Source: Salinibacterium sp. G-O1
GTDB taxonomy: Bacteria > Actinomycetota > Actinomycetes > Actinomycetales > Microbacteriaceae
NCBI RefSeq assembly: GCF_030063305.1
Contig: NZ_JASISV010000002.1
Location: 992,001-1,056,000, forward strand
Direction of reading: 5' to 3'
Length of the DNA stretch: 64,000 bases
The translations under genes were made by a program, and so were the position numbers. The notes under the pieces are model-generated. The model was not told where the DNA came from and searched no databases. It worked only from the letters and a program-made list of their open reading frames with translations. Each line of letters starts with the position of its first letter. Position 1 is the first letter of the stretch. Below are positions 1 to 64,000 of this stretch, piece after piece.

Positions 1-38
1 CTCACACCGCTGCGCTCGCTCAGCTCCGACATCTTCAT
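1..38 (-). CDS. MerR-family regulator, N-terminus only (gene runs off the left edge)
   Basis: Reading leftward from an ATG at 38, the twelve codons in the window give MKMSELSERSGV. This matches the usual opening of actinobacterial MerR-type regulators, in which a SELSERSGV segment starts the first helix of the winged DNA-binding domain. Only this tip is present, so the effector domain and true function are unknown. A tandem palindrome lies 5 bp upstream of the start, which fits an autoregulated gene. A TetR-like protein with a similar opening cannot be excluded from twelve residues. Confidence 0.6.
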   Translation of the reverse strand, partial: MKMSELSERSGV

Positions 39-43
39 AACGG

Positions 44-71
44 ATAGTGAAACTATCGATAGTGTTACTGT
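44..71. promoter_or_regulatory. Tandem operator-like palindromes before the MerR-type gene
   Basis: Two copies of ATAGT-N3-ACTAT lie side by side: 44-56 is perfect and 59-71 has one mismatch. Their junction creates a perfect 12-bp palindrome at 52-63. The pair ends 5 bp from the start codon of the leftward regulator, where an autoregulatory operator would overlap the promoter. The symmetry is seen directly; the binding protein is inferred. Confidence 0.6.
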
Positions 72-100
72 CTATATTTGGCGGGGCCAATTCTGGTCAA

Positions 101-128
101 ATAAAAAAACCCCGGATGACCGGGGTTT
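101..128 (-). terminator. Rho-independent terminator of the tRNA-Gln gene
   Basis: Read on the minus strand, a 9-bp stem with arms AAACCCCGG and CCGGGGTTT (107-115 and 120-128) closes a 4-nt loop. It is followed by a T-rich tail, the complement of the A run at 101-109. It lies 14 bp past the 3' end of the tRNA in the direction of transcription, as expected for a tRNA terminator. Confidence 0.9.
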
Positions 129-142
129 ACTTACATTCAAAG

Positions 143-214
143 CTGGGGTACCTGGACTCGAACCAAGAACAAAAGAATCAGAATCTTCCGTGTTGCCAAT
201 TACACCATACCCCA
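143..214 (-). tRNA. tRNA-Gln, anticodon CTG
   Basis: The minus strand folds as a full cloverleaf. The acceptor stem pairs TGGGGTA with TACCCCA, the D arm is GTGT/ACAC, and the anticodon stem is GAAGA/TCTTT with loop TTCTGAT, giving anticodon CTG (reads CAG, Gln). The T arm is CTTGG/CCAGG with loop TTCGAGT. The discriminator base is G. The terminal CCA is not encoded (GCT follows), so it must be added by tRNA nucleotidyltransferase. A TAAAGT box about 32 nt upstream (246-251) is a possible -10. Confidence 0.93.
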
Positions 215-277
215 CAGGGCTCAACCGAGGTCGAGCCGACTGTCTACTTTAGCGCACCTCGGGGCACTCCGTGTACA

Positions 278-1756
278 TCACGTCAGTGCTTCGCGAAGCC
301 TCTCGATGCGCCTGAGCGTCGACTCCCGACCGAGGAGCTCCATCGACTCGAACAGCGGCGGGCTGATGCGGCGGCCCGACAGTGCGGTGCGCAGCGGGCC
401 GAAGGCGATTCTCGGCTTCATGCCTCGAGTCTCGATAAGTTCGGCGCGCAGGGCCGCCTCGATGTTCTCGGTGTTCCAGGGCGCTACCGCCGGCAGCACT
501 GCTGATGCGGCATCCAGCACCTCGGCACCGTCTGCTGAGGGCATGGCGTCTGCGGCGAACTCGAGGTCGTCGTCTGCCGTGAACAGGAAGGCCATGAGCT
601 CGCGGGACTCTCCCAAAAGTTGCATGCGCTCCTGAACGAGCGGAGCGGCGGCGAGCAGCATGGCGCGGTCCCCGTCGTCTTTCAGCATGTCCGCGACGTA
701 TGGCTCGAGACGCTTCGCGAATTCGTGCACCTCGAGAAGCCGGATCTGGTCTCCGTTGAGGGATTCGGCTTTTTTCACGTCGAACCTGGCCGGGTTGGGA
801 TTCACGTCGGTGACGTCGAATGCGGCAACCATCTCGTCGATCGAGAACACGTCGCGGTCGGCCGCAATCGACCAGCCCAGCAGCGCGAGGTAGTTGATGA
901 GCCCCTCGGGGATGAATCCGCGATCCCGGTGGTGGAACAGGCTCGACTCGGGGTCACGCTTCGACAGCTTCTTGTTGCCCTCCCCCATGACGTACGGGAG
1001 GTGACCGAAGCGCGGGATGGCGCTAGCCACGCCGATCTCGATGAGCGCCGTGTACAGCGCGATCTGGCGTGGTGTCGACGACAGCAGGTCTTCACCGCGC
1101 AGCACGTGCGTGATACCCATGAGCGCGTCATCCACCGGGTTGACGAAGGTGTACAGCGGTGCGCCGTTGGGCCTGACGACCACGAAGTCGGTGAACGAGC
1201 CGGCGGGGAACGTGATCTCGCCCCGCACCAGGTCGTCGAAGCTGAGGTCGGTGTCTGGCACCCTGAGGCGCAGCGCCGCCTGGCGCCCCTCGGCCACATG
1301 CGCGGCCTTCTGCTCGGCGGTCAGGTCGCGCTCGAAGTTGTCGTAGCCCTGTTTCGGGTCGCGACCGGCCGCGACATTGCGCGCCTCGATTTCCTCACCC
1401 GTGGCGTAGGACTCATAAAGGTGACCGCTGGCCTTGAGCTTCTCGATGACGTCGAGATAGATGTCTGTGCGCTGCGACTGGCGGTATGGCTCGTTGGGCC
1501 CGCCGACGTCGATGCCCTCATCCCAGTCGATGTGAAGCCAGCGCAACGCGTCGAGCAGCTGCAGATAGCTCTCTTCGCTATCGCGCTCGGCGTCGGTGTC
1601 TTCAATGCGGAACACCATCTTCCCGCCGGTGTGCCGCGCGTACGCCCAGTTGAACAGCGCAGTGCGGATGAGCCCGACATGCGGGGTTCCGGTGGGTGAC
1701 GGGCAGAACCTGACGCGAACGTCGGCTCCGGTGGCAGTGGAGAATGAGGCAGTCAT
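278..1756 (-). CDS. gltX: Glutamyl-tRNA synthetase
   Basis: This class I aminoacyl-tRNA synthetase (492 aa, normal family length) charges tRNA-Glu in the cytoplasm. The HIGH-type signature is seen near residues 18-33 ([16 protein letters not shown]). The KMSKS-type loop is KKLSKRD in the middle of the protein, and the C-terminal half is the anticodon-binding helical domain. Actinobacteria commonly lack GlnRS, so this enzyme is probably non-discriminating and also makes Glu-tRNA-Gln for GatCAB; a tRNA-Gln gene lies immediately downstream on the same strand. A TAGACT box 8 nt before the ATG suggests a near-leaderless transcript. Confidence 0.97.
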
Positions 1757-1764
1757 CGCCTACA

Positions 1765-1770
1765 AGTCTA
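1765..1770 (-). promoter_or_regulatory. Candidate -10 box of gltX
   Basis: TAGACT on the minus strand lies 8 nt before the gltX ATG and overlaps the stop codon of the upstream PIN gene. The distance fits a transcript starting at or next to the start codon. No clear -35 is visible. Confidence 0.4.
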
Positions 1771-2094
1771 CGAGGCGGCGAGCACAGCCGCGGATGCATC
1801 GGCGCTGGTGTTCCTGTCAACACACTGGGTATCGAGCTGCTGCCGCATCGCTGCCAGGTGCGCCGCGTCGACCACCGCGATCGTCCACGCACCTCCCGCG
1901 AGTTCCTCCAGCACGGCACACCAACCCTCGAAACTAAATTTCGCGCGGACCAGAGGCTCCAGTTCGGCGATGACGAACGGCGAGACCACGAGCTGTTCGA
2001 ATTCGGCAACGAACTCGATCTCTCCCGCCACCGACCAGTGACCTTCCGCTCCCGCGTCAAAGTACTCGACCAGCGTCTTTGCGTCGAGGATCAC
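1768..2094 (-). CDS. VapC-like PIN-domain toxin, apparently short at the C-terminus
   Basis: This 108-aa protein starts MILDAKTLVEYFD, the usual PIN opening with the first catalytic acid (D4), and has a second acid in VSPFVIAELEPL. PIN toxins are metal-dependent RNases that cut tRNA or rRNA. Family members are about 125-135 aa. Here the third acidic motif (SADASAAVLAAS) runs straight into a TAG stop, so the last strand and helix, usually carrying the final acidic residue, are missing. It starts with GTG in a 4-base overlap with the antitoxin-like gene, as in vapBC operons, and its stop codon overlaps the gltX -10. It may be an inactivated toxin. Confidence 0.7.
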   Translation of the reverse strand: MILDAKTLVEYFDAGAEGHWSVAGEIEFVAEFEQLVVSPFVIAELEPLVRAKFSFEGWCAVLEELAGGAWTIAVVDAAHLAAMRQQLDTQCVDRNTSADASAAVLAAS

Positions 2095-2297
2095 AGGAAC
2101 CCTCCACGGGGTGGCGGCCGGTGACCCCCGACGGCGGCCTCCACGGCCGATCGGATGATCGCCGCCGAGGTCGTTCCCCGCAGGCTGGCGACGGCACGCA
2201 CACCCGCAACGAGCGATGCCGGGAAGAACACTGTCGTTCGCACCATCCGGTTCGCGCTGCTCGAACGGCTGAGGGGATCTGGGGTCGGAGCTTCCAT
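2091..2297 (-). CDS. VapB-like antitoxin (small DNA-binding protein)
   Basis: This 68-aa basic protein precedes the PIN gene with a GTGA overlap. The segment from MVRTTVFFPASLVAGVRAVA to the end resembles a ribbon-helix-helix strand followed by helices (TSAAIIRSAVEAAV). In vapBC pairs the antitoxin covers the toxin active site and represses the operon. The start at 2297 lies 4 nt after a 12-bp palindrome, which could be its operator. An internal start at the methionine before VRTTVFF is also possible. Assignment rests mainly on context and the RHH-like pattern. Confidence 0.6.
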   Translation of the reverse strand: MEAPTPDPLSRSSSANRMVRTTVFFPASLVAGVRAVASLRGTTSAAIIRSAVEAAVGGHRPPPRGGFL

Positions 2298-2301
2298 TTC
2301 A

Positions 2302-2330
2302 GCAACGTATGGCTTCCCGCCATACGTTGC
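2302..2330. repeat. AACGTATGGC palindrome, copy 1
   Basis: A perfect inverted repeat with 12-bp arms (GCAACGTATGGC and its complement) and a 5-nt centre. The 10-bp arm core AACGTATGGC recurs as an inverted repeat at 53126-53150, far from any toxin-antitoxin gene. It is therefore either a dispersed intergenic repeat or, here, an operator of the VapB-like gene that begins 4 bp away. Confidence 0.8.
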
Positions 2331-2399
2331 GATTTAGGATGCCCCGCCCGGACAGTTAGCCGCGGCGGCACTGCCCGTGGAGGAGTGGTGCGCGAGGCG

Positions 2400-3160
<761 letters not shown>

Positions 3161-3161
<1 letters not shown>

Positions 3162-4276
3162 TACTGGTCCTTGCTGTCGAGTCGTGTGAGCCAGCCGTGG
3201 GTGTCTACCCGGCGGCCGTACTGGATGTCGGTCAATTCTTCGCGCAGAGACATGGTGAGCTCGCCCGCTGGCGCATCCGCGTCGCCGATAGTGAAGCCCT
3301 CGGCCTTGAACTGCGCGATCGGGGTGACGACTGCGGCGGTACCGCAGGCGAACATCTCCGTGATCTCGCCGGATGCCACGCCCTCACGAATCTCGTCGAT
3401 GGTCACTCTGCGGCGCTCCACCGTGAGCCCGCGGTCGACACCGAGCTGAAGAATCGAGTCTAGGGTGATGCCCTCGAGGATGCTCGGGGACTCTGGAGTC
3501 ACGAGTCGGCCGTCCTTGTAGACGAAAACGACGTTCATGCCGCCGAGCTCCTCGATGTAGACACCCTCCTCAGCGTCGAGGAACAGCACCTGGGCGCAGC
3601 CCTGGTCGTACGCCTCCTGCTGGGCAACGAGAGACGACGCGTAGTTGCCGCCGGTCTTGGCTGCACCCATGCCGCCCCTGCCCGCGCGGGCGAAGTTCGT
3701 AGACACCCAGATAGACAGCGGGTTCACGCCGCCAGTGAAGTAGGCGCCGGCGGGGCTGGCGATCACGTAGTAATTGACCTTGGCCGCCGGGCGCACGCCG
3801 AGGAACGCCTCCTTCGCGAACATGAACGGCCGCAGATAAAGGCTTGTCTCGGGCGCGGAGGGCACCCATCGCTCGTCGACGGCGATGAGCTGCCTGAGCG
3901 ACTCGACGAAATCTTCGGTGGGGAGCTCGGGCAGGGCAAGACGACGGGCCGAGCGCTGCATGCGAGCGGCGTTCATCTCCGGGCGGAAAGACCAAACCGA
4001 GCCGTCAGCATGGCGGTAGGCCTTCAACCCCTCGAAGACCTCCTGGGCGTAGTGCAACACCGCTGCGGCCGGATCGAGCGCGATGGGTCCGTAAGGCTGC
4101 ACCCGTGCGCGGTGCCAGCCACCCTTCTCGCTCCAACAAATGTCGACCATGTGATCGGTGAAATGTTTACCGAAACCCGGCTCGGCCAGAACGGCGGCAT
4201 GCTCCTCCGCCGAGCGGGCATCCTGGTTTTTCTTCACCAGGAACTGGAGGGACGCGGGAGCGAGCAGGTTCTTCAT
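3161..4276 (-). CDS. ilvE: Branched-chain amino acid aminotransferase
   Basis: This 371-aa PLP enzyme of fold type IV interconverts valine, leucine and isoleucine with their 2-oxo acids, the last step of their synthesis. Visible family motifs are [11 protein letters not shown], the PLP-lysine region [14 protein letters not shown], and the C-terminal [26 protein letters not shown]. Length is typical of the large (BCAT2-like) subgroup. An AGGGATCC ribosome site precedes the ATG. It lies 35 bp after leuB on the same strand and overlaps the FAH gene by one base, giving a leuB-ilvE-fah unit. Confidence 0.96.
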
Positions 4277-4311
4277 GGTGGATCCCTTTGTGGCTTTAGT
4301 TGGATGTACTA

Positions 4312-5355
4312 CTAATTCTGCGCTACTGCCGCGGCGATCGCGTCACCGACCTCGGCGGTGCTGCGGGCGGCAGCCCCACGGGAGGCCAGATCGGCCTCCA
4401 CGGCCGCTGTGACCCGAGCCGCTGCATCCTGCTGCCCAACATGCGACAGAAGAAGGGCGATCGACAGGATTGCCGCCGTTGGGTCGGCAAGCTGCTGGCC
4501 GGCGATGTCTGGCGCCGAACCGTGCACGGGCTCGAACATCGACGGGAACGCGCCCTCCGGGTTGATGTTTCCCGAGGCCGCCAGCCCGATACCACCGCTG
4601 ATAGCGGCAGCAAGATCGGTGAGGATATCGCCGAAGAGGTTGTCAGTGACGATGACATCGAACTTACTCGGGTTCGTGACGAGATGGATAGTCGCGGCGT
4701 CGATGTGCTGATAGCCCACCTCGACGGCGGGAAACTCGAGCGCGACCCTGTCAACGGTCCGCTGCCAAAGGCTGCCCGCGTGCGTGAGCACGTTGGTCTT
4801 ATGCACCAGCGTGAGCTTGTTTCGGCGCGAGGCGGCCTGCGCGAACGCGAAGCGCACTAGGCGCTCAGCACCGAATGCGGTATTGATCGAGACCTCCGTG
4901 GCGATCTCATGCGCTGTCCCAACCCGGATGCCACCACCATTGCCCACGTACGGGCCCTCGGTGCCCTCGCGCACGACCACGAAGTCGACGGTGCCGGGGT
5001 CTGCCAGCGGCGACGTAACCCCGGGGAACAGGGTCGTCGGGCGCAGGTTGACGTAGTGGTCGAACGCGAATCTGAGCTTCAACAGCAACCCCCGTTCGAT
5101 GATCCCCCCGGCAAGCCGCGGGTCACGCGGATCCCCACCGATAGCGCCGAGCAGGATCGCGTCGAACGGCCTCAGCGATTCGAGGTCGTCGTCGCCCAGG
5201 ATGGTGCCTGAGGCCAGGAAATGCCCAGCACCGAACGGGAACTCGGTGGTCGTGACATCCACCCCCACAGCGGCAAGCACCTTGAGTGCTTCTGCGATGA
5301 CTTCTGGGCCGATGCCATCGCCGGGAATGACTGCGAGATTCAGGGTTGGTGCCAT
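4312..5355 (-). CDS. leuB: 3-isopropylmalate dehydrogenase
   Basis: This 347-aa NAD-dependent enzyme of leucine synthesis oxidises and decarboxylates 3-isopropylmalate to 2-oxoisocaproate. The N-terminus [20 protein letters not shown] is the classic opening of the isocitrate/isopropylmalate dehydrogenase family. Substrate and metal residues are in [23 protein letters not shown] and the [20 protein letters not shown] segment, and the NAD-site [13 protein letters not shown] is present. It heads the leuB-ilvE-fah run on the minus strand. Confidence 0.97.
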
Positions 5356-5361
5356 GGATTT

Positions 5362-5367
5362 ACAGTA
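5362..5367 (-). promoter_or_regulatory. Candidate -10 box of leuB (leaderless)
   Basis: TACTGT on the minus strand, followed by AAATCC and the leuB ATG. The 6-nt spacing predicts transcription starting at or next to the start codon. No leader peptide or T-box-like structure fits before leuB. Confidence 0.5.
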
Positions 5368-5470
5368 CCGTCGCTCGCCGGCAGCTCTGGCCGTGCCGCT
5401 GCGCCTAGCGCACCCCCGGCGGGCGCCACAACCCCCTGTTATCGCTGTTGTGCAGCCCTATGCTGTGGCC

Positions 5471-5728
5471 ATGAGTATTGGAACAGGAATCGTCCTATTT
5501 ATCATTGGCGCAATTCTCGCGTTCGCAGTGAACGTGCAGGTCGAGGCCATCAACCTCCAGCTCGTGGGCTATCTGCTGATGGGAGCCGGCGTGCTGGTCT
5601 TCATCATTGGACTCGTCCTGATGATGCGCAGACGCCAGTCCGTCACCACGGTCCGCTCTGGTGTCGACGCTGATGGAGCAGCGGTGCAGCAGCGCCGCAC
5701 CACCACCTCCGCCCCCGACGAGCTTTAA
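5471..5728 (+). CDS. DUF6458-type small membrane protein
   Basis: This 85-aa protein begins MSIGTGIVLFIIGAILAFAV, continues with the amphipathic QVEAINLQLVGYLLMGAGVL, then a second hydrophobic helix ending in the basic RRRQ, and finishes with a polar tail. This is the pattern of the actinobacterial DUF6458 family: two transmembrane helices with a short cytoplasmic tail. The function is unknown. Its stop codon overlaps that of convergent serA. The ATG at 5471 was chosen because the hydrophobic helix starts there. Confidence 0.85.
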   Translation: MSIGTGIVLFIIGAILAFAVNVQVEAINLQLVGYLLMGAGVLVFIIGLVLMMRRRQSVTTVRSGVDADGAAVQQRRTTTSAPDEL

Positions 5729-7317
5729 ACCTCGACAATATCGATCTCCTTGAGAAGCGTGGCGTCGATCGCCGTACGCACCTTCTCAAGGAGTTCGTCG
5801 GGCACCGGTGAGTCGACCGTCAGCACGCTGAGCGCCTGACCGCCAGCCTTCTGGCGGGCGATCTGCATTCCCGCGATGTTGATGTTGGCGTCGCCGAACT
5901 CGCGGCCGTACACCGCCACGATTCCCGGACGGTCGACATAGCTCATCACAATAAGGTGTTCCGCGAACGGAACCTCGACGTCGTACCCGTTGATCTCGAC
6001 GATCTTCTGCACCTGCTTGGTGCCGATGAGGGTGCCCGAGACGGAGACCTGGGTGCCGTCTGCCAGCGCACCGCGCAGCGTAAGCACGTTGCGGTATTCC
6101 TCGCTGATGGCATCCGTCACAAGACGAACCGTGATGCCACGCTGCTCGGCGAGCAACGGCGCGTTGACGTAGCTGACCGACTCGCTGACGATGTTGGAGA
6201 AGATGCCCTTCAACGCGGCAAGCTTCAGAACGTTCACGTCGAATTCGACGATCTCGCCCCGAACCTCGATGTCGATGTTGGTGATGGGCTCGGAGGCCAG
6301 CGCCGAGAAGAGCTGGCCCAGCTTCTCCATGAGCGGGATGCCGGGACGCACGCTCGGGTCGATGACCCCACCGGCGACGTTGACGGCGTCGGGGACCAGC
6401 TCGCCGTCGAGCGCCAGGCGCACCGACTTCGCGACCGAGACGCCAGCCTTCTCCTGCGCCTCATCGGTGGATGCACCGAGATGCGGGGTGACGATGGCGT
6501 TCTCGAGTGCGAGCAGCGGCGAATCCGTGGGCGGCTCGTTCACGAAAACGTCGAGGCCCGCACCTGCGATGCGGCGCGACTTGAGGGCGGAGTACAGGGC
6601 ATCCTCGTCGATGAGACCACCGCGAGCAACGTTGACGATGTACGCCGTCGACTTCATCAGCGCGAACTGGTCGGTCGAAATCATGCCCGTCGTCTCCGGC
6701 GTCTTCGGCATGTGGATCGTAATGAAGTCGGACTGCGCAAGCAGATCTTCGAGCGACACCAGCGTGACACCGAGCTGCTGCGCGCGAGCGGAGGTCACGT
6801 AGGGGTCATAGGCGAGAATCGTGGTGCCGAAGGCCTGCATCCTGGCCGTGATGAGCGCGCCGATGCGGCCGAGCCCGATGATGCCGATGGTCTTCTCGTA
6901 CAGCTCGACGCCCGTGTACTTCGAGCGCTTCCACTGCCCCTGGGCGAGTGCGCCGTGTGCCGCGGGAATGTGGCGGGCGAGGCTCAGGATGTGACCGACG
7001 GTCAGTTCGGCCGCCGAGATGATGTTCGACGTCGGAGCGTTGACGACCATGACACCGGCCGTGGTGGCGGCCTTAATGTCGACGTTGTCGAGCCCGACTC
7101 CGGCGCGAGCGATCACCTTGAGCCTTGAGCTCGCAGCGATAGCCTCCTCATCCATCTTCGTCGCCGAGCGGATCAGCACAGCGCTCGCGTCGGCAAGAGC
7201 TGCCAACAGCGCGGGACGGTCGGTGCCGTCCACCATGCGCACATCGAAGTCGGGACCAAGGGCCTCGACTGTAGCGGGAGAAAGTTCTTCGGCGATCAGC
7301 ACGATCGGCTTGGCCAC
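5725..7317 (-). CDS. serA: D-3-phosphoglycerate dehydrogenase
   Basis: This 530-aa enzyme catalyses the first step of serine synthesis, oxidising 3-phosphoglycerate to 3-phosphohydroxypyruvate with NAD. It has the type I layout known from mycobacteria: substrate and NAD domains (IGIIGLGRIGALITARMQ, ARGGLIDEDAL, the catalytic region TPHLGASTDEAQEKAG), then an intervening allosteric domain and a C-terminal ACT domain (VMSYVDRPGIVAVYG) that senses serine. I chose the GTG at 7317 because an AAGGA site lies upstream and MAKPIVLIAEELSP is the usual start. An in-frame upstream GTG at 7356 would add 13 unusual residues. Confidence 0.95.
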   Translation of the reverse strand: MAKPIVLIAEELSPATVEALGPDFDVRMVDGTDRPALLAALADASAVLIRSATKMDEEAIAASSRLKVIARAGVGLDNVDIKAATTAGVMVVNAPTSNIISAAELTVGHILSLARHIPAAHGALAQGQWKRSKYTGVELYEKTIGIIGLGRIGALITARMQAFGTTILAYDPYVTSARAQQLGVTLVSLEDLLAQSDFITIHMPKTPETTGMISTDQFALMKSTAYIVNVARGGLIDEDALYSALKSRRIAGAGLDVFVNEPPTDSPLLALENAIVTPHLGASTDEAQEKAGVSVAKSVRLALDGELVPDAVNVAGGVIDPSVRPGIPLMEKLGQLFSALASEPITNIDIEVRGEIVEFDVNVLKLAALKGIFSNIVSESVSYVNAPLLAEQRGITVRLVTDAISEEYRNVLTLRGALADGTQVSVSGTLIGTKQVQKIVEINGYDVEVPFAEHLIVMSYVDRPGIVAVYGREFGDANINIAGMQIARQKAGGQALSVLTVDSPVPDELLEKVRTAIDATLLKEIDIVEV

Positions 7318-7458
7318 GGGATCGAGTCCTTCGATTAGGCGGAAGTGGGAGGGCACGATGCTCGCTGCCCCACAAAACTTTACTGCAGCCGACGTGGAAG
7401 TCTCTGCGTGTTACGACCAGCGGTGCCCGATACCGGCCCAATCCGGAGAGAATGGGTC

Positions 7459-7857
7459 GTGGCCTCCACTGTTGTCGACATCATCAAGCTCGTCGTGCTC
7501 GTCGCCATCGTGGCGGTGTTTATCGGGATGGGACTGAACCATTTCAGGCCGAAGCCCGCCAGGATCATGGCGAAGATGATCCCGCCGTTCCTCAGGTTCG
7601 ACGGGCCATTGCGCCCGATCGCGCTCGTCTACCTCACCGGAGTCTGCGAGGTGCTGGGCGGCATCGGGCTCGCCGTGCCACTCACGCGACCGATAGCCTC
7701 GATCGCCCTCGTGCTGTTTCTGGTCGCCGTGTTCCCCGCGAACATCTACGCGAGCCAGCATCCCGAAACATTCCGGTCGCTGTCGATACCGTTCTGGCCA
7801 CGCCTCATCGCGCAGGTTGCCCTGATCGCGCTGATCGTCTGGGTCGGACTCCTCTAG
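7459..7857 (+). CDS. DoxX-family membrane protein
   Basis: This 132-aa protein has four hydrophobic helices and a DoxX-like core: GMGLNHFRPKPARIMAKMIPPF, then VYLTGVCEVLGGIGLAVPLTRPIA and the C-terminal helices. DoxX-like proteins sit in the cytoplasmic membrane and are linked to redox and stress functions, but the role of this subgroup is unknown. The GTG at 7459 is preceded by GGAGAG with good spacing. It is divergent from serA, and its stop overlaps that of the convergent gene at 7854. Confidence 0.82.
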   Translation: MASTVVDIIKLVVLVAIVAVFIGMGLNHFRPKPARIMAKMIPPFLRFDGPLRPIALVYLTGVCEVLGGIGLAVPLTRPIASIALVLFLVAVFPANIYASQHPETFRSLSIPFWPRLIAQVALIALIVWVGLL

Positions 7858-8189
7858 CGCGGCACGAGCACGATCGTGGGCCGAAGCACATCCTCGAGCG
7901 CGATGACGCCCAGTCCGAGCGCCGACGCGACGGCGAGGCCGACGACAAACAGAATCACCTTCACCAGCAGCGGTCGGCCGCGGCCGAGCATCAGCGCGAT
8001 CACGAACACGGCCACGGGGATCGCGACGCCGGTGATCAGCAGCCACCACGGCACGTTGTCGCGGCCGAATCCGGCGTAGTCGTAGAAGTCGGGCAGGGCG
8101 ACCAGGTTTGAGACAGCCTCCCAGACGTCCCAGGCAAAGAGCAGCCCGAAGGCGACGGCCACGGCCATCGTCGCGATCACACTTCTCAT
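7854..8189 (-). CDS. Small membrane protein of unknown function
   Basis: This 111-aa protein has three hydrophobic helices: a first segment VIATMAVAVAFGLLFAW, a short polar loop (ALPDFYDYAGFGRDNVPWW), then two helices separated by a basic GRGRPLLVK turn. I recognise no catalytic motif. It overlaps the upstream membrane-protein gene by ATGA, so the two are translationally coupled and probably act together. The internal ATG at 8189 was preferred over the GTG-type extension because of that overlap. Confidence 0.7.
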   Translation of the reverse strand: MRSVIATMAVAVAFGLLFAWDVWEAVSNLVALPDFYDYAGFGRDNVPWWLLITGVAIPVAVFVIALMLGRGRPLLVKVILFVVGLAVASALGLGVIALEDVLRPTIVLVPR

Positions 8190-8515
8190 GCCGCCCACGC
8201 TCCGAGCACGTATGGCCACGGAGCGACCACGACCAGACCGGCCAGCAGCCACAACAGCCTCACGATCGGCCGACGGCCCTTGGTCAGCATGAACGCCGCA
8301 GCAAACCAGGCCACCGGGCTGATGATCGCCAGAGCCTCCCCGAACTGAAACATGATCTCGGTCAGGGCGTCAGACGACGGCACGCTGATGTTGTTGAGTC
8401 GCTGAAGCGCGACAACCCAGCCGGCCAGGTAGATCAGATGGATGCCACCCAGAATCCCGTACGTGACAAGCAGTATGGCGGGCAACTGTGGCGAGCTCTC
8501 GACCGCCCGCCGCAC
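8186..8515 (-). CDS. Small membrane protein of unknown function, start uncertain
   Basis: This 109-aa product has three predicted membrane helices (LPAILLVTYGILGGIHLIYL; IISPVAWFAAAFML; LLWLLAGLVVVAPWPYVLG). The first available start is a GTG at 8515. The reading frame stays open upstream to 8605 and encodes an acidic stretch with DPDEDALAWAGDE, which resembles the D-A-L-x-W-x-G-D opening of a conserved actinobacterial small membrane family. No ATG, GTG or TTG occurs in that stretch. Either the real start is non-standard or the original start codon was lost. It is followed by the coupled gene at 8189. Confidence 0.65.
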   Translation of the reverse strand: MRRAVESSPQLPAILLVTYGILGGIHLIYLAGWVVALQRLNNISVPSSDALTEIMFQFGEALAIISPVAWFAAAFMLTKGRRPIVRLLWLLAGLVVVAPWPYVLGAWAA

Positions 8516-8591
8516 GCGCGTCGGTGCCGCTTCGGCGCGCTCGTCACCGGCCCAGGCAAGTGCGTCTTCGTCGGGATCGGTGTCTCCAGCG

Positions 8592-9719
8592 CTAACGGGC
8601 GAGCCTCAGTTCGATGACCTCAACGACATGGGGGAACAGTGGATGCGTCGGCTCAAGCCCGGTGATCGACTCCGCCAGCTCCTCCGCCGTGGAACCACCG
8701 TTGAGCATCGCCTGAAGCTCCACGCTCTCGGCATCCTCCTTGATATCGAACCGGAGAGCCGCCCCAACCGCGTTGAGCAGGTTCCACACCTCGAGGCCGC
8801 GCTCGGCGAGCTCAGCGGCCGGACCGATGAACCGTTCCTTGCGGCTGAGCTTTCGCAGCGGACCACGGCCCACCCGCTCGCAGGTGTCGGGAAGCGCAGG
8901 GTTCGAGATTCGCTTCAGCGTCTTCTCGATGTATTCCTGCTGCTCATCCGGATCGAAGCCGTGCTTGGCGACAAGCAACTCCTTCGTCTCGCCGAGCACC
9001 GCACGAATCTCGGCCTGCAGCTCAGGGGACGCCAGTGCCTCGCGAATCGACACCCAGCCGCGGTCAATGCCGTGGTAGGCCGCTGCGGCATGAGCCGTGT
9101 TGACGGTGAACAGCTTGCGTTCGATGAACGGGGCGAGGTCGTCGACCCAGGTGATGCCGTAGATGTCCGGCGTTGAACCGTTGAACGGCGTGCGGTCAAC
9201 CACCCATTCGAAGAACGATTCGATCGTGACATCCACGCTGCTGGCCTGTTCCGGAACGATGCGGTCGATGGCGCAGTTGGCGAAGATGGCGTTGGTGGCT
9301 GGATCGTGTTTGCGCACTTCGGCGGCCAACACGTCGGTGCCCCCGATTGCGTTTTCGCAGGCGATGACGATCAGTGGTTCCGGGTTCGTGCGCGCGGCGA
9401 GGCCTTTCGCGATCACGGGGGCGACGAACTGGAGAATTCGCGCGCCGACCGCGGTTGTGACGATGTCGGCCTTGGCGATTTCCGCCACCACATCTGCTTC
9501 GTGCGTCTTGGAGTTGATCGCCCGATAGTTGTCGACGACCTTGGTAACGGCACCGTCGCCGACCTCGATCACCTCGTAACTATCACGGGCCTGCAGCGCA
9601 CCGATGAGCTCTTCGCTGACGTCGGCGAACACCACCTCGTAGCCGCTCTCGTGCAAAAACTGCGCGACGAATCCGCGCCCGATGTTGCCTGCCCCGAAAT
9701 GTACAGCCGTCTTTGCCAT
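8592..9719 (-). CDS. mtlD: Mannitol-1-phosphate 5-dehydrogenase
   Basis: This 375-aa NAD-dependent enzyme oxidises mannitol 1-phosphate to fructose 6-phosphate after PTS uptake. The N-terminal nucleotide-binding motif is [17 protein letters not shown]. The family motifs [12 protein letters not shown] and the catalytic-site segment [16 protein letters not shown] are visible. Length matches the family. No mtl PTS genes are adjacent. The ATG at 9719 was chosen over an upstream in-frame ATG because the Rossmann motif starts at once and TAGGAT lies 7 nt upstream. Confidence 0.94.
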
Positions 9720-9726
9720 GTCATCG

Positions 9727-9732
9727 ATCCTA
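9727..9732 (-). promoter_or_regulatory. Candidate -10 box of mtlD
   Basis: TAGGAT on the minus strand, 7 nt before the mtlD ATG, fits a leaderless start. No regulator-like palindrome is seen between it and the inverted-repeat element at 9784. Confidence 0.45.
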
Positions 9733-9783
9733 TTCCGGCAAGCCGGACGATGGGCGTCCGGGGCGCACTTCACCCCCTCCCAC

Positions 9784-9874
9784 CCCTTCGGAAATTCAGG
9801 AAATCGCGGCTGCGCCGCCCCGTTTTATCCACTGCGACGGCGCGTCGGACCGCGTTTCCTGAATTTCCGAAGGG
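9784..9874. repeat. 91-bp element bounded by perfect 20-bp inverted repeats (element A)
   Basis: The arms 9784-9803 and 9855-9874 are perfect reverse complements (CCCTTCGGAAATTCAGGAAA). After one offset base, CGCGG pairs again inside. The centre is GC-rich with a short AT patch. The element fills most of the gap between mtlD and the xanthine dehydrogenase FAD gene. Its length and layout match elements at 40853-40944, 53171-53258 and 25499-25594. It has no T tract, so a simple terminator is unlikely. Confidence 0.85.
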
Positions 9875-9934
9875 CGGGCTGGGGAAACGGCGTGTTACAC
9901 GCGCGTCACAACAATGCGGTTGACTCAGGAGATC

Positions 9935-10711
9935 ATGGATCTGATCGACGTAGAACACGTGCGGGTGGCACACACCCGCGCCGAGACGGCCCTCGCCCCG
10001 GGCGAACGCGCCATGGGCGGTGGCACCTGGCTCTACTCGGAGCCGCAGCCGGGGTTGACCGGCATCGTCGATCTCGCAGGCATGGGTTGGGAACCGGTCG
10101 TTCGCACCGCGGAGACGATCACGATTGCGGCGACGTGCACCATCGAAACGCTGCGGAGGCTGCCCGAGCCGCTCTTCGAGCAGTGCGCAGACTCGCTTCT
10201 CGCATCGTGGAAGATCTTGTCGATCGCCACCGTCGGAGGCAACATTGCGCTCGCACTGCCCGCCGGACCCATGACCTCGCTTGCCGCCTCCCTCGATGGC
10301 ATCGCCGTTATCTGGACGGTCGACGGCGGCGAGCGCCGCGTGCCCGTCGCCGATTTCGTGACGGGGGTCACCACCACAGCGCTCGGTGCCGGCGAGATCC
10401 TGCGCTCCATCGAGCTGCCCATCGCTTCACTGCACCGCACCGCATTCCGTCGCATCTCCCGCTCCCCGATGGGCCGCACCGGCACTCTCGTGATCGGGCG
10501 AGTGGATGCCTCGGGCGAGACGGTCTTCACCGTGACGGGTGGCACGCCCCGACCACGGCAGCTCAGGTTCGACGGTGCTCCCAGCGCCGCGGATTTGGCA
10601 TCCGGTGTCGATTCGATCGCCGACTGGTACGACGACCCGCACGGCGCCCCGGACTGGCGCCGCGCGATGAGCATGCTCTTCGTCGAGCAGATCCGGCAGG
10701 AGCTGTCATGA
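9935..10711 (+). CDS. Xanthine dehydrogenase-type FAD-binding subunit
   Basis: This 258-aa subunit has the FAD_binding_5/CO dehydrogenase flavoprotein fold. It passes electrons from the FeS clusters of the partner to NAD or oxygen. The FAD loops are visible as MGGGTWLYSEPQPG and IATVGGNIALALPAGPM. It overlaps the following FeS/Mo gene by ATGA, so the two form one complex. I chose the ATG at 9935 because AGGAG precedes it, though the spacing is only 3 nt; an ATG at 9914 without a ribosome site is the alternative. Adjacent purine genes point to xanthine or hypoxanthine as substrate. Confidence 0.88.
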   Translation: MDLIDVEHVRVAHTRAETALAPGERAMGGGTWLYSEPQPGLTGIVDLAGMGWEPVVRTAETITIAATCTIETLRRLPEPLFEQCADSLLASWKILSIATVGGNIALALPAGPMTSLAASLDGIAVIWTVDGGERRVPVADFVTGVTTTALGAGEILRSIELPIASLHRTAFRRISRSPMGRTGTLVIGRVDASGETVFTVTGGTPRPRQLRFDGAPSAADLASGVDSIADWYDDPHGAPDWRRAMSMLFVEQIRQELS

Positions 10712-13332
10712 GGTTCACCATCAATGGCGACGCCGTCAAGGTCGAGGCCAGGCCGGGTCAGGTGCTGCGCACCCTCCTGCGTGAACTCGACCACGTGGAG
10801 GTCAAGAAGGGCTGCGACGCCGGTGACTGCGGCGCCTGCACGGTGCTGCTCGATGGCGGTGCGGTGCACTCGTGCCTCGTCCCGGTCCACCGGCTCGATG
10901 GCGCGCACGTCACGACGGTGTCGGGGCTCGGAACTGTCGAGAACCCCCATCCGATGCAGCGGTCGTTTGTGGAGGCCGGTGGCTTCCAGTGCGGGTTCTG
11001 CACGGCCGGGCTGGTGGTCACGGCATCGACCTTCACCGAGGCCGATCACGACGATCTTCCGCGGCTGTTGAAGGGCAACCTCTGCCGCTGCACCGGCTAT
11101 CGAGCGATCCATGACGCGATCACCGGTGTGTCGAACACGACCACCGCGGCCGCCGGTGACGCCGCCGGTATCTCGATCGCTCCCCCGGCCGCCCTGCGCG
11201 TGGTGACGGGGACCGAGCCGTACACACTTGATCTGAAGACGACCGGGCTTCTGCACCTTGCCGTGCTGGGTAGCCCCTACGCTCACGCGCGGATCGTCTC
11301 GATCGACTCGAGCGCGGCCGAGGCAATCGACGGAGTGCGCGCCGTTCTCACCCACCACGACTCCCCCGGCGTCCACTTCTCGACGGCCAGGCACGAAGAT
11401 CGCAACGATGACCCGGATGATTCGCTCGTGTTCGACACGGTCGTGAGGTTCCGCGGCCAGCGGGTGGCGGCCGTGATCGCGGACACTGTGCGCATCGCGG
11501 AACGTGCGCTCAGCGCCATCCGCGTGGAGTACGAGGTGCTGCCTGCCGTCTTCGATCCGCGGGAGGCCCGCAAGCCGGGCGCGCCGCTCGTGCACGGCGA
11601 CAAGGGGCCCGAGTCGCGCATCGCCGCCCCCGATCGCAACACCGTGGCCGAGTTTCACGGTGAACTCGGCGATGTGGATGCCGCTGTCGCGAGGTCCGCG
11701 GCGAGCGTCAGCGGAACCTGGACCACGCAGCGCGTCAACCATGTCGCCCTCGAGACTCACGCGTCGCGCGGCTGGATCGACGGTGACGGCCGGCTGGTGC
11801 TGCGCACCTCGAGCCAGGTTCCGTTCCTGGTGCGTGACGAGTTGTGCCATATCTTCGGGCTGGAACCCGAAAAGGTGCGGGTGTTCACCGCCAGGGTTGG
11901 CGGCGGTTTCGGCGGCAAGCAGGAGCTGCTCACCGAAGATCTCGTGACCCTCGCCGTCATGAAAACCGGCAGCGCCGTGCAATACGAGTTCACCCGCGAG
12001 GACGAGTTCACGATAGCTCCGACGCGGCATCCGATGCAGGTATCGGTCACTGTTGCCGCATCATCCGACGGCGTGCTTACGGCGCTGGCCGTCGACCAGC
12101 TGATGGATACCGGTGCGTACGGCAACCACGGGGTCGGTGTGATGTTCCACTCCATCCACGAGTCGATACAGGTCTACCGTTGCGCCAACAAGCGAGTGGA
12201 TGCGCAGTCGGTGTATACCAACAACCTTCCCTCTGGCGCGTTCCGCGGGTATGGCCTCGGGCAGGTCATCTATGCGATCGAGTCCGCCCTCGATGAGCTG
12301 GCGCGCAAGCTCGGCATCGATGCCTTCGAACTGCGCCGCCGCAACGTGATCGTGCCCGGCGACAATTTCGTGGTCACTGACGCCGAAGCGCAGAGTGACC
12401 TGTCGATGGCGAGCTATGGGCTCGACCAGTGCCTCGACCTCGCCGAGGCGGCCCTCGACCACGGTCTCACCGGCCCGGAAGGCTGGCCGGTTGGCACGGG
12501 GATGGCCCTCGCGATGATCGCGACCATTGCCCCTCGCGGCCACTATGCGACGGCAACGGTCTCGGTGCTGGATGACGGCGCCGGCGTGGCCACGGATGCG
12601 GTCTTCGAGATCGCGGTCGGCACCGCCGAGTTTGGCAACGGCACCACCACGGTGCACACCCAGCTTGTCGCGACGGCACTCGGCACCACGGTCGACCGCA
12701 TCCGGATTCGCCAGTCAGACACAGACGCCACCAGCTACGACACGGGAGCGTTCGGGTCGGCCGGGGTGGTCGTCGCGGGTAAGGCGCTGCTGGCAGCCGC
12801 CGAGCAGTTGCGCGACCTCATCGCCTCCCACGGACTCACCGCCGGGCTCTCCGCCACCGCCGAGCACGACGGAACGCCCCGCAGCGTGTCGTTCAACGTG
12901 CACGCCTTCAGGGTTGCCGTGAACACCGCGACCGGCGAGGTGCAGATCCTGCAGTCGATCCAGGCCGCCGATGCCGGTGTGGTGCTCAACCCCGAGCAGC
13001 TCAGGGGCCAGATCGAGGGCGGCACGGCCCAGGCCATCGGCACGGCGCTGTTCGAGGAGGTGCTGCTCGACGGCGAGGGCCGTGTCACCACGACCGCTCT
13101 GCGCAATTACCACATCCCCCGGTTTGCCGACCTCCCGGTAACCGAGGTGCTGTTCGCCAACACCCACGACCCGCTGGGGCCGCTCGGCGCCAAGTCGATG
13201 AGTGAGGCTCCGTACAACCCGGTCGCTCCCGCGCTCGCCAACGCGATCAGGGACGCGATGGGGGTACGCAGCTTCGAGCTGCCGATGTCACGCGATCGGC
13301 TGTGGCGGCTGGCATCCACGCAACCCTCCTAG
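10708..13332 (+). CDS. Xanthine dehydrogenase, fused [2Fe-2S] and molybdopterin subunits
   Basis: This 874-aa protein joins two domains that are often separate. Residues 1 to about 160 form the [2Fe-2S] domain, with the plant-type cluster (GCDAGDCGACTVLL) and the second cluster (CGFCTAG, CRCTGY). The rest is the molybdenum hydroxylase domain with GGGFGGKQE, SGAFRGYGLGQ, GTAEFGNGTTTVHTQ and the catalytic-glutamate segment GAKSMSEAPYNPVAPALANA. The enzyme hydroxylates hypoxanthine and xanthine to urate. It overlaps the FAD gene by four bases. XdhC lies downstream on the other strand, and molybdopterin genes are elsewhere in the window. Confidence 0.92.
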   Translation: MRFTINGDAVKVEARPGQVLRTLLRELDHVEVKKGCDAGDCGACTVLLDGGAVHSCLVPVHRLDGAHVTTVSGLGTVENPHPMQRSFVEAGGFQCGFCTAGLVVTASTFTEADHDDLPRLLKGNLCRCTGYRAIHDAITGVSNTTTAAAGDAAGISIAPPAALRVVTGTEPYTLDLKTTGLLHLAVLGSPYAHARIVSIDSSAAEAIDGVRAVLTHHDSPGVHFSTARHEDRNDDPDDSLVFDTVVRFRGQRVAAVIADTVRIAERALSAIRVEYEVLPAVFDPREARKPGAPLVHGDKGPESRIAAPDRNTVAEFHGELGDVDAAVARSAASVSGTWTTQRVNHVALETHASRGWIDGDGRLVLRTSSQVPFLVRDELCHIFGLEPEKVRVFTARVGGGFGGKQELLTEDLVTLAVMKTGSAVQYEFTREDEFTIAPTRHPMQVSVTVAASSDGVLTALAVDQLMDTGAYGNHGVGVMFHSIHESIQVYRCANKRVDAQSVYTNNLPSGAFRGYGLGQVIYAIESALDELARKLGIDAFELRRRNVIVPGDNFVVTDAEAQSDLSMASYGLDQCLDLAEAALDHGLTGPEGWPVGTGMALAMIATIAPRGHYATATVSVLDDGAGVATDAVFEIAVGTAEFGNGTTTVHTQLVATALGTTVDRIRIRQSDTDATSYDTGAFGSAGVVVAGKALLAAAEQLRDLIASHGLTAGLSATAEHDGTPRSVSFNVHAFRVAVNTATGEVQILQSIQAADAGVVLNPEQLRGQIEGGTAQAIGTALFEEVLLDGEGRVTTTALRNYHIPRFADLPVTEVLFANTHDPLGPLGAKSMSEAPYNPVAPALANAIRDAMGVRSFELPMSRDRLWRLASTQPS

Positions 13333-13455
13333 CGGGCGCCGAGATTGCTCACTTTGTCGCTATCCGAAAGTTCTTAGCGGCAGTTTGCGCAAAGTCGGCG
13401 GACCGGACCGGGCCGGCGGGCCGGGTCGGGGGCGCCGGGCCGAGGGCGCCTAACG

Positions 13456-14379
13456 TCAGGCGGTGACCCTGCGTGACACGGTGTGGATGGCGCCGGTCGT
13501 AACTGCCAGCGGGAGCGCCGTGCTGTCGGTGCGAGCGGCGAGCACCTCGGCGAGGACAGACAGGGCTGTCTCCCCCGGCGTGCTGGCACCGAGGTCGAGA
13601 CCGATCGGTGAGTGCAGGCGCAGCATCGCCGACTCCGTCACTCCCCGTTCGAGCAGCGAGGCGACCCTGCGATCGTGGGTGTTGCGCGATCCCATCGCCC
13701 CCACGTACGCGACCGGGAGTTCGAGCGCCATGGCCACAAGCTCGGCGTCGAACCTCGCGTCGTGGCTGAGGATGCAGATCACGGTCTGCTCGTCGACGTC
13801 GGTGGCCGCGAGGTAGTCGGTGGGCCACGAGACCACGACCTCGGCCGTCGGGAACCGGGCGGATGTCGCGAACAGCGGCCGCGGATCGCACACCGTGACG
13901 CGATAGCCGAGTGCCGCCGCGGCGGGGGCCAGGGCTGCTGAGAACTCCATCGCGCCGAAGATGATCATCCGCCGCTGGATCGGAGGGTGCTCTACAAAAA
14001 CCTCGACGTCGTCGCCCTCGCAGATGATGCTCGTGATGGGCGAGCGGTCGCGCAGCGCAGCCACGATCGCGGGGGTGACGGCCTGGACGTGGATGCGCAG
14101 TTGGCCGCCGCACGTGAGACCGACGTTGAAGGCGGTCTCGTCACTGACCCCGAACTCGACGGTGCGTGCCACGCCATCCTGAAGCACGAGGTCGCACGTT
14201 TCGACGACGGATCCCTCAACACAGCCACCCGCGATACTTCCGATCACGGTCTCGCCGTCGAACGCCATCGATGAACCGGTGGTTCGCGGAGCGCTGCCAT
14301 CGATCGAGATCGCCGTCGCTACCGCGAGCGTGCGCCCAGCATCCACCGCCTCGAGGATGCGTTCAGCGATGTCGAACAT
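13456..14379 (-). CDS. XdhC/CoxI-type molybdenum cofactor maturation protein
   Basis: This 307-aa protein has the two-part XdhC layout: an N-terminal CoxI-type domain (AVATAISIDGSAPRTTGSSMA, IAGGCVEGSVVE) and a C-terminal Rossmann domain (IIFGAMEFSAALAPAAAALGY, SHDARFDAEL, VGAMGSRNTHDRR). Family members bind molybdopterin and help insert the sulfurated cofactor into xanthine dehydrogenase. It is convergent with the dehydrogenase genes. The conserved cysteine in GGCVEG and another in LTCGGQLRI are present. The ATG at 14379 is preferred because family proteins begin with a short MFDIAERI-like helix. Confidence 0.9.
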   Translation of the reverse strand: MFDIAERILEAVDAGRTLAVATAISIDGSAPRTTGSSMAFDGETVIGSIAGGCVEGSVVETCDLVLQDGVARTVEFGVSDETAFNVGLTCGGQLRIHVQAVTPAIVAALRDRSPITSIICEGDDVEVFVEHPPIQRRMIIFGAMEFSAALAPAAAALGYRVTVCDPRPLFATSARFPTAEVVVSWPTDYLAATDVDEQTVICILSHDARFDAELVAMALELPVAYVGAMGSRNTHDRRVASLLERGVTESAMLRLHSPIGLDLGASTPGETALSVLAEVLAARTDSTALPLAVTTGAIHTVSRRVTA

Positions 14380-14413
14380 GCGTCCAGAATCGCACATTCG
14401 CGTTTCATCGGCG

Positions 14414-15238
14414 TTACGAAATGCCCACCATGGCGGCACTGGCGTCCCACAGCCGGCTCGACAGCCCGGCCTCGTAGGCCTGCGCGTTGGCCTTGGCCAC
14501 CCGACGCTTGCTGAAGTATTCGCCCAGCGGCCAGTGAGTGTCAGGGTGCGACGACGCGAGCCACACCAGGGTGTCAGCGCCGGTCTCGGCCGTGCCGAGG
14601 AACCGGCTCAGCACTGTGCGATACACGAATCGCAGCACACTCGAACTCTCTGCGGCGAAGTTCGTGGCGATCACACCGGGGTGGAATGAGGCCGAGCGAA
14701 TTCCGTGGGCGCGGAACCTGGCATCCAGTTCCTTCGCGAACAGGATGTTGGCCAGCTTCGCATCGCCGTATGCCTTGTTCGGCGAGTACTTCCTGGCGTT
14801 CTGGATGTCGTCGACATCGATCTTGCCGTAGAGAATGTTCGCGATGCTCGCGGTGCCGATGACGGTCGCGCCGCTCTCGACCAGTCGCGTCATGAGCAGG
14901 TTGGTGAGCAGGAACGGCGCCAGGTGGTTGACCTGCATGGTCTTCTCAAACCCGTCGACGGTGAGCTCGCGCGCTGCCATGATCCCGCCGGCGTTGTTCG
15001 CAAGCACATCGATCCGCGGGTAGGTGGCGAGCAGTGTTGCCGCGAGCTCGCGCACGTCATCCAGCCGTGCGAAGTCGGCGAGGTGGTACGGAGCACCCAG
15101 CTCATCAGCTATCGCCTTCGTCTTCTGCGGCGAGCGCCCGACGAGCACGATGGTGTCGCCGTTGCCAGACAGCGCTCTGGCCGCTGCGGCCCCGATGCCA
15201 TCGCTTGCGCCGGTGATGATGATGGTCCTGCCGGTCAT
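14414..15238 (-). CDS. Short-chain dehydrogenase/reductase
   Basis: This 274-aa protein has the Rossmann TGASDGIGAAAARAL motif at its N-terminus, NNAGG, and a catalytic YSPNKAYGDAKLANIL segment with YxxxK (YGDAK). This form, with LANILFAKEL after the active site, is typical of the retinol-dehydrogenase-like SDR group. The substrate is unknown. AGGAG lies 7 nt before the ATG. It runs parallel to XdhC but with a separate ribosome site, so a link to purine metabolism is not shown. Confidence 0.9.
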   Translation of the reverse strand: MTGRTIIITGASDGIGAAAARALSGNGDTIVLVGRSPQKTKAIADELGAPYHLADFARLDDVRELAATLLATYPRIDVLANNAGGIMAARELTVDGFEKTMQVNHLAPFLLTNLLMTRLVESGATVIGTASIANILYGKIDVDDIQNARKYSPNKAYGDAKLANILFAKELDARFRAHGIRSASFHPGVIATNFAAESSSVLRFVYRTVLSRFLGTAETGADTLVWLASSHPDTHWPLGEYFSKRRVAKANAQAYEAGLSSRLWDASAAMVGIS

Positions 15239-15367
15239 GCACGTGCTCCTGTCGTAACCAGTCTTCAGCGTAAGCGGTTGCGCCCGGCCCACCTGACAGC
15301 CGGCAGTGGAGCGTCACATGCCTGATTCGTCATATGCGCGACACATCGCGGTGCTAGAAACGACTCC

Positions 15368-16654
15368 ATGCTCACCATCTCGAACGCAACAGCGATCGTC
15401 ATCGACCAATCCACCGAGTCCGCGGGCGATCTTCACTTCGCTGATGCTCCGGATGACGCCATCGACGCCACCGACTGCGTTGTCACCCCTGGTCTCGTGA
15501 ACGCCCACCATCACCTGATGCAGAGCGCGTTTCGCACGCTCCCCGAAACCCGGGGCGTGCCGATGTCACACTGGCTGCCGACGATGGCTGCGGCCTACGC
15601 CAGGGTCGGGGTGGATGCCGGGCTGGCATCCGCCGCGGCATCCGTTGGCATCGCGGAGGGTCTGCTCAACGGTGTCACGACGGTCGCCGACCATCACCTC
15701 AGCTGGCCGAGCGGAGTCGACACGGTCGCCATCGCGATGGCGGTCGCGGATTCCGCCAGCACCCTGGGCGGTCGACTTGTGTTCGTGCGCGGCGCGGCCC
15801 GCGCCGACCCGCAGGAGGCAGCGGCTTCGGCGGAGGCGATCGTCCAGGCGCTGCTTCCCGGCGCCGCCGGACGGCCCGCCGCGGGCGGAGTGAGCGACGA
15901 CGGCATGCTGCAGCTCGCCGTGGGTCCGGCCGGTGCACACAGTGACCCGAGAGAAACGTTTGAGCTTCTCGGCGAGGTCGCGGCGAAACACGGGCTGCGC
16001 CGGCGCACGCAGGCCAACGAGCAGGTGGATGTCGCGATCGCGCTGGAAAAGTACGGAACGCGACCCATCGACCTGCTGGAGGAGTGGGGCTGGCTCGCCG
16101 ACGATGTCACCCTCGCTCACCTCTGCGACGTGACCGCCGACGAGATCAGGCGGCTCGCTGCATCCGGGATCACGGCGACCCACGCCCCGGGGTGCGATCT
16201 GCCCATGGGGTGGGGAATCGCTCCCGTCGCAGCGCTCCAGGCCGCCGGGGTGGTTGTCGGTCTCGGCACCAGTGGTGGCGGCAGCAACGACGCGGGCCAT
16301 CTGCTCGCCGATGCCAGACTCGCCATGCAGGTCGCCCCGCTGGTGGGACCAGCCGTGCCGGCGCGGACGGTTCTCGGGATGGCGACCGCCGGTTCCTCTG
16401 CTGGGTTGGGCCGCCCCGAGCTGGGACACCTGCGCCAGGGCTCGGCCACCGACCTGTGCGTGTGGGACATATCGGGGGTTGCCGACGCTGGAGTCGCCGA
16501 CCCGGTGGCGGGGCTGCTGTGGGCGAATCCGGGCCGACGCCCGAAACACGTGGTGGTTGCGGGCCGGGTCGTCGTGCGCGACTACCGGCTGGTTGCCGCC
16601 GACGAACTCGACCTCGTTGCGAATCTCAACCGACGACTGGCGCACCCACGTTAG
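15368..16654 (+). CDS. 8-oxoguanine-deaminase/TrzN-like amidohydrolase with altered metal ligands
   Basis: This 428-aa protein is full length for the amidohydrolase superfamily. The HxH pair is present (VNAHHHLMQ), as is the later histidine in LAHLCDV. Two usual ligands are changed. The strand-5 histidine of the common HTHLAE motif is Gln in RRRTQANEQ, and the strand-8 aspartate of GxDGSASND is Ser in GLGTSGGGSND. Related enzymes deaminate 8-oxoguanine, or S-triazines, using one metal. The context (xanthine dehydrogenase, uricase) suggests purine deamination, but activity is doubtful. A TAGAAA box 7 nt before the ATG may be its -10. Confidence 0.8.
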   Translation: MLTISNATAIVIDQSTESAGDLHFADAPDDAIDATDCVVTPGLVNAHHHLMQSAFRTLPETRGVPMSHWLPTMAAAYARVGVDAGLASAAASVGIAEGLLNGVTTVADHHLSWPSGVDTVAIAMAVADSASTLGGRLVFVRGAARADPQEAAASAEAIVQALLPGAAGRPAAGGVSDDGMLQLAVGPAGAHSDPRETFELLGEVAAKHGLRRRTQANEQVDVAIALEKYGTRPIDLLEEWGWLADDVTLAHLCDVTADEIRRLAASGITATHAPGCDLPMGWGIAPVAALQAAGVVVGLGTSGGGSNDAGHLLADARLAMQVAPLVGPAVPARTVLGMATAGSSAGLGRPELGHLRQGSATDLCVWDISGVADAGVADPVAGLLWANPGRRPKHVVVAGRVVVRDYRLVAADELDLVANLNRRLAHPR

Positions 16655-17604
16655 AGCTCGAGCGTGAGTTTGGGTCCGGCCGAACGTGACACGCAGACGT
16701 ACATCACGTCGTTGGCGGCCTGCTCATCGGGGGTGAGTATCGAGTCGCGGTGGTCGATCTCGCCATCCATGACGCGCACCTCACAGGTGCCACAGGTGCC
16801 TTCGCGGCAGCTCGACAGCACGAGCACTCCGGCCTCCTCAACGACGTCCAGGATGCTGCGCTCGGGTGGCACCGTCAACTCGAGACCTGAGAAGGCGAGT
16901 TCGACCTCGAACGGCTCGGCGAGCATGGGCTCGCCCATGTCTTTGGGCTCGAACCGCTCGATCTTCAGCTGCCGACCGGTCGCCGCGATCTCCACCGCCT
17001 CGATGAGGCGCGACGGACCGCAACAATACGTGGTCGTAAACGGCGGGAGATCGGTGAACAGCCCGGAAAGGTCAAGACGGTCACCCTCGTCGGCGGCGTG
17101 GATCGTCACGTTGTTCGGGAATTTCTCAAGCAGCTCGTCGACCAGCGCCATCGTCGACCGCGACCGTCCCGCATATTCGAGCCTGAAGTCGACTCCCACA
17201 GCGGCCGCTGACGCAACCATTGCCGAGATCGGGGTGATTCCGATGCCGCCGGCGATGAACAGGTAGCGGGTGCCCCGCTCCGGCACGAACTCAAAGTGGT
17301 TGCGCGGTCCGGCCACCCGAACCGTTGCTCCGACCACCAGTGAATCATGCACCCAGAGCGAGCCTCCGCGTCCGTCAGGTTCGCGCAACACCCCGATACG
17401 CCAGGTGTTGCTGTCCGATATTCCGCACAGGGAATATTGGCGAGAATCTCCATCCGGAAGCAGCACATCGATGTGCGCGCCGGGCTGCCATCGTGGCAAG
17501 GACAGCCCGGAAACCGATTCCAGATCGATCAATTCGATCTCGGCCGCGCCCCGAGTGCGTGCGACTACGACCATGTCGAAAGCTGAATCATCAAGTGCGT
17601 TCAT
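16651..17604 (-). CDS. Phthalate-dioxygenase-reductase-type oxidoreductase (FMN/NAD and 2Fe-2S)
   Basis: This 317-aa reductase has three domains in order: flavin binding (RQYSLCGISDSNTWRIGVLR), NAD binding (YLFIAGGIGITPISAMVASA), and a C-terminal plant-type ferredoxin (SCREGTCGTCEVRVMDGEIDHRD, with a later VCVSRS cysteine). Such proteins carry electrons from NADH to Rieske oxygenases, demethylases or cytochrome P450s. No oxygenase gene is in the window, so the partner is unknown. Its stop overlaps that of the convergent amidohydrolase. Its ATG overlaps the stop of a cupin-like remnant, so it was once second in an operon. Confidence 0.9.
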   Translation of the reverse strand: MNALDDSAFDMVVVARTRGAAEIELIDLESVSGLSLPRWQPGAHIDVLLPDGDSRQYSLCGISDSNTWRIGVLREPDGRGGSLWVHDSLVVGATVRVAGPRNHFEFVPERGTRYLFIAGGIGITPISAMVASAAAVGVDFRLEYAGRSRSTMALVDELLEKFPNNVTIHAADEGDRLDLSGLFTDLPPFTTTYCCGPSRLIEAVEIAATGRQLKIERFEPKDMGEPMLAEPFEVELAFSGLELTVPPERSILDVVEEAGVLVLSSCREGTCGTCEVRVMDGEIDHRDSILTPDEQAANDVMYVCVSRSAGPKLTLEL

Positions 17605-17753
17605 GATTGGCGCGGGTTCTCCTGGACGACGAACAGCCGGTCGCCCGGGTAATCGGGCGCACACCACCGATGTGGGGTGTCGCCACCGTAATAGAGCGAA
17701 TCGCCTTGGCGCAAAACGGAGGATCGCGATGGAACGACTGCAAGCCCGTCGAG
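17601..17753 (-). pseudogene. Remnant of a cupin-type transcriptional regulator (C-terminal part only)
   Basis: In the minus-strand frame that ends at 17601, about 50 codons read as a cupin C-terminus: QGDSLYYGGDTPHRW, then GDRLFVVQENPRQS and a stop. This is like the sensor half of XRE-cupin regulators, with its metal-type GD...PH pattern. The frame is closed upstream by TAA at 17754-17756, and no start codon with a ribosome site is seen. The stop overlaps the reductase ATG as ATGA, the usual sign of translational coupling. The rest of the gap up to 17897 holds no gene I can support. Confidence 0.5.
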
Positions 17754-17897
17754 TTAACACATGGAAATGGCCACGTCACACGATTGAAATGTGGCGACCG
17801 TAGATTCGCCTCTGTTGAGCAGATCAACATTCACGTGCAGCCAACCCGACGGTGTGGAGGGTGCACATTCGCCCGCATTCCCCGGAGACGACACCCC

Positions 17898-19151
17898 GTG
17901 ACCACACTGCCTCGCCAGCTGTCCGTGCTGAGGAATGCCACGCTCCCCGATGGTTGCCTCGTTGATGTCGAGCTCATCGAAGATGTGGTTCGCACCGTTC
18001 GGCCAGCATCGGACTCCCCGTTGGTCGACGACTACGGCACCCTCGACCTCACCGGGTTCATGCTTCTTCCCGCACCGGCGGAACCACATGCTCACCTCGA
18101 CAAGGCGCTCTCGTGGGATCTCATCAATCCTCCGGCCGGCGATCTTGGTCGCGCGATCGAATCATGGCGCGCCTACTCCACCGTGATGACGGTGCAGAGC
18201 ATCGCCGACCGGGCACGCGAGCAGGCGCTCACGATGTTGCGCAATGGAACCACCGCGGTGCGTTGCCACGTCGACATGCTCGTCGGGCCTGAGCCGCTGC
18301 GAGGCGTTGAGGCCCTGGTGCAGGTTCGGCGCGAACTGGCTGGCCTCATGGACATCGAGCTCGTCGCGCTTGCAGGCTCAGACGCTTCGGATGCCACGGT
18401 CGAAGCCGCCCTCGACCTCGGTGTTGACCTCGTCGGCGGTGCCCCGCATCTCGCGCCATCGCCGGGCGAAGACCTCCGGCGTCTGCTCGCGATCGCCGAG
18501 CGTCGCGGAGTCGGCGTCGACCTGCACACCGACGAGGGGCTCACCGGAGACCCGACGATCATCGAGTTCGCGAGGATCGTGCGCAACTGGACGGTTCCCG
18601 TTAGCGCAGGGCACTGTGTACGGCTCGGCACCCTTGAGGCTGCACAACTCGATGAGGTCATCACCGAGATCCTGGCCAGTGACATCGGCATCATCAGCCT
18701 TCCCATCACGAACCTCTACCTTCAGGGCTGGGACCACCCGGTCTCGACGCCCCGCGGAATCACCGCCCTGCGCAGCCTGCTCGACGCGGGTGTGCGGGTC
18801 GGGGCGGGAGCAGACAACGTACGCGACCCGTTCAACCCGGTCGGCCGAAGCGACGCGCTTGAGACTGCGTCCCTTCTGGTCACTGCGGCGCACCTGTCGC
18901 TCGATGAGGCATACGCCGCCGTCTCGACCGGTGCACGGTCTGTCATGTCTTTGCCCAGGGCCGGCGTGAGTGTCGGCTCCCGTGCAGAGCTCATCGCCGT
19001 GCGCGGATCGACGATGTCTGAGGTCATCGCGACGGCCTCCCCCGACCGGTTCGTCATTCACGCCGGTCGTCTCGTGTCGCAATCACGGGTGCATTACGAC
19101 GTGGCACCGGCCAACATCCCCGCGCTCGAACTACTCACAACATCGAATTGA
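17898..19151 (+). CDS. Cytosine-deaminase-like (CodA) amidohydrolase
   Basis: This 417-aa cytoplasmic protein has the CodA metal-site set: HxH in EPHAHLDKALSW, DLHTDEG, the histidine in SAGHCVRL, and the aspartate in GAGADNVRDPFNP. Family members deaminate cytosine or isoguanine, or hydrolyse formamide groups of pyrimidines. It opens an eight-gene operon ending at 25481 and is followed 13 bp later by an ABC importer, so it probably acts on the imported compound. I chose the GTG at 17898 with GGAG 11 nt upstream; an in-frame extension upstream lacks family similarity. Confidence 0.85.
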   Translation: MTTLPRQLSVLRNATLPDGCLVDVELIEDVVRTVRPASDSPLVDDYGTLDLTGFMLLPAPAEPHAHLDKALSWDLINPPAGDLGRAIESWRAYSTVMTVQSIADRAREQALTMLRNGTTAVRCHVDMLVGPEPLRGVEALVQVRRELAGLMDIELVALAGSDASDATVEAALDLGVDLVGGAPHLAPSPGEDLRRLLAIAERRGVGVDLHTDEGLTGDPTIIEFARIVRNWTVPVSAGHCVRLGTLEAAQLDEVITEILASDIGIISLPITNLYLQGWDHPVSTPRGITALRSLLDAGVRVGAGADNVRDPFNPVGRSDALETASLLVTAAHLSLDEAYAAVSTGARSVMSLPRAGVSVGSRAELIAVRGSTMSEVIATASPDRFVIHAGRLVSQSRVHYDVAPANIPALELLTTSN

Positions 19152-19164
19152 GGTGACAACGCAC

Positions 19165-19947
19165 ATGTCTTCAGCAACCATGATTGCCCGCGACACGAGG
19201 TCAACGTCCGAATCGACAACGCTTCTCGACTTTCGCGACGTGGCAATGACATTCCCGGATGGCACGGTGGCGCTTTCTGGCGTCGACCTCACCGTCAAGC
19301 GCGGAGAGTTCGTCACGGTCGTCGGCCCCTCAGGTTGTGGCAAGTCAACCCTGCTGCGCATCGCTTCGGGCCTGGAGAAGTCCTCTCACGGCACCGTCGA
19401 CCTCGCGACAGACCGCATCGGCTACGTGTTCCAAGATGCAACGCTGCTGCCATGGCGTTCGGTGCAGGCCAACGTCGAACTGCTCGCCGAACTGCATGGC
19501 ACGCCCAAGGCCGCTCGCGCAGCCAAGGCGAAAGAAGCCATCGACCTCGTCGGCCTGACCGGTTTCGAGAAACACCTACCCAAAGCGCTCTCGGGCGGGA
19601 TGAAGATGCGCACCTCGCTCGCTCGCTCACTCACCCTTGACCCCGAAATCTTCCTCTTCGACGAACCGTTCGGCGCGCTCGACGAGATCACCCGCGAGCG
19701 GCTGAACGACGAGTTGCTGAGGCTGTTCGCCGAGAAGCAGTTCGCCGGGCTGTTCATCACCCACTCGGTGTCTGAGGCGGTCTACCTCTCAACCAAGGTG
19801 ATCGTCATGTCGGGTCGCCCCGGAAAGATCGTCGGCAGCTTCGATGTGCCCTTCGACCTGCCGCGCGACCCCGAAATTCGTTTCACCCCCGAATTCGCCG
19901 CACTCGTCGGCGAGGTTTCACACGCACTCAGGGAGGCGCACTCGTGA
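19165..19947 (+). CDS. ABC importer ATPase (SsuB/TauB/ThiZ type)
   Basis: This 260-aa nucleotide-binding subunit has Walker A VGPSGCGKST, Q-loop FQDATLLPW, signature LSGGMKMRTSLAR, Walker B IFLFDEPFGALD and the switch histidine in FITHSVSEA. The methionine in the signature and the LLPWRS motif are typical of importers for sulfonates, taurine and pyrimidine precursors. GAGGTGAC lies before the ATG. It overlaps the permease gene by GTGA. Confidence 0.93.
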   Translation: MSSATMIARDTRSTSESTTLLDFRDVAMTFPDGTVALSGVDLTVKRGEFVTVVGPSGCGKSTLLRIASGLEKSSHGTVDLATDRIGYVFQDATLLPWRSVQANVELLAELHGTPKAARAAKAKEAIDLVGLTGFEKHLPKALSGGMKMRTSLARSLTLDPEIFLFDEPFGALDEITRERLNDELLRLFAEKQFAGLFITHSVSEAVYLSTKVIVMSGRPGKIVGSFDVPFDLPRDPEIRFTPEFAALVGEVSHALREAHS

Positions 19948-20783
19948 CCGACGACGTGACAGGCACAACGTCCATTGCTGTGCGCCGAACGCGCAGCACC
20001 AACGGAGGGGCGAAGTTCGGCGTGTGGGCTCCCCCCATCCTCGTTGCCATTGTCGTGATCGCTGTCTGGTATCTGATCAGCTCAATGCTGGGTAAGAAGA
20101 ACTTCCTGCTGCCGCCGCCACACGAGGTGGTAGCCAAGGGTTTCCTCAACCCGGAGACGGCGTCCGATATCGTCACCGCCCTCGGTCGTTCCGCCCTCGT
20201 TGCGCTGGTGGGCCTGGCCATCGCCATCGTGATCGGCGTCGTGTGGGCCATCGCCATGTCGCAGGCGAAGTGGATCGAGCGCTCGCTCTTCCCCTACGCG
20301 GTCATCCTGCAGACCATCCCGATCCTCGCCCTCGTGCCGCTCATCGGCTTCTGGTTCGGTTTCGAGTTCTTCTCCCGAGTGGTCGTCTGCGTCATGATCG
20401 CGCTCTTCCCGATGGTGTCGAACACTCTCTTTGGCCTGCAGTCGGTGGCGCTGTCGCAGCGTGAACTCTTCAAACTCCAGCACGCCTCCCGCTGGACAAT
20501 CCTCACCAAGCTCGACCTCCCGACCGCACTTCCCGCCATCTTCGCCGGAATGCGCATCTCGGCGGGCCTTGCCGTGGTGGGCGCCATCGTTGGTGACTTC
20601 TTCTTCCGCCGCGGCACTCCCGGTATTGGGGCGCTGCTGAACAACTACACCTCGAGGCTGCAGGGCGCCGAATTGCTCGCGGCAATCATCGCCGCATCCC
20701 TTTTCGGGGTCGCGATCTTCGCGGTCTTCGGCCTGCTCGGCAAGCTCGCCGTCGGCCGCTGGTACGACTTCGGCCAGAAGTAG
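19944..20783 (+). CDS. ABC importer permease (SsuC/ThiX type)
   Basis: This 279-aa inner-membrane subunit has about six hydrophobic helices. The EAA-type cytoplasmic loop that contacts the ATPase is around FKLQHASRWTILTKLDLPTALP. Resembling nitrate/taurine/thiamine-precursor permeases, it has the family pattern ILQTIPILALVPLIGFWFGF. It overlaps the ATPase gene at its GTG start and is followed 67 bp later by the lipoprotein. Confidence 0.92.
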   Translation: MTDDVTGTTSIAVRRTRSTNGGAKFGVWAPPILVAIVVIAVWYLISSMLGKKNFLLPPPHEVVAKGFLNPETASDIVTALGRSALVALVGLAIAIVIGVVWAIAMSQAKWIERSLFPYAVILQTIPILALVPLIGFWFGFEFFSRVVVCVMIALFPMVSNTLFGLQSVALSQRELFKLQHASRWTILTKLDLPTALPAIFAGMRISAGLAVVGAIVGDFFFRRGTPGIGALLNNYTSRLQGAELLAAIIAASLFGVAIFAVFGLLGKLAVGRWYDFGQK

Positions 20784-20850
20784 CCGACTCACCCTGTCTA
20801 ACCCGTTCACCCTGCACCCAACACAGCAGCAACAACTGAAGGAGACGAAC

Positions 20851-22032
20851 ATGCACATCACCCGTTCCCGCACCACATTGGCCGCGGCCATGACGGTAGC
20901 CACCGTCGTGACGCTCAGCGCCTGCAGCGCCGGCACCCAGAGCGGCGATGCCCCCGTCACCGATCTCGCCATTGGCTCGGTCAACCTCGCTGCGGCAGGA
21001 TGCCCGGCCAACATCGTGATCCAGACAGACTGGAACCCCGAGGCTGAACACGCTCACCTCTATGAGTTGCTTGGCGCCGACTACACCGTTAACTCCGACC
21101 AGAAGTCGGTCTCCGGCCCCCTGATGGCCACGGGAGAGTACACCGGAGTGAACGTGGAGGTGCGGTCGGGCGGACCCGCCATCGGATACGCCACGGTCAC
21201 CAGCCAGATGTACTCGGATGACGACATCACCCTGGGATACGTCAGCACCGATGAGGCAATCCAGTTGTCGGCAGACTTCCCGACCGTGGGAGTGTTCGCC
21301 CCGCTCGACAAGACCCCGCAGATGCTCATGTGGGATCCGTCCACCTACCCGGACGTGACCGACATCGCGAGCCTCGGCACCGCACTTGCGGGCGACGGCG
21401 GAGTGGTTCGCTACTTCGGCGGCGCTGCATACATGGAATACCTGATGAGCGATGGCCAGCTCGACGCGAGCGTCGTCGACGGAAGCTACGACGGCAGCCC
21501 CGCGAACTTCGTGGCAGCAGGCGGTAAGGATGCACAGCAGGGCTTCGGTTCCGCCGAGCCGTACGTCTACCTGAACGATGTCGCCGACTGGTCCAAGCCA
21601 GTCGCCTACGACTACATCTCCGCCGCTGGCTGGGACATCTACTCCTCCGCTGTCTCGGTCCGTGCCGCAGACTTCGAGGAGATGACGCCGTGCCTCACCG
21701 CACTGGTGCCAGTGCTGCAGCAGGCCGAGGTCGACTACTTCACAGACCCCACCGCGACCAACGCACTCGTTCTCGACCTCGTCGACCAGTTCGACACCGG
21801 ATGGGTCTACTCGCAGGGCGTTGCTGATTACTCGGTCACCACCATGATCGACGATGGGTTGGTCGGAAACGGCCCGAACGACACGCTCGGAGACTTCGAC
21901 GAGACCCGCATGTCGGACTTTCTCGAACTCGCGATCCCGGTGTTTGAGGGGATCGGCAATGTTCCGGCTGCTGGTCTGGTCGCCACAGATATCTACACCA
22001 ACGAGTTCATCGACCCGGCGATCGGCCTCTAG
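20851..22032 (+). CDS. Substrate-binding lipoprotein of the ABC importer (NMT1/THI5-like)
   Basis: This 393-aa exported protein has a signal peptide with lipobox LSAC (Cys25), so it is anchored outside the membrane. The segment VIQTDWNPEAEHAHLYELLG resembles the pyrimidine-binding opening of THI5/ThiY-type proteins (xDWxPxxxHxGLY). The rest has few aromatic hallmarks I recognise. GGAG precedes the ATG. Together with its permease and ATPase it would import a small heterocycle. Thiamine-pyrimidine, pyrimidines or related lactams are candidates, none proven. Confidence 0.85.
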   Translation: MHITRSRTTLAAAMTVATVVTLSACSAGTQSGDAPVTDLAIGSVNLAAAGCPANIVIQTDWNPEAEHAHLYELLGADYTVNSDQKSVSGPLMATGEYTGVNVEVRSGGPAIGYATVTSQMYSDDDITLGYVSTDEAIQLSADFPTVGVFAPLDKTPQMLMWDPSTYPDVTDIASLGTALAGDGGVVRYFGGAAYMEYLMSDGQLDASVVDGSYDGSPANFVAAGGKDAQQGFGSAEPYVYLNDVADWSKPVAYDYISAAGWDIYSSAVSVRAADFEEMTPCLTALVPVLQQAEVDYFTDPTATNALVLDLVDQFDTGWVYSQGVADYSVTTMIDDGLVGNGPNDTLGDFDETRMSDFLELAIPVFEGIGNVPAAGLVATDIYTNEFIDPAIGL

Positions 22033-22058
22033 GCCCCGAGCCTCGATCTGAGAACCGA

Positions 22059-22820
22059 ATGATGACCCCGCCAGTGACCCCCACACAGCGCCTCAGCGGC
22101 AAACGTGTCATCGTCACTGGCGGGGCTCGCGGTATCGGTGGCGAAATCGCCAGCCGCTTCGCCGGCGAAGGCGCCACCGTCGCCATCCTCGACAGGCTGG
22201 TGGACGACGGCACCACACGTGCCGCCTCAATCGGCGGAACTTTTCACGGGATCGACCTGCTCGACCCCGTCGCCACAGCGGCCGTGACACAGTCGGCCAT
22301 CACCGCGCTGGGCGGCGTCGATGTGCTCGTCAACAGCGCAGGCATCCTGCGCTTCACACCGCTGCTCGACCTGACCGTGCAGGACTGGAACGAGACCTTC
22401 TCGATCAACACCAGGGCGATGCTGACCACCATGCAGGTGTGCGTCCGCTCGATGATCGCCGCCGGTCACGGTGGCAAGATCGTCAACCTGGCGAGCATGG
22501 CCGCCAAGAAGGGTGGCGCCGGTGAGGGCGCGTATCCGGCATCGAAAGCAGCAGTCGTCGGGCTGACCCGGCAGGCTGCACTCGAATGGGGCTGCCACGG
22601 GATCACGGCAAACTCGCTGTGCCCCGGTTACATCCTGACCGACATGGGCGCGGCGACCCGCACCCAGGACGACATCGACACCTGGTCAACATATTCACCA
22701 CTGGGTCGACTCGGGCAGGCACAGGATGTCGCAGCCGTCGCACTTTTTCTCGCGTCATCCGACGCCGACTATCTCACCGGCCAGGCGGTCAACGTCACCG
22801 GCGGGATGGTCATGCACTGA
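22059..22820 (+). CDS. Short-chain dehydrogenase/reductase of the catabolic operon
   Basis: This 253-aa classical SDR has the NAD(P) motif TGGARGIGGEIASRF, NSAGIL in the core, the catalytic serine in NLASMAAKKGG and the YPASK active-site pair. The C-terminal LFLASSDADYLTGQAVNVTGG is the usual SDR ending. It most likely oxidises or reduces a hydroxyl/carbonyl on the imported substrate. It lies 26 bp after the binding-protein gene and 38 bp before the FAD oxidase. Confidence 0.9.
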   Translation: MMTPPVTPTQRLSGKRVIVTGGARGIGGEIASRFAGEGATVAILDRLVDDGTTRAASIGGTFHGIDLLDPVATAAVTQSAITALGGVDVLVNSAGILRFTPLLDLTVQDWNETFSINTRAMLTTMQVCVRSMIAAGHGGKIVNLASMAAKKGGAGEGAYPASKAAVVGLTRQAALEWGCHGITANSLCPGYILTDMGAATRTQDDIDTWSTYSPLGRLGQAQDVAAVALFLASSDADYLTGQAVNVTGGMVMH

Positions 22821-22858
22821 ATCTCCCCCTCGTACCAAAAGGAACACAGGACCCACCG

Positions 22859-24172
22859 ATGACCTCCCACGCCGAACTTCACGTCGAACTTCTCGATCTT
22901 CTGGGCGAGAAGGGTGTGAGCGTCGAACTCGCCGCCCGCGAGCGCGCCTCCATCGACGGCTCGCGCATGTCGCCGGTGATCAGCGAATTGCTGCCGCTCG
23001 GACTCGCCGACCTCGTTGCGTACCCGGCGAGCGCCGACGAGATCGCGGCAACGATCGCCGCCTCCGTGCGCCACGGTGTGCCCATCACCCCTCGCGGAAA
23101 GGGCACAGGAAACTACGGCCAGGCGATCCCAATGTCTGGCGGGCTCGTGCTCGACATGAGCCGCGCTCGCGCCATCGTCGAGGTCGGCGATGGTTTCATC
23201 ACCGCGGAGGCCGGCGCAACCATGGTGTCGCTCGAGCTCGCAGCGAACAAGGCCGGCCAGCAAATTCTGATGTACCCGTCGACCGCACAATCGTCGCTCG
23301 GCGGCTTCATCTCGGGCGGTTCAGGCGGCACGGGGTCGATAAAGCACGGGATGCTGCACCACGGCTTCGTGCGTGCTCTCGACGTCGTGCACGCCATGCC
23401 GGACGCCGAGCTGCTACACGTCGACGGCCAAGCCGCCGAGCCGTACATCCACAACTACGGAACCGCCGGGATCATCGCGCGCGCCACCGTCGCACTTGAG
23501 CCGCTGCAGGAATGGCAGGGATTCTTCGCCAGCTTCGACACTTTCGAGCAGGCACTGTCGGTAATCCGTCCGTTCGCCGACCTCGAGCCGACACCGCGGC
23601 TGGTGTCTGCAGACATGGCCACTCTGGCCAACGCGCTTCCGGCCGATCCCGGGATCCCCACTGACCGGGCGTCGCTGCGGGCAATCCTGGATGTGGCATC
23701 CATCGATGCCGCCCGAAAACTCGTCGAAGATGCGGGGGGACGCGTCGACGACGTTCGCGAAGGCGCGCAGACGTCGATGAAGATCAGCATGATGAGCTAC
23801 AACCACCCGATCGAATGGCTTCAGAAGTCCTACCCCAACACTTACTTCCACGTGGAGGTCGCTGGCGACGCCCTGATCGACCGCATCGACGAAGTGCACG
23901 CCGTGTACCCGGGAGGAATGCTGCACATCGAAGCGCAGAAGGGTCGCCCGATCGGCATGCTCGCCGGTGAATACCGCTCGGCCGATGAGGTCGTGGCGGG
24001 GTTCGAACGGCTCACCGCTCTCGGCGTCGGATTTCACAATCCGCACCAGTGGAACGTCGACTACGAGCCTGAGCGCACAGCGCAGACTGCGGCATTCACG
24101 GACCCGGATGGTCTGCTCAATCCCGGAAAGCTTCAGGCGAAGCCACTCGTCTCGACCGGGAGCCAGGCATGA
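22859..24172 (+). CDS. FAD-linked oxidase (VAO/GlcD-type)
   Basis: This 437-aa flavoprotein has the FAD_binding_4 domain: ITPRGKGTGNYGQAIPMSGG (pyrophosphate loop), then GDGFITAEAGATM and a long GGFISGGSGGTGSIKHGML segment. The family oxidises alcohols, hydroxy acids or amines. The C-terminal cap (FHNPHQWNV, ending DPDGLLNPGKLQ) is like glycolate-oxidase relatives. AGGA lies 7 nt before the ATG. It overlaps the amidase gene by ATGA, so their products probably act in sequence. Confidence 0.88.
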   Translation: MTSHAELHVELLDLLGEKGVSVELAARERASIDGSRMSPVISELLPLGLADLVAYPASADEIAATIAASVRHGVPITPRGKGTGNYGQAIPMSGGLVLDMSRARAIVEVGDGFITAEAGATMVSLELAANKAGQQILMYPSTAQSSLGGFISGGSGGTGSIKHGMLHHGFVRALDVVHAMPDAELLHVDGQAAEPYIHNYGTAGIIARATVALEPLQEWQGFFASFDTFEQALSVIRPFADLEPTPRLVSADMATLANALPADPGIPTDRASLRAILDVASIDAARKLVEDAGGRVDDVREGAQTSMKISMMSYNHPIEWLQKSYPNTYFHVEVAGDALIDRIDEVHAVYPGGMLHIEAQKGRPIGMLAGEYRSADEVVAGFERLTALGVGFHNPHQWNVDYEPERTAQTAAFTDPDGLLNPGKLQAKPLVSTGSQA

Positions 24173-24939
24173 GCGCGCGCGAACTCGCGGAGCTCTCGGG
24201 CCCGGCTGCGGCATCCATTCTCACGGCAGATTCGATCATCGTGCTGCCCACCGGCGCCATCGAGCATCATGGGCCGCACCTGCCGCTCGCCACCGACCTG
24301 ATCATGGCCGACCTCCTATCGTCGAAGGTGGTGGATGCGGCAGTCGCCTCCGGCCTCGACGTCTGGAGGCTCGCGCCCCTCGCCTACACGAAGTCGAACG
24401 AACACCACTGGGCCGTCGGCACCGTGTGGATTAGCTGGGACACCATGATGCGAACCCTGCTTGACATCGGCGAGTCGATCGCGGCCACCCCGGCAAAGAC
24501 CCTTGTGTTCTACAACGGGCACGGCGGAAACACGGCCCTGCTGATGGTGGCGCTGCGCGAACTGCACATCAAGTACGGGCTGCGCACCTTCCTCATGGGC
24601 GCCGCGGTGGCCGCGGGCGACGGCGTCAACGGACCAGACGAGCGCGGCTTCGGCATCCACGGCGGTCACGCGGAGACGTCTATCGTGATGGCGCTCCGGC
24701 CGGAACTGGTCGACCTTTCGCTCGCGGAACGCTGGGTTCCTGACCAACTCGCCGACTTCAAGCACATCAAATTCAATGGGGGCGCGGTCGCTTTCGGCTG
24801 GGCCTCGGACGACTTCGGGCCATCGGGAGTCATCGGAGACGCCACGGGCGCCAACGCGGCCTGGGGCGCCGAGCTGGTGGAGCGCTCCATCGACAAGGGA
24901 GTCGCCGAGCTTTCCGAGATCGCCAGGTTCAACAAGTGA
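24169..24939 (+). CDS. Creatininase-family amidohydrolase
   Basis: This 256-aa protein has the creatininase metal-site motifs: LPTGAIEHHGPHLPLATD, YNGHGGNTALL, and IHGGHAETSIVM. Family members open cyclic amides (creatinine, hydantoin-like rings) or cut amides in cofactor pathways (MftE, FAPy deformylases), using two metals. Here it is coupled to a flavin oxidase and an SDR, which suggests ring opening or amide cleavage of the oxidised import substrate. Creatinine itself is possible but the other genes do not match known creatinine pathways. Confidence 0.9.
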   Translation: MSARELAELSGPAAASILTADSIIVLPTGAIEHHGPHLPLATDLIMADLLSSKVVDAAVASGLDVWRLAPLAYTKSNEHHWAVGTVWISWDTMMRTLLDIGESIAATPAKTLVFYNGHGGNTALLMVALRELHIKYGLRTFLMGAAVAAGDGVNGPDERGFGIHGGHAETSIVMALRPELVDLSLAERWVPDQLADFKHIKFNGGAVAFGWASDDFGPSGVIGDATGANAAWGAELVERSIDKGVAELSEIARFNK

Positions 24940-25481
24940 CATTTCCGCTACTCGACGAGTGGCTGCCGGCGAACGAAAGTCCGGAGCGCCCGCAGATGAT
25001 CCTGTCTACGGTTTCTGCGGCAGGATCACCGGATGCGCGCACCGTACTGCTGAGCGAATTCGACGATCAGGGTCTCTACTTCCACACCGACTCGCGATCG
25101 CGGAAGGTTGCGGACATTTCGGCGAATCCCGCCGTGGCGCTCACCTTCCTCTGGCCCGGATTCACGCGGCAGCTTGTCGTGCAGGGCGTGGCCGAGGTTG
25201 CCCCGCCGCTTGAGCTCGCCGCGGCGTTTGCGGCCCGCTCCCCCTACCTGAAACAGCTCGCGTGGCTGAACTCGCGCGAGTTCGCCCAACTTCCCCTGGA
25301 CGAGCGACGCGCGCAATGGGCATCCTTCGAGCTGCCCGACACGCCGCCGACCACCTGGATCGGGTTCGTCGTGAAGCCCTCGCGCCTCACGTTCTGGAGC
25401 AGCGATCCCGAGACCGCCTCCCGTCGCGAGGAGTTCACGCTCGTCGACGGGAGCTGGGTGTCGAGTTACCTCGCCGGCTGA
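24936..25481 (+). CDS. Pyridoxamine 5'-phosphate oxidase-like flavoprotein
   Basis: This 181-aa protein has the split-barrel FMN fold of the PNPOx family: MILSTVSAAGSPDARTVLL, LYFHTDSRSRKVADI, and the C-terminal WIGFVVKPSRLTFWSS. Length and the C-terminal segment resemble true PdxH-type oxidases, although the last substrate-binding residues are not the usual RLHDR. It starts at a GTG overlapping the creatininase stop, so it closes the operon. It may reduce or oxidise an intermediate or make PLP. Confidence 0.8.
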   Translation: MTFPLLDEWLPANESPERPQMILSTVSAAGSPDARTVLLSEFDDQGLYFHTDSRSRKVADISANPAVALTFLWPGFTRQLVVQGVAEVAPPLELAAAFAARSPYLKQLAWLNSREFAQLPLDERRAQWASFELPDTPPTTWIGFVVKPSRLTFWSSDPETASRREEFTLVDGSWVSSYLAG

Positions 25482-25498
25482 CAGCTAGCCACTCCCGG

Positions 25499-25594
25499 TT
25501 CATAACTCCTGCACATCGGCATCCCGAGCATCGCCAGTGCCCGGATTTCCGGGGTTGCGTGTCGGAGCGCACCCCAAACTGCAGGAGTCCTGAA
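25499..25594. repeat. 96-bp element with imperfect 15-bp terminal inverted repeats (element D)
   Basis: The ends 25499-25513 and 25580-25594 pair as inverted repeats, matching at 13 of 15 positions (TTCANNACTCCTGCA). Inside is a second small palindrome, CCCGGATTTCCGGG. The length and layout match the 88-92-bp elements elsewhere in the window, though the arm sequence differs. It lies in the 248-bp gap between the catabolic operon and the ABC-F gene. No clear promoter is seen beside it. Confidence 0.6.
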
Positions 25595-25729
25595 CATCGC
25601 GGGCGCGGCCCCGGGTCGACAAGCCGGGCTTGGCCACGTAAGCTAACGCAGTGAACTTGTGACTCCTGCCATTCCCGCGTCCGTGGCTAAGCCCGGCGGG
25701 ATTCGTTCACACGAACAGGACTTCAAACC

Positions 25730-27361
25730 GTGTCATCCAAAACCGTCATCGCGCTGCGCGCCCGTGACATCTCCCATGCCTACGGCGACCATGCCGTGCT
25801 CTCCGACATCAATGTGACGGCGAGCGCCGGCCAGCGCATCGGCCTTCTGGGCGAGAACGGAGCCGGCAAGTCAACACTGCTGCGCATCCTCGCCGGCGTC
25901 GAGCGTGCCGATAAAGGCACGCTGGTGCGCCCGAGGCGCACCGGGCTGCTCGAGCAGGAAGTGCGGATCAATCCCGCCAAACCGCTCTCGGCGATCATCG
26001 AATCGGGCATCAGCTACTTCAGGGGCATCGAGTCCAGGCTGCAGGATGCCGCGGCAGCGATGACCACGGATCCCACCGCAGAGGCGCGCTACGCCGAGAC
26101 ACTCCAGCTCGCGGATGCGACGGAAGTCTGGGCCATCGACAGGCGCCGCGACGAGTTGCTCACCGGCCTTGGGGTTGCCGGCATCCCGCTCGACACCCCC
26201 ATCGGGGATGTCTCGGGCGGTCAACGATCCAGGTTCGCCCTCGCCGCACTGCTGCTGGGCAAGCCGACGGCCGTGCTGCTGGACGAACCGACGAACCACC
26301 TCGACGACACGACCGTGACCTTCCTCGAGCAGACCCTCATCGAGTGGAAGGGTGTCGTCATTTTCGCCTGTCACGACCGGGCGTTCCTCGACGAGGTCGC
26401 GACAGACCTCATCGACATCGATTCGTCGAAGAAGGGCGCCACCCGGTTCGGCGGCACCTCGCGCGGCGGGACGTTCACCGCCTACCTCGCGCAGAAGGCC
26501 GCGGACCGCCGTCGGTGGGAAGCACAGTTCGCCAACGACGAGGCCGAGCTCACCGCGCTCGAGGAGGTCGTGGCCGTCAGCGGGATGGCCTCCACTCACA
26601 CCCGCGGCGCCCGCGACAACGACAAGCTCGCCTCCAAATTCAAGGGCGGCAAGGTCGAGAAGCAGGTGGCTCAGCGGCTGCGTGACGCCCGCGGCCGCAT
26701 CCACGAGCTGGAGGAGTCTCGCGTCGAGGAGCCTCCGGAGCGTCTGACCTTTGCCGGAATAGCAACCGACGGGACCTCCGAGGACGAGACCGAACCCCTG
26801 CTCGAAGTGCACGACGTGCGCGTGGGCTCCCGGTTGGCGATCGACTCGCTGTCGATCCACCCGCAGGAGCGGTTACTCGTGCTCGGCCCCAACGGCGCGG
26901 GCAAGTCGACCCTCCTGGGTTTGCTCGCCGGTCGTATTCGCCCTGACTCCGGCCAGCTCACCCGCCGCGAGGGCACCCGGTTCGCGCTGCTGGAACAGGA
27001 TGTGCGCTGGAGCGACCCGCGCGTGACCCCGCGTGCCCTGTACATGCGCTACCTCGGTGACGAGCGGGCGGAATCCACCCCACTGTCGGCGCTGGGCCTG
27101 CTCAGTGAGCGCGAACTCGACCGCCCGGTTGGCGTGCTCTCCATCGGCCAGCAGCGCCGGACGGCCCTGGCCCTGATCATCGCCAGGCCGCCCCACCTGC
27201 TGCTGCTGGACGAACCCACCAACCACCTCTCGTTGACGCTGGCGACCGAGCTTGAGGATGCGCTCGGAACCTTCCCCGGCGCCGTAGTGGTCGCCAGTCA
27301 CGATCGCTGGCTGCGTCGACGCTGGAAAGCCCCGGTGCTGCACCTGCGCAAGCCCGAATGA
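25730..27361 (+). CDS. ABC-F family ATPase (ribosome-protection type)
   Basis: This 543-aa cytosolic protein has two ABC domains and no membrane helices, the ABC-F layout. The first domain has GENGAGKST, signature DVSGGQRSRFALAALL, LLDEPTNHLD and the switch histidine in CHDRAFLDE. The linker is rich in charged residues (KAADRRRWEAQFANDEAE). The second has GPNGAGKST, a variant signature LSIGQQRRTALAL, and LLDEPTNHLS. ABC-F proteins act on the ribosomal E-site; this form resembles actinobacterial macrolide/lincosamide resistance members, but a housekeeping role cannot be excluded. The start is GTG with AGGA upstream. Confidence 0.9.
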   Translation: MSSKTVIALRARDISHAYGDHAVLSDINVTASAGQRIGLLGENGAGKSTLLRILAGVERADKGTLVRPRRTGLLEQEVRINPAKPLSAIIESGISYFRGIESRLQDAAAAMTTDPTAEARYAETLQLADATEVWAIDRRRDELLTGLGVAGIPLDTPIGDVSGGQRSRFALAALLLGKPTAVLLDEPTNHLDDTTVTFLEQTLIEWKGVVIFACHDRAFLDEVATDLIDIDSSKKGATRFGGTSRGGTFTAYLAQKAADRRRWEAQFANDEAELTALEEVVAVSGMASTHTRGARDNDKLASKFKGGKVEKQVAQRLRDARGRIHELEESRVEEPPERLTFAGIATDGTSEDETEPLLEVHDVRVGSRLAIDSLSIHPQERLLVLGPNGAGKSTLLGLLAGRIRPDSGQLTRREGTRFALLEQDVRWSDPRVTPRALYMRYLGDERAESTPLSALGLLSERELDRPVGVLSIGQQRRTALALIIARPPHLLLLDEPTNHLSLTLATELEDALGTFPGAVVVASHDRWLRRRWKAPVLHLRKPE

Positions 27362-27378
27362 CCTGACAGGATTCAGGG

Positions 27379-28284
27379 GTGATCCTCCACCGCCCTTTCA
27401 CCGTTCTTGACGGCGGGCTGTCGACGGTGCTGGATGCCCAGGGATTCGATCTGCGGCATCCCCTGTGGACCGGCCGACTCATCACCGAGTCGCCGGAGGC
27501 GCTCATCGAGGCCCACCTCTCGTACCTAAACGCCGGTGCCGAGGTGATCATCACGGCGAGCTACCAGGCGAGCGTCGCCGGCCCCGAGGCAATGGGGCTC
27601 ACCCGATCTGCGGCAGAGGACGCACTGGTCTCGACCACGATGCTGGCCCAGGAGGCCGTGCGCCGGCACGGTTCCCCCGCCCTCGTCGCGGCGTCCGTGG
27701 GTCCTTACGGCGCTACCCTCGCGGACGGCTCCGAGTACCGCGGCGACTATGACATCGACGCGGCGGAGCTGCGCGACTTCCACCTGCGCCGTCTGGAGCT
27801 TCTCGTCGAATCGACTCCGGACCTGCTGGCCGTTGAGACTATTCCGAGCATCGTCGAGGCGCGGGCCATCGCGGCCGCGATCGCCGCGGTCGCGTCGGTG
27901 CCGTCCTGGGTGGCCTTCGTCTGCCGGGATGACAAGCACACGGCCGGGGGCGACCGCATCGAGGACGCCGTGGCCGTGGCCGCCGGGATCCCGGGCATCA
28001 TGGCCGTGGGGGTCAACTGCACAGACCCCCGTCTCATCGGGCCGCTGCTCGAACGCGCGGCGACAGTCACCGAGCTTCCCCTGGTCGCGTACGCGAACGG
28101 CGGACAGTCATGGAGCGCGGCCGACGCGCATTGGGAGGGTGAGTCTATTCCTGCCGATGATCCCGCGATGGTGGCGCGGTGGGTCGCTGCGGGTGCCCGG
28201 CTGATCGGTGGATGCTGCGGCTCCGGCCCCACGCAGATCGCTGGGCTGCGCGCCCAGCGTGACGCTATCGCGCCCTCGCCCTGA
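27379..28284 (+). CDS. mmuM: Homocysteine S-methyltransferase
   Basis: This 301-aa zinc enzyme transfers a methyl group from S-methylmethionine or SAM to homocysteine, giving methionine. The opening VLDGGLSTVLDAQGFDL, the TASYQAS segment, and the zinc cysteines in GVNCTD and GGCCGSGP are all present. The GTG start lies 17 bp after the ABC-F stop, so the two may share a transcript. It is convergent with an MTHFR-related gene, giving a small methionine/one-carbon neighbourhood. Confidence 0.93.
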   Translation: MILHRPFTVLDGGLSTVLDAQGFDLRHPLWTGRLITESPEALIEAHLSYLNAGAEVIITASYQASVAGPEAMGLTRSAAEDALVSTTMLAQEAVRRHGSPALVAASVGPYGATLADGSEYRGDYDIDAAELRDFHLRRLELLVESTPDLLAVETIPSIVEARAIAAAIAAVASVPSWVAFVCRDDKHTAGGDRIEDAVAVAAGIPGIMAVGVNCTDPRLIGPLLERAATVTELPLVAYANGGQSWSAADAHWEGESIPADDPAMVARWVAAGARLIGGCCGSGPTQIAGLRAQRDAIAPSP

Positions 28285-28302
28285 TCGCGTGCGCGCCGAG
28301 TG

Positions 28303-29319
28303 TCACGCCAACTCTCGCGACGTCCGAGCCAGCGCCTCCGCGAACCACGCAGAGCGGCCAGGGGTCGCGCCACCGGACAGGTTGATGCCAGCCACCCCAT
28401 CGATCTGAAGCAGCTCGCGACTGAGCTCGACGGCAGCGGCGATGCCCTCGCTGAAGGGGTCTGGCGCGCCGAGGATCCGGTCGAGGTAGCCGTCGGGCAG
28501 CACCATGGTCGTGAAGGTTTTCAGCAGCTCGGCGCTTCCCCTGTCAACGATTAAGGGCACGCACGGGATGTACGCCATCTCGACCCCCATTACCGTCGAC
28601 CTGGCGATGAAGTCGGCCACGGGCGCAGCCCCGCCGCTGTGATTGACGAAGCACACCTCCGCACCTGCCCGCGTCTTCTCCAGCAGCCGCTCCGGCCGGC
28701 GCTCGGTGGGCGGGGTCGCCGGCGCTTCGGCCACCGAGACCAGATGCCCGAACGACCGGGCGAGGGATGCCGCCTGGGTCGAGTCGAGGTCGAACACCGG
28801 TGCGGCATCCGGTCGCTGCCCGGTTGCGGTGTGATCGCCCGTCACACAATGCACTCCTGCCACTCCCGCATGCTGGAGCGCGGCAAGCTCGCCTTCCATC
28901 GCGACCCGGTTGCGGTCACGGCAGTTGAATCCGGACCAGACCTGCAGCCCGGCGGCCATCACGAGGGCGGCGCGATACGCCGGCGGGAACTGCACCCTTG
29001 CGTTGCCAGCATCCCCCGCGAGCACCACATCCACCGAATCGCGCATGATCCCTGCGCACTCGGCGATGGATTCAGCATCGATCGCCTGCGCGGGAAAGTC
29101 TGCCACCACGATGGGCCTGGAGCGCATGAGTTCCCTCATCACGACCGCACCGGCCGAGGGCCGGGCCGATGATTGTTGCGCCAACCCTGGCCACCGCACA
29201 GTCGGGAGGTCGAGAAACACACAGGGGTGCGGGGATACCTCGCAACTGCCGTCGAATTCCACCCCGCCACAGGGGCCGAATTGCATGTGTTTCGGGCATT
29301 CGATCGTCGGCTCGGGCAT
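28303..29319 (-). CDS. Methylenetetrahydrofolate-reductase-related protein with N-terminal Cys motif
   Basis: This 338-aa protein starts with ECPKHMQFGPCGGVEFDGSC, the cysteine pattern of the MTHFR-C (zinc ribbon-like) domain, which usually lies at the C-terminus or on a partner protein. The rest has the MTHFR TIM-barrel pattern (VADFPAQAID, LQVWSGFNCRDRNRVA, GVHCVTGDH). It lacks an obvious second domain. It probably handles methylene- or methyl-tetrahydrofolate, next to homocysteine methyltransferase. The barrel is short for a standard MetF and the FAD-site fit is uncertain. Confidence 0.75.
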   Translation of the reverse strand: MPEPTIECPKHMQFGPCGGVEFDGSCEVSPHPCVFLDLPTVRWPGLAQQSSARPSAGAVVMRELMRSRPIVVADFPAQAIDAESIAECAGIMRDSVDVVLAGDAGNARVQFPPAYRAALVMAAGLQVWSGFNCRDRNRVAMEGELAALQHAGVAGVHCVTGDHTATGQRPDAAPVFDLDSTQAASLARSFGHLVSVAEAPATPPTERRPERLLEKTRAGAEVCFVNHSGGAAPVADFIARSTVMGVEMAYIPCVPLIVDRGSAELLKTFTTMVLPDGYLDRILGAPDPFSEGIAAAVELSRELLQIDGVAGINLSGGATPGRSAWFAEALARTSRELA

Positions 29320-29389
29320 GGCTGATTCTACCGGCGCGCGCAGAAGCGGCCGTGCCTGCCCGGGTTCGTGTGCCCGGGATAATGGACGG

Positions 29390-30706
29390 ATGGCACCGAG
29401 GTTCGAGTTGGTTATCAGGGCAGCGTCAGCACTCATCGATGGACAATTCCGTCCGGCCGAGATCGGGGTCGACGCCGGCATCATCGCCGCAATCTCTGAC
29501 GGGCAGCTCGACGGCGAGCGCTGCATCACGCTCGCCGCGGATGAGGTGCTGATCCCCGGGCTCGTCGACACCCACGTGCACGTCAACGAACCTGGCCGCA
29601 CCGAATGGGAGGGCTTCACGAGCGCCACCATCGCGGCGGCAGCCGGCGGTGTCACCACCATCATCGACATGCCGCTGAACAGCATTCCCGCGACCACCAC
29701 GCCTGCCGCGCTCGAGGCCAAGCGTGCTGTCGCCACAGTGAGCGTCGACACCGGATTCTGGGGCGGCGCAGTGCCCGACAACCTTGGCTCCCTGAAATCA
29801 CTTCATGACGCCGGTGTCTTCGGATTCAAGGCGTTCCTGGCCCCTTCGGGAGTCGACGAGTTCGAGCATCTCGACGATGAACAGCTCTCGCGGGCTCTCG
29901 ACGAGATTGCCGCCCTGAGCAGCGTGCTCATCGTGCATGCCGAAGACCCCACGGTGCTCGACGCCCACGCGAACACGGGTGGCGCCAGTTACCACGCCTT
30001 CGTCGAATCACGTCCCGACGAAGCAGAGACGACCGCCATCGAGAGGGTCATCGCCGGGGTTCGCCGTTCGGGGGCCCGAGCGCACATCCTGCACCTGTCG
30101 TCAGCGGCCGCGCTGCCAGCGCTGAGGTCAGCACGCGCCGAAGGTCTTCCGATCACCGTCGAAACATGCCCGCACTACCTCACGATCGTCGAGGAGGCCA
30201 TCCCCGACGGCGCAACACAGTTCAAGTGCTGCCCACCGATCCGTGATGCAACCAATCGCGACGCCCTCTGGCAGGCGCTGACTGACGGCGACATCGACAT
30301 CGTTGTCACCGACCACTCCCCCAGCACGGCTGAGCTCAAATTCGCTGGCGACGGGGACTTCGGGCAGGCCTGGGGCGGCATCGCTGGCCTTCAGCTGGGG
30401 CTCTCGGCGGTGTGGACCGAGGCGTCGCGCCGGGGCATCCCCCTCGAGAAAGTCGTGGGGTGGATGTCGCGGGGTCCGGCCGACTTCGTCGGTCTCGGCC
30501 GCAAGGGCCGACTCGAGGTCGGGGCAGACGCCGACCTCGTCGCCTTCGCACCGGATGCCACCTTTACCGTCGACGCACAGCAGCTGCTGCACAAGAACCC
30601 CGTCAGCGCGTACGACGGCCGTGCACTGCGCGGCGTGGTGCGACGCGCCTGGCTGCGCGGTGCAGCCATCGGCAGCGAACCGCACGGGCAATTGCTGTCA
30701 CGCTGA
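29390..30706 (+). CDS. allB: Allantoinase
   Basis: This 438-aa cyclic amidohydrolase converts allantoin to allantoate. Metal ligands are visible: HxH in VDTHVHVNEPGR, the carboxylated lysine in FGFKAFLAPSG, histidines in VHAEDP and ILHLSS, and the aspartate in VVTDHSPS. CKG-like and SPST segments fit allantoinase rather than dihydropyrimidinase. It is followed by uricase and is divergent from the MTHFR-related gene with a 70-bp gap. I chose the ATG at 29390 because VIRAASALIDGQ is the usual start. Confidence 0.95.
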   Translation: MAPRFELVIRAASALIDGQFRPAEIGVDAGIIAAISDGQLDGERCITLAADEVLIPGLVDTHVHVNEPGRTEWEGFTSATIAAAAGGVTTIIDMPLNSIPATTTPAALEAKRAVATVSVDTGFWGGAVPDNLGSLKSLHDAGVFGFKAFLAPSGVDEFEHLDDEQLSRALDEIAALSSVLIVHAEDPTVLDAHANTGGASYHAFVESRPDEAETTAIERVIAGVRRSGARAHILHLSSAAALPALRSARAEGLPITVETCPHYLTIVEEAIPDGATQFKCCPPIRDATNRDALWQALTDGDIDIVVTDHSPSTAELKFAGDGDFGQAWGGIAGLQLGLSAVWTEASRRGIPLEKVVGWMSRGPADFVGLGRKGRLEVGADADLVAFAPDATFTVDAQQLLHKNPVSAYDGRALRGVVRRAWLRGAAIGSEPHGQLLSR

Positions 30707-30745
30707 CGAAACACACCAGCAACACCACTCTGAGAGAATCCGGGT

Positions 30746-31639
30746 ATGGCAATAATCCTGGGTGAACAGCAATACGGTAAGGCCGAATCCCGCGTCGTCC
30801 GTATCTACCGCGACGGCGCTCGTCACGAGATTCACGACCTCAACGTATCGACAGCAATGCGTGGCCCCTTCGATCCCGCGCACCTCCTCGGGGACCAGTC
30901 GAACGTGCTGCCCACAGACACCCAGAAGAACACGGCGTTCGCCTTTGCGAAGTCGCACGGCGTCGAGTCGATCGAGAGGTACGGTCTCGAGCTCGCCCGA
31001 CACTTCGTGCGCGACGTTGAACCAGTCGACGGCGCGCGCATCGAGATCGAGGAGTACGCGTGGGAACGCGCCGTGGTCGACGGAGTTCCCCACGACCACA
31101 CGTGGATGCGTGCGGGCCGCGAAACCCGCACCGCCGCCGTTACCGTCGATGCCACGGGCGAGTACGTGATCGGTGGATTCAAAGATCTGGTCATCCTGAA
31201 ATCAACCGGCAGCGAGTTCGCTGGGTTCCTCAAAGACGAATACACGACCCTGCAGGAGACCAAAGACCGTGTGATGGCCACATCACTCATGGCGAAATGG
31301 CGATTCGACTCAAGCGATATCGACTGGAACGACGTTTACCCTCGCGTGAAGGCGATCATGGTGCGTGAATTCGCGACGCTGCAGTCGCTCGCGCTGCAGC
31401 AGACGCTGTGGCACATGGGAAGGGCCGTCATCGAAGAGATTCCCTCCATCGTTGAGGTTCGCCTGACCGCGCCGAACAAGCATCACTTCGTGGTCGATCT
31501 CGCGCCGTTCGGGCTCGAGAACCCCGGCGAGGTGTTCATCGCGGCAGACCGGCCTTACGGCCTGATCGAGGCGCAGGTGCTCCAGGATGACGCGGCGCCA
31601 GCGCACGATGCGTGGCGTGCATCGGCAGGGCTGGCATGA
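30746..31639 (+). CDS. Urate oxidase (uricase)
   Basis: This 297-aa cofactor-free oxidase turns urate into 5-hydroxyisourate. The family signature around the catalytic pair is present (LPTDTQKNTAFAFAKSHG, with the lysine and threonine), and the C-terminal active-site histidine is in APNKHHFVVDLAPFG. Two tunnelling-fold domains are expected; length is normal. It lies 39 bp after allantoinase and overlaps the deaminase by ATGA. Confidence 0.96.
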   Translation: MAIILGEQQYGKAESRVVRIYRDGARHEIHDLNVSTAMRGPFDPAHLLGDQSNVLPTDTQKNTAFAFAKSHGVESIERYGLELARHFVRDVEPVDGARIEIEEYAWERAVVDGVPHDHTWMRAGRETRTAAVTVDATGEYVIGGFKDLVILKSTGSEFAGFLKDEYTTLQETKDRVMATSLMAKWRFDSSDIDWNDVYPRVKAIMVREFATLQSLALQQTLWHMGRAVIEEIPSIVEVRLTAPNKHHFVVDLAPFGLENPGEVFIAADRPYGLIEAQVLQDDAAPAHDAWRASAGLA

Positions 31640-32130
31640 CCGCGCGGCCCGCAGACGCCCACCCCACTGACGCCCAGTGGCTCGAGCGCACCATCGAACT
31701 CGCGACCAGCAATGTTCGCTCCGGCGGAGGTCCGTTCGGCGCATTAATTGTTCGCGACGGTGAACTCATCGCCGAGGGCCAGAATCGTGTGACAGCTAAC
31801 CTCGATCCCACCGCGCATGCCGAAGTGGTGGCCATTCGTGCCGCCTGCCAGGCGGTCGGCGACTTTTCGCTCGCGGGAGCCACGCTGTACACATCCTGCG
31901 AGCCGTGTCCGTTGTGTTTGTCCGCCGTGTTGTGGGCGAGGGTCGATCGGGTCGTGTACGCGGCCGACCGACATGATGCGGCCGAAGGTGGGTTTGACGA
32001 TCGAGAATTCTACGAACTCTTCGCCAGCGATCGCTCCACCTGGCACCTGCCAGTCGAATCGGTGCGGCCCGAGAACGCGAGCGCTCCGTTCGATGCGTGG
32101 CTCGCCCATGAGCACCGCACCGACTACTGA
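31636..32130 (+). CDS. Guanine/cytidine-type nucleoside deaminase
   Basis: This 164-aa protein of the zinc-dependent CDA fold has PTAHAEVVAIRAAC (HAE) and TSCEPCPLCLSAVLWA (PCxxC). This is the pattern of GuaD-type guanine deaminases, converting guanine to xanthine, which would feed the adjacent purine route. Related TadA or cytosine deaminases share the motif. The ATG at 31636 overlaps the uricase stop, which decides the start over an earlier in-frame ATG at 31612. Confidence 0.88.
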   Translation: MTARPADAHPTDAQWLERTIELATSNVRSGGGPFGALIVRDGELIAEGQNRVTANLDPTAHAEVVAIRAACQAVGDFSLAGATLYTSCEPCPLCLSAVLWARVDRVVYAADRHDAAEGGFDDREFYELFASDRSTWHLPVESVRPENASAPFDAWLAHEHRTDY

Positions 32131-32153
32131 ACTTTTCTGCCTGAAGGAGAAGC

Positions 32154-32159
32154 TAGGGT
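32154..32159 (+). promoter_or_regulatory. Candidate -10 box of the cold-shock/DUF1294 gene
   Basis: TAGGGT, followed by CGAAGG and the ATG at 32166. The 6-nt gap fits a leaderless transcript, so this gene can be expressed apart from the uricase run. Confidence 0.45.
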
Positions 32160-32165
32160 CGAAGG

Positions 32166-32804
32166 ATGACCGCCGCAGTCGGGTTCCGTGACGGAATCCT
32201 CACCATCTGGAAAGACGATCGCGGCTTCGGCTTCATTGAACCCGCCGACGGCGGCGCGCGGATCTTCGTCCACATCCGGGATTTCGCTCATGGACTTCCT
32301 CGCCCGGTCGTGGGCGACCCCGTACGATTCAGAACCGAGATCGACTCCAACGGAAAGCCGAAGGCGGTAACCGTCTCACCGCCCGGAATGACCGCGTTTT
32401 CGGCGCCCATCCCGCGGGTCAGATTGCGAGCATCCGACCTCCTGGGCTGGCTCGCCGTCATCGCCTTCCCCCTGCTCCTCGTCGCGCTCACCGTCTTCGC
32501 CGGTCTGGGTATCTGGGTAGGGATCTCGTATGCCGTGCTCAGCATCGTATGTTTCACCGCATACGCGTTCGATAAGTCGGCCGCTGCCACGGGCCAGTGG
32601 CGCATCTCCGAGGCTCGGCTTCTGCTCCTCGGGTTACTCGGTGGCTGGCCAGGAGCTGTGGTCGCCCAGCGCGTGCTGCGTCACAAGAACCGTAAGAAAG
32701 AATTCATCTCGATCTTTTGGGTGACGGCCGCGGTCAACGTTCTCGCCCTGCTGGTGTTCGGCTGGCCGCCGCTCACCCAGGCGTTCGTCGACCTGGCGTC
32801 GTAG
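32166..32804 (+). CDS. Cold-shock-domain protein with DUF1294 membrane domain
   Basis: This 212-aa protein joins a truncated cold-shock domain (DGILTIWKDDRGFGFIEP, then IFVHIRDF, the RNP1/RNP2-like motifs) with a C-terminal DUF1294 membrane domain of four helices (AYAFDKSAAATGQWRISE, LLGLLGGWPGAVVAQ, RKKEFISIFW). Such fusions occur in many bacteria, function unknown. Nucleic-acid binding near the membrane is inferred from the two domains. It lies 35 bp after the deaminase with its own promoter-like box. Confidence 0.87.
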   Translation: MTAAVGFRDGILTIWKDDRGFGFIEPADGGARIFVHIRDFAHGLPRPVVGDPVRFRTEIDSNGKPKAVTVSPPGMTAFSAPIPRVRLRASDLLGWLAVIAFPLLLVALTVFAGLGIWVGISYAVLSIVCFTAYAFDKSAAATGQWRISEARLLLLGLLGGWPGAVVAQRVLRHKNRKKEFISIFWVTAAVNVLALLVFGWPPLTQAFVDLAS

Positions 32805-32816
32805 CGAGCGTTCCCT

Positions 32817-33140
32817 CTAGCTGCCGCGGTAGGTGGAGTACGCGAACGGGCTGAGAAGCAGCGGCACGTGGTAATGCGCTGCGTCGGTCACGATGAAGTC
32901 GACGGTGACCCTGGGGTAGAACGATCGCCGGCTCGTGCGGGTGAAATAGGGTCCGGTCTCGAACTCGAGCCGGTAGTCGCCCGCCGGCAGTTTTTCCTCG
33001 CCCAGCTCGGCGACGCGGCCATCGGCGTCGGTCACTCCCGAGGCAATGACTTCCCCGGTAGGGCCGGCCAGAGCCACCAGAATGCCGGCGGCGGGCACAC
33101 CGAGACCCGAATCTAGTACGTGAGTAGTTACGTGGCTCAT
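32817..33140 (-). CDS. uraH: 5-hydroxyisourate hydrolase
   Basis: This 107-aa transthyretin-fold enzyme hydrolyses HIU to OHCU, the step after uricase. The opening SHVTTHVLDSGLGVPAAG and the C-terminal YRGS tetrapeptide are the family hallmarks; the active-site histidine and arginine regions (HVLD, GRV, YHVPLLLSPFAYSTYRGS) are present. It overlaps the OHCU decarboxylase gene by ATGA and is convergent with the DUF1294 gene. Confidence 0.95.
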   Translation of the reverse strand: MSHVTTHVLDSGLGVPAAGILVALAGPTGEVIASGVTDADGRVAELGEEKLPAGDYRLEFETGPYFTRTSRRSFYPRVTVDFIVTDAAHYHVPLLLSPFAYSTYRGS

Positions 33141-33619
33141 GCCGTGGCCTCCTCGCCGAACAGTTTCCTCAGCCTGAGCAACGCGATGTCGCGCAGCTGT
33201 TCCCCCACTACCTGCAGTTCGGTCGCCGCATCCAGTGTCAGGCGGCGATTGAGCTCGTCGAGGATTTCGGATCGGGTGCGACCTGCTGCCCTGATGATGA
33301 ACACTCGACCGAACGCCTGCTCGTATGCGGCGTTGCCTGCCGCGAGTTCGTCGGCCAATTCCGACGCGTCGCCCTGCTCGGCTCGGCTGAAGGTCTGCGC
33401 AGCGCCTGAGCCTGTGAGCTTTTCGCCGATGCGCGGGTGATGCGCGATGGCCTGGTCGATCTCCTCGGCGGCCAGCGGCGTCGCCTCGGCATAGGCGACG
33501 AGCAGCAGCTCGTCGAGATTTTCGAAGGGGGCGTTGGAGGCGACGTCGTCAACCCAGCGCGGCACGGCGAGACTGGCCTTGAGGCCAGCACGCAGGTCGG
33601 CGTCCGTCGCATCAATCAT
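33137..33619 (-). CDS. uraD: OHCU decarboxylase
   Basis: This 160-aa enzyme decarboxylates 2-oxo-4-hydroxy-4-carboxy-5-ureidoimidazoline to S-allantoin. The catalytic histidine lies in AIAHHPRIGEKLTG and the substrate-binding segment NAAYEQAFGRVFIIRAAGRT is the family pattern. It is followed by uraH with an ATGA overlap, giving the order of use. The ATG at 33619 is chosen because it directly faces the mocA start across 19 bp. Confidence 0.94.
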   Translation of the reverse strand: MIDATDADLRAGLKASLAVPRWVDDVASNAPFENLDELLLVAYAEATPLAAEEIDQAIAHHPRIGEKLTGSGAAQTFSRAEQGDASELADELAAGNAAYEQAFGRVFIIRAAGRTRSEILDELNRRLTLDAATELQVVGEQLRDIALLRLRKLFGEEATA

Positions 33620-33638
33620 CGTGTGTATAACTGTACCG
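33620..33638. promoter_or_regulatory. Divergent promoter between uraD and mocA
   Basis: Only 19 bp separate the two start codons. Rightward, TATAAC (33626-33631) lies 7 nt before the mocA ATG. Leftward, TACAGT (complement of 33630-33635) lies 10 nt before uraD, and TATACA (complement of 33624-33629) lies 4 nt before it. Both genes thus appear leaderless with overlapping -10 boxes, and any -35 must be inside the opposite gene. Confidence 0.55.
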
Positions 33639-34196
33639 ATGACAGTGGCACAGAGACCCGATGTGACGGGCATCGTTTTGGCCGCTGGAGCGGGAACTCG
33701 CGCCGGTGTGCCCAAGGCGCTGCTGCGGCATCCCTCCGGTGAGCCGTGGCTGCAGATCGCCGCGCGGGTGCTTCGTGCCGGCGGGTGTTCCCGGGTCGTC
33801 GTGGTTCTCGGTGCCCGGGCGCAGGAGGCTCGATTGCTCGCGCCGAGCGACGCCGAGGTTGTGGTGGCACGGCGCTGGCAGCAGGGGATGTCTGAGTCGC
33901 TGCGTGCGGGGTTTGCCGCAGCCTCGGGAGACGCAGCCCTGGTGACGCTGGTCGACCTCCCCACGCTCCCCGCATCAGTGGTGCGGCGCGTACTGGACGG
34001 CGCGGGCGGCCTGCGCCGGACGGTCGTTCACGGACAGCCGGCTCATCCCGTCTACTTCTCGGCAGGCCACTGGATGCCCGCAGCCAGCAGCCTCGAGGCA
34101 GACACCGGCGCACGGCGCTACCTGGCGGCGCATGATGTGACCGAGATCGAGTGCGGCGACCTGTGGGACGGCGTGGACTACGACCTGGGAAACTAA
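33639..34196 (+). CDS. mocA: Molybdenum cofactor cytidylyl/nucleotidyltransferase-like protein
   Basis: This 185-aa nucleotidyltransferase has the MobA/MocA opening TGIVLAAGAGTRAGVPKALL, then the mid-region SESLRAGFAAASGD and VDLPTLPASVV. MocA attaches CMP to molybdopterin, giving the MCD cofactor used by xanthine dehydrogenases. That fits the adjacent purine genes and the molybdenum hydroxylase. The family cannot always be told from MobA (GTP) by sequence alone. It ends in a stop overlap with the convergent allC gene. Confidence 0.87.
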   Translation: MTVAQRPDVTGIVLAAGAGTRAGVPKALLRHPSGEPWLQIAARVLRAGGCSRVVVVLGARAQEARLLAPSDAEVVVARRWQQGMSESLRAGFAAASGDAALVTLVDLPTLPASVVRRVLDGAGGLRRTVVHGQPAHPVYFSAGHWMPAASSLEADTGARRYLAAHDVTEIECGDLWDGVDYDLGN

Positions 34197-35425
34197 CCAG
34201 CCCTGGTTGCCAGAGTTCGCACCGCGGCCTCGAAGGCGGTCAGTGCAGCCGCGACATCCCGGGCCGTCACCGACTCGTCGGGATGATGACTCACCCCGCC
34301 CTTGCAGCGCAGGAACAGCATGGCGATCGGGGTCACCGCGACGATGGCGACACCGTCATGGCCTGCTCGACTCCACATAGCCATGGGCTCGTCGTCGCCG
34401 GTGGCCCGAATTCCGGCCTCGAAAGCCGAACGCAGGTCGAGGTCGCAGACGACGGCATCGGCACGGTAGAACTCGTGCCGATGGAATTCCAGTCTGCGCC
34501 GGTCGGCGATCGCCCTTCCAGCTTCGTCGATGATCCTGAGCGCTTCGTCACGGTCATCGTCGAACTCCGCGCGCAGGTCGAGGCTGAATTCGACCAGCCC
34601 GGGGATCACGTTCACGCCGCCGGGATGCACCTCGAGCTTGCCCACGGTGCCCACGACGCCACGTTCGCGTGACAACCGCTCGACCTCGACCACGAGTTCA
34701 CTCGCACCCACCAGCGCGTCCTGGCGGCGTTCGAACGGTGTGCCGCCGGCATGACCGGCCTTGCCGACCATCCTCAGTTCCAGCCGCCTGGCAGCGGCAA
34801 TGGATGTCACGACCCCGAGTTCGCGCCCCGCGTCCTCGAGGATCGGGCCCTGTTCGATGTGCACCTCGAGATAGCCGATGAGCTCCTCGGGGCGGCGAAA
34901 TGCGCCGGGGAGTCTCGCCGGATCCAGCCCGAAGTCCTGAAACGCCTCGAAGAGGGTGATGCCGTCGTCGTCGGTCAGGTTCCACCACTCGTCGTCCCAG
35001 GTGCCTGCGACCGCCCGGCTTCCGAGCAGCGCTGTGCCAAACCTGGTGCCCTCCTCATCGCTGAAGGCGACGAGTTCGAGGGCGAATGGCAGCGTGCCGG
35101 GCTCGATACGGGCGGCAACCGAGATGGCGAGCAGCACCCCGAGCATCCCGTCATAGCGGCCGGCGTCCGGCACCGTGTCGATGTGCGATCCGAGCAGCAG
35201 GGCGGGAAGGTCGGGCTCGCGGCCCTCCATCCGGCCGCACTGATTGCCGGCGGCGTCCTGCCAGGTCTTCAGACCGGCTTCAGACATCCACCCCGCAATG
35301 AGTTCGTTTGCGGCCGCATGTTGCGGGCTGAGGTGCACGCGCTTGAGAAAATCGGGTTCGCTCGACAGAGCTGCGAGTTCATCACAGCGGTCCAGGATCA
35401 GCCGGGCTGCGGCGTCAGTGACCAT
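34193..35425 (-). CDS. allC: Allantoate amidohydrolase
   Basis: This 410-aa M20-type metallo-hydrolase releases ammonia from allantoate, giving S-ureidoglycine. The metal sites are visible: GSHIDTVPDAGRYDGMLGVL, SDEEGTRFG, and C-terminal GGVSHHPDES; the dimerisation-domain segment GKAGHAGGTPFERRQDAL is present. The ATG at 35425 lies within the last codons of the upstream aminotransferase gene, so they are coupled. The order matches the pathway: allantoate, then ureidoglycine for PucG. Confidence 0.94.
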   Translation of the reverse strand: MVTDAAARLILDRCDELAALSSEPDFLKRVHLSPQHAAANELIAGWMSEAGLKTWQDAAGNQCGRMEGREPDLPALLLGSHIDTVPDAGRYDGMLGVLLAISVAARIEPGTLPFALELVAFSDEEGTRFGTALLGSRAVAGTWDDEWWNLTDDDGITLFEAFQDFGLDPARLPGAFRRPEELIGYLEVHIEQGPILEDAGRELGVVTSIAAARRLELRMVGKAGHAGGTPFERRQDALVGASELVVEVERLSRERGVVGTVGKLEVHPGGVNVIPGLVEFSLDLRAEFDDDRDEALRIIDEAGRAIADRRRLEFHRHEFYRADAVVCDLDLRSAFEAGIRATGDDEPMAMWSRAGHDGVAIVAVTPIAMLFLRCKGGVSHHPDESVTARDVAAALTAFEAAVRTLATRAG

Positions 35426-36632
35426 AGGAATCCAATGCTGCGCCCACTCCACTGCCTGCCGTGACCGTCATTCCGCCGCGGCGCAGCATCTGCTCGAGCG
35501 CTGCCAACGTCGTCAGCACCGTGTCGCGGCGAGCGTTGTACCCCATGGTGCCGATGCGCCAGACCTTGCCCGCGAGTGGGCCGAACGACGTGCCGATCTC
35601 GATTCCGTAGTCGGTGAGCATCGTCGAGCGTGCACCATCCGGGTCGATGCCGTCGGGCACGAACACGCCGACCACGTTGTTCATGCGCACCGACTGGTCG
35701 CCAAAGAGTTTCAGGCCGAGACCGGTGAGCCCCGCCGCCATCGCGGAACCGTGAATCCTGTGCCGCTCGACCGCCTGGGGCATGCCCTCGATAACGAGCA
35801 GTCGCGCGCACTCACGTGCCGCGTACAGCATGCTGGTGGCCTCGGTGTGGTGGTTGAGACGCTTGGGGCCCCAGTAGTCGAGAATCTGGCTGAGATCGAA
35901 GTAGTTGCTGCGAATCGGATGCGCGCTGACGGCGTCCCCCTCGGAGCGGATGCCCGCCTCGACACTCTTGCGGCTGTTGATGACCTCGACTGCGCGGGCC
36001 GAGAGCGTAATGGGTGAACTTCCGGAAGGACCAGCGAGGCATTTCTGCAGGCCGGAGGTGACGGCATCCAGCCCCCAGCCGTCGGTCTCGAAGGTGTTAC
36101 CGGCGAGCGAGGCCGTCACATCGCTGTAGAAGAGCACTCCGTGTTTCTCACAGATCGGGCCGATCTCGTCAAGGGGCTGCACCAGGGTCGTCGAGGTGTC
36201 TCCGTGGACGATTCCGAGCAGCACGGGCTTGTGCTGCACGATGGCAGCCTCGATCTCCGCCGCCGTGAAGACGGTGCCCCACTCTCGCTCGATCACGCGA
36301 ACGTCCGCCTGGCAGCGTTCGGCAATCTCGCGCAGGAGGTGTCCGAAGCGTCCAAAGACCGGGATCAGCACAACATCGCCGGGCCGAATCAGGCTCACAA
36401 AGGCAGCTTCGATTCCGGCCCTCGATGTGCCATCCACGACGAGAGTGGCCTCATTCGTGGTGGAAAACACGTCGCGATACAGCGCCATGGTCTCGTTCAT
36501 ATACCCCGTCATGGCCGGGTCATACTGGCCAACCAACTGCGCAGACATCGCTCTCAACACCCGCGGATCTGCGTTGATCGGGCCCGGCCCCATCAGCAGA
36601 CGAGGTGGCGGATTGATCGGCTCGAGTGACAT
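35415..36632 (-). CDS. pucG: Ureidoglycine-glyoxylate aminotransferase (PucG type)
   Basis: This 405-aa PLP enzyme of fold type I has the serine/alanine-glyoxylate aminotransferase pattern: LLMGPGPINADPRVL at the start, FGRFGHLLREIAERC, DVTASLAGNTFETDGW, and the PLP-lysine GLQKCLAGPSGSSP. Coupled to allC, it fits PucG, which transfers the amino group of S-ureidoglycine to glyoxylate, giving N-carbamoyl-2-amino-2-oxoacetate and glycine. Simple alanine-glyoxylate aminotransferase activity is the alternative. The ATG at 36632 is preferred over an upstream ATG that would add 25 residues. Confidence 0.88.
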   Translation of the reverse strand: MSLEPINPPPRLLMGPGPINADPRVLRAMSAQLVGQYDPAMTGYMNETMALYRDVFSTTNEATLVVDGTSRAGIEAAFVSLIRPGDVVLIPVFGRFGHLLREIAERCQADVRVIEREWGTVFTAAEIEAAIVQHKPVLLGIVHGDTSTTLVQPLDEIGPICEKHGVLFYSDVTASLAGNTFETDGWGLDAVTSGLQKCLAGPSGSSPITLSARAVEVINSRKSVEAGIRSEGDAVSAHPIRSNYFDLSQILDYWGPKRLNHHTEATSMLYAARECARLLVIEGMPQAVERHRIHGSAMAAGLTGLGLKLFGDQSVRMNNVVGVFVPDGIDPDGARSTMLTDYGIEIGTSFGPLAGKVWRIGTMGYNARRDTVLTTLAALEQMLRRGGMTVTAGSGVGAALDSYGH

Positions 36633-36742
36633 ATCACCATGGTACGGAAATCGTGTCACGGGCATGTTTCGGCGCAGCGGTGGATCCCGAGGCTGTCTCA
36701 TGTTCATGCGTTCATATCGAATTCATAGAATTGTTACCTACG

Positions 36743-37429
36743 ATGAATTCAATGATCTTCAATCTGAGTCGTCCGGCCAGCGAAAGCGTGGGCAGCGACA
36801 CGCCCATGTCTGGCCGAGTTCGGCGCCGTCTTTCTGTGCTCGGACTGCGCACCCCGCGACTGTTGCGCGGTCCGCGGGTCGACTCTCCGCTCGACTCCCC
36901 GACCATTCGCACCGAACGCCTCGTCATTCGCCCGCACAGCCTCTCGGATGCCGACGCGTGGTACCAGATCCAGTCTGATCCGGGCGTTATCCGCTTTCTC
37001 TCGTGGCCGCTGCGCGACCCCGCAGAGTCACTCCAGCATCTGAAAGACCGCACCAGTCACACGCGACTAGCTCAGGCAGACGACCTGCTTGCACTAGCGA
37101 TCGAGCACGACGGTCAACTCGTCGGCGACCTGTCGGTGCACCTTCGCACCGTGCATCCCGATTTCCGGTCCGCCGAGATCGGCTGGATCCTTTCGTCGGC
37201 CCACGGCGGTTCCGGTCTTGCCTCCGAAGCCGTCCACGCCGTGATTGACATGCTGTTTACCCAGCTGGATGTGAAGTGGATGTTCGCCCTGGTTGACACG
37301 CGAAACGATAAGTCACTGGCGCTCGCGTCGCGACTCGGGTTCACCGAGGTGGTCCGCGACGGGGCAATCCTCACCATGATGCTGACGAAAGACACCGTCG
37401 CCGACGCGAAGCGCCACAACAACTCCTGA
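36743..37429 (+). CDS. GNAT-family N-acetyltransferase
   Basis: This 228-aa protein has a RimJ/RimL-type acetyltransferase domain: TERLVIRPHSLSDADAWY, GDLSVHLR, EIGWILSSAHGGSGLASEAV (acetyl-CoA loop) and LVDTRNDKSLALASRLGF. The first 40 or so residues are a basic tail of unknown role. The substrate is unknown. It stands alone in the plus direction between two minus-strand runs; two nearby ATGs (36743 and 36752) make the start uncertain. Confidence 0.85.
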   Translation: MNSMIFNLSRPASESVGSDTPMSGRVRRRLSVLGLRTPRLLRGPRVDSPLDSPTIRTERLVIRPHSLSDADAWYQIQSDPGVIRFLSWPLRDPAESLQHLKDRTSHTRLAQADDLLALAIEHDGQLVGDLSVHLRTVHPDFRSAEIGWILSSAHGGSGLASEAVHAVIDMLFTQLDVKWMFALVDTRNDKSLALASRLGFTEVVRDGAILTMMLTKDTVADAKRHNNS

Positions 37430-37435
37430 GCGCGC

Positions 37436-38956
37436 TCAGCCGGACGGCGTCAGGCCCTCCGCGACGTCGATCAGCGCAAGGTCCCCGAAGCGCGGCCCGA
37501 CGAGACACAGTCCAACCGGAGCATCGAGCAGCGAACCTGGCTGATGCACGCCCATCAACGGCACGCTGAGGGCAGGCCGGCCGGTCAGCCCGGCGACGCA
37601 GGTCAGTCGCAAGGTCCCCTGGCGTGTGCGTTCGATGAGCTCGGCATCTGCATTCACCGACGGGGCGACGGATGAGGCCGACGGCAGCAGCAGCACCCGG
37701 TCACCAAGCGCAGCCTCAAGCCGCGTTCTGGCGGCACCCAACGCCTTGCGACCGGCGGATTCCTGCTCGGGCGTGATGGTGGACGCAAACGCGAAGCGCC
37801 CCGCGACGTCCTCGCCCAGCGCGCCGGGATGGGCCTCGATCCACGCCCCGTGGGTGCGCCAGGCCTCCGCCGCCTGCACTGTGCGGAACGTGAGGAAGAG
37901 CTCATCGATGTCGCCGAGGTCGACGTCCTCGGTCGACAGCCCGGCAACGAGCGCATCGAAGGCCGCAGCGACCGCCGGCTCCGCATACGCCGCGAGGGCG
38001 GGAGCGACCACAAACCGTTGCTCAACCGCGCGCTGCAGGGTCGTGTCGAGGGTCGACTCGGCGGCGGTGCGCATGGTTGCCGCGTTTCGCGTGAGCCACC
38101 CGACCGTGTCGAAGGTCGGCGCGAGCGCCACGAGGCGGTCCATGCTGACCGACCCATGGGTCGTTCGAAGACCCCACAGTCCCTGGTACGACGCCGGGAC
38201 CCTGATCGACCCTGCGGTGTCCGTGCCGAGTCCGATCGACGCCTGCCCGGTGGCGACGGCCGACGCGGGTCCGCTCGACGAGCCGCCGGGAACAGCCCCG
38301 AGCACGGCTGCGTTGGGCGGGGTGCCATAGTGCGGGTTGCGGCCTGCAATCGAGTACGCAAACTCATCGGTCTGCGAAATTCCGGTGATGGACGCCCCCG
38401 CCGCGAGCAACGCAGCCACGGCGGGCGACGTTGCCGTCGCGATCTCGCTCTCCGCGAGATAGGTGGGGATGCCCGCCCCGACCGGAAAGCCCTCGACGTC
38501 GTACAGGTCTTTCACCGCCACTGTTTCACCGGAAAGCACCCCCGCGGCGATCCCGGCCACGAGCGGTGTGCCGACAGTTCGCCAGATCGACCTGTTCACG
38601 GCTGGCGCGGGGAGTGCCACGTGCGCGGCAGCGACCACCCACGATCCTTCTTCGAATCGCCACAGCTGCGTCTGCTGGCCCCGACCGCCGGTGAGCGGCG
38701 CCGTGATCGCGATGACGAGCGCCGCGTCATCCGAGATATGGACGATTTCGACATGCAGGATGTTTCGTGCCGGGGCTCCCCCACGTCCCTGACGGAACTC
38801 CGAGATCGCGTCGTGCCCGATGAGAATGCCAGCGGCATCGCCGCGGATCGTGTCAGCGCCACGAGCGAACAGCTGGTCGAGAGCCCGAAGATCATTGCCC
38901 ATCAGTGCCCGCTCGTACTGCCAGAACGCGAGAAGCAATTGGTCGTGATCAGGCAA
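37436..38956 (-). CDS. AtzH-like domain fused to amidase-signature hydrolase
   Basis: This 506-aa protein joins an N-terminal NTF2-fold domain of the DUF3225/AtzH type (about 1-120: LLLAFWQYERALMGNDLRAL, LWRFEEGSWVVAAAHVA) with an amidase-signature domain. The Ser-cisSer-Lys triad is visible in VAVKDLYDVEG, GGSSSGPASAVA and TDTAGSIRVPAS. AtzH and AtzE act together in carboxybiuret and allophanate hydrolysis. This fusion beside pucG may hydrolyse a carbamoyl intermediate such as oxalurate. The TTG start at 38956 overlaps the acetamidase stop by 8 bp, which supports it. Confidence 0.85.
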   Translation of the reverse strand: MPDHDQLLLAFWQYERALMGNDLRALDQLFARGADTIRGDAAGILIGHDAISEFRQGRGGAPARNILHVEIVHISDDAALVIAITAPLTGGRGQQTQLWRFEEGSWVVAAAHVALPAPAVNRSIWRTVGTPLVAGIAAGVLSGETVAVKDLYDVEGFPVGAGIPTYLAESEIATATSPAVAALLAAGASITGISQTDEFAYSIAGRNPHYGTPPNAAVLGAVPGGSSSGPASAVATGQASIGLGTDTAGSIRVPASYQGLWGLRTTHGSVSMDRLVALAPTFDTVGWLTRNAATMRTAAESTLDTTLQRAVEQRFVVAPALAAYAEPAVAAAFDALVAGLSTEDVDLGDIDELFLTFRTVQAAEAWRTHGAWIEAHPGALGEDVAGRFAFASTITPEQESAGRKALGAARTRLEAALGDRVLLLPSASSVAPSVNADAELIERTRQGTLRLTCVAGLTGRPALSVPLMGVHQPGSLLDAPVGLCLVGPRFGDLALIDVAEGLTPSG

Positions 38957-40025
38957 AATCGGCCTTCCGGATGCGGGCGTGCACTCCCTTGACGAGGTCG
39001 ACCACCTGGGAGATGTTGAAATCGGTGGCGGCGCTGAGGTAGGCGTAGGCGTGGGCAGCATCCATGCCGTAGCGGGCGCGGAGAAGGGCGATCGCCGCCC
39101 GCACGCAGTCCTGCATGGCAATGTCCAAATCTTCGTTCATGCCGGTGGGAATCAAGAATTCCTGTGTCTCGGCGAGCGGTCCGACGAGCTCACCGAACTC
39201 CGTCACGGCATCCTCGTGGGCGACCACCTCGAACCGAATGGTGGCGCGCAACGATGCCTCCATCGCCGTCAGCGCGACCTCGCCGTCGCCCTGCGCGAAG
39301 TGCGGGTCACCGACGTAGGCGAGCGCGCCATCCACCTGCACCGGCAGATAGAGGGAGGCACCCACCGTCAGCATGTTGATGTCGATGTTGCCGCCGTGGG
39401 CGCCGGGCGGCACCGAGTGCGGGCGCTCGTTCCCGGCGACGGCCACACCCATGATCCCGAGAAACGGATGCAGTTCAAACCGCACATCGTGCGCGCCGCC
39501 GAACACCCTCGGCATCGTGCCATGGTCGCCGTCGACAGCCGCGAACACGCTGACCAGGTCGCCGGACTCGGGATATTCGCCGGGCAGGGCGCCGCGGCCA
39601 TGGCGGTTCGAGATGATGCCGTACGGCACCCGCGGAAGAGTCTCGAGCACGGTCATCCTGAGCAGATCGCCCTGGCGCGCGCCGCTGACATGGATCGGGC
39701 CCGAGATGACGTGGGGGCCGCCGCCCGCGCGATCGTAGCCGGAGGCGGCGAGCCTGGCCGCATCATCCAGAACGTCGGCAACGCCGAAGCCGCCGAAGAA
39801 CGCGCGCGGATCGCGCCCCTGGTCCTCCATGATGCCTTCGTGGCTGATCGTGTCGATCGTGACCTCGGTTCCCGAGTCGATCGTGAGCACGGCCGAATCG
39901 GCGGCGCAGGGCAGCCTCCCCCACAGCACATCTGCCGGGTCGGCAGGCAGGTAGGTGTCAGCGCGAATCGGCCCGAGGCCGGATTGCAGGGCATCCATGG
40001 TCACAACAGCCCCCATCGGTTCCAT
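38949..40025 (-). CDS. Acetamidase/formamidase family protein
   Basis: This 358-aa protein belongs to the FmdA/AmdA family of metal-dependent hydrolases that release ammonia from formamide or acetamide. Family landmarks are GRLPCAADSAVLTIDSGTEV, HVISGPIHVSGARQGDLL, FGGAHDVRFELHPFLGIMGV, GGNIDINML and YLSAATDFNISQVVDLVKG. It overlaps the AtzH-amidase gene, so both amidases form one operon. A perfect operator-like palindrome begins directly before its ATG. A start at the second methionine (MGAVVTM) is possible. Confidence 0.92.
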   Translation of the reverse strand: MEPMGAVVTMDALQSGLGPIRADTYLPADPADVLWGRLPCAADSAVLTIDSGTEVTIDTISHEGIMEDQGRDPRAFFGGFGVADVLDDAARLAASGYDRAGGGPHVISGPIHVSGARQGDLLRMTVLETLPRVPYGIISNRHGRGALPGEYPESGDLVSVFAAVDGDHGTMPRVFGGAHDVRFELHPFLGIMGVAVAGNERPHSVPPGAHGGNIDINMLTVGASLYLPVQVDGALAYVGDPHFAQGDGEVALTAMEASLRATIRFEVVAHEDAVTEFGELVGPLAETQEFLIPTGMNEDLDIAMQDCVRAAIALLRARYGMDAAHAYAYLSAATDFNISQVVDLVKGVHARIRKADFA

Positions 40026-40041
40026 TAGTGTCTAAACACTA
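40026..40041. promoter_or_regulatory. Operator-like palindrome at the amidase promoter
   Basis: TAGTGT-CTAA-ACACTA is a perfect 16-bp inverted repeat touching the acetamidase start codon, in the gap shared with the divergent YoaK-type gene. It resembles TetR- or GntR-type sites. On the minus strand TAGTGT also fits a -10 for a leaderless message, so a bound repressor would block transcription. No repressor gene is adjacent. Confidence 0.6.
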
Positions 40042-40077
40042 GCGACAGTGGGGTCGCCCAGACCCCAAGGAGAAATC

Positions 40078-40773
40078 GTGATCACTCGGATGCGCCGAAA
40101 CCCGGCCGGCCTTCACCTCGCTCTCATGCTCGCACTGACGTTTTCGACGGGTGTGATCGACGCCGTCGGATACCTCGGCCTCGACCGCGTCTTCACCGGG
40201 AACATGACCGGAAACGTCGTCATCCTCGGAATGGCTCTGACCGGCGCCAACGATCTGCCCATCGTCGGCCCGATCATCGCGCTCGTGCTGTTCATGACCG
40301 GGGCCGCGGTGTCTGGTCGCACGCTTCGGCACGAATCCGCGGGCTGGCACAACCGGTCGACGGCGCTGTTCTCCGTCGTCGGGCTCGTGCTGGTGGCCGC
40401 CGCCGTGCCGATGCTCATCGATTCCGATCCCGCCGAACCGATCAAGCTTTCCGTTACCGGCGCGCTCGGCCTCGCGATGGGCCTGCAGGCTGGCGCCGCC
40501 AGGCACATCGGAGTGAAGGATGTCACCACCGTCGTCGTCACATCGACCATCGTCGGGCTCGCCTACGACTCTGTCTTCGCCGGACGGAGCAAGGGTCATC
40601 CGTGGCCGCGCCGCGTGCTCGCGATAGCGCTGATCGGCGTCGGAGCCGCCGTCGGTGCGCTCCTGCTGCAGGTCAGCATCTCTGCCGGCATCCTGGTCGC
40701 CGCGGGCATCACGCTTCTGGTCGCACTGGTCGGCCACCTCGGCCGCCCGGCTCCCGCGGCCGCCGCCGAGTAG
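40078..40773 (+). CDS. YoaK/DUF1275 family membrane protein
   Basis: This 231-aa protein has the DUF1275 pattern of six hydrophobic helices, with STGVIDAVGYLGLDRVFTGNMTGNVV and the later AARHIGVKDVTTVVVTSTI motif. The family sits in the cytoplasmic membrane and may be a transporter or stress protein; role unknown. AAGGAG lies 5 nt before the GTG at 40078. It is divergent from the amidase operon and shares its operator region, so both may respond to one regulator. Confidence 0.87.
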   Translation: MITRMRRNPAGLHLALMLALTFSTGVIDAVGYLGLDRVFTGNMTGNVVILGMALTGANDLPIVGPIIALVLFMTGAAVSGRTLRHESAGWHNRSTALFSVVGLVLVAAAVPMLIDSDPAEPIKLSVTGALGLAMGLQAGAARHIGVKDVTTVVVTSTIVGLAYDSVFAGRSKGHPWPRRVLAIALIGVGAAVGALLLQVSISAGILVAAGITLLVALVGHLGRPAPAAAAE

Positions 40774-40852
40774 CCGCGGCCTCCCGGCCACCGCCCTCTC
40801 CCGATCTCCCCCGGCTTCCGCCCCTCCCCCTCCTCCTCCTCCGCGCTTCCCC

Positions 40853-40944
40853 CCTTCCGAAATGACGGAGTTCGCACCCCTTGGCCCAGGCATCCACTGG
40901 GCTGGGTAGCCGCGGAATGGGCCAGGATCCGTCATTTCGGAAGG
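40853..40944. repeat. 92-bp element bounded by perfect 17-bp inverted repeats (element B)
   Basis: The arms 40853-40869 and 40928-40944 are perfect reverse complements (CCTTCCGAAATGACGGA). The centre holds a small hairpin, GCCCAG/CTGGGC. The arm sequence recurs at 53171-53258 with a different centre. It lies in the 184-bp gap after the YoaK-type gene and before modC. The bases just before it (40821-40842) are a pure pyrimidine run with TCC repeats. It has no T tract for a terminator. Confidence 0.85.
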
Positions 40945-40957
40945 TGGGTGGGCGGCC

Positions 40958-41680
40958 CTAGTCGTCGGACCAGCTCGCGACCAGCCTGGAGACGTATGAC
41001 GTCGCCGGCGCCTGGACCAGCTCGCGGACCGTCGCCCGCTGGGTCGCGCGCCCACGCTCGATGACGACGACATCGTCGGCGAGCGCGACGACGTCGTCGA
41101 AGAGATGCGTGACGACGATCGTCGGTCCGCCCCAGTCGTGGATGAAGCGCCCGAGCTCGCCGCGCACCTCCTCGCGCACCTCGACGTCGAGTGCGGCGAG
41201 CGGCTCGTCGAGCAGCAGCAGTTCCGGATTGCTCGCCAGTGCGCGGCCGAGCGCCACACGCTGCGCCTGACCGCCCGAGAGCTGCGGAGGGCGGGTTGAC
41301 GCGAGATCCGCGATGCCGAGCCGGTCGAGCCACTGCACAGACTGTGAGCGCGCGGCGGCGCGGGGTATGCCGGATGATCGTGGCCCAAAGGCGACGTTCT
41401 CGAGCACGCTCAGGTGCGGGAAGAGCAGGTAGTCCTGGAACACCACCCCGATGCGGCGGTGCTCGGTCTCGACGTGGGTGGACTCGTCGTCGAGCACGCG
41501 ACCGTTTACCACGACTGACCCGGAGTCGAGGTCGATGGTTCCGGCGAGCAGGCCCAGCGCCGTCGACTTCCCGGCGCCGTTCGGCCCGAGCAGCGCCAGA
41601 GTGCGGCCGGCGGTGACCGCGAGGTCGAGGTCGAGGGTGAAGGCTCCGCGCGCGAGCCTGAGCGCTGCGGCGACGCTCAT
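40958..41680 (-). CDS. modC: Molybdate ABC importer ATPase
   Basis: This 240-aa ATPase has Walker A LGPNGAGKST, Q-loop VFQDYLLFPHL, signature LSGGQAQRVALGRAL, Walker B LLLLDEPLAALDVE and the switch histidine in VVTHLFDD. It lacks the usual C-terminal TOBE (molbindin) domain of ModC, being about 100 residues shorter. The TOBE domain is instead on the regulator gene at 43237, so sensing may have moved there. It overlaps modB by ATGA. Confidence 0.9.
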   Translation of the reverse strand: MSVAAALRLARGAFTLDLDLAVTAGRTLALLGPNGAGKSTALGLLAGTIDLDSGSVVVNGRVLDDESTHVETEHRRIGVVFQDYLLFPHLSVLENVAFGPRSSGIPRAAARSQSVQWLDRLGIADLASTRPPQLSGGQAQRVALGRALASNPELLLLDEPLAALDVEVREEVRGELGRFIHDWGGPTIVVTHLFDDVVALADDVVVIERGRATQRATVRELVQAPATSYVSRLVASWSDD

Positions 41681-42492
41681 GCCGTCACCCCCGGCACCCA
41701 TCGGTCGCGCAGGCTCACCAGGGCGGTCGCGGAGATGACCATCAGCACGAGCGAGAGGGCGATCGCGGCATCCGGGTCGGTCTGCAGTTGCAGGTAGGTG
41801 GCGATCGGAAGCGTCTGGGTGACGCCGGGGAAGCTGCCGGCGAAGGTGATGGTCGCGCCGAATTCTCCCAGCGCGCGACAGAAGCAGAGCAGCGCGCCGG
41901 CGGCAACACCCGGCGCGACGAGCGGCAGCGTGATGCGACGAAATACCGTGAACCTTGACGCGCCGAGGGTGGCGGCGGCCACCTCGAACCTGCGATCCGA
42001 TGCCCGCAACGCACCATCCACCGCCAGCACGAGGAACGGCATCGCGACGAACACCTGCGCGATCACCACGGCCGCGGTGGTGAAGGGAAGTTGGAACGGC
42101 AGGAATTGCCCGATCAGCCCGTTGCGCCCCAGCAACAGCAGCAGCGCGACGCCTCCCACGACGGGCGGCAGCACGAGCGGAACGGTCACGAGGGCGCGAA
42201 GCAAGCGCCTCGGTACCGCGGGCCACTGGTCAGACCTGGCGAGCACGAGCGCCAGCGGGATGCCCAGCACCAACGAGATCGCCGTCGACAGCAGCGCGGT
42301 TCCGAGCGACAGCCCGAGCGCCGACGCAACCGTGGGCTGACGCAGCAACTCCGGCAGCTGGGCCCACGGCGCGCGGACGACGAGTGCCATGAGCGGCAAC
42401 CCAAGCAGTGCCAGCGCCAGCCCGGCGGGAATCCACAGGGCTGGGGACAGAAAGCTCCGTCTACTGCTGCGGCGCGCCGAAGCCTGCATCAT
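41677..42492 (-). CDS. modB: Molybdate ABC importer permease
   Basis: This 271-aa membrane subunit has about five or six helices and the ModB-type EAA loop (EVAAATLGASRFTVFRRITLPLVAPGVAAG). The GEFGATITFAGSFPGVTQTLPIATYLQLQ segment is a strong ModB signature. It begins within the last codons of modA (31-base overlap with modA) at an ATG after GGAAG; the second ATG three bases on is an alternative. Confidence 0.93.
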   Translation of the reverse strand: MMQASARRSSRRSFLSPALWIPAGLALALLGLPLMALVVRAPWAQLPELLRQPTVASALGLSLGTALLSTAISLVLGIPLALVLARSDQWPAVPRRLLRALVTVPLVLPPVVGGVALLLLLGRNGLIGQFLPFQLPFTTAAVVIAQVFVAMPFLVLAVDGALRASDRRFEVAAATLGASRFTVFRRITLPLVAPGVAAGALLCFCRALGEFGATITFAGSFPGVTQTLPIATYLQLQTDPDAAIALSLVLMVISATALVSLRDRWVPGVTA

Positions 42493-43240
42493 CAAGGATC
42501 TTCCTTCCCGCTGGCGAGAGCACGTAGGCGACGAAGGCCGTCGCCGCAGCATTCCGGGTGGATGCCGCGAGCCGAGCTATCGGATAGACGCTGACCGCGG
42601 CGGCGGCCCCGGCGAACTCGATCCCGTCGACCCGATCCCCCGCGGCGCGCACGTCAGTCGCATAGACGAGCCCGGCATCGACCTCCCCGAGTTCGACTTT
42701 CGTCAGAACCGCCTTGACGTCCTGCTCCAGGGTGTCTGGCTCCGGTGCGATCCCGGCGGCGGCGAACGCGGCCATGGCTGCCGCCCCACAGGGCACCTCG
42801 GCGGCGCACAGGGCGATGCTGAGCTCCGGCCGCGTGAAGTCGGCGAGTCCGGCAACGCCTCCGGGATTGCCCGGGGGCACCGCGATCTCGAGGGTGTTCG
42901 TGGCGAATGCCGTCGGCTCGCCCTCGGTAAGTCCAGCCTCGACGACGGTCGTCATCGTGGCGGCACTGGCGGCGGCGAACACGTCGACCGGTGCCCCCTC
43001 GACGATCTGGGCGGCGAGCGCCGAGCTGCCGCCGAAGTTGAACGTAACGGTCACGTCAGGGTGTTCTGTGGTGAACGCGTCGGCGATAGTGCCAAAGGTG
43101 TCGGTGAGGGATGCCGCGGCCGACACGGTCACGGTGCCGGCGAGTGTGTCCGTGGTCGTCGTTGCCACCCCGGGCGCGGGTGCCGCGCATCCGCTCAGGA
43201 GTACCGCTACGGCGACGAACGCCGGCGCGGCGCGTCTCAC
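42461..43240 (-). CDS. modA: Molybdate-binding lipoprotein
   Basis: This 259-aa exported protein has a lipobox (VLLSGC) near residue 18, so it is a lipoprotein. The ModA pattern is clear: VTVSAAASLTDTFGTIADAF, then FNFGGSSALAAQIVEGAPVDVFAAA, and the late VYATDVRAAGDRV. It captures molybdate outside the membrane for ModBC. GTG start with a GTGA overlap to the upstream regulator. It heads modABC in the order A-B-C. Confidence 0.95.
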   Translation of the reverse strand: MRRAAPAFVAVAVLLSGCAAPAPGVATTTTDTLAGTVTVSAAASLTDTFGTIADAFTTEHPDVTVTFNFGGSSALAAQIVEGAPVDVFAAASAATMTTVVEAGLTEGEPTAFATNTLEIAVPPGNPGGVAGLADFTRPELSIALCAAEVPCGAAAMAAFAAAGIAPEPDTLEQDVKAVLTKVELGEVDAGLVYATDVRAAGDRVDGIEFAGAAAAVSVYPIARLAASTRNAAATAFVAYVLSPAGRKILDDAGFGAPQQ

Positions 43241-43656
43241 GGGTGAGCTTCCGGAGTCTCGACCACGACGTTCGTCGCCTTCACACTCGCGGTGGCGAGG
43301 GTGCCGGGTTCGAGTTCGAGTTCGTCGGCGGCCTCGCGGCTCATGAGCGACACGATCCTGAACGGCCCTGCCTGCAGTTCGACCTGAGCCATCACGGTGT
43401 CTTTGACAACCTTCGTGACGATTCCCGTGATCCGGTTGCGTGCCGATGCCTTCGAGGTGGGGAAGGCTGCGGAGAGCGCAGATTCGGCGGCCAGCTCCTG
43501 GGCGAGTCCGGCGAGCTCGCGTCCGTCGACGAACGACCGTCCGTTGGGGCCGCTGACGAGGGTGAGGCGTCCGCCGTCCGCCCAGCGGCGCACGGTGTCG
43601 TCGCTGACCCCGAGAAGCGCAGCAGCTTCGCTGACCTTGAACTGTGTCGCCGCCAT
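43237..43656 (-). CDS. Molybdenum-responsive regulator: MerR-type helix-turn-helix with TOBE domain
   Basis: This 139-aa protein has an N-terminal excisionase/MerR-like DNA-binding domain (KVSEAAALLGVSDDTVRRWADGG) and a C-terminal TOBE/molbindin domain (RNRITGIVTKVVKDTVMAQVELQAG to the end). This makes a compact molybdate-sensing regulator, unlike the LysR-type ModE of enterics. It is coupled to modA, and a strong inverted repeat lies 13 bp upstream of its start, so it probably controls its own operon and the divergent moeB/Z operon. Confidence 0.9.
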   Translation of the reverse strand: MAATQFKVSEAAALLGVSDDTVRRWADGGRLTLVSGPNGRSFVDGRELAGLAQELAAESALSAAFPTSKASARNRITGIVTKVVKDTVMAQVELQAGPFRIVSLMSREAADELELEPGTLATASVKATNVVVETPEAHP

Positions 43657-43668
43657 GGGGATCTCTTT

Positions 43669-43711
43669 CCGTATTCGCGTTCAGATCATGCTATCCGAAC
43701 CGCGAATACGG
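43669..43711. promoter_or_regulatory. Operator-like inverted repeat between mod and moe operons
   Basis: Arms CCGTATTCGCG (43669-43679) and its exact reverse complement (43701-43711) flank 21 bp, and just inside, GTTC and GAAC pair again with a one-base offset. The repeat covers the gap between the molybdenum regulator and moeB/Z. Bound molybdate-loaded regulator would block both promoters. Confidence 0.7.
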
Positions 43712-43752
43712 TTTCATGCGCAGGTGCGATTCGCAGGCGCGAGAATGTACCC

Positions 43753-44820
43753 GTGGATCTTCGCTACTCGCGCCAACTCGCGCTCCCCGGCTTCGGAGCC
43801 GACGAGCAGGCCAGGCTTGCGGCATCCAGAGTTCTCGTCGTCGGCGCTGGCGGCCTCGGCAGCAGCGTGATCCCCTCCCTCGCCGCGGCGGGCGTCGGAA
43901 CAATCGGGATCATCGACGACGACACGGTCGAACTCAGCAACCTTCATCGGCAACTGATGCATTCCGTGGCCGACATCGGGCACAGCAAAGTGAGCTCAGC
44001 GGCGGCCAGCGTCGCAGACCTGAACCCGGCAACGATCGTCGTGGCACTGAACGAGCGGCTGACGAGCGTCACCGCGCCTGAGCTGTTCGCGGACTACGAC
44101 CTCGTGCTTGACGGCAGCGATAACTTCGCCACCAGATATCTGGTGAGCGACGCGGCGACCCTCGCCGGAATTCCGGTGGTCTGGGGCTCGGTGTCGCAAT
44201 ACGGCGGTCAGGCAAGCGTCGCACCGCCGGGCGGCCCCGGCTATCGCGACCTCTTTCCCGTGCCGCCGTCGCCCGGCGCAGTTCTCTCGTGCGAGGTCGG
44301 CGGCGTGATGCCGACGGTGGTTGCCCTAATCGGTTCGATCATGTCGACGGAAGCGATCAAACTCATCACCGGCATCGGCAGGCCCCTGGTCGGCCGGGTG
44401 ACGATCGTGGATGCGCTCACGGGTTCGTTTCGCGAACTGTCGTTCGAGAAAGACCCGACGGCGGAGCCCATCACTGCCCTCATCGACTATGACGCGTTCT
44501 GCGGGGCGTCCGATTCGGGCGGCACCGCTGCGTCTGAGCTCATGACCCGGCGCGACGACTTCACACTGCTCGACGTGCGTGAGCCGTGGGAGGTCGAGCT
44601 GGTGTCACTGCCTGGGGCGATTCCGATTCCGCTCGGCAGCCTGCCCGTCCGTCTGGGCGAGCTCGATCCGGCGAAACCCGTGGTCGCGTACTGCCACCAC
44701 GGGGTGCGGTCGGCCGCAGCCCGCGACATCCTCACCGCCGCCGGCTTCGACGCCAGCCACCTCGCCGGCGGCATCGACTCCTGGGCGCTCGAGAACGATC
44801 CAGACATGCTGCGCTACTGA
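43753..44820 (+). CDS. MoeB-like adenylyltransferase fused to rhodanese (MoeZ type)
   Basis: This 355-aa protein has an N-terminal E1-like domain (VVGAGGLGSSVIPSLAAAGVG, IIDDDTVELSNLHRQ, DGSDNFATRYL) and a C-terminal rhodanese domain (LLDVREPWEVELVSLPGA, then AYCHHGVRSAAA with the catalytic Cys). It adenylates MoaD and passes sulfur to it for molybdopterin; MoeZ-type enzymes also serve thiocarboxylates of other pathways. GTG start at 43753. It overlaps moeA by TGATG and is divergent from the regulator. Confidence 0.92.
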   Translation: MDLRYSRQLALPGFGADEQARLAASRVLVVGAGGLGSSVIPSLAAAGVGTIGIIDDDTVELSNLHRQLMHSVADIGHSKVSSAAASVADLNPATIVVALNERLTSVTAPELFADYDLVLDGSDNFATRYLVSDAATLAGIPVVWGSVSQYGGQASVAPPGGPGYRDLFPVPPSPGAVLSCEVGGVMPTVVALIGSIMSTEAIKLITGIGRPLVGRVTIVDALTGSFRELSFEKDPTAEPITALIDYDAFCGASDSGGTAASELMTRRDDFTLLDVREPWEVELVSLPGAIPIPLGSLPVRLGELDPAKPVVAYCHHGVRSAAARDILTAAGFDASHLAGGIDSWALENDPDMLRY

Positions 44821-46007
44821 TGGGCCATCGGAGCGTTGCCGAGCACGCTGAGCACATCGCCGCGATGCTCGAACCGACCCTCGCCGCGCGCATCGAGACC
44901 GTGGCACTCGACGACGCGTTCGGCCGGGTGACGGCCGCCGAGGTGCTCTCGCCGGTCGACCTTCCGCTGTTCCGTAACTCCCAGATGGATGGATTCGCGG
45001 TGCTCACCACCGACCTCGCGACGCTGCCCGCGACCCTCCCCATCGCCGGTGAGATCGCGGCGAGGCCGGGTGATCCGCTGCCGTTGCTGCCGGGATCCGC
45101 GGTGCGCATCATGACCGGCGGAGTCGTGCCCGCGGGGGCCGATGCCGTGGTTCCGGTCGAGGACACCACCGTCGACGGCTCCACCGTGACGATCACCCGC
45201 GCACGTTCCACTGGTGAGTACGTGCGCGACCAGGGCAGCGACCTTCGCCGTGGCGACCGGCTTCTGCCGCTTGGGCTCAGGCTCGGCTCGCGCCATCTGG
45301 CGGCGCTTGCCGCCGCCGGGCTCACCTCGGTCGACGTGGTCGCCAGAGTGCGGGTGGCGGTCATCACCACCGGCTCCGAGCTGATCCAGCCCGGCGACAT
45401 TCCCGTGCTGGGGCAGGTGTTCGATTCCAACGCCACCGCGCTGGCTGCCGCGGTGCGGGCCACGGGTGCTGTGGTCGCCTTCCGTGCCCACGTGCTCGAC
45501 GACCACGAGGCCATGCTGCGCGCGCTGACCGAGGCCGCCGCGACGGCTGATGTGATCATCACCTCCGGCGGCATCTCGATGGGCGACTACGAGGTGGTGC
45601 GCGAGACTTTGGAACCGAGAGGCGCCGAGGTGGGCCATGTGGCGATGCAGCCCGGCGGCCCCCAGGCCACCGCGACCTTCGACGGCGTCCCGGTGATCTG
45701 CTTCCCCGGCAACCCCGTGAGCACGCAGATCTCGTTCGAGGTGTTTGTGGCACCGCTGTTGCGCGAGGCTTCCGGGGTCGCGGCCGCCGTGCGGCGGCGT
45801 CGCACGATGACGGTCGGCACCGCGTCCATCGCCGGCAAGCGCCAATTTCTGCGTGGAGCGGCGGTGGGTGGCGACGGGGTGACCCTGGTCGCCGGGCCCA
45901 GCTCACACCTTGTCGCCGGGCTGGCGGCATCCGATCTGCTGATCGTCGTGCCGGAAGACGTCATCGAAATTGCCGTCGACGATTCCGTGGAAACATGGGA
46001 ACTATGA
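44820..46007 (+). CDS. moeA: Molybdopterin molybdenumtransferase
   Basis: This 395-aa enzyme inserts molybdate into adenylated molybdopterin. MoeA motifs are visible: PLFRNSQMDGFAV, GSAVRIMTGGVVPAGADAVVPVE, VITTGSELIQPGDIP, ITSGGISMGDYE, and the GNPVSTQISFEVFV segment. The ATG at 44820 overlaps the moeB/Z stop. Its stop overlaps the moaCB ATG by ATGA. Length and domain order are normal. Confidence 0.95.
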   Translation: MGHRSVAEHAEHIAAMLEPTLAARIETVALDDAFGRVTAAEVLSPVDLPLFRNSQMDGFAVLTTDLATLPATLPIAGEIAARPGDPLPLLPGSAVRIMTGGVVPAGADAVVPVEDTTVDGSTVTITRARSTGEYVRDQGSDLRRGDRLLPLGLRLGSRHLAALAAAGLTSVDVVARVRVAVITTGSELIQPGDIPVLGQVFDSNATALAAAVRATGAVVAFRAHVLDDHEAMLRALTEAAATADVIITSGGISMGDYEVVRETLEPRGAEVGHVAMQPGGPQATATFDGVPVICFPGNPVSTQISFEVFVAPLLREASGVAAAVRRRRTMTVGTASIAGKRQFLRGAAVGGDGVTLVAGPSSHLVAGLAASDLLIVVPEDVIEIAVDDSVETWEL

Positions 46008-46954
46008 CCGACTCCCCCGCACGTCTCAGCCATCTCGACGGCGACGGGCGCGCGCGCATGGTCGACGTGAGCGATAAGGCCATCACCAAACGCACAGCCA
46101 CCGCGACCGGTCGTTTCTTGAGCACAGCAGAGGTGCTGTCGCTGGTGAGGGCGGATGACCTCCCGAAGGCCGACGTTTTGGCCACAGCCCGCATCGCCGG
46201 CATCCAGGGCGCCAAGCGCACGAGCGAGCTGATCCCGCTGTGCCACCAGCTCGCGCTGAGCTCGGTCACCATCGACTTCTACCTCGACGACACCTCGATC
46301 GACATCACCGCCACAGCGACGACGACCGGCAAGACCGGTGTCGAGATGGAAGCGCTCACCGCTGTGGCGATCGCGGGCCTCACCCTTCACGACATGACGA
46401 AGGCCGTCGACCCCTTTTCGGTTCTCGGTGAGATCAAGCTTGCCTCGAAAACCGGAGGCAAGAGCCGCGGTACCGTGCGCCCCCTCACCGCCGCCGTGAT
46501 CGTCGCGTCGACCGGTGGCGCCGCTGGCACCCGCGAAGATACGACGGGTCCGCACATCGCCCGCTGGCTGGGCGAGCGCGGCTGGACAGTGGATGCCACG
46601 ACCATCGTCGCCGATGCGGATGTCGCCGCCGAACTGGCCAGGATCGTCGCCACCGCCCCCGCCGTCATCATCACCACCGGGGGCACGGGCATGAGCCCCA
46701 CCGATCAGACGCCGGAGGCCACGCGGGCGCTGCTCACCCGGGAGCTTCCCGGAGTTGCGGAATCGATCAGGGCCCGTGGCCTCCCGCACACCCCGAAGGC
46801 CGCGCTCAGCCGCGGCCTCGCCGGCACCGCCGGAGACACCGTGATCGTGAACCTGCCCGGCTCGACCGGCGGCGTGAAAGACGGGCTGGCCGTGCTCGAC
46901 GAGCTGCTCGACCACCTCGTCGCGCAGGTGGCCGGGGGCGGCGCCCATGAGTGA
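46004..46954 (+). CDS. Fused MoaC (cyclic pyranopterin phosphate synthase) and MogA/MoaB-type domain
   Basis: This 316-aa protein has an N-terminal MoaC domain (MVDVSDKAITKRTATATGRF, ELIPLCHQLALSSV, TGVEMEALTAVAIAGLTLHDMTKA) and a C-terminal MogA-like domain (TTGGTGMSPTDQTPEATR, VVNLPGS-type end). MoaC completes cyclic pyranopterin monophosphate; the MogA-like half adenylates molybdopterin. Such fusions are known from actinobacteria. ATGA overlap with moeA, and an 8-base overlap with moaE. Confidence 0.93.
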   Translation: MTDSPARLSHLDGDGRARMVDVSDKAITKRTATATGRFLSTAEVLSLVRADDLPKADVLATARIAGIQGAKRTSELIPLCHQLALSSVTIDFYLDDTSIDITATATTTGKTGVEMEALTAVAIAGLTLHDMTKAVDPFSVLGEIKLASKTGGKSRGTVRPLTAAVIVASTGGAAGTREDTTGPHIARWLGERGWTVDATTIVADADVAAELARIVATAPAVIITTGGTGMSPTDQTPEATRALLTRELPGVAESIRARGLPHTPKAALSRGLAGTAGDTVIVNLPGSTGGVKDGLAVLDELLDHLVAQVAGGGAHE

Positions 46955-47360
46955 CGTTCTGGCGGTGATCACCGACGAGCCACTCGACCAGGACCGGTTC
47001 GAGGCGTTCGTGCTCGACAGCGCAAACGGGGCGATCGTGACCTTCCGCGGCATCGTGCGCGACCACGATCACGGTCAGTCGGTTTCCGGGCTCGACTACC
47101 AGTCCCACCCCGACGCGCAGCGGTTCCTCGAGGAGTGCTGCACAGCGGTGGCCAGCGAGTCAGGGCTGCGGGTCGCGGCGGGCCATCGCACGGGATCGCT
47201 CACCGTCGGGGATGTCGCGCTCGTGGCATCCGTCGCCGCACCGCACCGCGCGGAGGCCTTCGCCGCCTGCGAGAAGCTCGTCGAGTCGATCAAGCTCTCC
47301 GTGCCGATCTGGAAGCGGCAACACCTCGCCGACGGCGCCACGGAGTGGGTCGGGCTGTAG
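46947..47360 (+). CDS. moaE: Molybdopterin synthase large subunit
   Basis: This 137-aa subunit, with MoaD, adds two sulfurs to precursor Z. Family motifs are GAIVTFRGIVRDHDHGQSV, GLDYQSHPDA, and the catalytic-lysine region CEKLVESIKLSVPIWKRQHLADG. It overlaps the moaCB gene and ends 10 bp before the DUF385-type gene. MoaD lies on the other strand about 0.5 kb on. Confidence 0.95.
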   Translation: MSDVLAVITDEPLDQDRFEAFVLDSANGAIVTFRGIVRDHDHGQSVSGLDYQSHPDAQRFLEECCTAVASESGLRVAAGHRTGSLTVGDVALVASVAAPHRAEAFAACEKLVESIKLSVPIWKRQHLADGATEWVGL

Positions 47361-47370
47361 CGTTACCCGC

Positions 47371-47820
47371 ATGCCCCGCACCTCGGCCGCCCCATCCTCG
47401 GGCGCCATGAACGCCATGAACCGCATCCACCGCGCCCTCATCCGGCTGACGCGTGGGCGGGTGGGCTGGCACCTCAGCGGGATGCCCATGCTCGAGCTCA
47501 CGACGACCGGGCGCACGTCGGGCGAGCCGAGGTCGACCATGCTGAGTTCACCGTTGCAACCGGGCGGAAGCTATGTCGTGGTGGCCTCCCGCGGTGGCGA
47601 CGACAAGCATCCGGCCTGGTACCTCAACCTGGTGGCTAACCCGGCCGTCGAGGTCGACTATCAGGGCGGCGGGAAGCAGAAGCGCCTTGCGCGGGTGGCA
47701 ACCGCGACCGAACGCGCCGAGCTGTGGAGCGTAGTTACGGCTGACCACAAGAACTACGCCCAGTACCAGTCACGGACAGACCGACAGATTCCGCTGGTAT
47801 TCCTCGACCCGGTCGGGTAG
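47371..47820 (+). CDS. Deazaflavin-dependent nitroreductase-like protein (DUF385)
   Basis: This 149-aa protein has the F420-type split-barrel pattern of the Ddn family: LELTTTGRTSGEPRSTMLS, GSYVVVASRGGDDKHPAWYLNL, then DRQIPLVFLDPVG. These proteins bind F420 or FMN and reduce varied compounds. Whether F420 is made by this organism is not seen here. An internal ATG at 47407 (MNAMNRI) is a possible start. It lies between moaE and the moaD-moaA pair but has no known role in molybdopterin synthesis. Confidence 0.85.
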   Translation: MPRTSAAPSSGAMNAMNRIHRALIRLTRGRVGWHLSGMPMLELTTTGRTSGEPRSTMLSSPLQPGGSYVVVASRGGDDKHPAWYLNLVANPAVEVDYQGGGKQKRLARVATATERAELWSVVTADHKNYAQYQSRTDRQIPLVFLDPVG

Positions 47821-47826
47821 CTGCGC

Positions 47827-48069
47827 TCAGCCGCCCGCGAACGGCGGCAAAACGTCGACCCGAGCGCCGACGGCGCGCGAATCGTCGCGGCTCACCACTC
47901 CGTCGACGAGGAACGATCCCGCCGCGAGCACTCTCGCCATGGCGTCTCCGTAGCGCTCGACCAGCAGCGACCGCAGTTCACCGACGGTGGATGCCACCGG
48001 CAACTGCTCCTCGTCGCATCCCGCGGCCTCCGCGGCCGCCGCGAAGTACCTCACGGTCACCTCAGCCAC
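47827..48069 (-). CDS. moaD: Molybdopterin synthase small subunit (sulfur carrier)
   Basis: This 80-aa ubiquitin-fold protein ends in PPFAGG, the essential Gly-Gly tail that is thiocarboxylated. The opening [17 protein letters not shown] and [13 protein letters not shown] are the usual MoaD pattern. Its GTG overlaps the moaA stop, so moaA-moaD form one minus-strand unit; its partner moaE is on the plus strand. Confidence 0.92.
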
Positions 48070-49141
48070 CGATCGCTCCCATGCTGCGCTGGGGCCGTAC
48101 AAAATCGGCACGCTCCATGCCGTGACCCTTTTGCTTGCCCCACATCGCCGCCCGCCACCACTCAGCGATGGTGGCATCCGTCGATCCGTCGCGAAGCAGT
48201 GCCCGCAGGTCGGTCTCGTCGTCGCCGAACAGGCACGAGCGAACCGTGCCCTCTGCGGTCACGCGGGTGCGGTCGCAGGCCGCGCAGAAGCTGCGGGTGA
48301 CCGAGGCAATGATGCCTACCGTGGCAGGGCCGCCGTTGTAGGTGTGCCCGGCGACGAGCCACTCTTCTGCCGGGTCCGACGGGTCGACCCGGTGTGGCTG
48401 TGTCAGGGTGAATCGGGCGCCGAGCACGTCGAGCAACTCGGCAGCGTCGACCATGTTGTCGCGCGCCCAGGCCTCGTCGGCGTCGAGCGGCATCTGTTCG
48501 ATGAACCGCAGCCTCGCCTCATTGGCCAGCGACCATTCGAGCAGGTCGGCAGCACCACCGAGGGTGTCACGCATCAGCACGGCGTTGATCTTCAGCGGCG
48601 CGATTCCCGCCCGTTTCGCGGCTTCGATGCCGGCAAACACTGCGGGCAGCCGGTCGCGGCGGGTGAGCCGGGCGAAATGATCGCGATCCACGGTGTCCAG
48701 CGAGATGTTGAGCCTGGTCAACCCCGCCGCCACGAGTTCGTCGACGCGCTTATCGAGCCCGATCCCGTTGGTCGTCATCGAGATGGATGCCCCACCGGCG
48801 ACCGCGGAACTCAACCCGATGATCTCCACGAGGTCCGCGCGCATCAGCGGCTCACCACCGGTGAACCGGATGTCGTGCACTCCGAGGTCGCGCACGGCGA
48901 TGCCGACCAGCCGCGCGATCTCGACGGGAGTGAGCAGGTCGTTGCGGGCGATGGCGGGAAGACCCGCCTCCGGCATGCAGTACGTGCAGCGCAGCGAGCA
49001 TTTCTCCGTGACCGAGATGCGGAGGTCGCGGGCGGTGCGTCCGTGCTGATCGATCAGCCCCGAGGCATCCGGTCGCCCCTCGGTCGTCGGCAACGAGGCG
49101 GGGTCGCGTCGAATCGCAGGGAGGCCGAGCGACAGGGTCAT
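48062..49141 (-). CDS. moaA: GTP 3',8-cyclase
   Basis: This 359-aa radical SAM enzyme starts molybdopterin synthesis from GTP. The first cluster is CSLRCTYC (CxxxCxxC), followed by [14 protein letters not shown]; the second cluster is in [21 protein letters not shown]. The usual C-terminal GG that MoaC uses is present at the very end (AIGG). TAGGCT lies 6 nt before the ATG, so it appears leaderless. Length is normal. Confidence 0.96.
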
Positions 49142-49147
49142 CCTGCA

Positions 49148-49196
49148 AGCCTACGCGTGCGGGCCTGAGCGTTCGGGCCTGAGCGTTCGGTATTCT
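49148..49196. promoter_or_regulatory. Divergent leaderless promoters of moaA and the molybdenum oxidoreductase
   Basis: Leftward, TAGGCT (complement of 49148-49153) lies 6 nt before the moaA ATG. Rightward, TATTCT (49191-49196) lies 5 nt before the ATG at 49202. Both fit transcription starting at the start codon. A 14-bp tandem repeat lies between them where the -35 regions would be. Confidence 0.5.
49161..49188. repeat. 14-bp tandem duplication in the divergent promoter region
   Basis: GGGCCTGAGCGTTC occurs twice in direct tandem (49161-49174 and 49175-49188). It fills the space where both promoters would have their -35 elements. It may be a simple slippage product or a doubled regulator site. 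Confidence 0.8.
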
Positions 49197-49201
49197 GAAG
49201 C

Positions 49202-49795
49202 ATGGCCATTTTCTCCCGCGGTTTCACGGGTCGTCCCCGTGAGGCGCAACCCGACCTTCCCCCTGGTCAATTTCTTACCGAAGACTTTCCCGTGCTCTCC
49301 GCCGGGCCCACCCCCACGATCGCGCAGGCCGACTGGTCGTTCACGATCAAGACGGAGCTCGGCGCGACGCACTCGTGGTCATGGGATGAACTCCATGCGC
49401 TTCCGATCGAAGATGTGCACACCGACATCCACTGCGTCACCCGGTGGTCGAAGCTGGCCACGAACTGGCGCGGTGTGTCGCTCGACACCCTGTTCGCCGG
49501 CGTCGAGTCGAGCTACGACTACGTGATGGTGCACGCGACCGGTGGCTACACCACCAACCTGCCGCTCGAAGACCTTCTCGACGGCAAGGCCTGGATCGCC
49601 ACCGAGTTCGAGGGCGAGCCGCTCGAGCCGGATCACGGCGGCCCTGCACGCATGATCGTGCCGCACCTCTACTTCTGGAAGAGCACGAAATGGGTGCGCG
49701 GCATCACGATGCAGCGCAACGACTCCCCCGGATTCTGGGAGCAGAACGGCTATCACACCTACGGCAATCCGTGGCGTGAAGAGCGATACAGCTAG
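49202..49795 (+). CDS. Sulfite-oxidase-fold molybdopterin-dependent oxidoreductase, cytoplasmic
   Basis: This 197-aa protein has the oxidoreductase molybdopterin-binding domain. The molybdenum-ligand cysteine lies in TDIHCVTRWSKL, followed by WRGVSLDTLF and ARMIVPHLYFWKSTKWV. It lacks a signal peptide, so it is cytoplasmic, unlike exported MsrP or sulfite oxidases. It is directly followed (TAG then GTG) by a ferredoxin-reductase-like gene, probably its electron partner. The substrate is unknown. Confidence 0.88.
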   Translation: MAIFSRGFTGRPREAQPDLPPGQFLTEDFPVLSAGPTPTIAQADWSFTIKTELGATHSWSWDELHALPIEDVHTDIHCVTRWSKLATNWRGVSLDTLFAGVESSYDYVMVHATGGYTTNLPLEDLLDGKAWIATEFEGEPLEPDHGGPARMIVPHLYFWKSTKWVRGITMQRNDSPGFWEQNGYHTYGNPWREERYS

Positions 49796-50512
49796 GTGAG
49801 CTATCGCGACTGGCTGGTCGGCACCGTGGTGTCGACAACGCAGCAGACCCCCAATGCGAAGAGCATCGTTCTGGATGTGCCGGGCTGGCATGGCAGCGCC
49901 GCCGGCCAGCATGTCGACGTGCGGCTCACCGCGCCCGACGGCTACAGCGCGGTTCGGGCGTACTCACTCGCCTCGACCGGCCCCGGCCACCAGGTCGAGC
50001 TCGCTGTCGACCTGATCGACGACGGTGAGGTGTCTCCCTATCTCGTCGAGGAGCTCCGCGCGGGCGACCAGCTTGAGTTTCGTGGCCCCATCGGCCGCTG
50101 GTTCGTGTGGAAACCGGAACAGACCGCGCCGGTGCAGTTGATCGCCGGCGGGTCAGGGGTCGTGCCGCTGCTGGCAATGATTCGTGCACACACTGCCGCT
50201 GCGAGCACGGTCCCCATGCGTCTGCTGTACTCGGTTCGCTCCCCCGCAGACCGTTTCTTCGCCGAGGAATTGGCGGCGACCACCAATGTCGATATCACCC
50301 TCGTTTATACGAGAGAGGCACCGGACGGCTGGCCAGCAGCGCCCGGTCGCGTCACGAGAGACGTCATTGCCGCAGCCACCACCCCCGCGAGCGAGAACCC
50401 GGCCGTGTTCGTGTGCGGGCCCACCGGTTTCGTGGAGGCCGTCGCCACCTCGCTTGTTGAGCTCGGGCACGATCCTGTCGCCGTCAAGACAGAGCGTTTC
50501 GGCGGCAGCTAG
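49796..50512 (+). CDS. FAD/NAD-binding oxidoreductase (ferredoxin reductase type)
   Basis: This 238-aa protein has the FNR fold: VRAYSLASTGPG (flavin loop), VQLIAGGSGVVPLLAMIRAHT (NAD-site start) and the C-terminal VFVCGPTGFVEAVA. There is no ferredoxin domain. The GTG start abuts the stop of the sulfite-oxidase-fold gene with no gap, so the two products almost surely form an electron-transfer pair. Its stop overlaps that of the convergent membrane-protein gene. Confidence 0.9.
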   Translation: MSYRDWLVGTVVSTTQQTPNAKSIVLDVPGWHGSAAGQHVDVRLTAPDGYSAVRAYSLASTGPGHQVELAVDLIDDGEVSPYLVEELRAGDQLEFRGPIGRWFVWKPEQTAPVQLIAGGSGVVPLLAMIRAHTAAASTVPMRLLYSVRSPADRFFAEELAATTNVDITLVYTREAPDGWPAAPGRVTRDVIAAATTPASENPAVFVCGPTGFVEAVATSLVELGHDPVAVKTERFGGS

Positions 50513-51141
50513 CGAATCCGGCGCCTGCTGTAGGCAATGCAGAGCGCCGCGATGCCCAGGATGAACACCGTCAATCCGAGGATGTATGCCACGACGCTGC
50601 CCCAGCCTGCGGTGGCCGGATCGATGAACGGGTACGGGTAGGTGGTGGGAGCGAAGCCCCCACGCACGAGGGTGAAGGCCAGCCAGAGCACCGGATACAC
50701 CACGGGCACCCCGAGCGCCGCCCACGGCAGCGCCGGTCTTCCCGGGGAGATCAACCAGTCGAGGGCGATGAAGATCGGCACCCAGACGTGCAGCACTTCG
50801 TTGGGCCATTGCAGCCCCTGAAAGCCCTCGTAGGGAACGTTGCGCAGCAGCAGGTTGTAGACGCCAGCGGTCACGATGGCGTACGCGACGGTCGACATCC
50901 TGATCGAGGTGTACAGCACCGTGTCGTAGCGGTACCGCAGCGCCATCGCTCCCCCGACCAACAACACGACGATGTTGATGAGGCCAGACTGGATCGTGAA
51001 GTAGCTGAAGTATTCTGTCGGATCGAAGGCGTTGTTCAGCACCCGATCAGCGATCTGGATGCTGATCGTGACGAGTACGAAGAGCCCGACGGCGAGCCTG
51101 ATGAGCCCGAGCGCCCTGCGGCCGGATTGAACTTTTTTCAC
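50509..51141 (-). CDS. Pr6Pr-family (FAR-17a/AIG1-like) membrane protein
   Basis: This 210-aa protein has six hydrophobic helices, including YFSYFTIQSGLINIVVLLVG and VLHVWVPIFIALDWLI, the pattern of the Pr6Pr family. Function is unknown. The GTG at 51141 begins VKKVQSGRRALG, a short basic lead before the first helix; a longer in-frame extension upstream lacks family similarity. Convergent with the reductase gene. Confidence 0.83.
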   Translation of the reverse strand: MKKVQSGRRALGLIRLAVGLFVLVTISIQIADRVLNNAFDPTEYFSYFTIQSGLINIVVLLVGGAMALRYRYDTVLYTSIRMSTVAYAIVTAGVYNLLLRNVPYEGFQGLQWPNEVLHVWVPIFIALDWLISPGRPALPWAALGVPVVYPVLWLAFTLVRGGFAPTTYPYPFIDPATAGWGSVVAYILGLTVFILGIAALCIAYSRRRIR

Positions 51142-51191
51142 GGTAGTTATTCGGAGCCACCACTGATCACGATGGCTCTCTTTTCTTCTGG

Positions 51192-51617
51192 TCAGGCGAC
51201 CAGGTGAAATACTCTCTCGTCCCGGTTGGCGTTGGCGGTTCCGAGCGTCTCGAGCCTGCGCGCGACCTTCATGCACCGGGCGACGAATCGAGCCTGACGT
51301 GCGTTGAGGTGCCAGGAACTTCCCGCCTCAGAGAAGCTGATCCACACGACGGGGCGCGCACCGGCATCGACGACCAGCCTGTCGCTGCACGCGGGCGCCT
51401 TGAGCCAGGTGTTCCCGTCAAGGCGGGCGATGGCCTCGTCCACGTACACGCTGTAGCCGAACTCGTACGCCTGCTCCGCCGTCCAGCCGAGCACCGCCTC
51501 GATGGCGCTCGGTTCGAGGGTCGACATCAGCAGGCAGAAGGCGTCCGATAGGGCGAGGTGCTCGCGCCGATCGAGGTCGAGGATGATGTCGTCGGCGGTG
51601 ATTTCGGTAATGTCCAT
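51192..51617 (-). CDS. Hypothetical protein
   Basis: This 141-aa acidic-to-neutral cytoplasmic protein begins MDITEITADDIILDLDRREHL. It contains many charged helices (LGWTAEQAYEFGYSVYVDEAIARLD) and a late LNARQARFVARCMKVARRLETL. It has no signal peptide or membrane helix. I do not recognise the family. It lies alone between the Pr6Pr gene and a divergent amidohydrolase gene. Confidence 0.6.
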   Translation of the reverse strand: MDITEITADDIILDLDRREHLALSDAFCLLMSTLEPSAIEAVLGWTAEQAYEFGYSVYVDEAIARLDGNTWLKAPACSDRLVVDAGARPVVWISFSEAGSSWHLNARQARFVARCMKVARRLETLGTANANRDERVFHLVA

Positions 51618-51744
51618 GTCGCGCTCCCGGATCAGGTGGAACTGTTGTTATCAAAAGAGACTGCATTTCGTGGCAGCTATGACGCGATGATCGAGACTTT
51701 TTTCAGGAAATACGCCAGACATATTTATTGTGCAGAATCTGAAC

Positions 51745-53109
51745 ATGCTGCTCGTTAAGAACGCCAGACTCATTCCGATCGCCACCGATGGACCTGATGT
51801 AGTCGACGAGGGGTGGATGATCGTCACCGACGACGGTCGAATCGACTCTGTGGGCTCCGGAACACCGCCTCGGGTCGAGGGGGCCGAGGTTCTGGATGTG
51901 GCCGGCGCCTTCGTAGCACCCGGCTTCGTGTCATCCCACAGTCACCTCTTCACGAGCGGACTACGAGGGCTTGGCGTCGACGCGACCCTTTACGGCTGGT
52001 GCGACTCGATGCTGGGCTTCACCGCCAACACAAGCGCCGAGAACATCTATTGGTCGAGCCTTCACGGCTCGCTCGACTTCCTTTCCAACGGCGTGACGAG
52101 CGCCTTCGACTTCACCGACCCGCGCTTGAGTTGGGTTCCGATGATCGACGGCGTGCGCAGCGGCAACGGTGTGCTGCGCGACATCGATTACGTGCTGCGC
52201 CAGGCTGACGCGAAGGCCGACAGCGGCATTCGCTATATCAACGCTGTGGGCATGGATGTCACTGTCGGCAGCGACGACGAGATCTTCGAGCGCCTCGCCG
52301 CCGCTGTCGCCCACGATGCCGGAGCTGACCCGTTGCGCATGCTCGGGTCGGCCGTCTTCGGCGCGGTGCAGTGGTCGCCGCGCCGCGACGCCGCTGAGCT
52401 CGAGGTCGAGGCGATGCGCCGGTTCGGCATCATCAACCAAGCCCACTTCCTTGAGACGCGCGAGGAGGTCGACCTGCAGCGCTCCAAGTTCGAGTGGTAC
52501 GCGGAGGCGGACGCGCTCGGGCCGTCGCTGGTGTTCGGCCACTTCATCCAGACCACCCCCGAGATCATCGACAGGGCCGCAGCCGCCGGCAGCGGTATGT
52601 CGTGGCAACCCGCCTCCAACGGACGCCTGGCCTCGGGAATCGCCGACCTGCCCAGGATGCGCGAGAGAGGCATGACGATCGGCGTCGGCCTCGACGACCA
52701 GGCCTGCACCGACGTCTCGGACCCGTGGCAGAACATGCGCATCGGCATTTTCCAGCAGCGCGCGGCGACCGGCGACCCCAACGCGATGTCTCCCGCCGAC
52801 ATGCTCAGGATGCACACCCTCGGCTCAGCGCAGGTGCTCGGCATCGCCGATCGCGTGGGCAGCCTCGAGCCGGGCAAGTTCGCCGACTTTGTCGTGGTCG
52901 ACCCGCGCTCCCCCGATATGGGACCGCTGTGGCATCCGATCGACAACTATGTGCTCTCGTCGAGCCTGCGCAACCTCAAGCAGGTCTACGTGGGTGGTGT
53001 GCTTGTTAGCGAGAACGGCGTATCGACGAACCCGCTCGCGGCCGAGGCGAGCGCGAAGATTCACGAGCAGCTGCCCGCCGTCGCGGCTCAGCACGGATGG
53101 CCCGCCTGA
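51745..53109 (+). CDS. Atz/Trz-type amidohydrolase
   Basis: This 454-aa protein has a complete amidohydrolase metal site: HxH in VSSHSHLFTSGLRG, the strand-5 histidine in INQAHFLETREE, the next histidine in LVFGHFIQT, and the aspartate in IGVGLDDQACTD. Relatives deaminate or dechlorinate ring compounds such as S-adenosylhomocysteine, guanine or triazines. Substrate unknown. The upstream DNA is AT-rich, with TATTTA at 51722 as a possible -10. A GTG at 51730 is an alternative start. Confidence 0.85.
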   Translation: MLLVKNARLIPIATDGPDVVDEGWMIVTDDGRIDSVGSGTPPRVEGAEVLDVAGAFVAPGFVSSHSHLFTSGLRGLGVDATLYGWCDSMLGFTANTSAENIYWSSLHGSLDFLSNGVTSAFDFTDPRLSWVPMIDGVRSGNGVLRDIDYVLRQADAKADSGIRYINAVGMDVTVGSDDEIFERLAAAVAHDAGADPLRMLGSAVFGAVQWSPRRDAAELEVEAMRRFGIINQAHFLETREEVDLQRSKFEWYAEADALGPSLVFGHFIQTTPEIIDRAAAAGSGMSWQPASNGRLASGIADLPRMRERGMTIGVGLDDQACTDVSDPWQNMRIGIFQQRAATGDPNAMSPADMLRMHTLGSAQVLGIADRVGSLEPGKFADFVVVDPRSPDMGPLWHPIDNYVLSSSLRNLKQVYVGGVLVSENGVSTNPLAAEASAKIHEQLPAVAAQHGWPA

Positions 53110-53125
53110 CGGTTCCCGTTTTCAC

Positions 53126-53150
53126 AACGTATGGCGCGGCGCCATACGTT
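53126..53150. repeat. AACGTATGGC palindrome, copy 2
   Basis: A perfect inverted repeat with 12-bp arms (AACGTATGGCGC and complement) around one base, starting 17 bp after the amidohydrolase stop. Its arm core is the same as at 2302-2330. It is followed 20 bp later by inverted-repeat element C. Confidence 0.85.
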
Positions 53151-53170
53151 GCCGTCAGCCACCCCATCCC

Positions 53171-53258
53171 CTTCCGAAATGACGGAGATTCGGCCCGGAA
53201 TGGCCAGAAAACCCATCAAAAGCGCCCGTTTCGGTCGCGATCTCCGTCATTTCGGAAG
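53171..53258. repeat. 88-bp element bounded by perfect 19-bp inverted repeats (element C)
   Basis: The arms 53171-53189 and 53240-53258 are exact reverse complements (CTTCCGAAATGACGGAGAT). The outer 16 bases are the same as in element B (40853-40944), while the centre differs (AT-rich, with AAAACCCATCAAAAG). It lies in the 232-bp gap between an amidohydrolase gene and ilvC, next to the AACGTATGGC palindrome. Confidence 0.85.
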
Positions 53259-53294
53259 CAGCGCGGCAGGCGGAGCGCGCCCGCCGGCAACGCA

Positions 53295-53328
53295 AGAACG
53301 GCCCCGATCCGAAGATCGGGGCCGTTCT
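53295..53328 (-). terminator. Terminator hairpin after ilvC
   Basis: A perfect 14-bp stem (AGAACGGCCCCGAT and complement) with a 6-nt loop lies 13 bp past the ilvC stop on the minus strand. The trailing T tract is weak (TTCTTG), so it may be a strong pause rather than a classic terminator, but it is symmetrical enough to serve both directions. Confidence 0.75.
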
Positions 53329-53341
53329 CAACTACGGGAGA

Positions 53342-54403
<1,062 letters not shown>

Positions 54404-54910
54404 TTAGTTTTTGAAGACGCGTTCGGTGATGCTCTTGCCGCCACGGCCGATCGCGAGGAGCCCGCTCTGCGCGATCTCCTTGATGCCGTAGGGCTCGAGC
54501 ACACGCAGGAACGCCTGGATCTTGCCGGAGTCGCCGGTCGTCTCGATCACGAGAGCGTCTGTGGCGACATCCACCACTCGCGCCCTGAACAGGTTCACGG
54601 CTTCGAGCACCTGCGACCTGGTCGTGTTGTCGACGCGCACCTTGATGAGCAGGTGCTCCCTGGTGACGGATGTCTCGGGGTCGAGTTCGACGATCTTGAT
54701 CACGTTGATCAGCTTGTTGAGCTGCTTGGTGACCTGCTCGAGCGGAAGCTCCTCGACATCCACCACAACGGTGATGCGCGACAACCCCTCGATCTCGCTC
54801 TTGCCCACCGCGAGAGACTCGATGTTGAAACCGCGGCGTGCGAACAGTCCGGCGACACGGGTCAACAGGCCCGGCTTGTCTTCGACGAGCAGTGACAGTA
54901 CGTGACTCAT
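54404..54910 (-). CDS. ilvN: Acetolactate synthase small subunit
   Basis: This 168-aa regulatory subunit has an ACT domain at its start (HVLSLLVEDKPGLLTRVAGL, RRGFNIESLAVG) and a second one in the C-terminal half (ILLK-like, IQAFLRVLEPYGIKEIAQSG). It binds valine and activates IlvB. The ATG at 54910 lies 5 bp after the ilvB stop; an upstream extension lacks family similarity. Confidence 0.96.
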   Translation of the reverse strand: MSHVLSLLVEDKPGLLTRVAGLFARRGFNIESLAVGKSEIEGLSRITVVVDVEELPLEQVTKQLNKLINVIKIVELDPETSVTREHLLIKVRVDNTTRSQVLEAVNLFRARVVDVATDALVIETTGDSGKIQAFLRVLEPYGIKEIAQSGLLAIGRGGKSITERVFKN

Positions 54911-54914
54911 ATCT

Positions 54915-56714
54915 CTACTCCTCTTCCCACTCGGGGGCGTGATCCCTGGCATATTGGACGCTCGAGTTGCTGAGGCCCTGCGGCACCATCGGCCACACCA
55001 TCGCGTCGCGGCTCACGATGAAGTCGATCACCACGGGCCGGTCGTTGGTCTCGATGGCGAGCTTGATCGCGGCATCCACCTCTTCGGGCTTCGTGACACG
55101 AATTGCGAGGCATCCGTATGCCTCAGCCAGCTTCACGAAGTCGGGGACCATCGCGGTGCCGTGGCCCGTGTTCAGGTCGGTGAACGAGTGGCGACCCTCA
55201 TAGAACAGGGTCTGCCACTGGCGCACCATGCCGAGGCTCGAGTTGTTGATGATCGCAACCTTGATCGGGATGTTGTTGATCGTGCAGGTCGCGAGCTCCT
55301 GGTTTGTCATCTGGAAGCAGCCGTCGCCGTCGATCGCCCAGACCACGCGGTCGGGGTTGGCAACCTTCGCACCCATGGCGGCGGGCACGCCGTAACCCAT
55401 GGTGCCGGCGCCGCCGGAGTTCAGCCACGCGTTGGGGCGCTCGTACTTGATGAACTGCGCTGCCCACATCTGGTGCTGGCCGACGCCGGAGGCGTACACG
55501 GCCTCAGGGCCAGACAGCTCACCAATGCGCTGGATGATCTGCTGCGGTGAGAGCAGCCCGTCGTCGGGCATGGTGTAGCCGAGCGGGTACTGCTTCTTCA
55601 GCGTGTTGAGGCGGACCCACCAGTCCGCGTAGTCGGGTGTCGTCGAGGCGGATGCGTCGGCGAACGCCATGCTCAGGTCGACGATCACGTCTTTCGCGTC
55701 GCCCACGATGGGCACATCCGCCGCGCGGATCTTGCCGATCTCGGCCGGGTCGATGTCGACGTGGACGATCTTGGCAAGCGGAGCAAACTCGCTGGGCTTG
55801 CCGGTCACACGGTCGTCGAACCGGGCGCCGAGCGAGATGATGAGGTCGGCTTCCTGCAGCGCGAGCACGGCAGGAACAGCTCCGTGCATCCCGGGCATGC
55901 CGAGGTTCAGGTCGTTCGAGTCCGGGAACGCACCGCGCGCCATGAGCGTCGTGACGACCGGGGCGCCCACTCGCGTGGCGAGTTCAAAGAGTTCTTCTGA
56001 TGCGTTGGCGCGCACAACACCACCGCCGACATAGAAGACGGGACGCTCTGCATCGACCAGCAGCTGGGCCGCGGCCTGCACCTGCTTGCCGTGGGCTTTC
56101 ACCACCGGGCGGTAACCGGGCAGCTCGATCTTGGGTGGCCAGATGAACGGTGCGCTGTTCTGCTGGCAGTCTTTCGTGACGTCGACGAGCACCGGGCCGG
56201 GCCGGCCGGTCGTCGCGATGTGGTACGCCGCCGCGAGGGTTGCCGGCACGTCTTCGGGCTTCGTCACGAGGAACGAGTGCTTGGTGATCGGCATCGTGAT
56301 GCCGACGATGTCGACCTCCTGGAACGCGTCGGTTCCCATCGAGGTCGAGAACACCTGGCCGGTGATGGCGATCATGGGAACCGAATCCATGTACGCGTCG
56401 GCGATGGCGGTGACCAGGTTGGTGGCTCCCGGGCCCGAGGTCGCGATCGCGACGCCGACCTTGCCGGATGACGAGGCATACCCTTCAGCAGCGTGACCGG
56501 CACCCTGCTCGTGTCGCACAAGAATGTGACGAACGGCCGTGGAGGCCATCAGCTCGTCGTAGAACGGCATGATCGCGCCGCCGGGGAGGCCGAACACATC
56601 CTTGATCCCGAGATGCTCGAGCGTGCGCAGGATTGCGCCTGAGCCCGTCAGTATCTCGCGGTTCGTATGGTCTGTGGTCGAACTCTTCGGCCGCGGCATT
56701 GAATCCGTGGGCAT
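54915..56714 (-). CDS. ilvB: Acetolactate synthase large subunit
   Basis: This 599-aa ThDP enzyme joins two pyruvates, or pyruvate and 2-oxobutyrate. Visible motifs are [17 protein letters not shown] with the catalytic glutamate in [14 protein letters not shown], and the ThDP-site [19 protein letters not shown] near residue 460. FAD-binding middle domain is present by length. AAGGAATTCACC precedes the ATG. It lies 40 bp after ilvD, too short a gap for a leader peptide, so regulation by attenuation at this point is not seen. Confidence 0.97.
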
Positions 56715-56754
56715 GGTGAATTCCTTTGAATAAGACGGTGCGCGATCGCGGGCG

Positions 56755-58452
56755 TTACCCGGTCACCGCACCCTCGGCTGCAGAGTGCACTAGACGCGAG
56801 TACTTCGCGAGAACGCCACGAGTGTAGCGGGGAGGAAGGGGAGCCCAGCCGTTTCGGCGGGCTTCCAGCTCAGCGGGTTCGACAAGTAGGTCGAGCGAGC
56901 GAGCTGCGATATCGACCCTTATTAGATCACCATCGCGCACGAAGGCAATGGGACCTGCGTCCACTGCTTCGGGAGCTATGTGGCCGATACACAGTCCGGT
57001 TGTGCCGCCTGAGAACCTGCCGTCGGTCAAGAGTAGTACATCCTTGCCCAGCCCCGCGCCCTTGATGGCCGCCGTGATGGCCAGCATTTCGCGCATACCC
57101 GGGCCACCCTTCGGCCCTTCGTAGCGGATCACGACGACACTGCCGGCCTCGATGCTGCCCTCGGTGAGTGCATCCAGGGCCGCGCGCTCGCGCTCGAAGA
57201 CCCTCGCTGGGCCCTCAAAGATGTCTGCGTCGAAGCCTGCGGTCTTCACGACAGCACCCTCCGGTGCCATCGATCCGCTCAGGATGGTGAGCCCGCCGGT
57301 GGCATGGATGGGGTTGTCGAGGGTGCGAAGAACCTCGCCGTCGAGCGGCGCGGGGTTCAGATCTGCGAGGTTCTCGGCCATGGTCTTGCCCGTGACGGTC
57401 ATGGCGTCACCGTGCATGAGTCCGGCATCCAGAAGCGCCTTCATCAGCACGGGAAGCCCGCCCTGGCGGTCCACGTCGTTCATGACGTACTTGCCGAACG
57501 GCTTGAGGTCTCCCACGTGGGGAATCTTTGCGCCGATGCGGTTGAAGTCTTCGAGGGTCAACGGAACCTCGGCCTCATAGGCGATGGCGAGCAGGTGGAG
57601 CACGACGTTGGTCGAGCCGCCGAGCGCCATGGCGATGGCGATCGCGTTCTCGAACGCCTTGATGGTCAGGATGTCGCGGCTCGTGTGCCCGCGCTCGAGC
57701 ATCCCGACCACGGCCTCGCCGGAGCGGTGCGCGTAGTAGTCGCGACGTCTATCGGCTGCGGCCGGGCTCGCGGAGCCTGGCAGCGACATCCCGAGCGCTT
57801 CCGCTACCGACGCCATGGTATTCGCCGTGTACATGCCGCCACAGGCACCCTCGCCTGGGGCGAAGGCACACTCGATGCGCTTGGCATCCTCGAGGCTCAT
57901 CTTGCCGGCCTTGACTGCGCCGACGGCCTCGAAGCTGTCGATGATGGTGATGTCTTTCTCTGTGCCGTCGGAGAGCTTCACCCAGCCTGGGGCGATCGAA
58001 CCGGCGTACAGGAACACGGAGGCGAGGTCGAGACGCGCGGCGGCCATCAGCATGCCGGGGATCGACTTGTCGCAACCGGCGAGCAGCACAGAGCCGTCGA
58101 GGCGCTCTGCCTGCATGACAACCTCAACGGAGTCTGCGATGACCTCGCGGGAGACGAGGGAGAAGTGCATTCCCTCGTGGCCCATCGAAATTCCGTCGCT
58201 GACGGAGACGGTGCCGAACTGCAGCGGATACCCGCCACCGGCGTGCACCCCCTCTTTCGCGCCCTGCGCGAGTCGATCGAGACTCAGGTTGCAGGGGGTG
58301 ATTTCGTTCCAGGAGCTCGCGATGCCGATCTGGGGCTTGTCCCAGTCAGCATCGCCCATCCCGACGGCACGGAGCATTCCGCGTGAGGTGGTGGCTTCGA
58401 TTCCATCGGTGACCGTGCGTGAGCGCGGCTTGATATCAGGCGTTTCCGGCAT
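56755..58452 (-). CDS. ilvD: Dihydroxy-acid dehydratase
   Basis: This 565-aa FeS enzyme makes the 2-oxo acids for valine and isoleucine. Cluster cysteines are in the N-terminal TPCNLSLD, in [16 protein letters not shown] and in [12 protein letters not shown]; the C-terminal [18 protein letters not shown] is a family signature. The ATG at 58452 is chosen because TACCCT lies 6 nt upstream. It begins the run ilvD-ilvB-ilvN-ilvC, all on the minus strand. Confidence 0.97.
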
Positions 58453-58458
58453 GGTACG

Positions 58459-58464
58459 AGGGTA
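58459..58464 (-). promoter_or_regulatory. Candidate -10 box of ilvD
   Basis: TACCCT on the minus strand, followed by CGTACC and the ilvD ATG, so the ilvDBNC run appears to start without a leader. The 90-bp gap to the permease stop has no obvious leader peptide. Confidence 0.45.
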
Positions 58465-58542
58465 CCGCCCCCGGAAGGGCTGTGCGCTCGGTCGGGCTCG
58501 ACGCACGAGATCCCTTGAGCGTCCCCTGAGCAGTCATCTCGT

Positions 58543-59769
58543 TCATAACCTCCCGGTTACCCTTCCGCGCCGTGACAGTGCGTCCACCGCGACGGCCGTC
58601 AGGAGAACCAGTCCGGTGATCACAAACTTCTGACCCGACCCCAGCCCCAGCAGCCCCAGTCCGTTGTCGATGGACGCGATGACCAGCGCCCCGAGGAGGG
58701 CGGACCGCGCACTGCCCCTGCCACCGAAGAGGGAGGTTCCGCCGATCACGGCCGCCGCGATGGAGTAGAGCAACAGTGAGCCCCCGCCGACGTTGCTGTC
58801 GACTGAGCGCAGGCGTGACGCCAGAATGACGCCTCCGATCGCGGCCATCGATGACGCGATCATGAAGCAGGCGATACGAACCCGGTCGGTGTTGATGCCA
58901 GCCCTTCGAGCTGCCTCGATGCTTCCTCCGACGGCGTACACCGAGAGCCCGAATTTGGTGCGGTTCAGCACGAAGGTCCACAGCAGAAAGAGCACCCCGA
59001 CAAGCACAAATACATACGGGATACCGCGGCTGAGGTTGGCGATCAGCACAATCCCGCTGCCGAACAGCACGAGGGCCCCTACGCGCAGCGCAACGATCGA
59101 CAGCGGATCGGCCGAGAGTCCGTTGCGTCGCCGGGTCGAGCGATGAATCAGCTGCACTGCCGCGTATCCGACCACAGCGAGAGCCATAAGCCCCCACGCG
59201 ATCGCCGGCAGCAGGAACTGGCTGGTCAGGCTGATGACGAGCTTGTCCTGGATGATGATCGAGCCACGGCTTCCGATCAGCAGCAGCACGACGCCGTTCC
59301 AGGCGAGGAATCCGGCGAGCGTGACGACGAACGACGGGATCTTGAGCTTGGAGATCAGGATGCCGTGGACCGCGCCGATCGCCGCGCCGGCGACCACCGC
59401 CGCAAGCAGGGCGATCGGGGTCGGCACCTGCCCATCCCCCGGCGTCAGGAACAGCGCCACGAGAACTCCACAGACGCCGGACACGTAGCCGACGGACAGG
59501 TCGATCTCGCCGATCAGCAGTACGAACACGATCCCCATGGCCAGCGTCGCCATGGCGGCACCCTGCACCATCAGGTTGACGAAATTGCCGGCGGTGAGAA
59601 AGTTGCTGTTGAGCGACTGGAACACGATGGCGATGACCACCAGTCCGATCACGATCGGTAGTGCGCCGAGGTTGCCGTTTCGCAGGCCGAGGACCCAGTC
59701 CCGCACGTACCCGCGCAGGGTCGCCGGTTCTGCTGCTGGAATACGGGTGAGGTCCGGTGCGACACTCAT
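58543..59769 (-). CDS. Sugar ABC importer permease (XylH/RbsC type)
   Basis: This 408-aa membrane protein has about ten helices. The BPD_transp_2 motifs are visible: GAAMATLAMGIVFVLLIGEIDLSVG, VTLAGFLAWNGVVLL, AVGGSIEAARRAGI and LIVASIDNG-like ending. The length, longer than RbsC, is typical of XylH. It overlaps the ATPase gene (ATGA) and is the last gene of the sugar operon. Confidence 0.93.
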   Translation of the reverse strand: MSVAPDLTRIPAAEPATLRGYVRDWVLGLRNGNLGALPIVIGLVVIAIVFQSLNSNFLTAGNFVNLMVQGAAMATLAMGIVFVLLIGEIDLSVGYVSGVCGVLVALFLTPGDGQVPTPIALLAAVVAGAAIGAVHGILISKLKIPSFVVTLAGFLAWNGVVLLLIGSRGSIIIQDKLVISLTSQFLLPAIAWGLMALAVVGYAAVQLIHRSTRRRNGLSADPLSIVALRVGALVLFGSGIVLIANLSRGIPYVFVLVGVLFLLWTFVLNRTKFGLSVYAVGGSIEAARRAGINTDRVRIACFMIASSMAAIGGVILASRLRSVDSNVGGGSLLLYSIAAAVIGGTSLFGGRGSARSALLGALVIASIDNGLGLLGLGSGQKFVITGLVLLTAVAVDALSRRGRVTGRL

Positions 59770-60545
59770 GCTGAAGTCTCCTCTGCCTGTCCTGGAACGT
59801 GCGAGAGACGTCCCGCGGTGATCGCCTCGACCACCTCGGTTTGGTTCGTCGTGCGCCGGTCGAACTCGGCGACGTTCTGGCCGAGACGCAGCACAACGAT
59901 GCGGTCGGCGACCTCGAAAACGTCGTGGAGGTTGTGCGAGATCAGGAGCACGCCGAGGCCCTGCTCGCCGAGGCGGTGCACCAGTTCGAGCACCTCCCTG
60001 GTCTGGGCGACACCGAGTGCAGCCGTGGGCTCATCGAGGATGAGCAGCTTCGCGCTCCACATCACCGCTTTCGCCACCGCCACCGACTGGCGTTGGCCGC
60101 CCGACAGTCCCTCGACGCTTTGGCCGACCGATCTGATCGTCGTTACCCGTAGCTGCTCGAGCACTTCCAGCGCCCGTCGCTCCATGGCGATGCGGTCCAA
60201 CTGGAACGTCCGCGTGAGTTTCTCGCGGCCGAGAAACATGTTCTCGACGACATCGAGGTTGTCGGCCAGGGCGAGGTCCTGATACACGACCTCAATGCCG
60301 AGCCGTGCGGCCTCCTTGGGCGACCGCACGGTCACCGGCTCACCCTGCCACCGGATCTCGCCCTTGCTGATGGCGTGGATGCCCGCAATCGCCTTGATGA
60401 GGGTCGACTTGCCGGCGCCATTGTCTCCGACAAGGGCGACGATCTCTCCCGGATTCACGACGAGATCAACATTCGAGAGCGCCTGCACAGCCCCGAAATT
60501 CTTCGAGACGCCGGTCAGTTGAATAAGTGGCGCGGTCCCGCTCAT
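59766..60545 (-). CDS. Sugar ABC importer ATPase, single domain
   Basis: This 259-aa ATPase has Walker A LVGDNGAGKSTLIKAIAG, Q-loop VVYQDLALADNL, signature LSGGQRQSVAVAKAVMW and Walker B LLILDEPTAALG. Unlike RbsA/XylG it has one nucleotide-binding domain, so it probably works as a homodimer. ATGA overlaps on both sides with the NagB-like gene and the permease gene show one operon. Confidence 0.93.
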   Translation of the reverse strand: MSGTAPLIQLTGVSKNFGAVQALSNVDLVVNPGEIVALVGDNGAGKSTLIKAIAGIHAISKGEIRWQGEPVTVRSPKEAARLGIEVVYQDLALADNLDVVENMFLGREKLTRTFQLDRIAMERRALEVLEQLRVTTIRSVGQSVEGLSGGQRQSVAVAKAVMWSAKLLILDEPTAALGVAQTREVLELVHRLGEQGLGVLLISHNLHDVFEVADRIVVLRLGQNVAEFDRRTTNQTEVVEAITAGRLSHVPGQAEETSA

Positions 60546-61459
60546 GCCATCGCGATCTGAACGTCGTCTGCCACGGAGCCGAGGATGGTGTAATCCGCGC
60601 GAGTCTCCTGGAGGAACGAGGCTGGGACGAACTCGCTGACCGGCCCGTGCGCAGCAAGACGGGCGATGAATCTCTGCCACGACACCCCGGCTCCCAAATC
60701 GCCGTCAAGCCAGAATGAGCGATGTTTCGCGCCCAGGATGTCCTTCGGGCCGATCGTGGCGGCCATCGGTGGCACCCACGACCAGTCCGCTCCAAAGGAA
60801 TGCAGGGCATTCTGCATGATCGTCATCGGATGCAGTTCGACCATTCGCCCCGGCGCTGCGCGGAAGGCGTCGAGATCTCCCGCAAATTCGTGCCCAAGGT
60901 GTGGCTCCCAGAACGCGATGTGCCCACTCCAGCCGACGCCGCCGTAACAGACGTCCGCGCCCCCGGCGTCCTCAATCATGCTCGAATAATCGGCAATGTT
61001 GGCGGTATCCGGGAAGTGGATGTTGGATTCGGCTGGTCGCAGCGCCGGGTCGATCAAGGAGAAGAAATTCGCCCACATTGCCGTGCGGAACGATCCCGCC
61101 CACTCCGCTGGCGCCGTCTGTCCGTGCTCATCGGCATATTCATCCATGTTGAAGGTGGTCACATGGGAGAGGCTGATGCGCTGCTCGTTGATGGTTTTTG
61201 CAGCCAACGCGTACTGCGGGACGGGGCCGACGGGGAGGATGGCGACGAAGTCACGTGACTCGTCCCTGGCTTGCGTGATGCGGCCGACGATGTCATCGGC
61301 GAAAGCCGAATAGAACGCGTCCTTGTCGTCTTCCACGCGAATGTGGAAGTCGGGGTTGGTGTGCGTGGTGATGTCTTCGCGCCGGATCTGGCGGGCGGCG
61401 GCGCACGCCTCTGAGTCACGAAACGGCAGGAATGACGCGAGTTCGTAGTGAAAGGTCAC
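60542..61459 (-). CDS. NagB-like sugar-phosphate isomerase/deaminase with altered catalytic Asp
   Basis: This 305-aa protein has the glucosamine-6-phosphate deaminase fold: FVAILPVGPVPQYALAAK (phosphate loop), TTFNMDEYADEHG (catalytic Asp as in E. coli Asp72) and GGVGWSGHIAFWEP. The last motif normally reads GxxxDGHIAFNEP, so the Asp at the position of E. coli Asp141 is Ser here, while the His and Glu are kept. It may isomerise or deaminate a different sugar phosphate. GTG start overlaps the ROK stop. Confidence 0.82.
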   Translation of the reverse strand: MTFHYELASFLPFRDSEACAAARQIRREDITTHTNPDFHIRVEDDKDAFYSAFADDIVGRITQARDESRDFVAILPVGPVPQYALAAKTINEQRISLSHVTTFNMDEYADEHGQTAPAEWAGSFRTAMWANFFSLIDPALRPAESNIHFPDTANIADYSSMIEDAGGADVCYGGVGWSGHIAFWEPHLGHEFAGDLDAFRAAPGRMVELHPMTIMQNALHSFGADWSWVPPMAATIGPKDILGAKHRSFWLDGDLGAGVSWQRFIARLAAHGPVSEFVPASFLQETRADYTILGSVADDVQIAMA

Positions 61460-62718
61460 GCTGGTAACACCTCTTTCATTGGTTCGGTGATGAAGGAGAA
61501 ACTCAGTTCGTCCGCTATTTCCATCGCGCGGCGCACTGCCCCCAGGGCGGTGGCGTCGCTTCCCAGCGTGCTCAGCCTGATCGTGGTCGGATGAGGAGTA
61601 AATCGACTGACACCGTCGCGAATCGGCCCGAGCACGGCTTCTCCGGCATCCGCAATTCCGCCGCCCACCAGGATCAGCTCCGGGTTGAATGTCGCAGCAA
61701 TCGTTGCGACGCCCCGGCCAAGACGCCCGAGCAGTGTGGTCGTAATGCCGGCCGCCACGGGATCGCCCTGAGCCGCAGCGGCGAAGACAATGCGAGCGTC
61801 GATCGCCGATGGGTCCCCGTGGGCCAACTCGAGGAGCACGTGGCCCTCTGGTTCGGAGGCCGCCGCCATGCCGTGCCTTCGGTAGGCGCGGCCACCCGCG
61901 AACCATTCGAAGGCGCCGACCGACCCCTCTGGCGGAACATCCTCGTTGTCGCCGCCGATCTGCATGTAGGCGATTTCGCCGGCTGCGCCCGTGCTCCCCC
62001 TGAAGAGCTTTCCGTCGATCAGCACGGCGCCACCGATCCCCACCCCGAGTTGGACGAGAAGGACATTCTCGGCGTCGCCTGCCCCGCCTCGCCACTGCTC
62101 GGCAAGCAGCGCCAGATGACATTCGTTGTCCACCACGATTCTGCACGGCGCCAGATCGCTGAGTTCCGCGGCGAGATTGAGCCCTTCCCAGCCTTCGATC
62201 TGCGGCGCCAGCGAGATCGTGCCGGTGAGAGGATCAACGACGCCGGGCGTTCCCACGGAGATTGCGTGCAGTGCGCTAGCCGCCACGCCGCCGCGTTCGA
62301 GCACATCGGCGACCGTGGACCTGATCGCTGCCAGGACGTCACTCGCGCGGGCAGACCGTGGGTGTTCGGCGCGACCCTGGGCTACCACCGCGCCAGAAAG
62401 ATCCGCCAATTTGACGACGGAGTTGTCAGCGCCAGCGTCGATTCCCAGCACGTATCCGAGTGTCGCGTGGAAGGTCAGGAGTTTTGCTTTGGGCCCGCGT
62501 CGACGTGGAATCTCGTCGCTCGATGCCTCCGTCTCAAGAACGTATCCGAGTGCCAGCAGCTGGTCCACAACGTGCGCCACCGTGGGATTCGAGAGGCCTG
62601 CTTCACGTGCAAGCTGCGGACGCGAGATGGGACCACTCTTGCGAATGACTTCGAGCACGACAGTCGTGTTCAACTGCCGCAGGAGGCTCGGCGAGTCAGC
62701 CGCAAGAGTGGTCCGCAT
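61456..62718 (-). CDS. ROK-family transcriptional regulator
   Basis: This 420-aa protein has an N-terminal winged helix (NTTVVLEVIRKSGPISRPQLA, LSNPTVAHVVDQLLALGYV) and a sugar-kinase-fold ROK domain (GIDAGADNSVVKLADLSG, LGVGIGGAVLIDGKLFRG). The ROK zinc motif CxCGxxGC is absent: the corresponding place reads VPPEGSVGAFEWFAGG. It is probably a sugar-sensing repressor of its own operon. It lies 33 bp after the binding-protein gene and overlaps the NagB-like gene by GTGA. Confidence 0.92.
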   Translation of the reverse strand: MRTTLAADSPSLLRQLNTTVVLEVIRKSGPISRPQLAREAGLSNPTVAHVVDQLLALGYVLETEASSDEIPRRRGPKAKLLTFHATLGYVLGIDAGADNSVVKLADLSGAVVAQGRAEHPRSARASDVLAAIRSTVADVLERGGVAASALHAISVGTPGVVDPLTGTISLAPQIEGWEGLNLAAELSDLAPCRIVVDNECHLALLAEQWRGGAGDAENVLLVQLGVGIGGAVLIDGKLFRGSTGAAGEIAYMQIGGDNEDVPPEGSVGAFEWFAGGRAYRRHGMAAASEPEGHVLLELAHGDPSAIDARIVFAAAAQGDPVAAGITTTLLGRLGRGVATIAATFNPELILVGGGIADAGEAVLGPIRDGVSRFTPHPTTIRLSTLGSDATALGAVRRAMEIADELSFSFITEPMKEVLPA

Positions 62719-62750
62719 GTCTTATTCCTTCGTGGGCGTCTAACGTCGGG

Positions 62751-63827
62751 TCAGCGTGCGGGGCAGTACTGGGCGTATTCTCCGACGCAGATTTCGTCCC
62801 AGGTGATGAGACCGTCGGCGATCACCGTTTCCTCGATGTTGTCGGCCCGTACCGTGACGGGATCGATCATCATTGCGGGAACTTTCCTCCCCTCGTTGTC
62901 CACCTCGGCGGTGATGCCCGTGGGCTCCTCCCCGCGAAGCAACTGCACGGCAAGATCCGCCGCGAGCTTCGCCTGTGTGCCGTAGGAGAAGTAGACGGTG
63001 AAGGTCTGCTCGCCAGCGAGGATGTGCTGAAGCGCCGGTACCGTCCCGTCGAGTCCGCTGATGGGAATCATGGGCAGCTGGTGCGACTTGAGCGCCGAGA
63101 CGACGGCGTTGGCGAGGGTGTCGTTTGCTGCCACGACTCCGTCGATCTTGTTGTTGGATGCTGTGAGCATCTGCTCGAAGATCGTGAGGGCGGTCGCGCC
63201 GTCCCAATCTTTGACAGCCTGGTCATCGACCTTCACCATGTCGCCCGAGTCGATGAGAGGGTCGAGGATCTTGTTGTATCCGATGGCGAGGTCCGTCGCG
63301 AATGAATCCGTCGGCGCACCATTGAGGATCGCAATGTTGGGCGTGTCGACGTCTTTCAGGTCCTCGACGATGCCCTCGCCCTGCAACTGTCCGGCGGCGG
63401 TGGCGTCTCCCGAAACGTAGTAATCGGCGTTGCCTCCCACGGTCAGGCGGTCGTAGTCGATAACAGTTACGCCCTGCGCCTGCGCCTCATCGATGATGGC
63501 GGCCCCCGAGCCGTTGTCGAGGTTGACGAGTACGAGAACTGTGGCGCCGTCAGTGATCGCCTGCTCTGCCTGGCTCCGCTGCACGTTCGCATCGCCCTCG
63601 GCGTTGCTGATGAGGTATTCGTCTGTGGTCAGGCCGGCAGCTTCGAATGCCTGCTCGAAGAAGACCCTGTCTGCTGTCTCCCAGCGGGGTGACGACTTGG
63701 AGTCGGGAAGCAGTACGGCAATCTTCCCGCCTCCGTCTGAACCCGGGGTTGCTGTGTCGCTGCTGCAGGCGCCCAGCCCTGTCACCAGCACTCCGGCGGT
63801 GAGGACTGCAAGCAATTTGGTGCGCAT
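62751..63827 (-). CDS. Sugar-binding lipoprotein (XylF type)
   Basis: This 358-aa exported protein has a signal peptide with lipobox LGAC, so it is lipid-anchored outside the membrane. It has the periplasmic-binding-protein type 1 sugar fold: KIAVLLPDSKSSPRWETAD, VLVLVNLDNGSGAAII, DGVVAANDTLANAVVSAL and IPISGLDGTVPALQHILAG, the pattern of XylF. AAAGGAATAGCG precedes the ATG at 63827. It is the first gene of the operon. Confidence 0.93.
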   Translation of the reverse strand: MRTKLLAVLTAGVLVTGLGACSSDTATPGSDGGGKIAVLLPDSKSSPRWETADRVFFEQAFEAAGLTTDEYLISNAEGDANVQRSQAEQAITDGATVLVLVNLDNGSGAAIIDEAQAQGVTVIDYDRLTVGGNADYYVSGDATAAGQLQGEGIVEDLKDVDTPNIAILNGAPTDSFATDLAIGYNKILDPLIDSGDMVKVDDQAVKDWDGATALTIFEQMLTASNNKIDGVVAANDTLANAVVSALKSHQLPMIPISGLDGTVPALQHILAGEQTFTVYFSYGTQAKLAADLAVQLLRGEEPTGITAEVDNEGRKVPAMMIDPVTVRADNIEETVIADGLITWDEICVGEYAQYCPAR

Positions 63828-63873
63828 CGCTATTCCTTTCGGCCCGTGCGGCAGTTGTACTCTCCACACTGTC

Positions 63874-63903
63874 AATAATTAGTAAACATTGTTGTTAATT
63901 ATT
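63874..63903. promoter_or_regulatory. Operator-like inverted repeat before the sugar operon
   Basis: AATAATTA (63874-63881) and its reverse complement TAATTATT (63896-63903) lie 47-76 bp upstream of the binding-protein start, with 14 bp between. The region is far more AT-rich than its surroundings. It is a candidate site for the ROK repressor encoded in the operon. Confidence 0.55.
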
Positions 63904-63937
63904 AGTCGGTGTGTCAAGAACCAAAATGCCCAGCGAA

Positions 63938-64000
63938 TCAGTCCGCGGACTCCCGCGTCGCGCGTTCGACGACCTCCTCGAGGTCATCCACGTGCATGAG
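63938..64000 (-). CDS. C-terminus of an unknown gene (runs off the right edge)
   Basis: A minus-strand frame enters from the right edge and ends at TGA (63938-63940). It encodes about 20 residues, ending VDDLEEVVERATRESAD. The fragment is charged and probably helical. It is too short to place in a family. It is on the same strand as the sugar operon but ends about 35 bp from the operator, so it is a separate gene. Confidence 0.5.
   Translation of the reverse strand, partial: LMHVDDLEEVVERATRESAD

Follow-up and report, generated by a model that had tools for sequence, protein, structure and literature searches.

Within a 64,000-nucleotide stretch of the Salinibacterium sp. G-O1 genome (the window), we found a run of genes which we are inclined, on balance, to interpret as an operon for the uptake of folate-derived pteridines and the catabolism of their rings; for this operon we infer the substrate class, the reactions and their order. 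The gene order and its conservation, the family assignments, the conserved metal and catalytic residues and the relationship of the flavoprotein F to the solved structure 6v42 were established here. The genes of the run and those linked to it were as follows:

15368..16654, forward strand: X, TrzN-related amidohydrolase-fold protein with an altered metal site, linked (TrzN, 3.2e-61)
16651..17604, reverse strand: Y, linked VanB/PDR-like reductase, oriented divergently to A (Fer2, 6.2e-14; predicted start)
17898..19151, forward strand: A, CodA-like amidohydrolase, core (Amidohydro_3, 2.9e-20), proposed pterin-type ring deaminase
19153..19947, forward strand: B, ABC transporter ATPase, core (ABC_tran, 8.5e-28)
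19944..20783, forward strand: C, ABC transporter permease, core (BPD_transp_1, 1.7e-21)
20851..22032, forward strand: D, predicted substrate-binding lipoprotein with a ThiY/Thi5-like fold, core (AlphaFold model)
22059..22820, forward strand: E, SDR oxidoreductase, accessory (adh_short_C2, 1.6e-54)
22859..24172, forward strand: F, FAD flavoprotein (FAD_binding_4) related to 6v42, core (phmmer, Foldseek, tree)
24169..24939, forward strand: G, creatininase-family hydrolase, core (Creatininase, 5.2e-57), proposed ring opener
24936..25481, forward strand: H, PNPOx-like flavoprotein, accessory (PNPOx_N, 3.7e-18)
28303..29232, reverse strand: MTHFR-like gene located 2.8 kb downstream from H, with linkage seen in relatives (predicted start)

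The positions and families of all eight genes from A to H (17898-25481, forward strand) agreed with the original prediction. It had described a tight run with four short overlaps; the run is indeed tight and contains three overlaps of 4 bp each (B/C, F/G and G/H). B has two possible starts, a GTG at 19153 and an ATG at 19165, and the spacing between A and B is 1 bp if the earlier is used, with the remaining gaps being 67, 26 and 38 bp. Promoter and terminator scans gave no more matches than shuffled sequence. A 15-nt imperfect inverted repeat lies upstream of A. The functional unit extends beyond the eight genes which had been delimited, as X and Y recur upstream.

Conservation was assessed in the best 80 named loci out of 576 relatives of F found by similarity search, and all figures for these loci are thus conditional on F. 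The six core genes (A, B, C, D, F and G) were all present in 60 of the 80 loci, on a single strand in 55 and in the same order in 52, and their co-occurrence exceeds chance. As counts based on any tblastn match were inflated (E 26, H 50, Y 52, regulator 53), a cut-off of at least 38% identity was adopted for the other genes. At this cut-off E was found in 23/80 loci, H in 47/80, a regulator gene in 51/80, and X and Y, which lie just upstream of A in the window, in 47/80 and 51/80 respectively. An MTHFR-like gene was nearby in 26/80 loci. The run is thus conserved in its six-gene core, and E and H are accessories. The 20 loci lacking some core gene include some truncated by contig ends, eight in which G alone is absent and F lies well inside the stretch (L087, L091, L099, L129, L135, L137, L140 and L142) and two which retain little of the core (L118 and L121). 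Starting independently from D, we found a match in 34 of 297 order-level genomes, including the genome of origin, and the core was present in 15 of the 19 regions fetched. It was missing from L054, L056 and L060, and L057 is a 5-kb piece carrying B, C and D. Since the D paralogues in L054 and L056 occur without the core, D alone is not diagnostic. F is also weak as a sole marker, having some match in 284/296 class-level genomes, of which only 22, including the genome of origin, reach E < 1e-88. Judged by sequence, many Actinomycetota have this core, importer included, and Proteobacteria have a counterpart.

The reading of the operon as pteridine-degrading draws on the relationship of F to 6v42 in sequence, fold, tree and motif, on proteobacterial operons containing the same core families, on the non-CodA residues common to the operon copies of A and on the MTHFR-like gene in 26/80 loci. 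PDB 6v42/6v43 was the only strong solved relative of F (phmmer 3.1e-40, next match 7.3e-13) and 6v42 was also the top Foldseek match to the F model (1.4e-34, TM 0.84/0.79, second match 2.7e-25). The PDB title of 6v42 is ‘flavin oxygenase ... involved in folate catabolism’; the folate label is the depositor’s title alone, and no paper behind it was found in the open-access literature. With only 27% identity to 6v42, F may have moved to another substrate; both this identity and the origin of the label count against the pteridine reading. In an unrooted tree, which carried a long-branch warning, 6v42 and F from 11 proteobacterial operons formed one clade (100/100), and a branch with 100/100 support separated these and 27 actinobacterial F from 11 ordinary FAD_binding_4 proteins, the support of the actinobacterial group itself being 87/89. 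The motif GTGNYGQ was found in the window F, all 27 actinobacterial F rows, 6v42 and 10/11 proteobacterial F, and in none of the 11 other FAD_binding_4 proteins. Cytokinin was rejected as a substrate, as cytokinin oxidases match F far more weakly than 6v42 does. The earlier suggestion that E and F oxidise an alcohol to an acid in two steps was also rejected, because E (23/80 loci) is too rare to belong to the core and the nearest solved relative of F is titled a flavin oxygenase.

Relatives of 6v42 at approximately 67% identity sit in Rhizobium operons alongside homologues of A, B, C and G. Like the window, the Rhizobium-type operon combines an NMT1-type ABC importer, a CodA-like amidohydrolase, an FAD enzyme with the fold and motif of F and a creatininase-family gene; it differs in having RidA and an FMN-type reductase where the window has H, Y, X, E and the MTHFR-like gene, and its D is very divergent. 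In the four regions compared, A, B, C, F and G matched in 4/4 and D in 2/4, with no tblastn match to D in the Rhizobium and Alloyangia operons, which counts against the pteridine reading. Across 11 proteobacterial operons the ABC importer was held in common, with creatininase in 11/11, the amidohydrolase in 10/11, RidA in 10/11 and an NAD(P)H-dependent FMN-type reductase in 6/11. Neither RidA nor the FMN-type reductase was found among the window genes at 14414-25481, and H and Y may stand in for them. The grouping of F with 6v42, and the Rhizobium operons around the relatives of 6v42, speak against the proposal of an undescribed system. Open-access literature searches returned no description of the whole operon, and within that scope it may still be new as an operon. 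The system is not wholly undescribed, and we lean towards seeing in it the actinobacterial form of an operon for folate/pteridine import and ring catabolism.

The import and breakdown of an N-heterocycle, as originally predicted, is borne out by the model of D as a ThiY/Thi5-type binding protein and by the conserved metal and catalytic residues of A and G. D had no match in Pfam or NCBIfam; its AlphaFold model (pLDDT 91.5) was closest to ThiY (PDB 3ix1, E 4.7e-13), a thiamin-binding protein and Thi5. ThiXYZ-type importers share this fold and the grouping of binding protein, ATPase and permease, but ThiY is 16% identical to D and the window neighbours are catabolic rather than salvage genes. 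In alignments of 67 rows each for A and G, at least 97% of the rows kept the metal and catalytic residues; rows were dropped for stops, frame or coverage < 85% (A from 70 to 66 loci, G from 67 to 66, X from 47 to 40) and the window copy was added afterwards. The best NCBIfam model for A was NF005759 (184 bits, below cut-off). A keeps the HxH, catalytic Glu and metal Asp of E. coli CodA, but is 24% identical to it and is changed at Gln157, Asp315 and Trp320, which we take to be CodA-specific active-site residues. Equivalents of these were absent from 16/16 aligned operon A, and the window A has non-CodA residues in common with 5 operon copies from Actinomycetota and 10 from Proteobacteria. In BLAST the window A scored 127 bits to both Rhizobium A and CodA and is nearer to neither, which counts against the pteridine reading. 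G fell below the equivalog cut-offs for creatininase (66.9 vs 235 bits) and MftE (109.7 vs 172 bits).

The best solved relative of X was TrzN, and X is nearest to triazine/8-oxoguanine-type hydrolases. X carries Gln215 and Ser302 in place of the metal-site His and Asp, in agreement across 41/41 X rows, and so lacks this feature of an 8-oxoguanine/guanine-type deaminase. TrzN is likewise changed at the usual Asp position, but TrzN and the deaminases keep the metal-site His. The matches of Y to reductase models were below cut-off. A Rieske partner for Y was rejected: the genome contains two Rieske matches at E ≤ 0.001, one of which reads from its translation as QcrA beside a cytochrome and the other of which falls within a frame of 119 aa. 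Y is therefore unlikely to be the partner of a Rieske oxygenase in this genome. The window copy of the MTHFR-like protein alone had no Pfam match; a profile of 20 relatives gave a weak, mostly partial match to MTHFR (12/13 PDB matches, best 7.4e-7), and the protein may act on reduced folates. Its weak match and opposite strand count against the pteridine reading.

Under the pteridine reading, D, B and C would import an aromatic pteridine such as a pterin freed from folate, A would deaminate the ring, taking a pterin to the lumazine type, and F would use O2 to oxidise it. Reducing power would come from Y and/or H, or these would re-reduce a quinonoid intermediate; G would hydrolyse the activated lactam and thus open the ring, and the small amide and ureide products would pass to amidases and the adjoining ureide pathway. 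MeFox is a pyrazino-triazine formed by oxidation of 5-methyltetrahydrofolate. It is conceivable, though improbable, that the operon, together with X, Y and the MTHFR-like gene, is dedicated to scavenging these two plant folates, the MTHFR-like protein handling the methylated folate and X, whose metal site is remodelled, being a natural relative of the enzyme ancestral to the herbicide hydrolase TrzN; nothing bacterial on MeFox was found in the open-access literature.

The main rival, as the window lies inside a purine-ureide superlocus, is a methylated, oxidised or otherwise modified purine-derived ring joining the adjacent uricase-ureide route. We consider this unlikely, but the least unlikely of the alternatives. 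The operon is surrounded by a xanthine-dehydrogenase-type enzyme (9914-13332), XdhC, allantoinase, uricase, HIU hydrolase, OHCU decarboxylase and allantoate amidohydrolase, and the position of X among triazine/8-oxoguanine-type hydrolases would suit a purine, although X has lost the usual His and Asp. Uricase and other purine genes lie next to the operon in 17/80 loci, in two of which (L053 and L055) uricase immediately follows H on the same strand, and this adjoining of purine genes counts against the pteridine reading; however, 63/80 loci, including those of Streptomyces, contain no uricase within the stretch examined, and F is related to 6v42.

That relationship also argues against two other substrates. 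One, close to the original prediction, is an imported and degraded pyrimidine, for instance HMP (the pyrimidine of thiamin) or a compound closely analogous to it, which we regard as a poor candidate: the absence of the three CodA residues from 16/16 operon A and of any recognised thiamin gene among the neighbours identified in an unsystematic look outweighs the fold of D, a luciferase-like monooxygenase in L143 and an isochorismatase in L130 whose nearest models are biuret hydrolase and RutB, below cut-offs. The other, a five-membered ring resembling creatinine or hydantoin that A would deaminate and G would open, is very improbable. G is of the creatininase family with conserved metal-type residues, and a Nitratireductor cluster also has hydantoinase/oxoprolinase and ureidoglycolate lyase, but G scores higher with MftE than with creatininase, both below cut-off, and no creatinase or sarcosine oxidase was seen among the neighbours identified.

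Folate turnover occurs in every ecosystem. The bacterial genes which break the pteridine ring are barely mapped, and the sole open-access study found names, in the part available, two enzymes: carboxypeptidase G and pterin deaminase, which take folic acid as far as deaminopteroic acid in Variovorax sp. F1 (PMC9513972). Compared by description, that route shares pterin ring deamination with the proposed pathway, but the available part of the report makes no mention of a cluster, creatininase or ABC transporter (PMC9513972). The question of pteridine breakdown becomes directly testable with a conserved core that includes an importer, is found in many Actinomycetota and has a proteobacterial counterpart. 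The operon offers a substrate hypothesis for many genes annotated as ‘cytosine deaminase’, ‘creatininase’ or ‘FAD-binding oxidoreductase’ and, on its most likely reading, the import and dismantling of pteridines would be a kind of vitamin recycling for which the bacterial genes are largely unmapped.

The original prediction had placed an eight-gene run in the window, and we confirmed all eight genes at that location and on that strand. The claimed families stood for the CodA-like amidohydrolase (A), the ATPase (B) and permease (C), the SDR (E), the FAD enzyme (F), the creatininase-family protein (G) and the PNPOx-like protein (H); the lipoprotein (D), unmatched in Pfam and NCBIfam, was assigned from its fold. 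Four short overlaps had been claimed, but there were only three, each of 4 bp (B/C, F/G and G/H). The features considered here are:

9914-36635, superlocus of purine-ureide genes enclosing the operon: xanthine-dehydrogenase-type enzyme, XdhC, allantoinase, uricase, HIU hydrolase, OHCU decarboxylase, allantoate amidohydrolase and class-V aminotransferase
15368-16654, +, TrzN-related amidohydrolase (X)
16651-17604, -, VanB/PDR-like reductase (Y)
17674-17688 and 17883-17897, arms of an imperfect inverted repeat (15 nt, 87%), the second ending just 5' of the A start; the repeat may be due to chance
17898-25481, +, genes A to H
28303-29232, -, methylenetetrahydrofolate-reductase (MTHFR)-like gene
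37436-40025, gene for an amidase (AtzH-like domain) and, overlapping it, a formamidase gene

Searching named genomes with F gave at least 576 relatives, and the best 80 loci were retained and scored for gene presence at ≥ 38% identity; these loci were picked via F, so all figures from them are conditional on F. The core genes were found in 80 (F), 75 (D), 72 (C), 71 (B), 70 (A) and 67 (G) loci, followed by Y and an XRE-cupin regulator (51 each), X and H (47 each), the MTHFR-like gene (26), XdhC (24), E (23) and uricase (17). All six core genes were present in 60 of the 80 loci, co-stranded in 55 and in the order A-B-C-D-F-G in 52. Some of the 20 incomplete loci were truncated by contig ends, eight were without G alone with F well inside the stretch, and two (L118 and L121) retained little of the core. 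Among the matches listed, the nearest named relative was Salinibacterium xinjiangense (F 90% identical). With D as an independent query, matches were found in 34 of 297 order-level genomes, its own included, and the core was present in 15 of the 19 regions fetched and absent from 4. Paralogues of D without the core operon were also seen (L054:9108-10283 and L056:8695-9729) in genomes which also have the operon; their ligands may differ.

The sole strong solved relative of F was 6v42/6v43 (phmmer 3.1e-40; next 7.3e-13), and the AlphaFold model of F (pLDDT 91.3) also placed 6v42 first in the PDB (E 1.4e-34, TM 0.84/0.79, 27% identity; next 2.7e-25). The PDB title of 6v42 is "Crystal structure of the flavin oxygenase with cofactor bound involved in folate catabolism". 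When 6v42 was used as a query, 185 plasmid records matched, 109 of them from Rhizobium, with the top ones 67% identical. Of 12 proteobacterial regions examined, 11 combined F with an ABC importer of three genes and a gene of the creatininase family, with a CodA-type amidohydrolase and RidA each in 10 of these (Agrobacterium L150 lacked both), an NAD(P)H-dependent FMN-type reductase in 6 and a PDR/VanB reductase in 2 (Klebsiella and Pantoea). The twelfth, a Pantoea At-9b region found via D, had no F or G within the stretch examined. Using tblastn, window A, B, C, F and G matched all four of L062, L064, L065 and L066, and D matched L062 and L064 only. In Klebsiella pneumoniae, a plasmid of a blood isolate has a related cluster (L149:5659-13344), made up of a PDR/VanB reductase, amidohydrolase, RidA, creatininase-family gene, ABC importer and FAD enzyme.

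In a maximum-likelihood tree of F (50 rows, unrooted, with a program warning of long branches meeting), 6v42 and 11 F from proteobacterial operons formed one clade (100/100), and a 100/100 branch separated these and 27 actinobacterial F, including that of the window, from 11 ordinary FAD_binding_4 proteins; support for the actinobacterial group itself was 87/89. The motif GTGNYGQ was found in 27/27 actinobacterial F, 6v42 and 10/11 proteobacterial F, and in 0/11 other FAD_binding_4 proteins.

We aligned E. coli CodA with 16 operon A proteins (the window, 5 other actinobacterial and 10 proteobacterial). All 16 retained the HxH motif, catalytic Glu and metal Asp, whereas none had the Gln157 of CodA, and in all of them Asp315 was replaced by Asn and Trp320 by Phe; these positions belong to the CodA active site. 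On sequence grounds, these shared deviations argue for a common substrate other than cytosine. The Rhizobium A scores above the cut-off of NF005759 (698 bits), the model that also ranks first in NCBIfam for window A, there below cut-off (184 bits); by BLAST score alone, window A was equally close to Rhizobium A and to CodA, with 127 bits against each. G scored below both the creatininase and MftE cut-offs; E32, H34, D43, H118 and E169, which we take to be the creatininase-type metal set, were kept in ≥ 97% of 67 rows. The AlphaFold model of D (pLDDT 91.5) had as nearest folds ThiY (3ix1, 16% identity), a thiamin-binding protein and Thi5, with the PQQ-binding PqqT lower in the list, all of which hold small aromatic heterocycles; taurine and sulfonate binders were also among the matches.

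X aligned best to the triazine hydrolase TrzN (3.2e-61). At the positions where X has Gln215 and Ser302, three plasmid relatives from the 8-oxoguanine-deaminase group have the metal-site His and Asp; TrzN retains the His, with Thr in place of the Asp. In 41/41 X rows both the Gln and GTSGGG(S/L)ND were kept. PMC13054789 gives a catalytic Asp as > 99% conserved in two related clusters, and this would be the column of Ser302. With both metal-site residues replaced, X is probably no ordinary deaminase; its site is, judging from the alignment, remodelled and under strong constraint.

A profile of 20 MTHFR-like neighbours matched MTHFR structures at 7.4e-7, and the window copy alone had no Pfam match and an MTHFR-type NCBIfam match below cut-off. 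This gene adjoins A on the same strand in four Klenkia loci (L087, L091, L099 and L135) and overlaps A in L044; in the window it lies 2.8 kb downstream on the opposite strand. Genes flanking the core in Streptomyces canus (L130) encode a flavin reductase, a metallo-beta-lactamase-fold protein and an isochorismatase with biuret hydrolase and RutB as its closest matches. A formamidase and an amidase with an AtzH-like domain also follow the core there, and these two families are present in the window too (37436-40025). Trebonia (L143) has additional Rieske oxygenase and luciferase-like monooxygenase genes.

The main argument for a purine-derived heterocycle as the substrate is the purine gene neighbourhood; uricase also lies immediately 3' of H on the same strand in L053 (5114-6007, gap of ~60 bp) and L055 (5422-6351, overlapping). 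However, such a neighbourhood may instead mean common use of molybdenum hydroxylase and ureide-processing genes. The simplest reading is uptake and ring catabolism of a pteridine or folate, given the relation of F to 6v42, the occurrence of the core in two phyla, the residues by which A departs from CodA and the neighbouring gene that resembles a folate enzyme, and we consider it moderately probable. It should be noted that the folate assignment rests on the depositor's title of 6v42; in the open-access literature searched we found no paper naming 6v42 and 6v43, and nothing joining the operon genes to folate or pterins. From family chemistry, import of the pteridine would be followed by deamination, flavin oxidation and ring opening. 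A reductase recurs whose type varies between loci (H, Y, FMN-type reductase or flavin reductase), which suggests that one step of the pathway requires reduced flavin or the re-reduction of a quinonoid intermediate.
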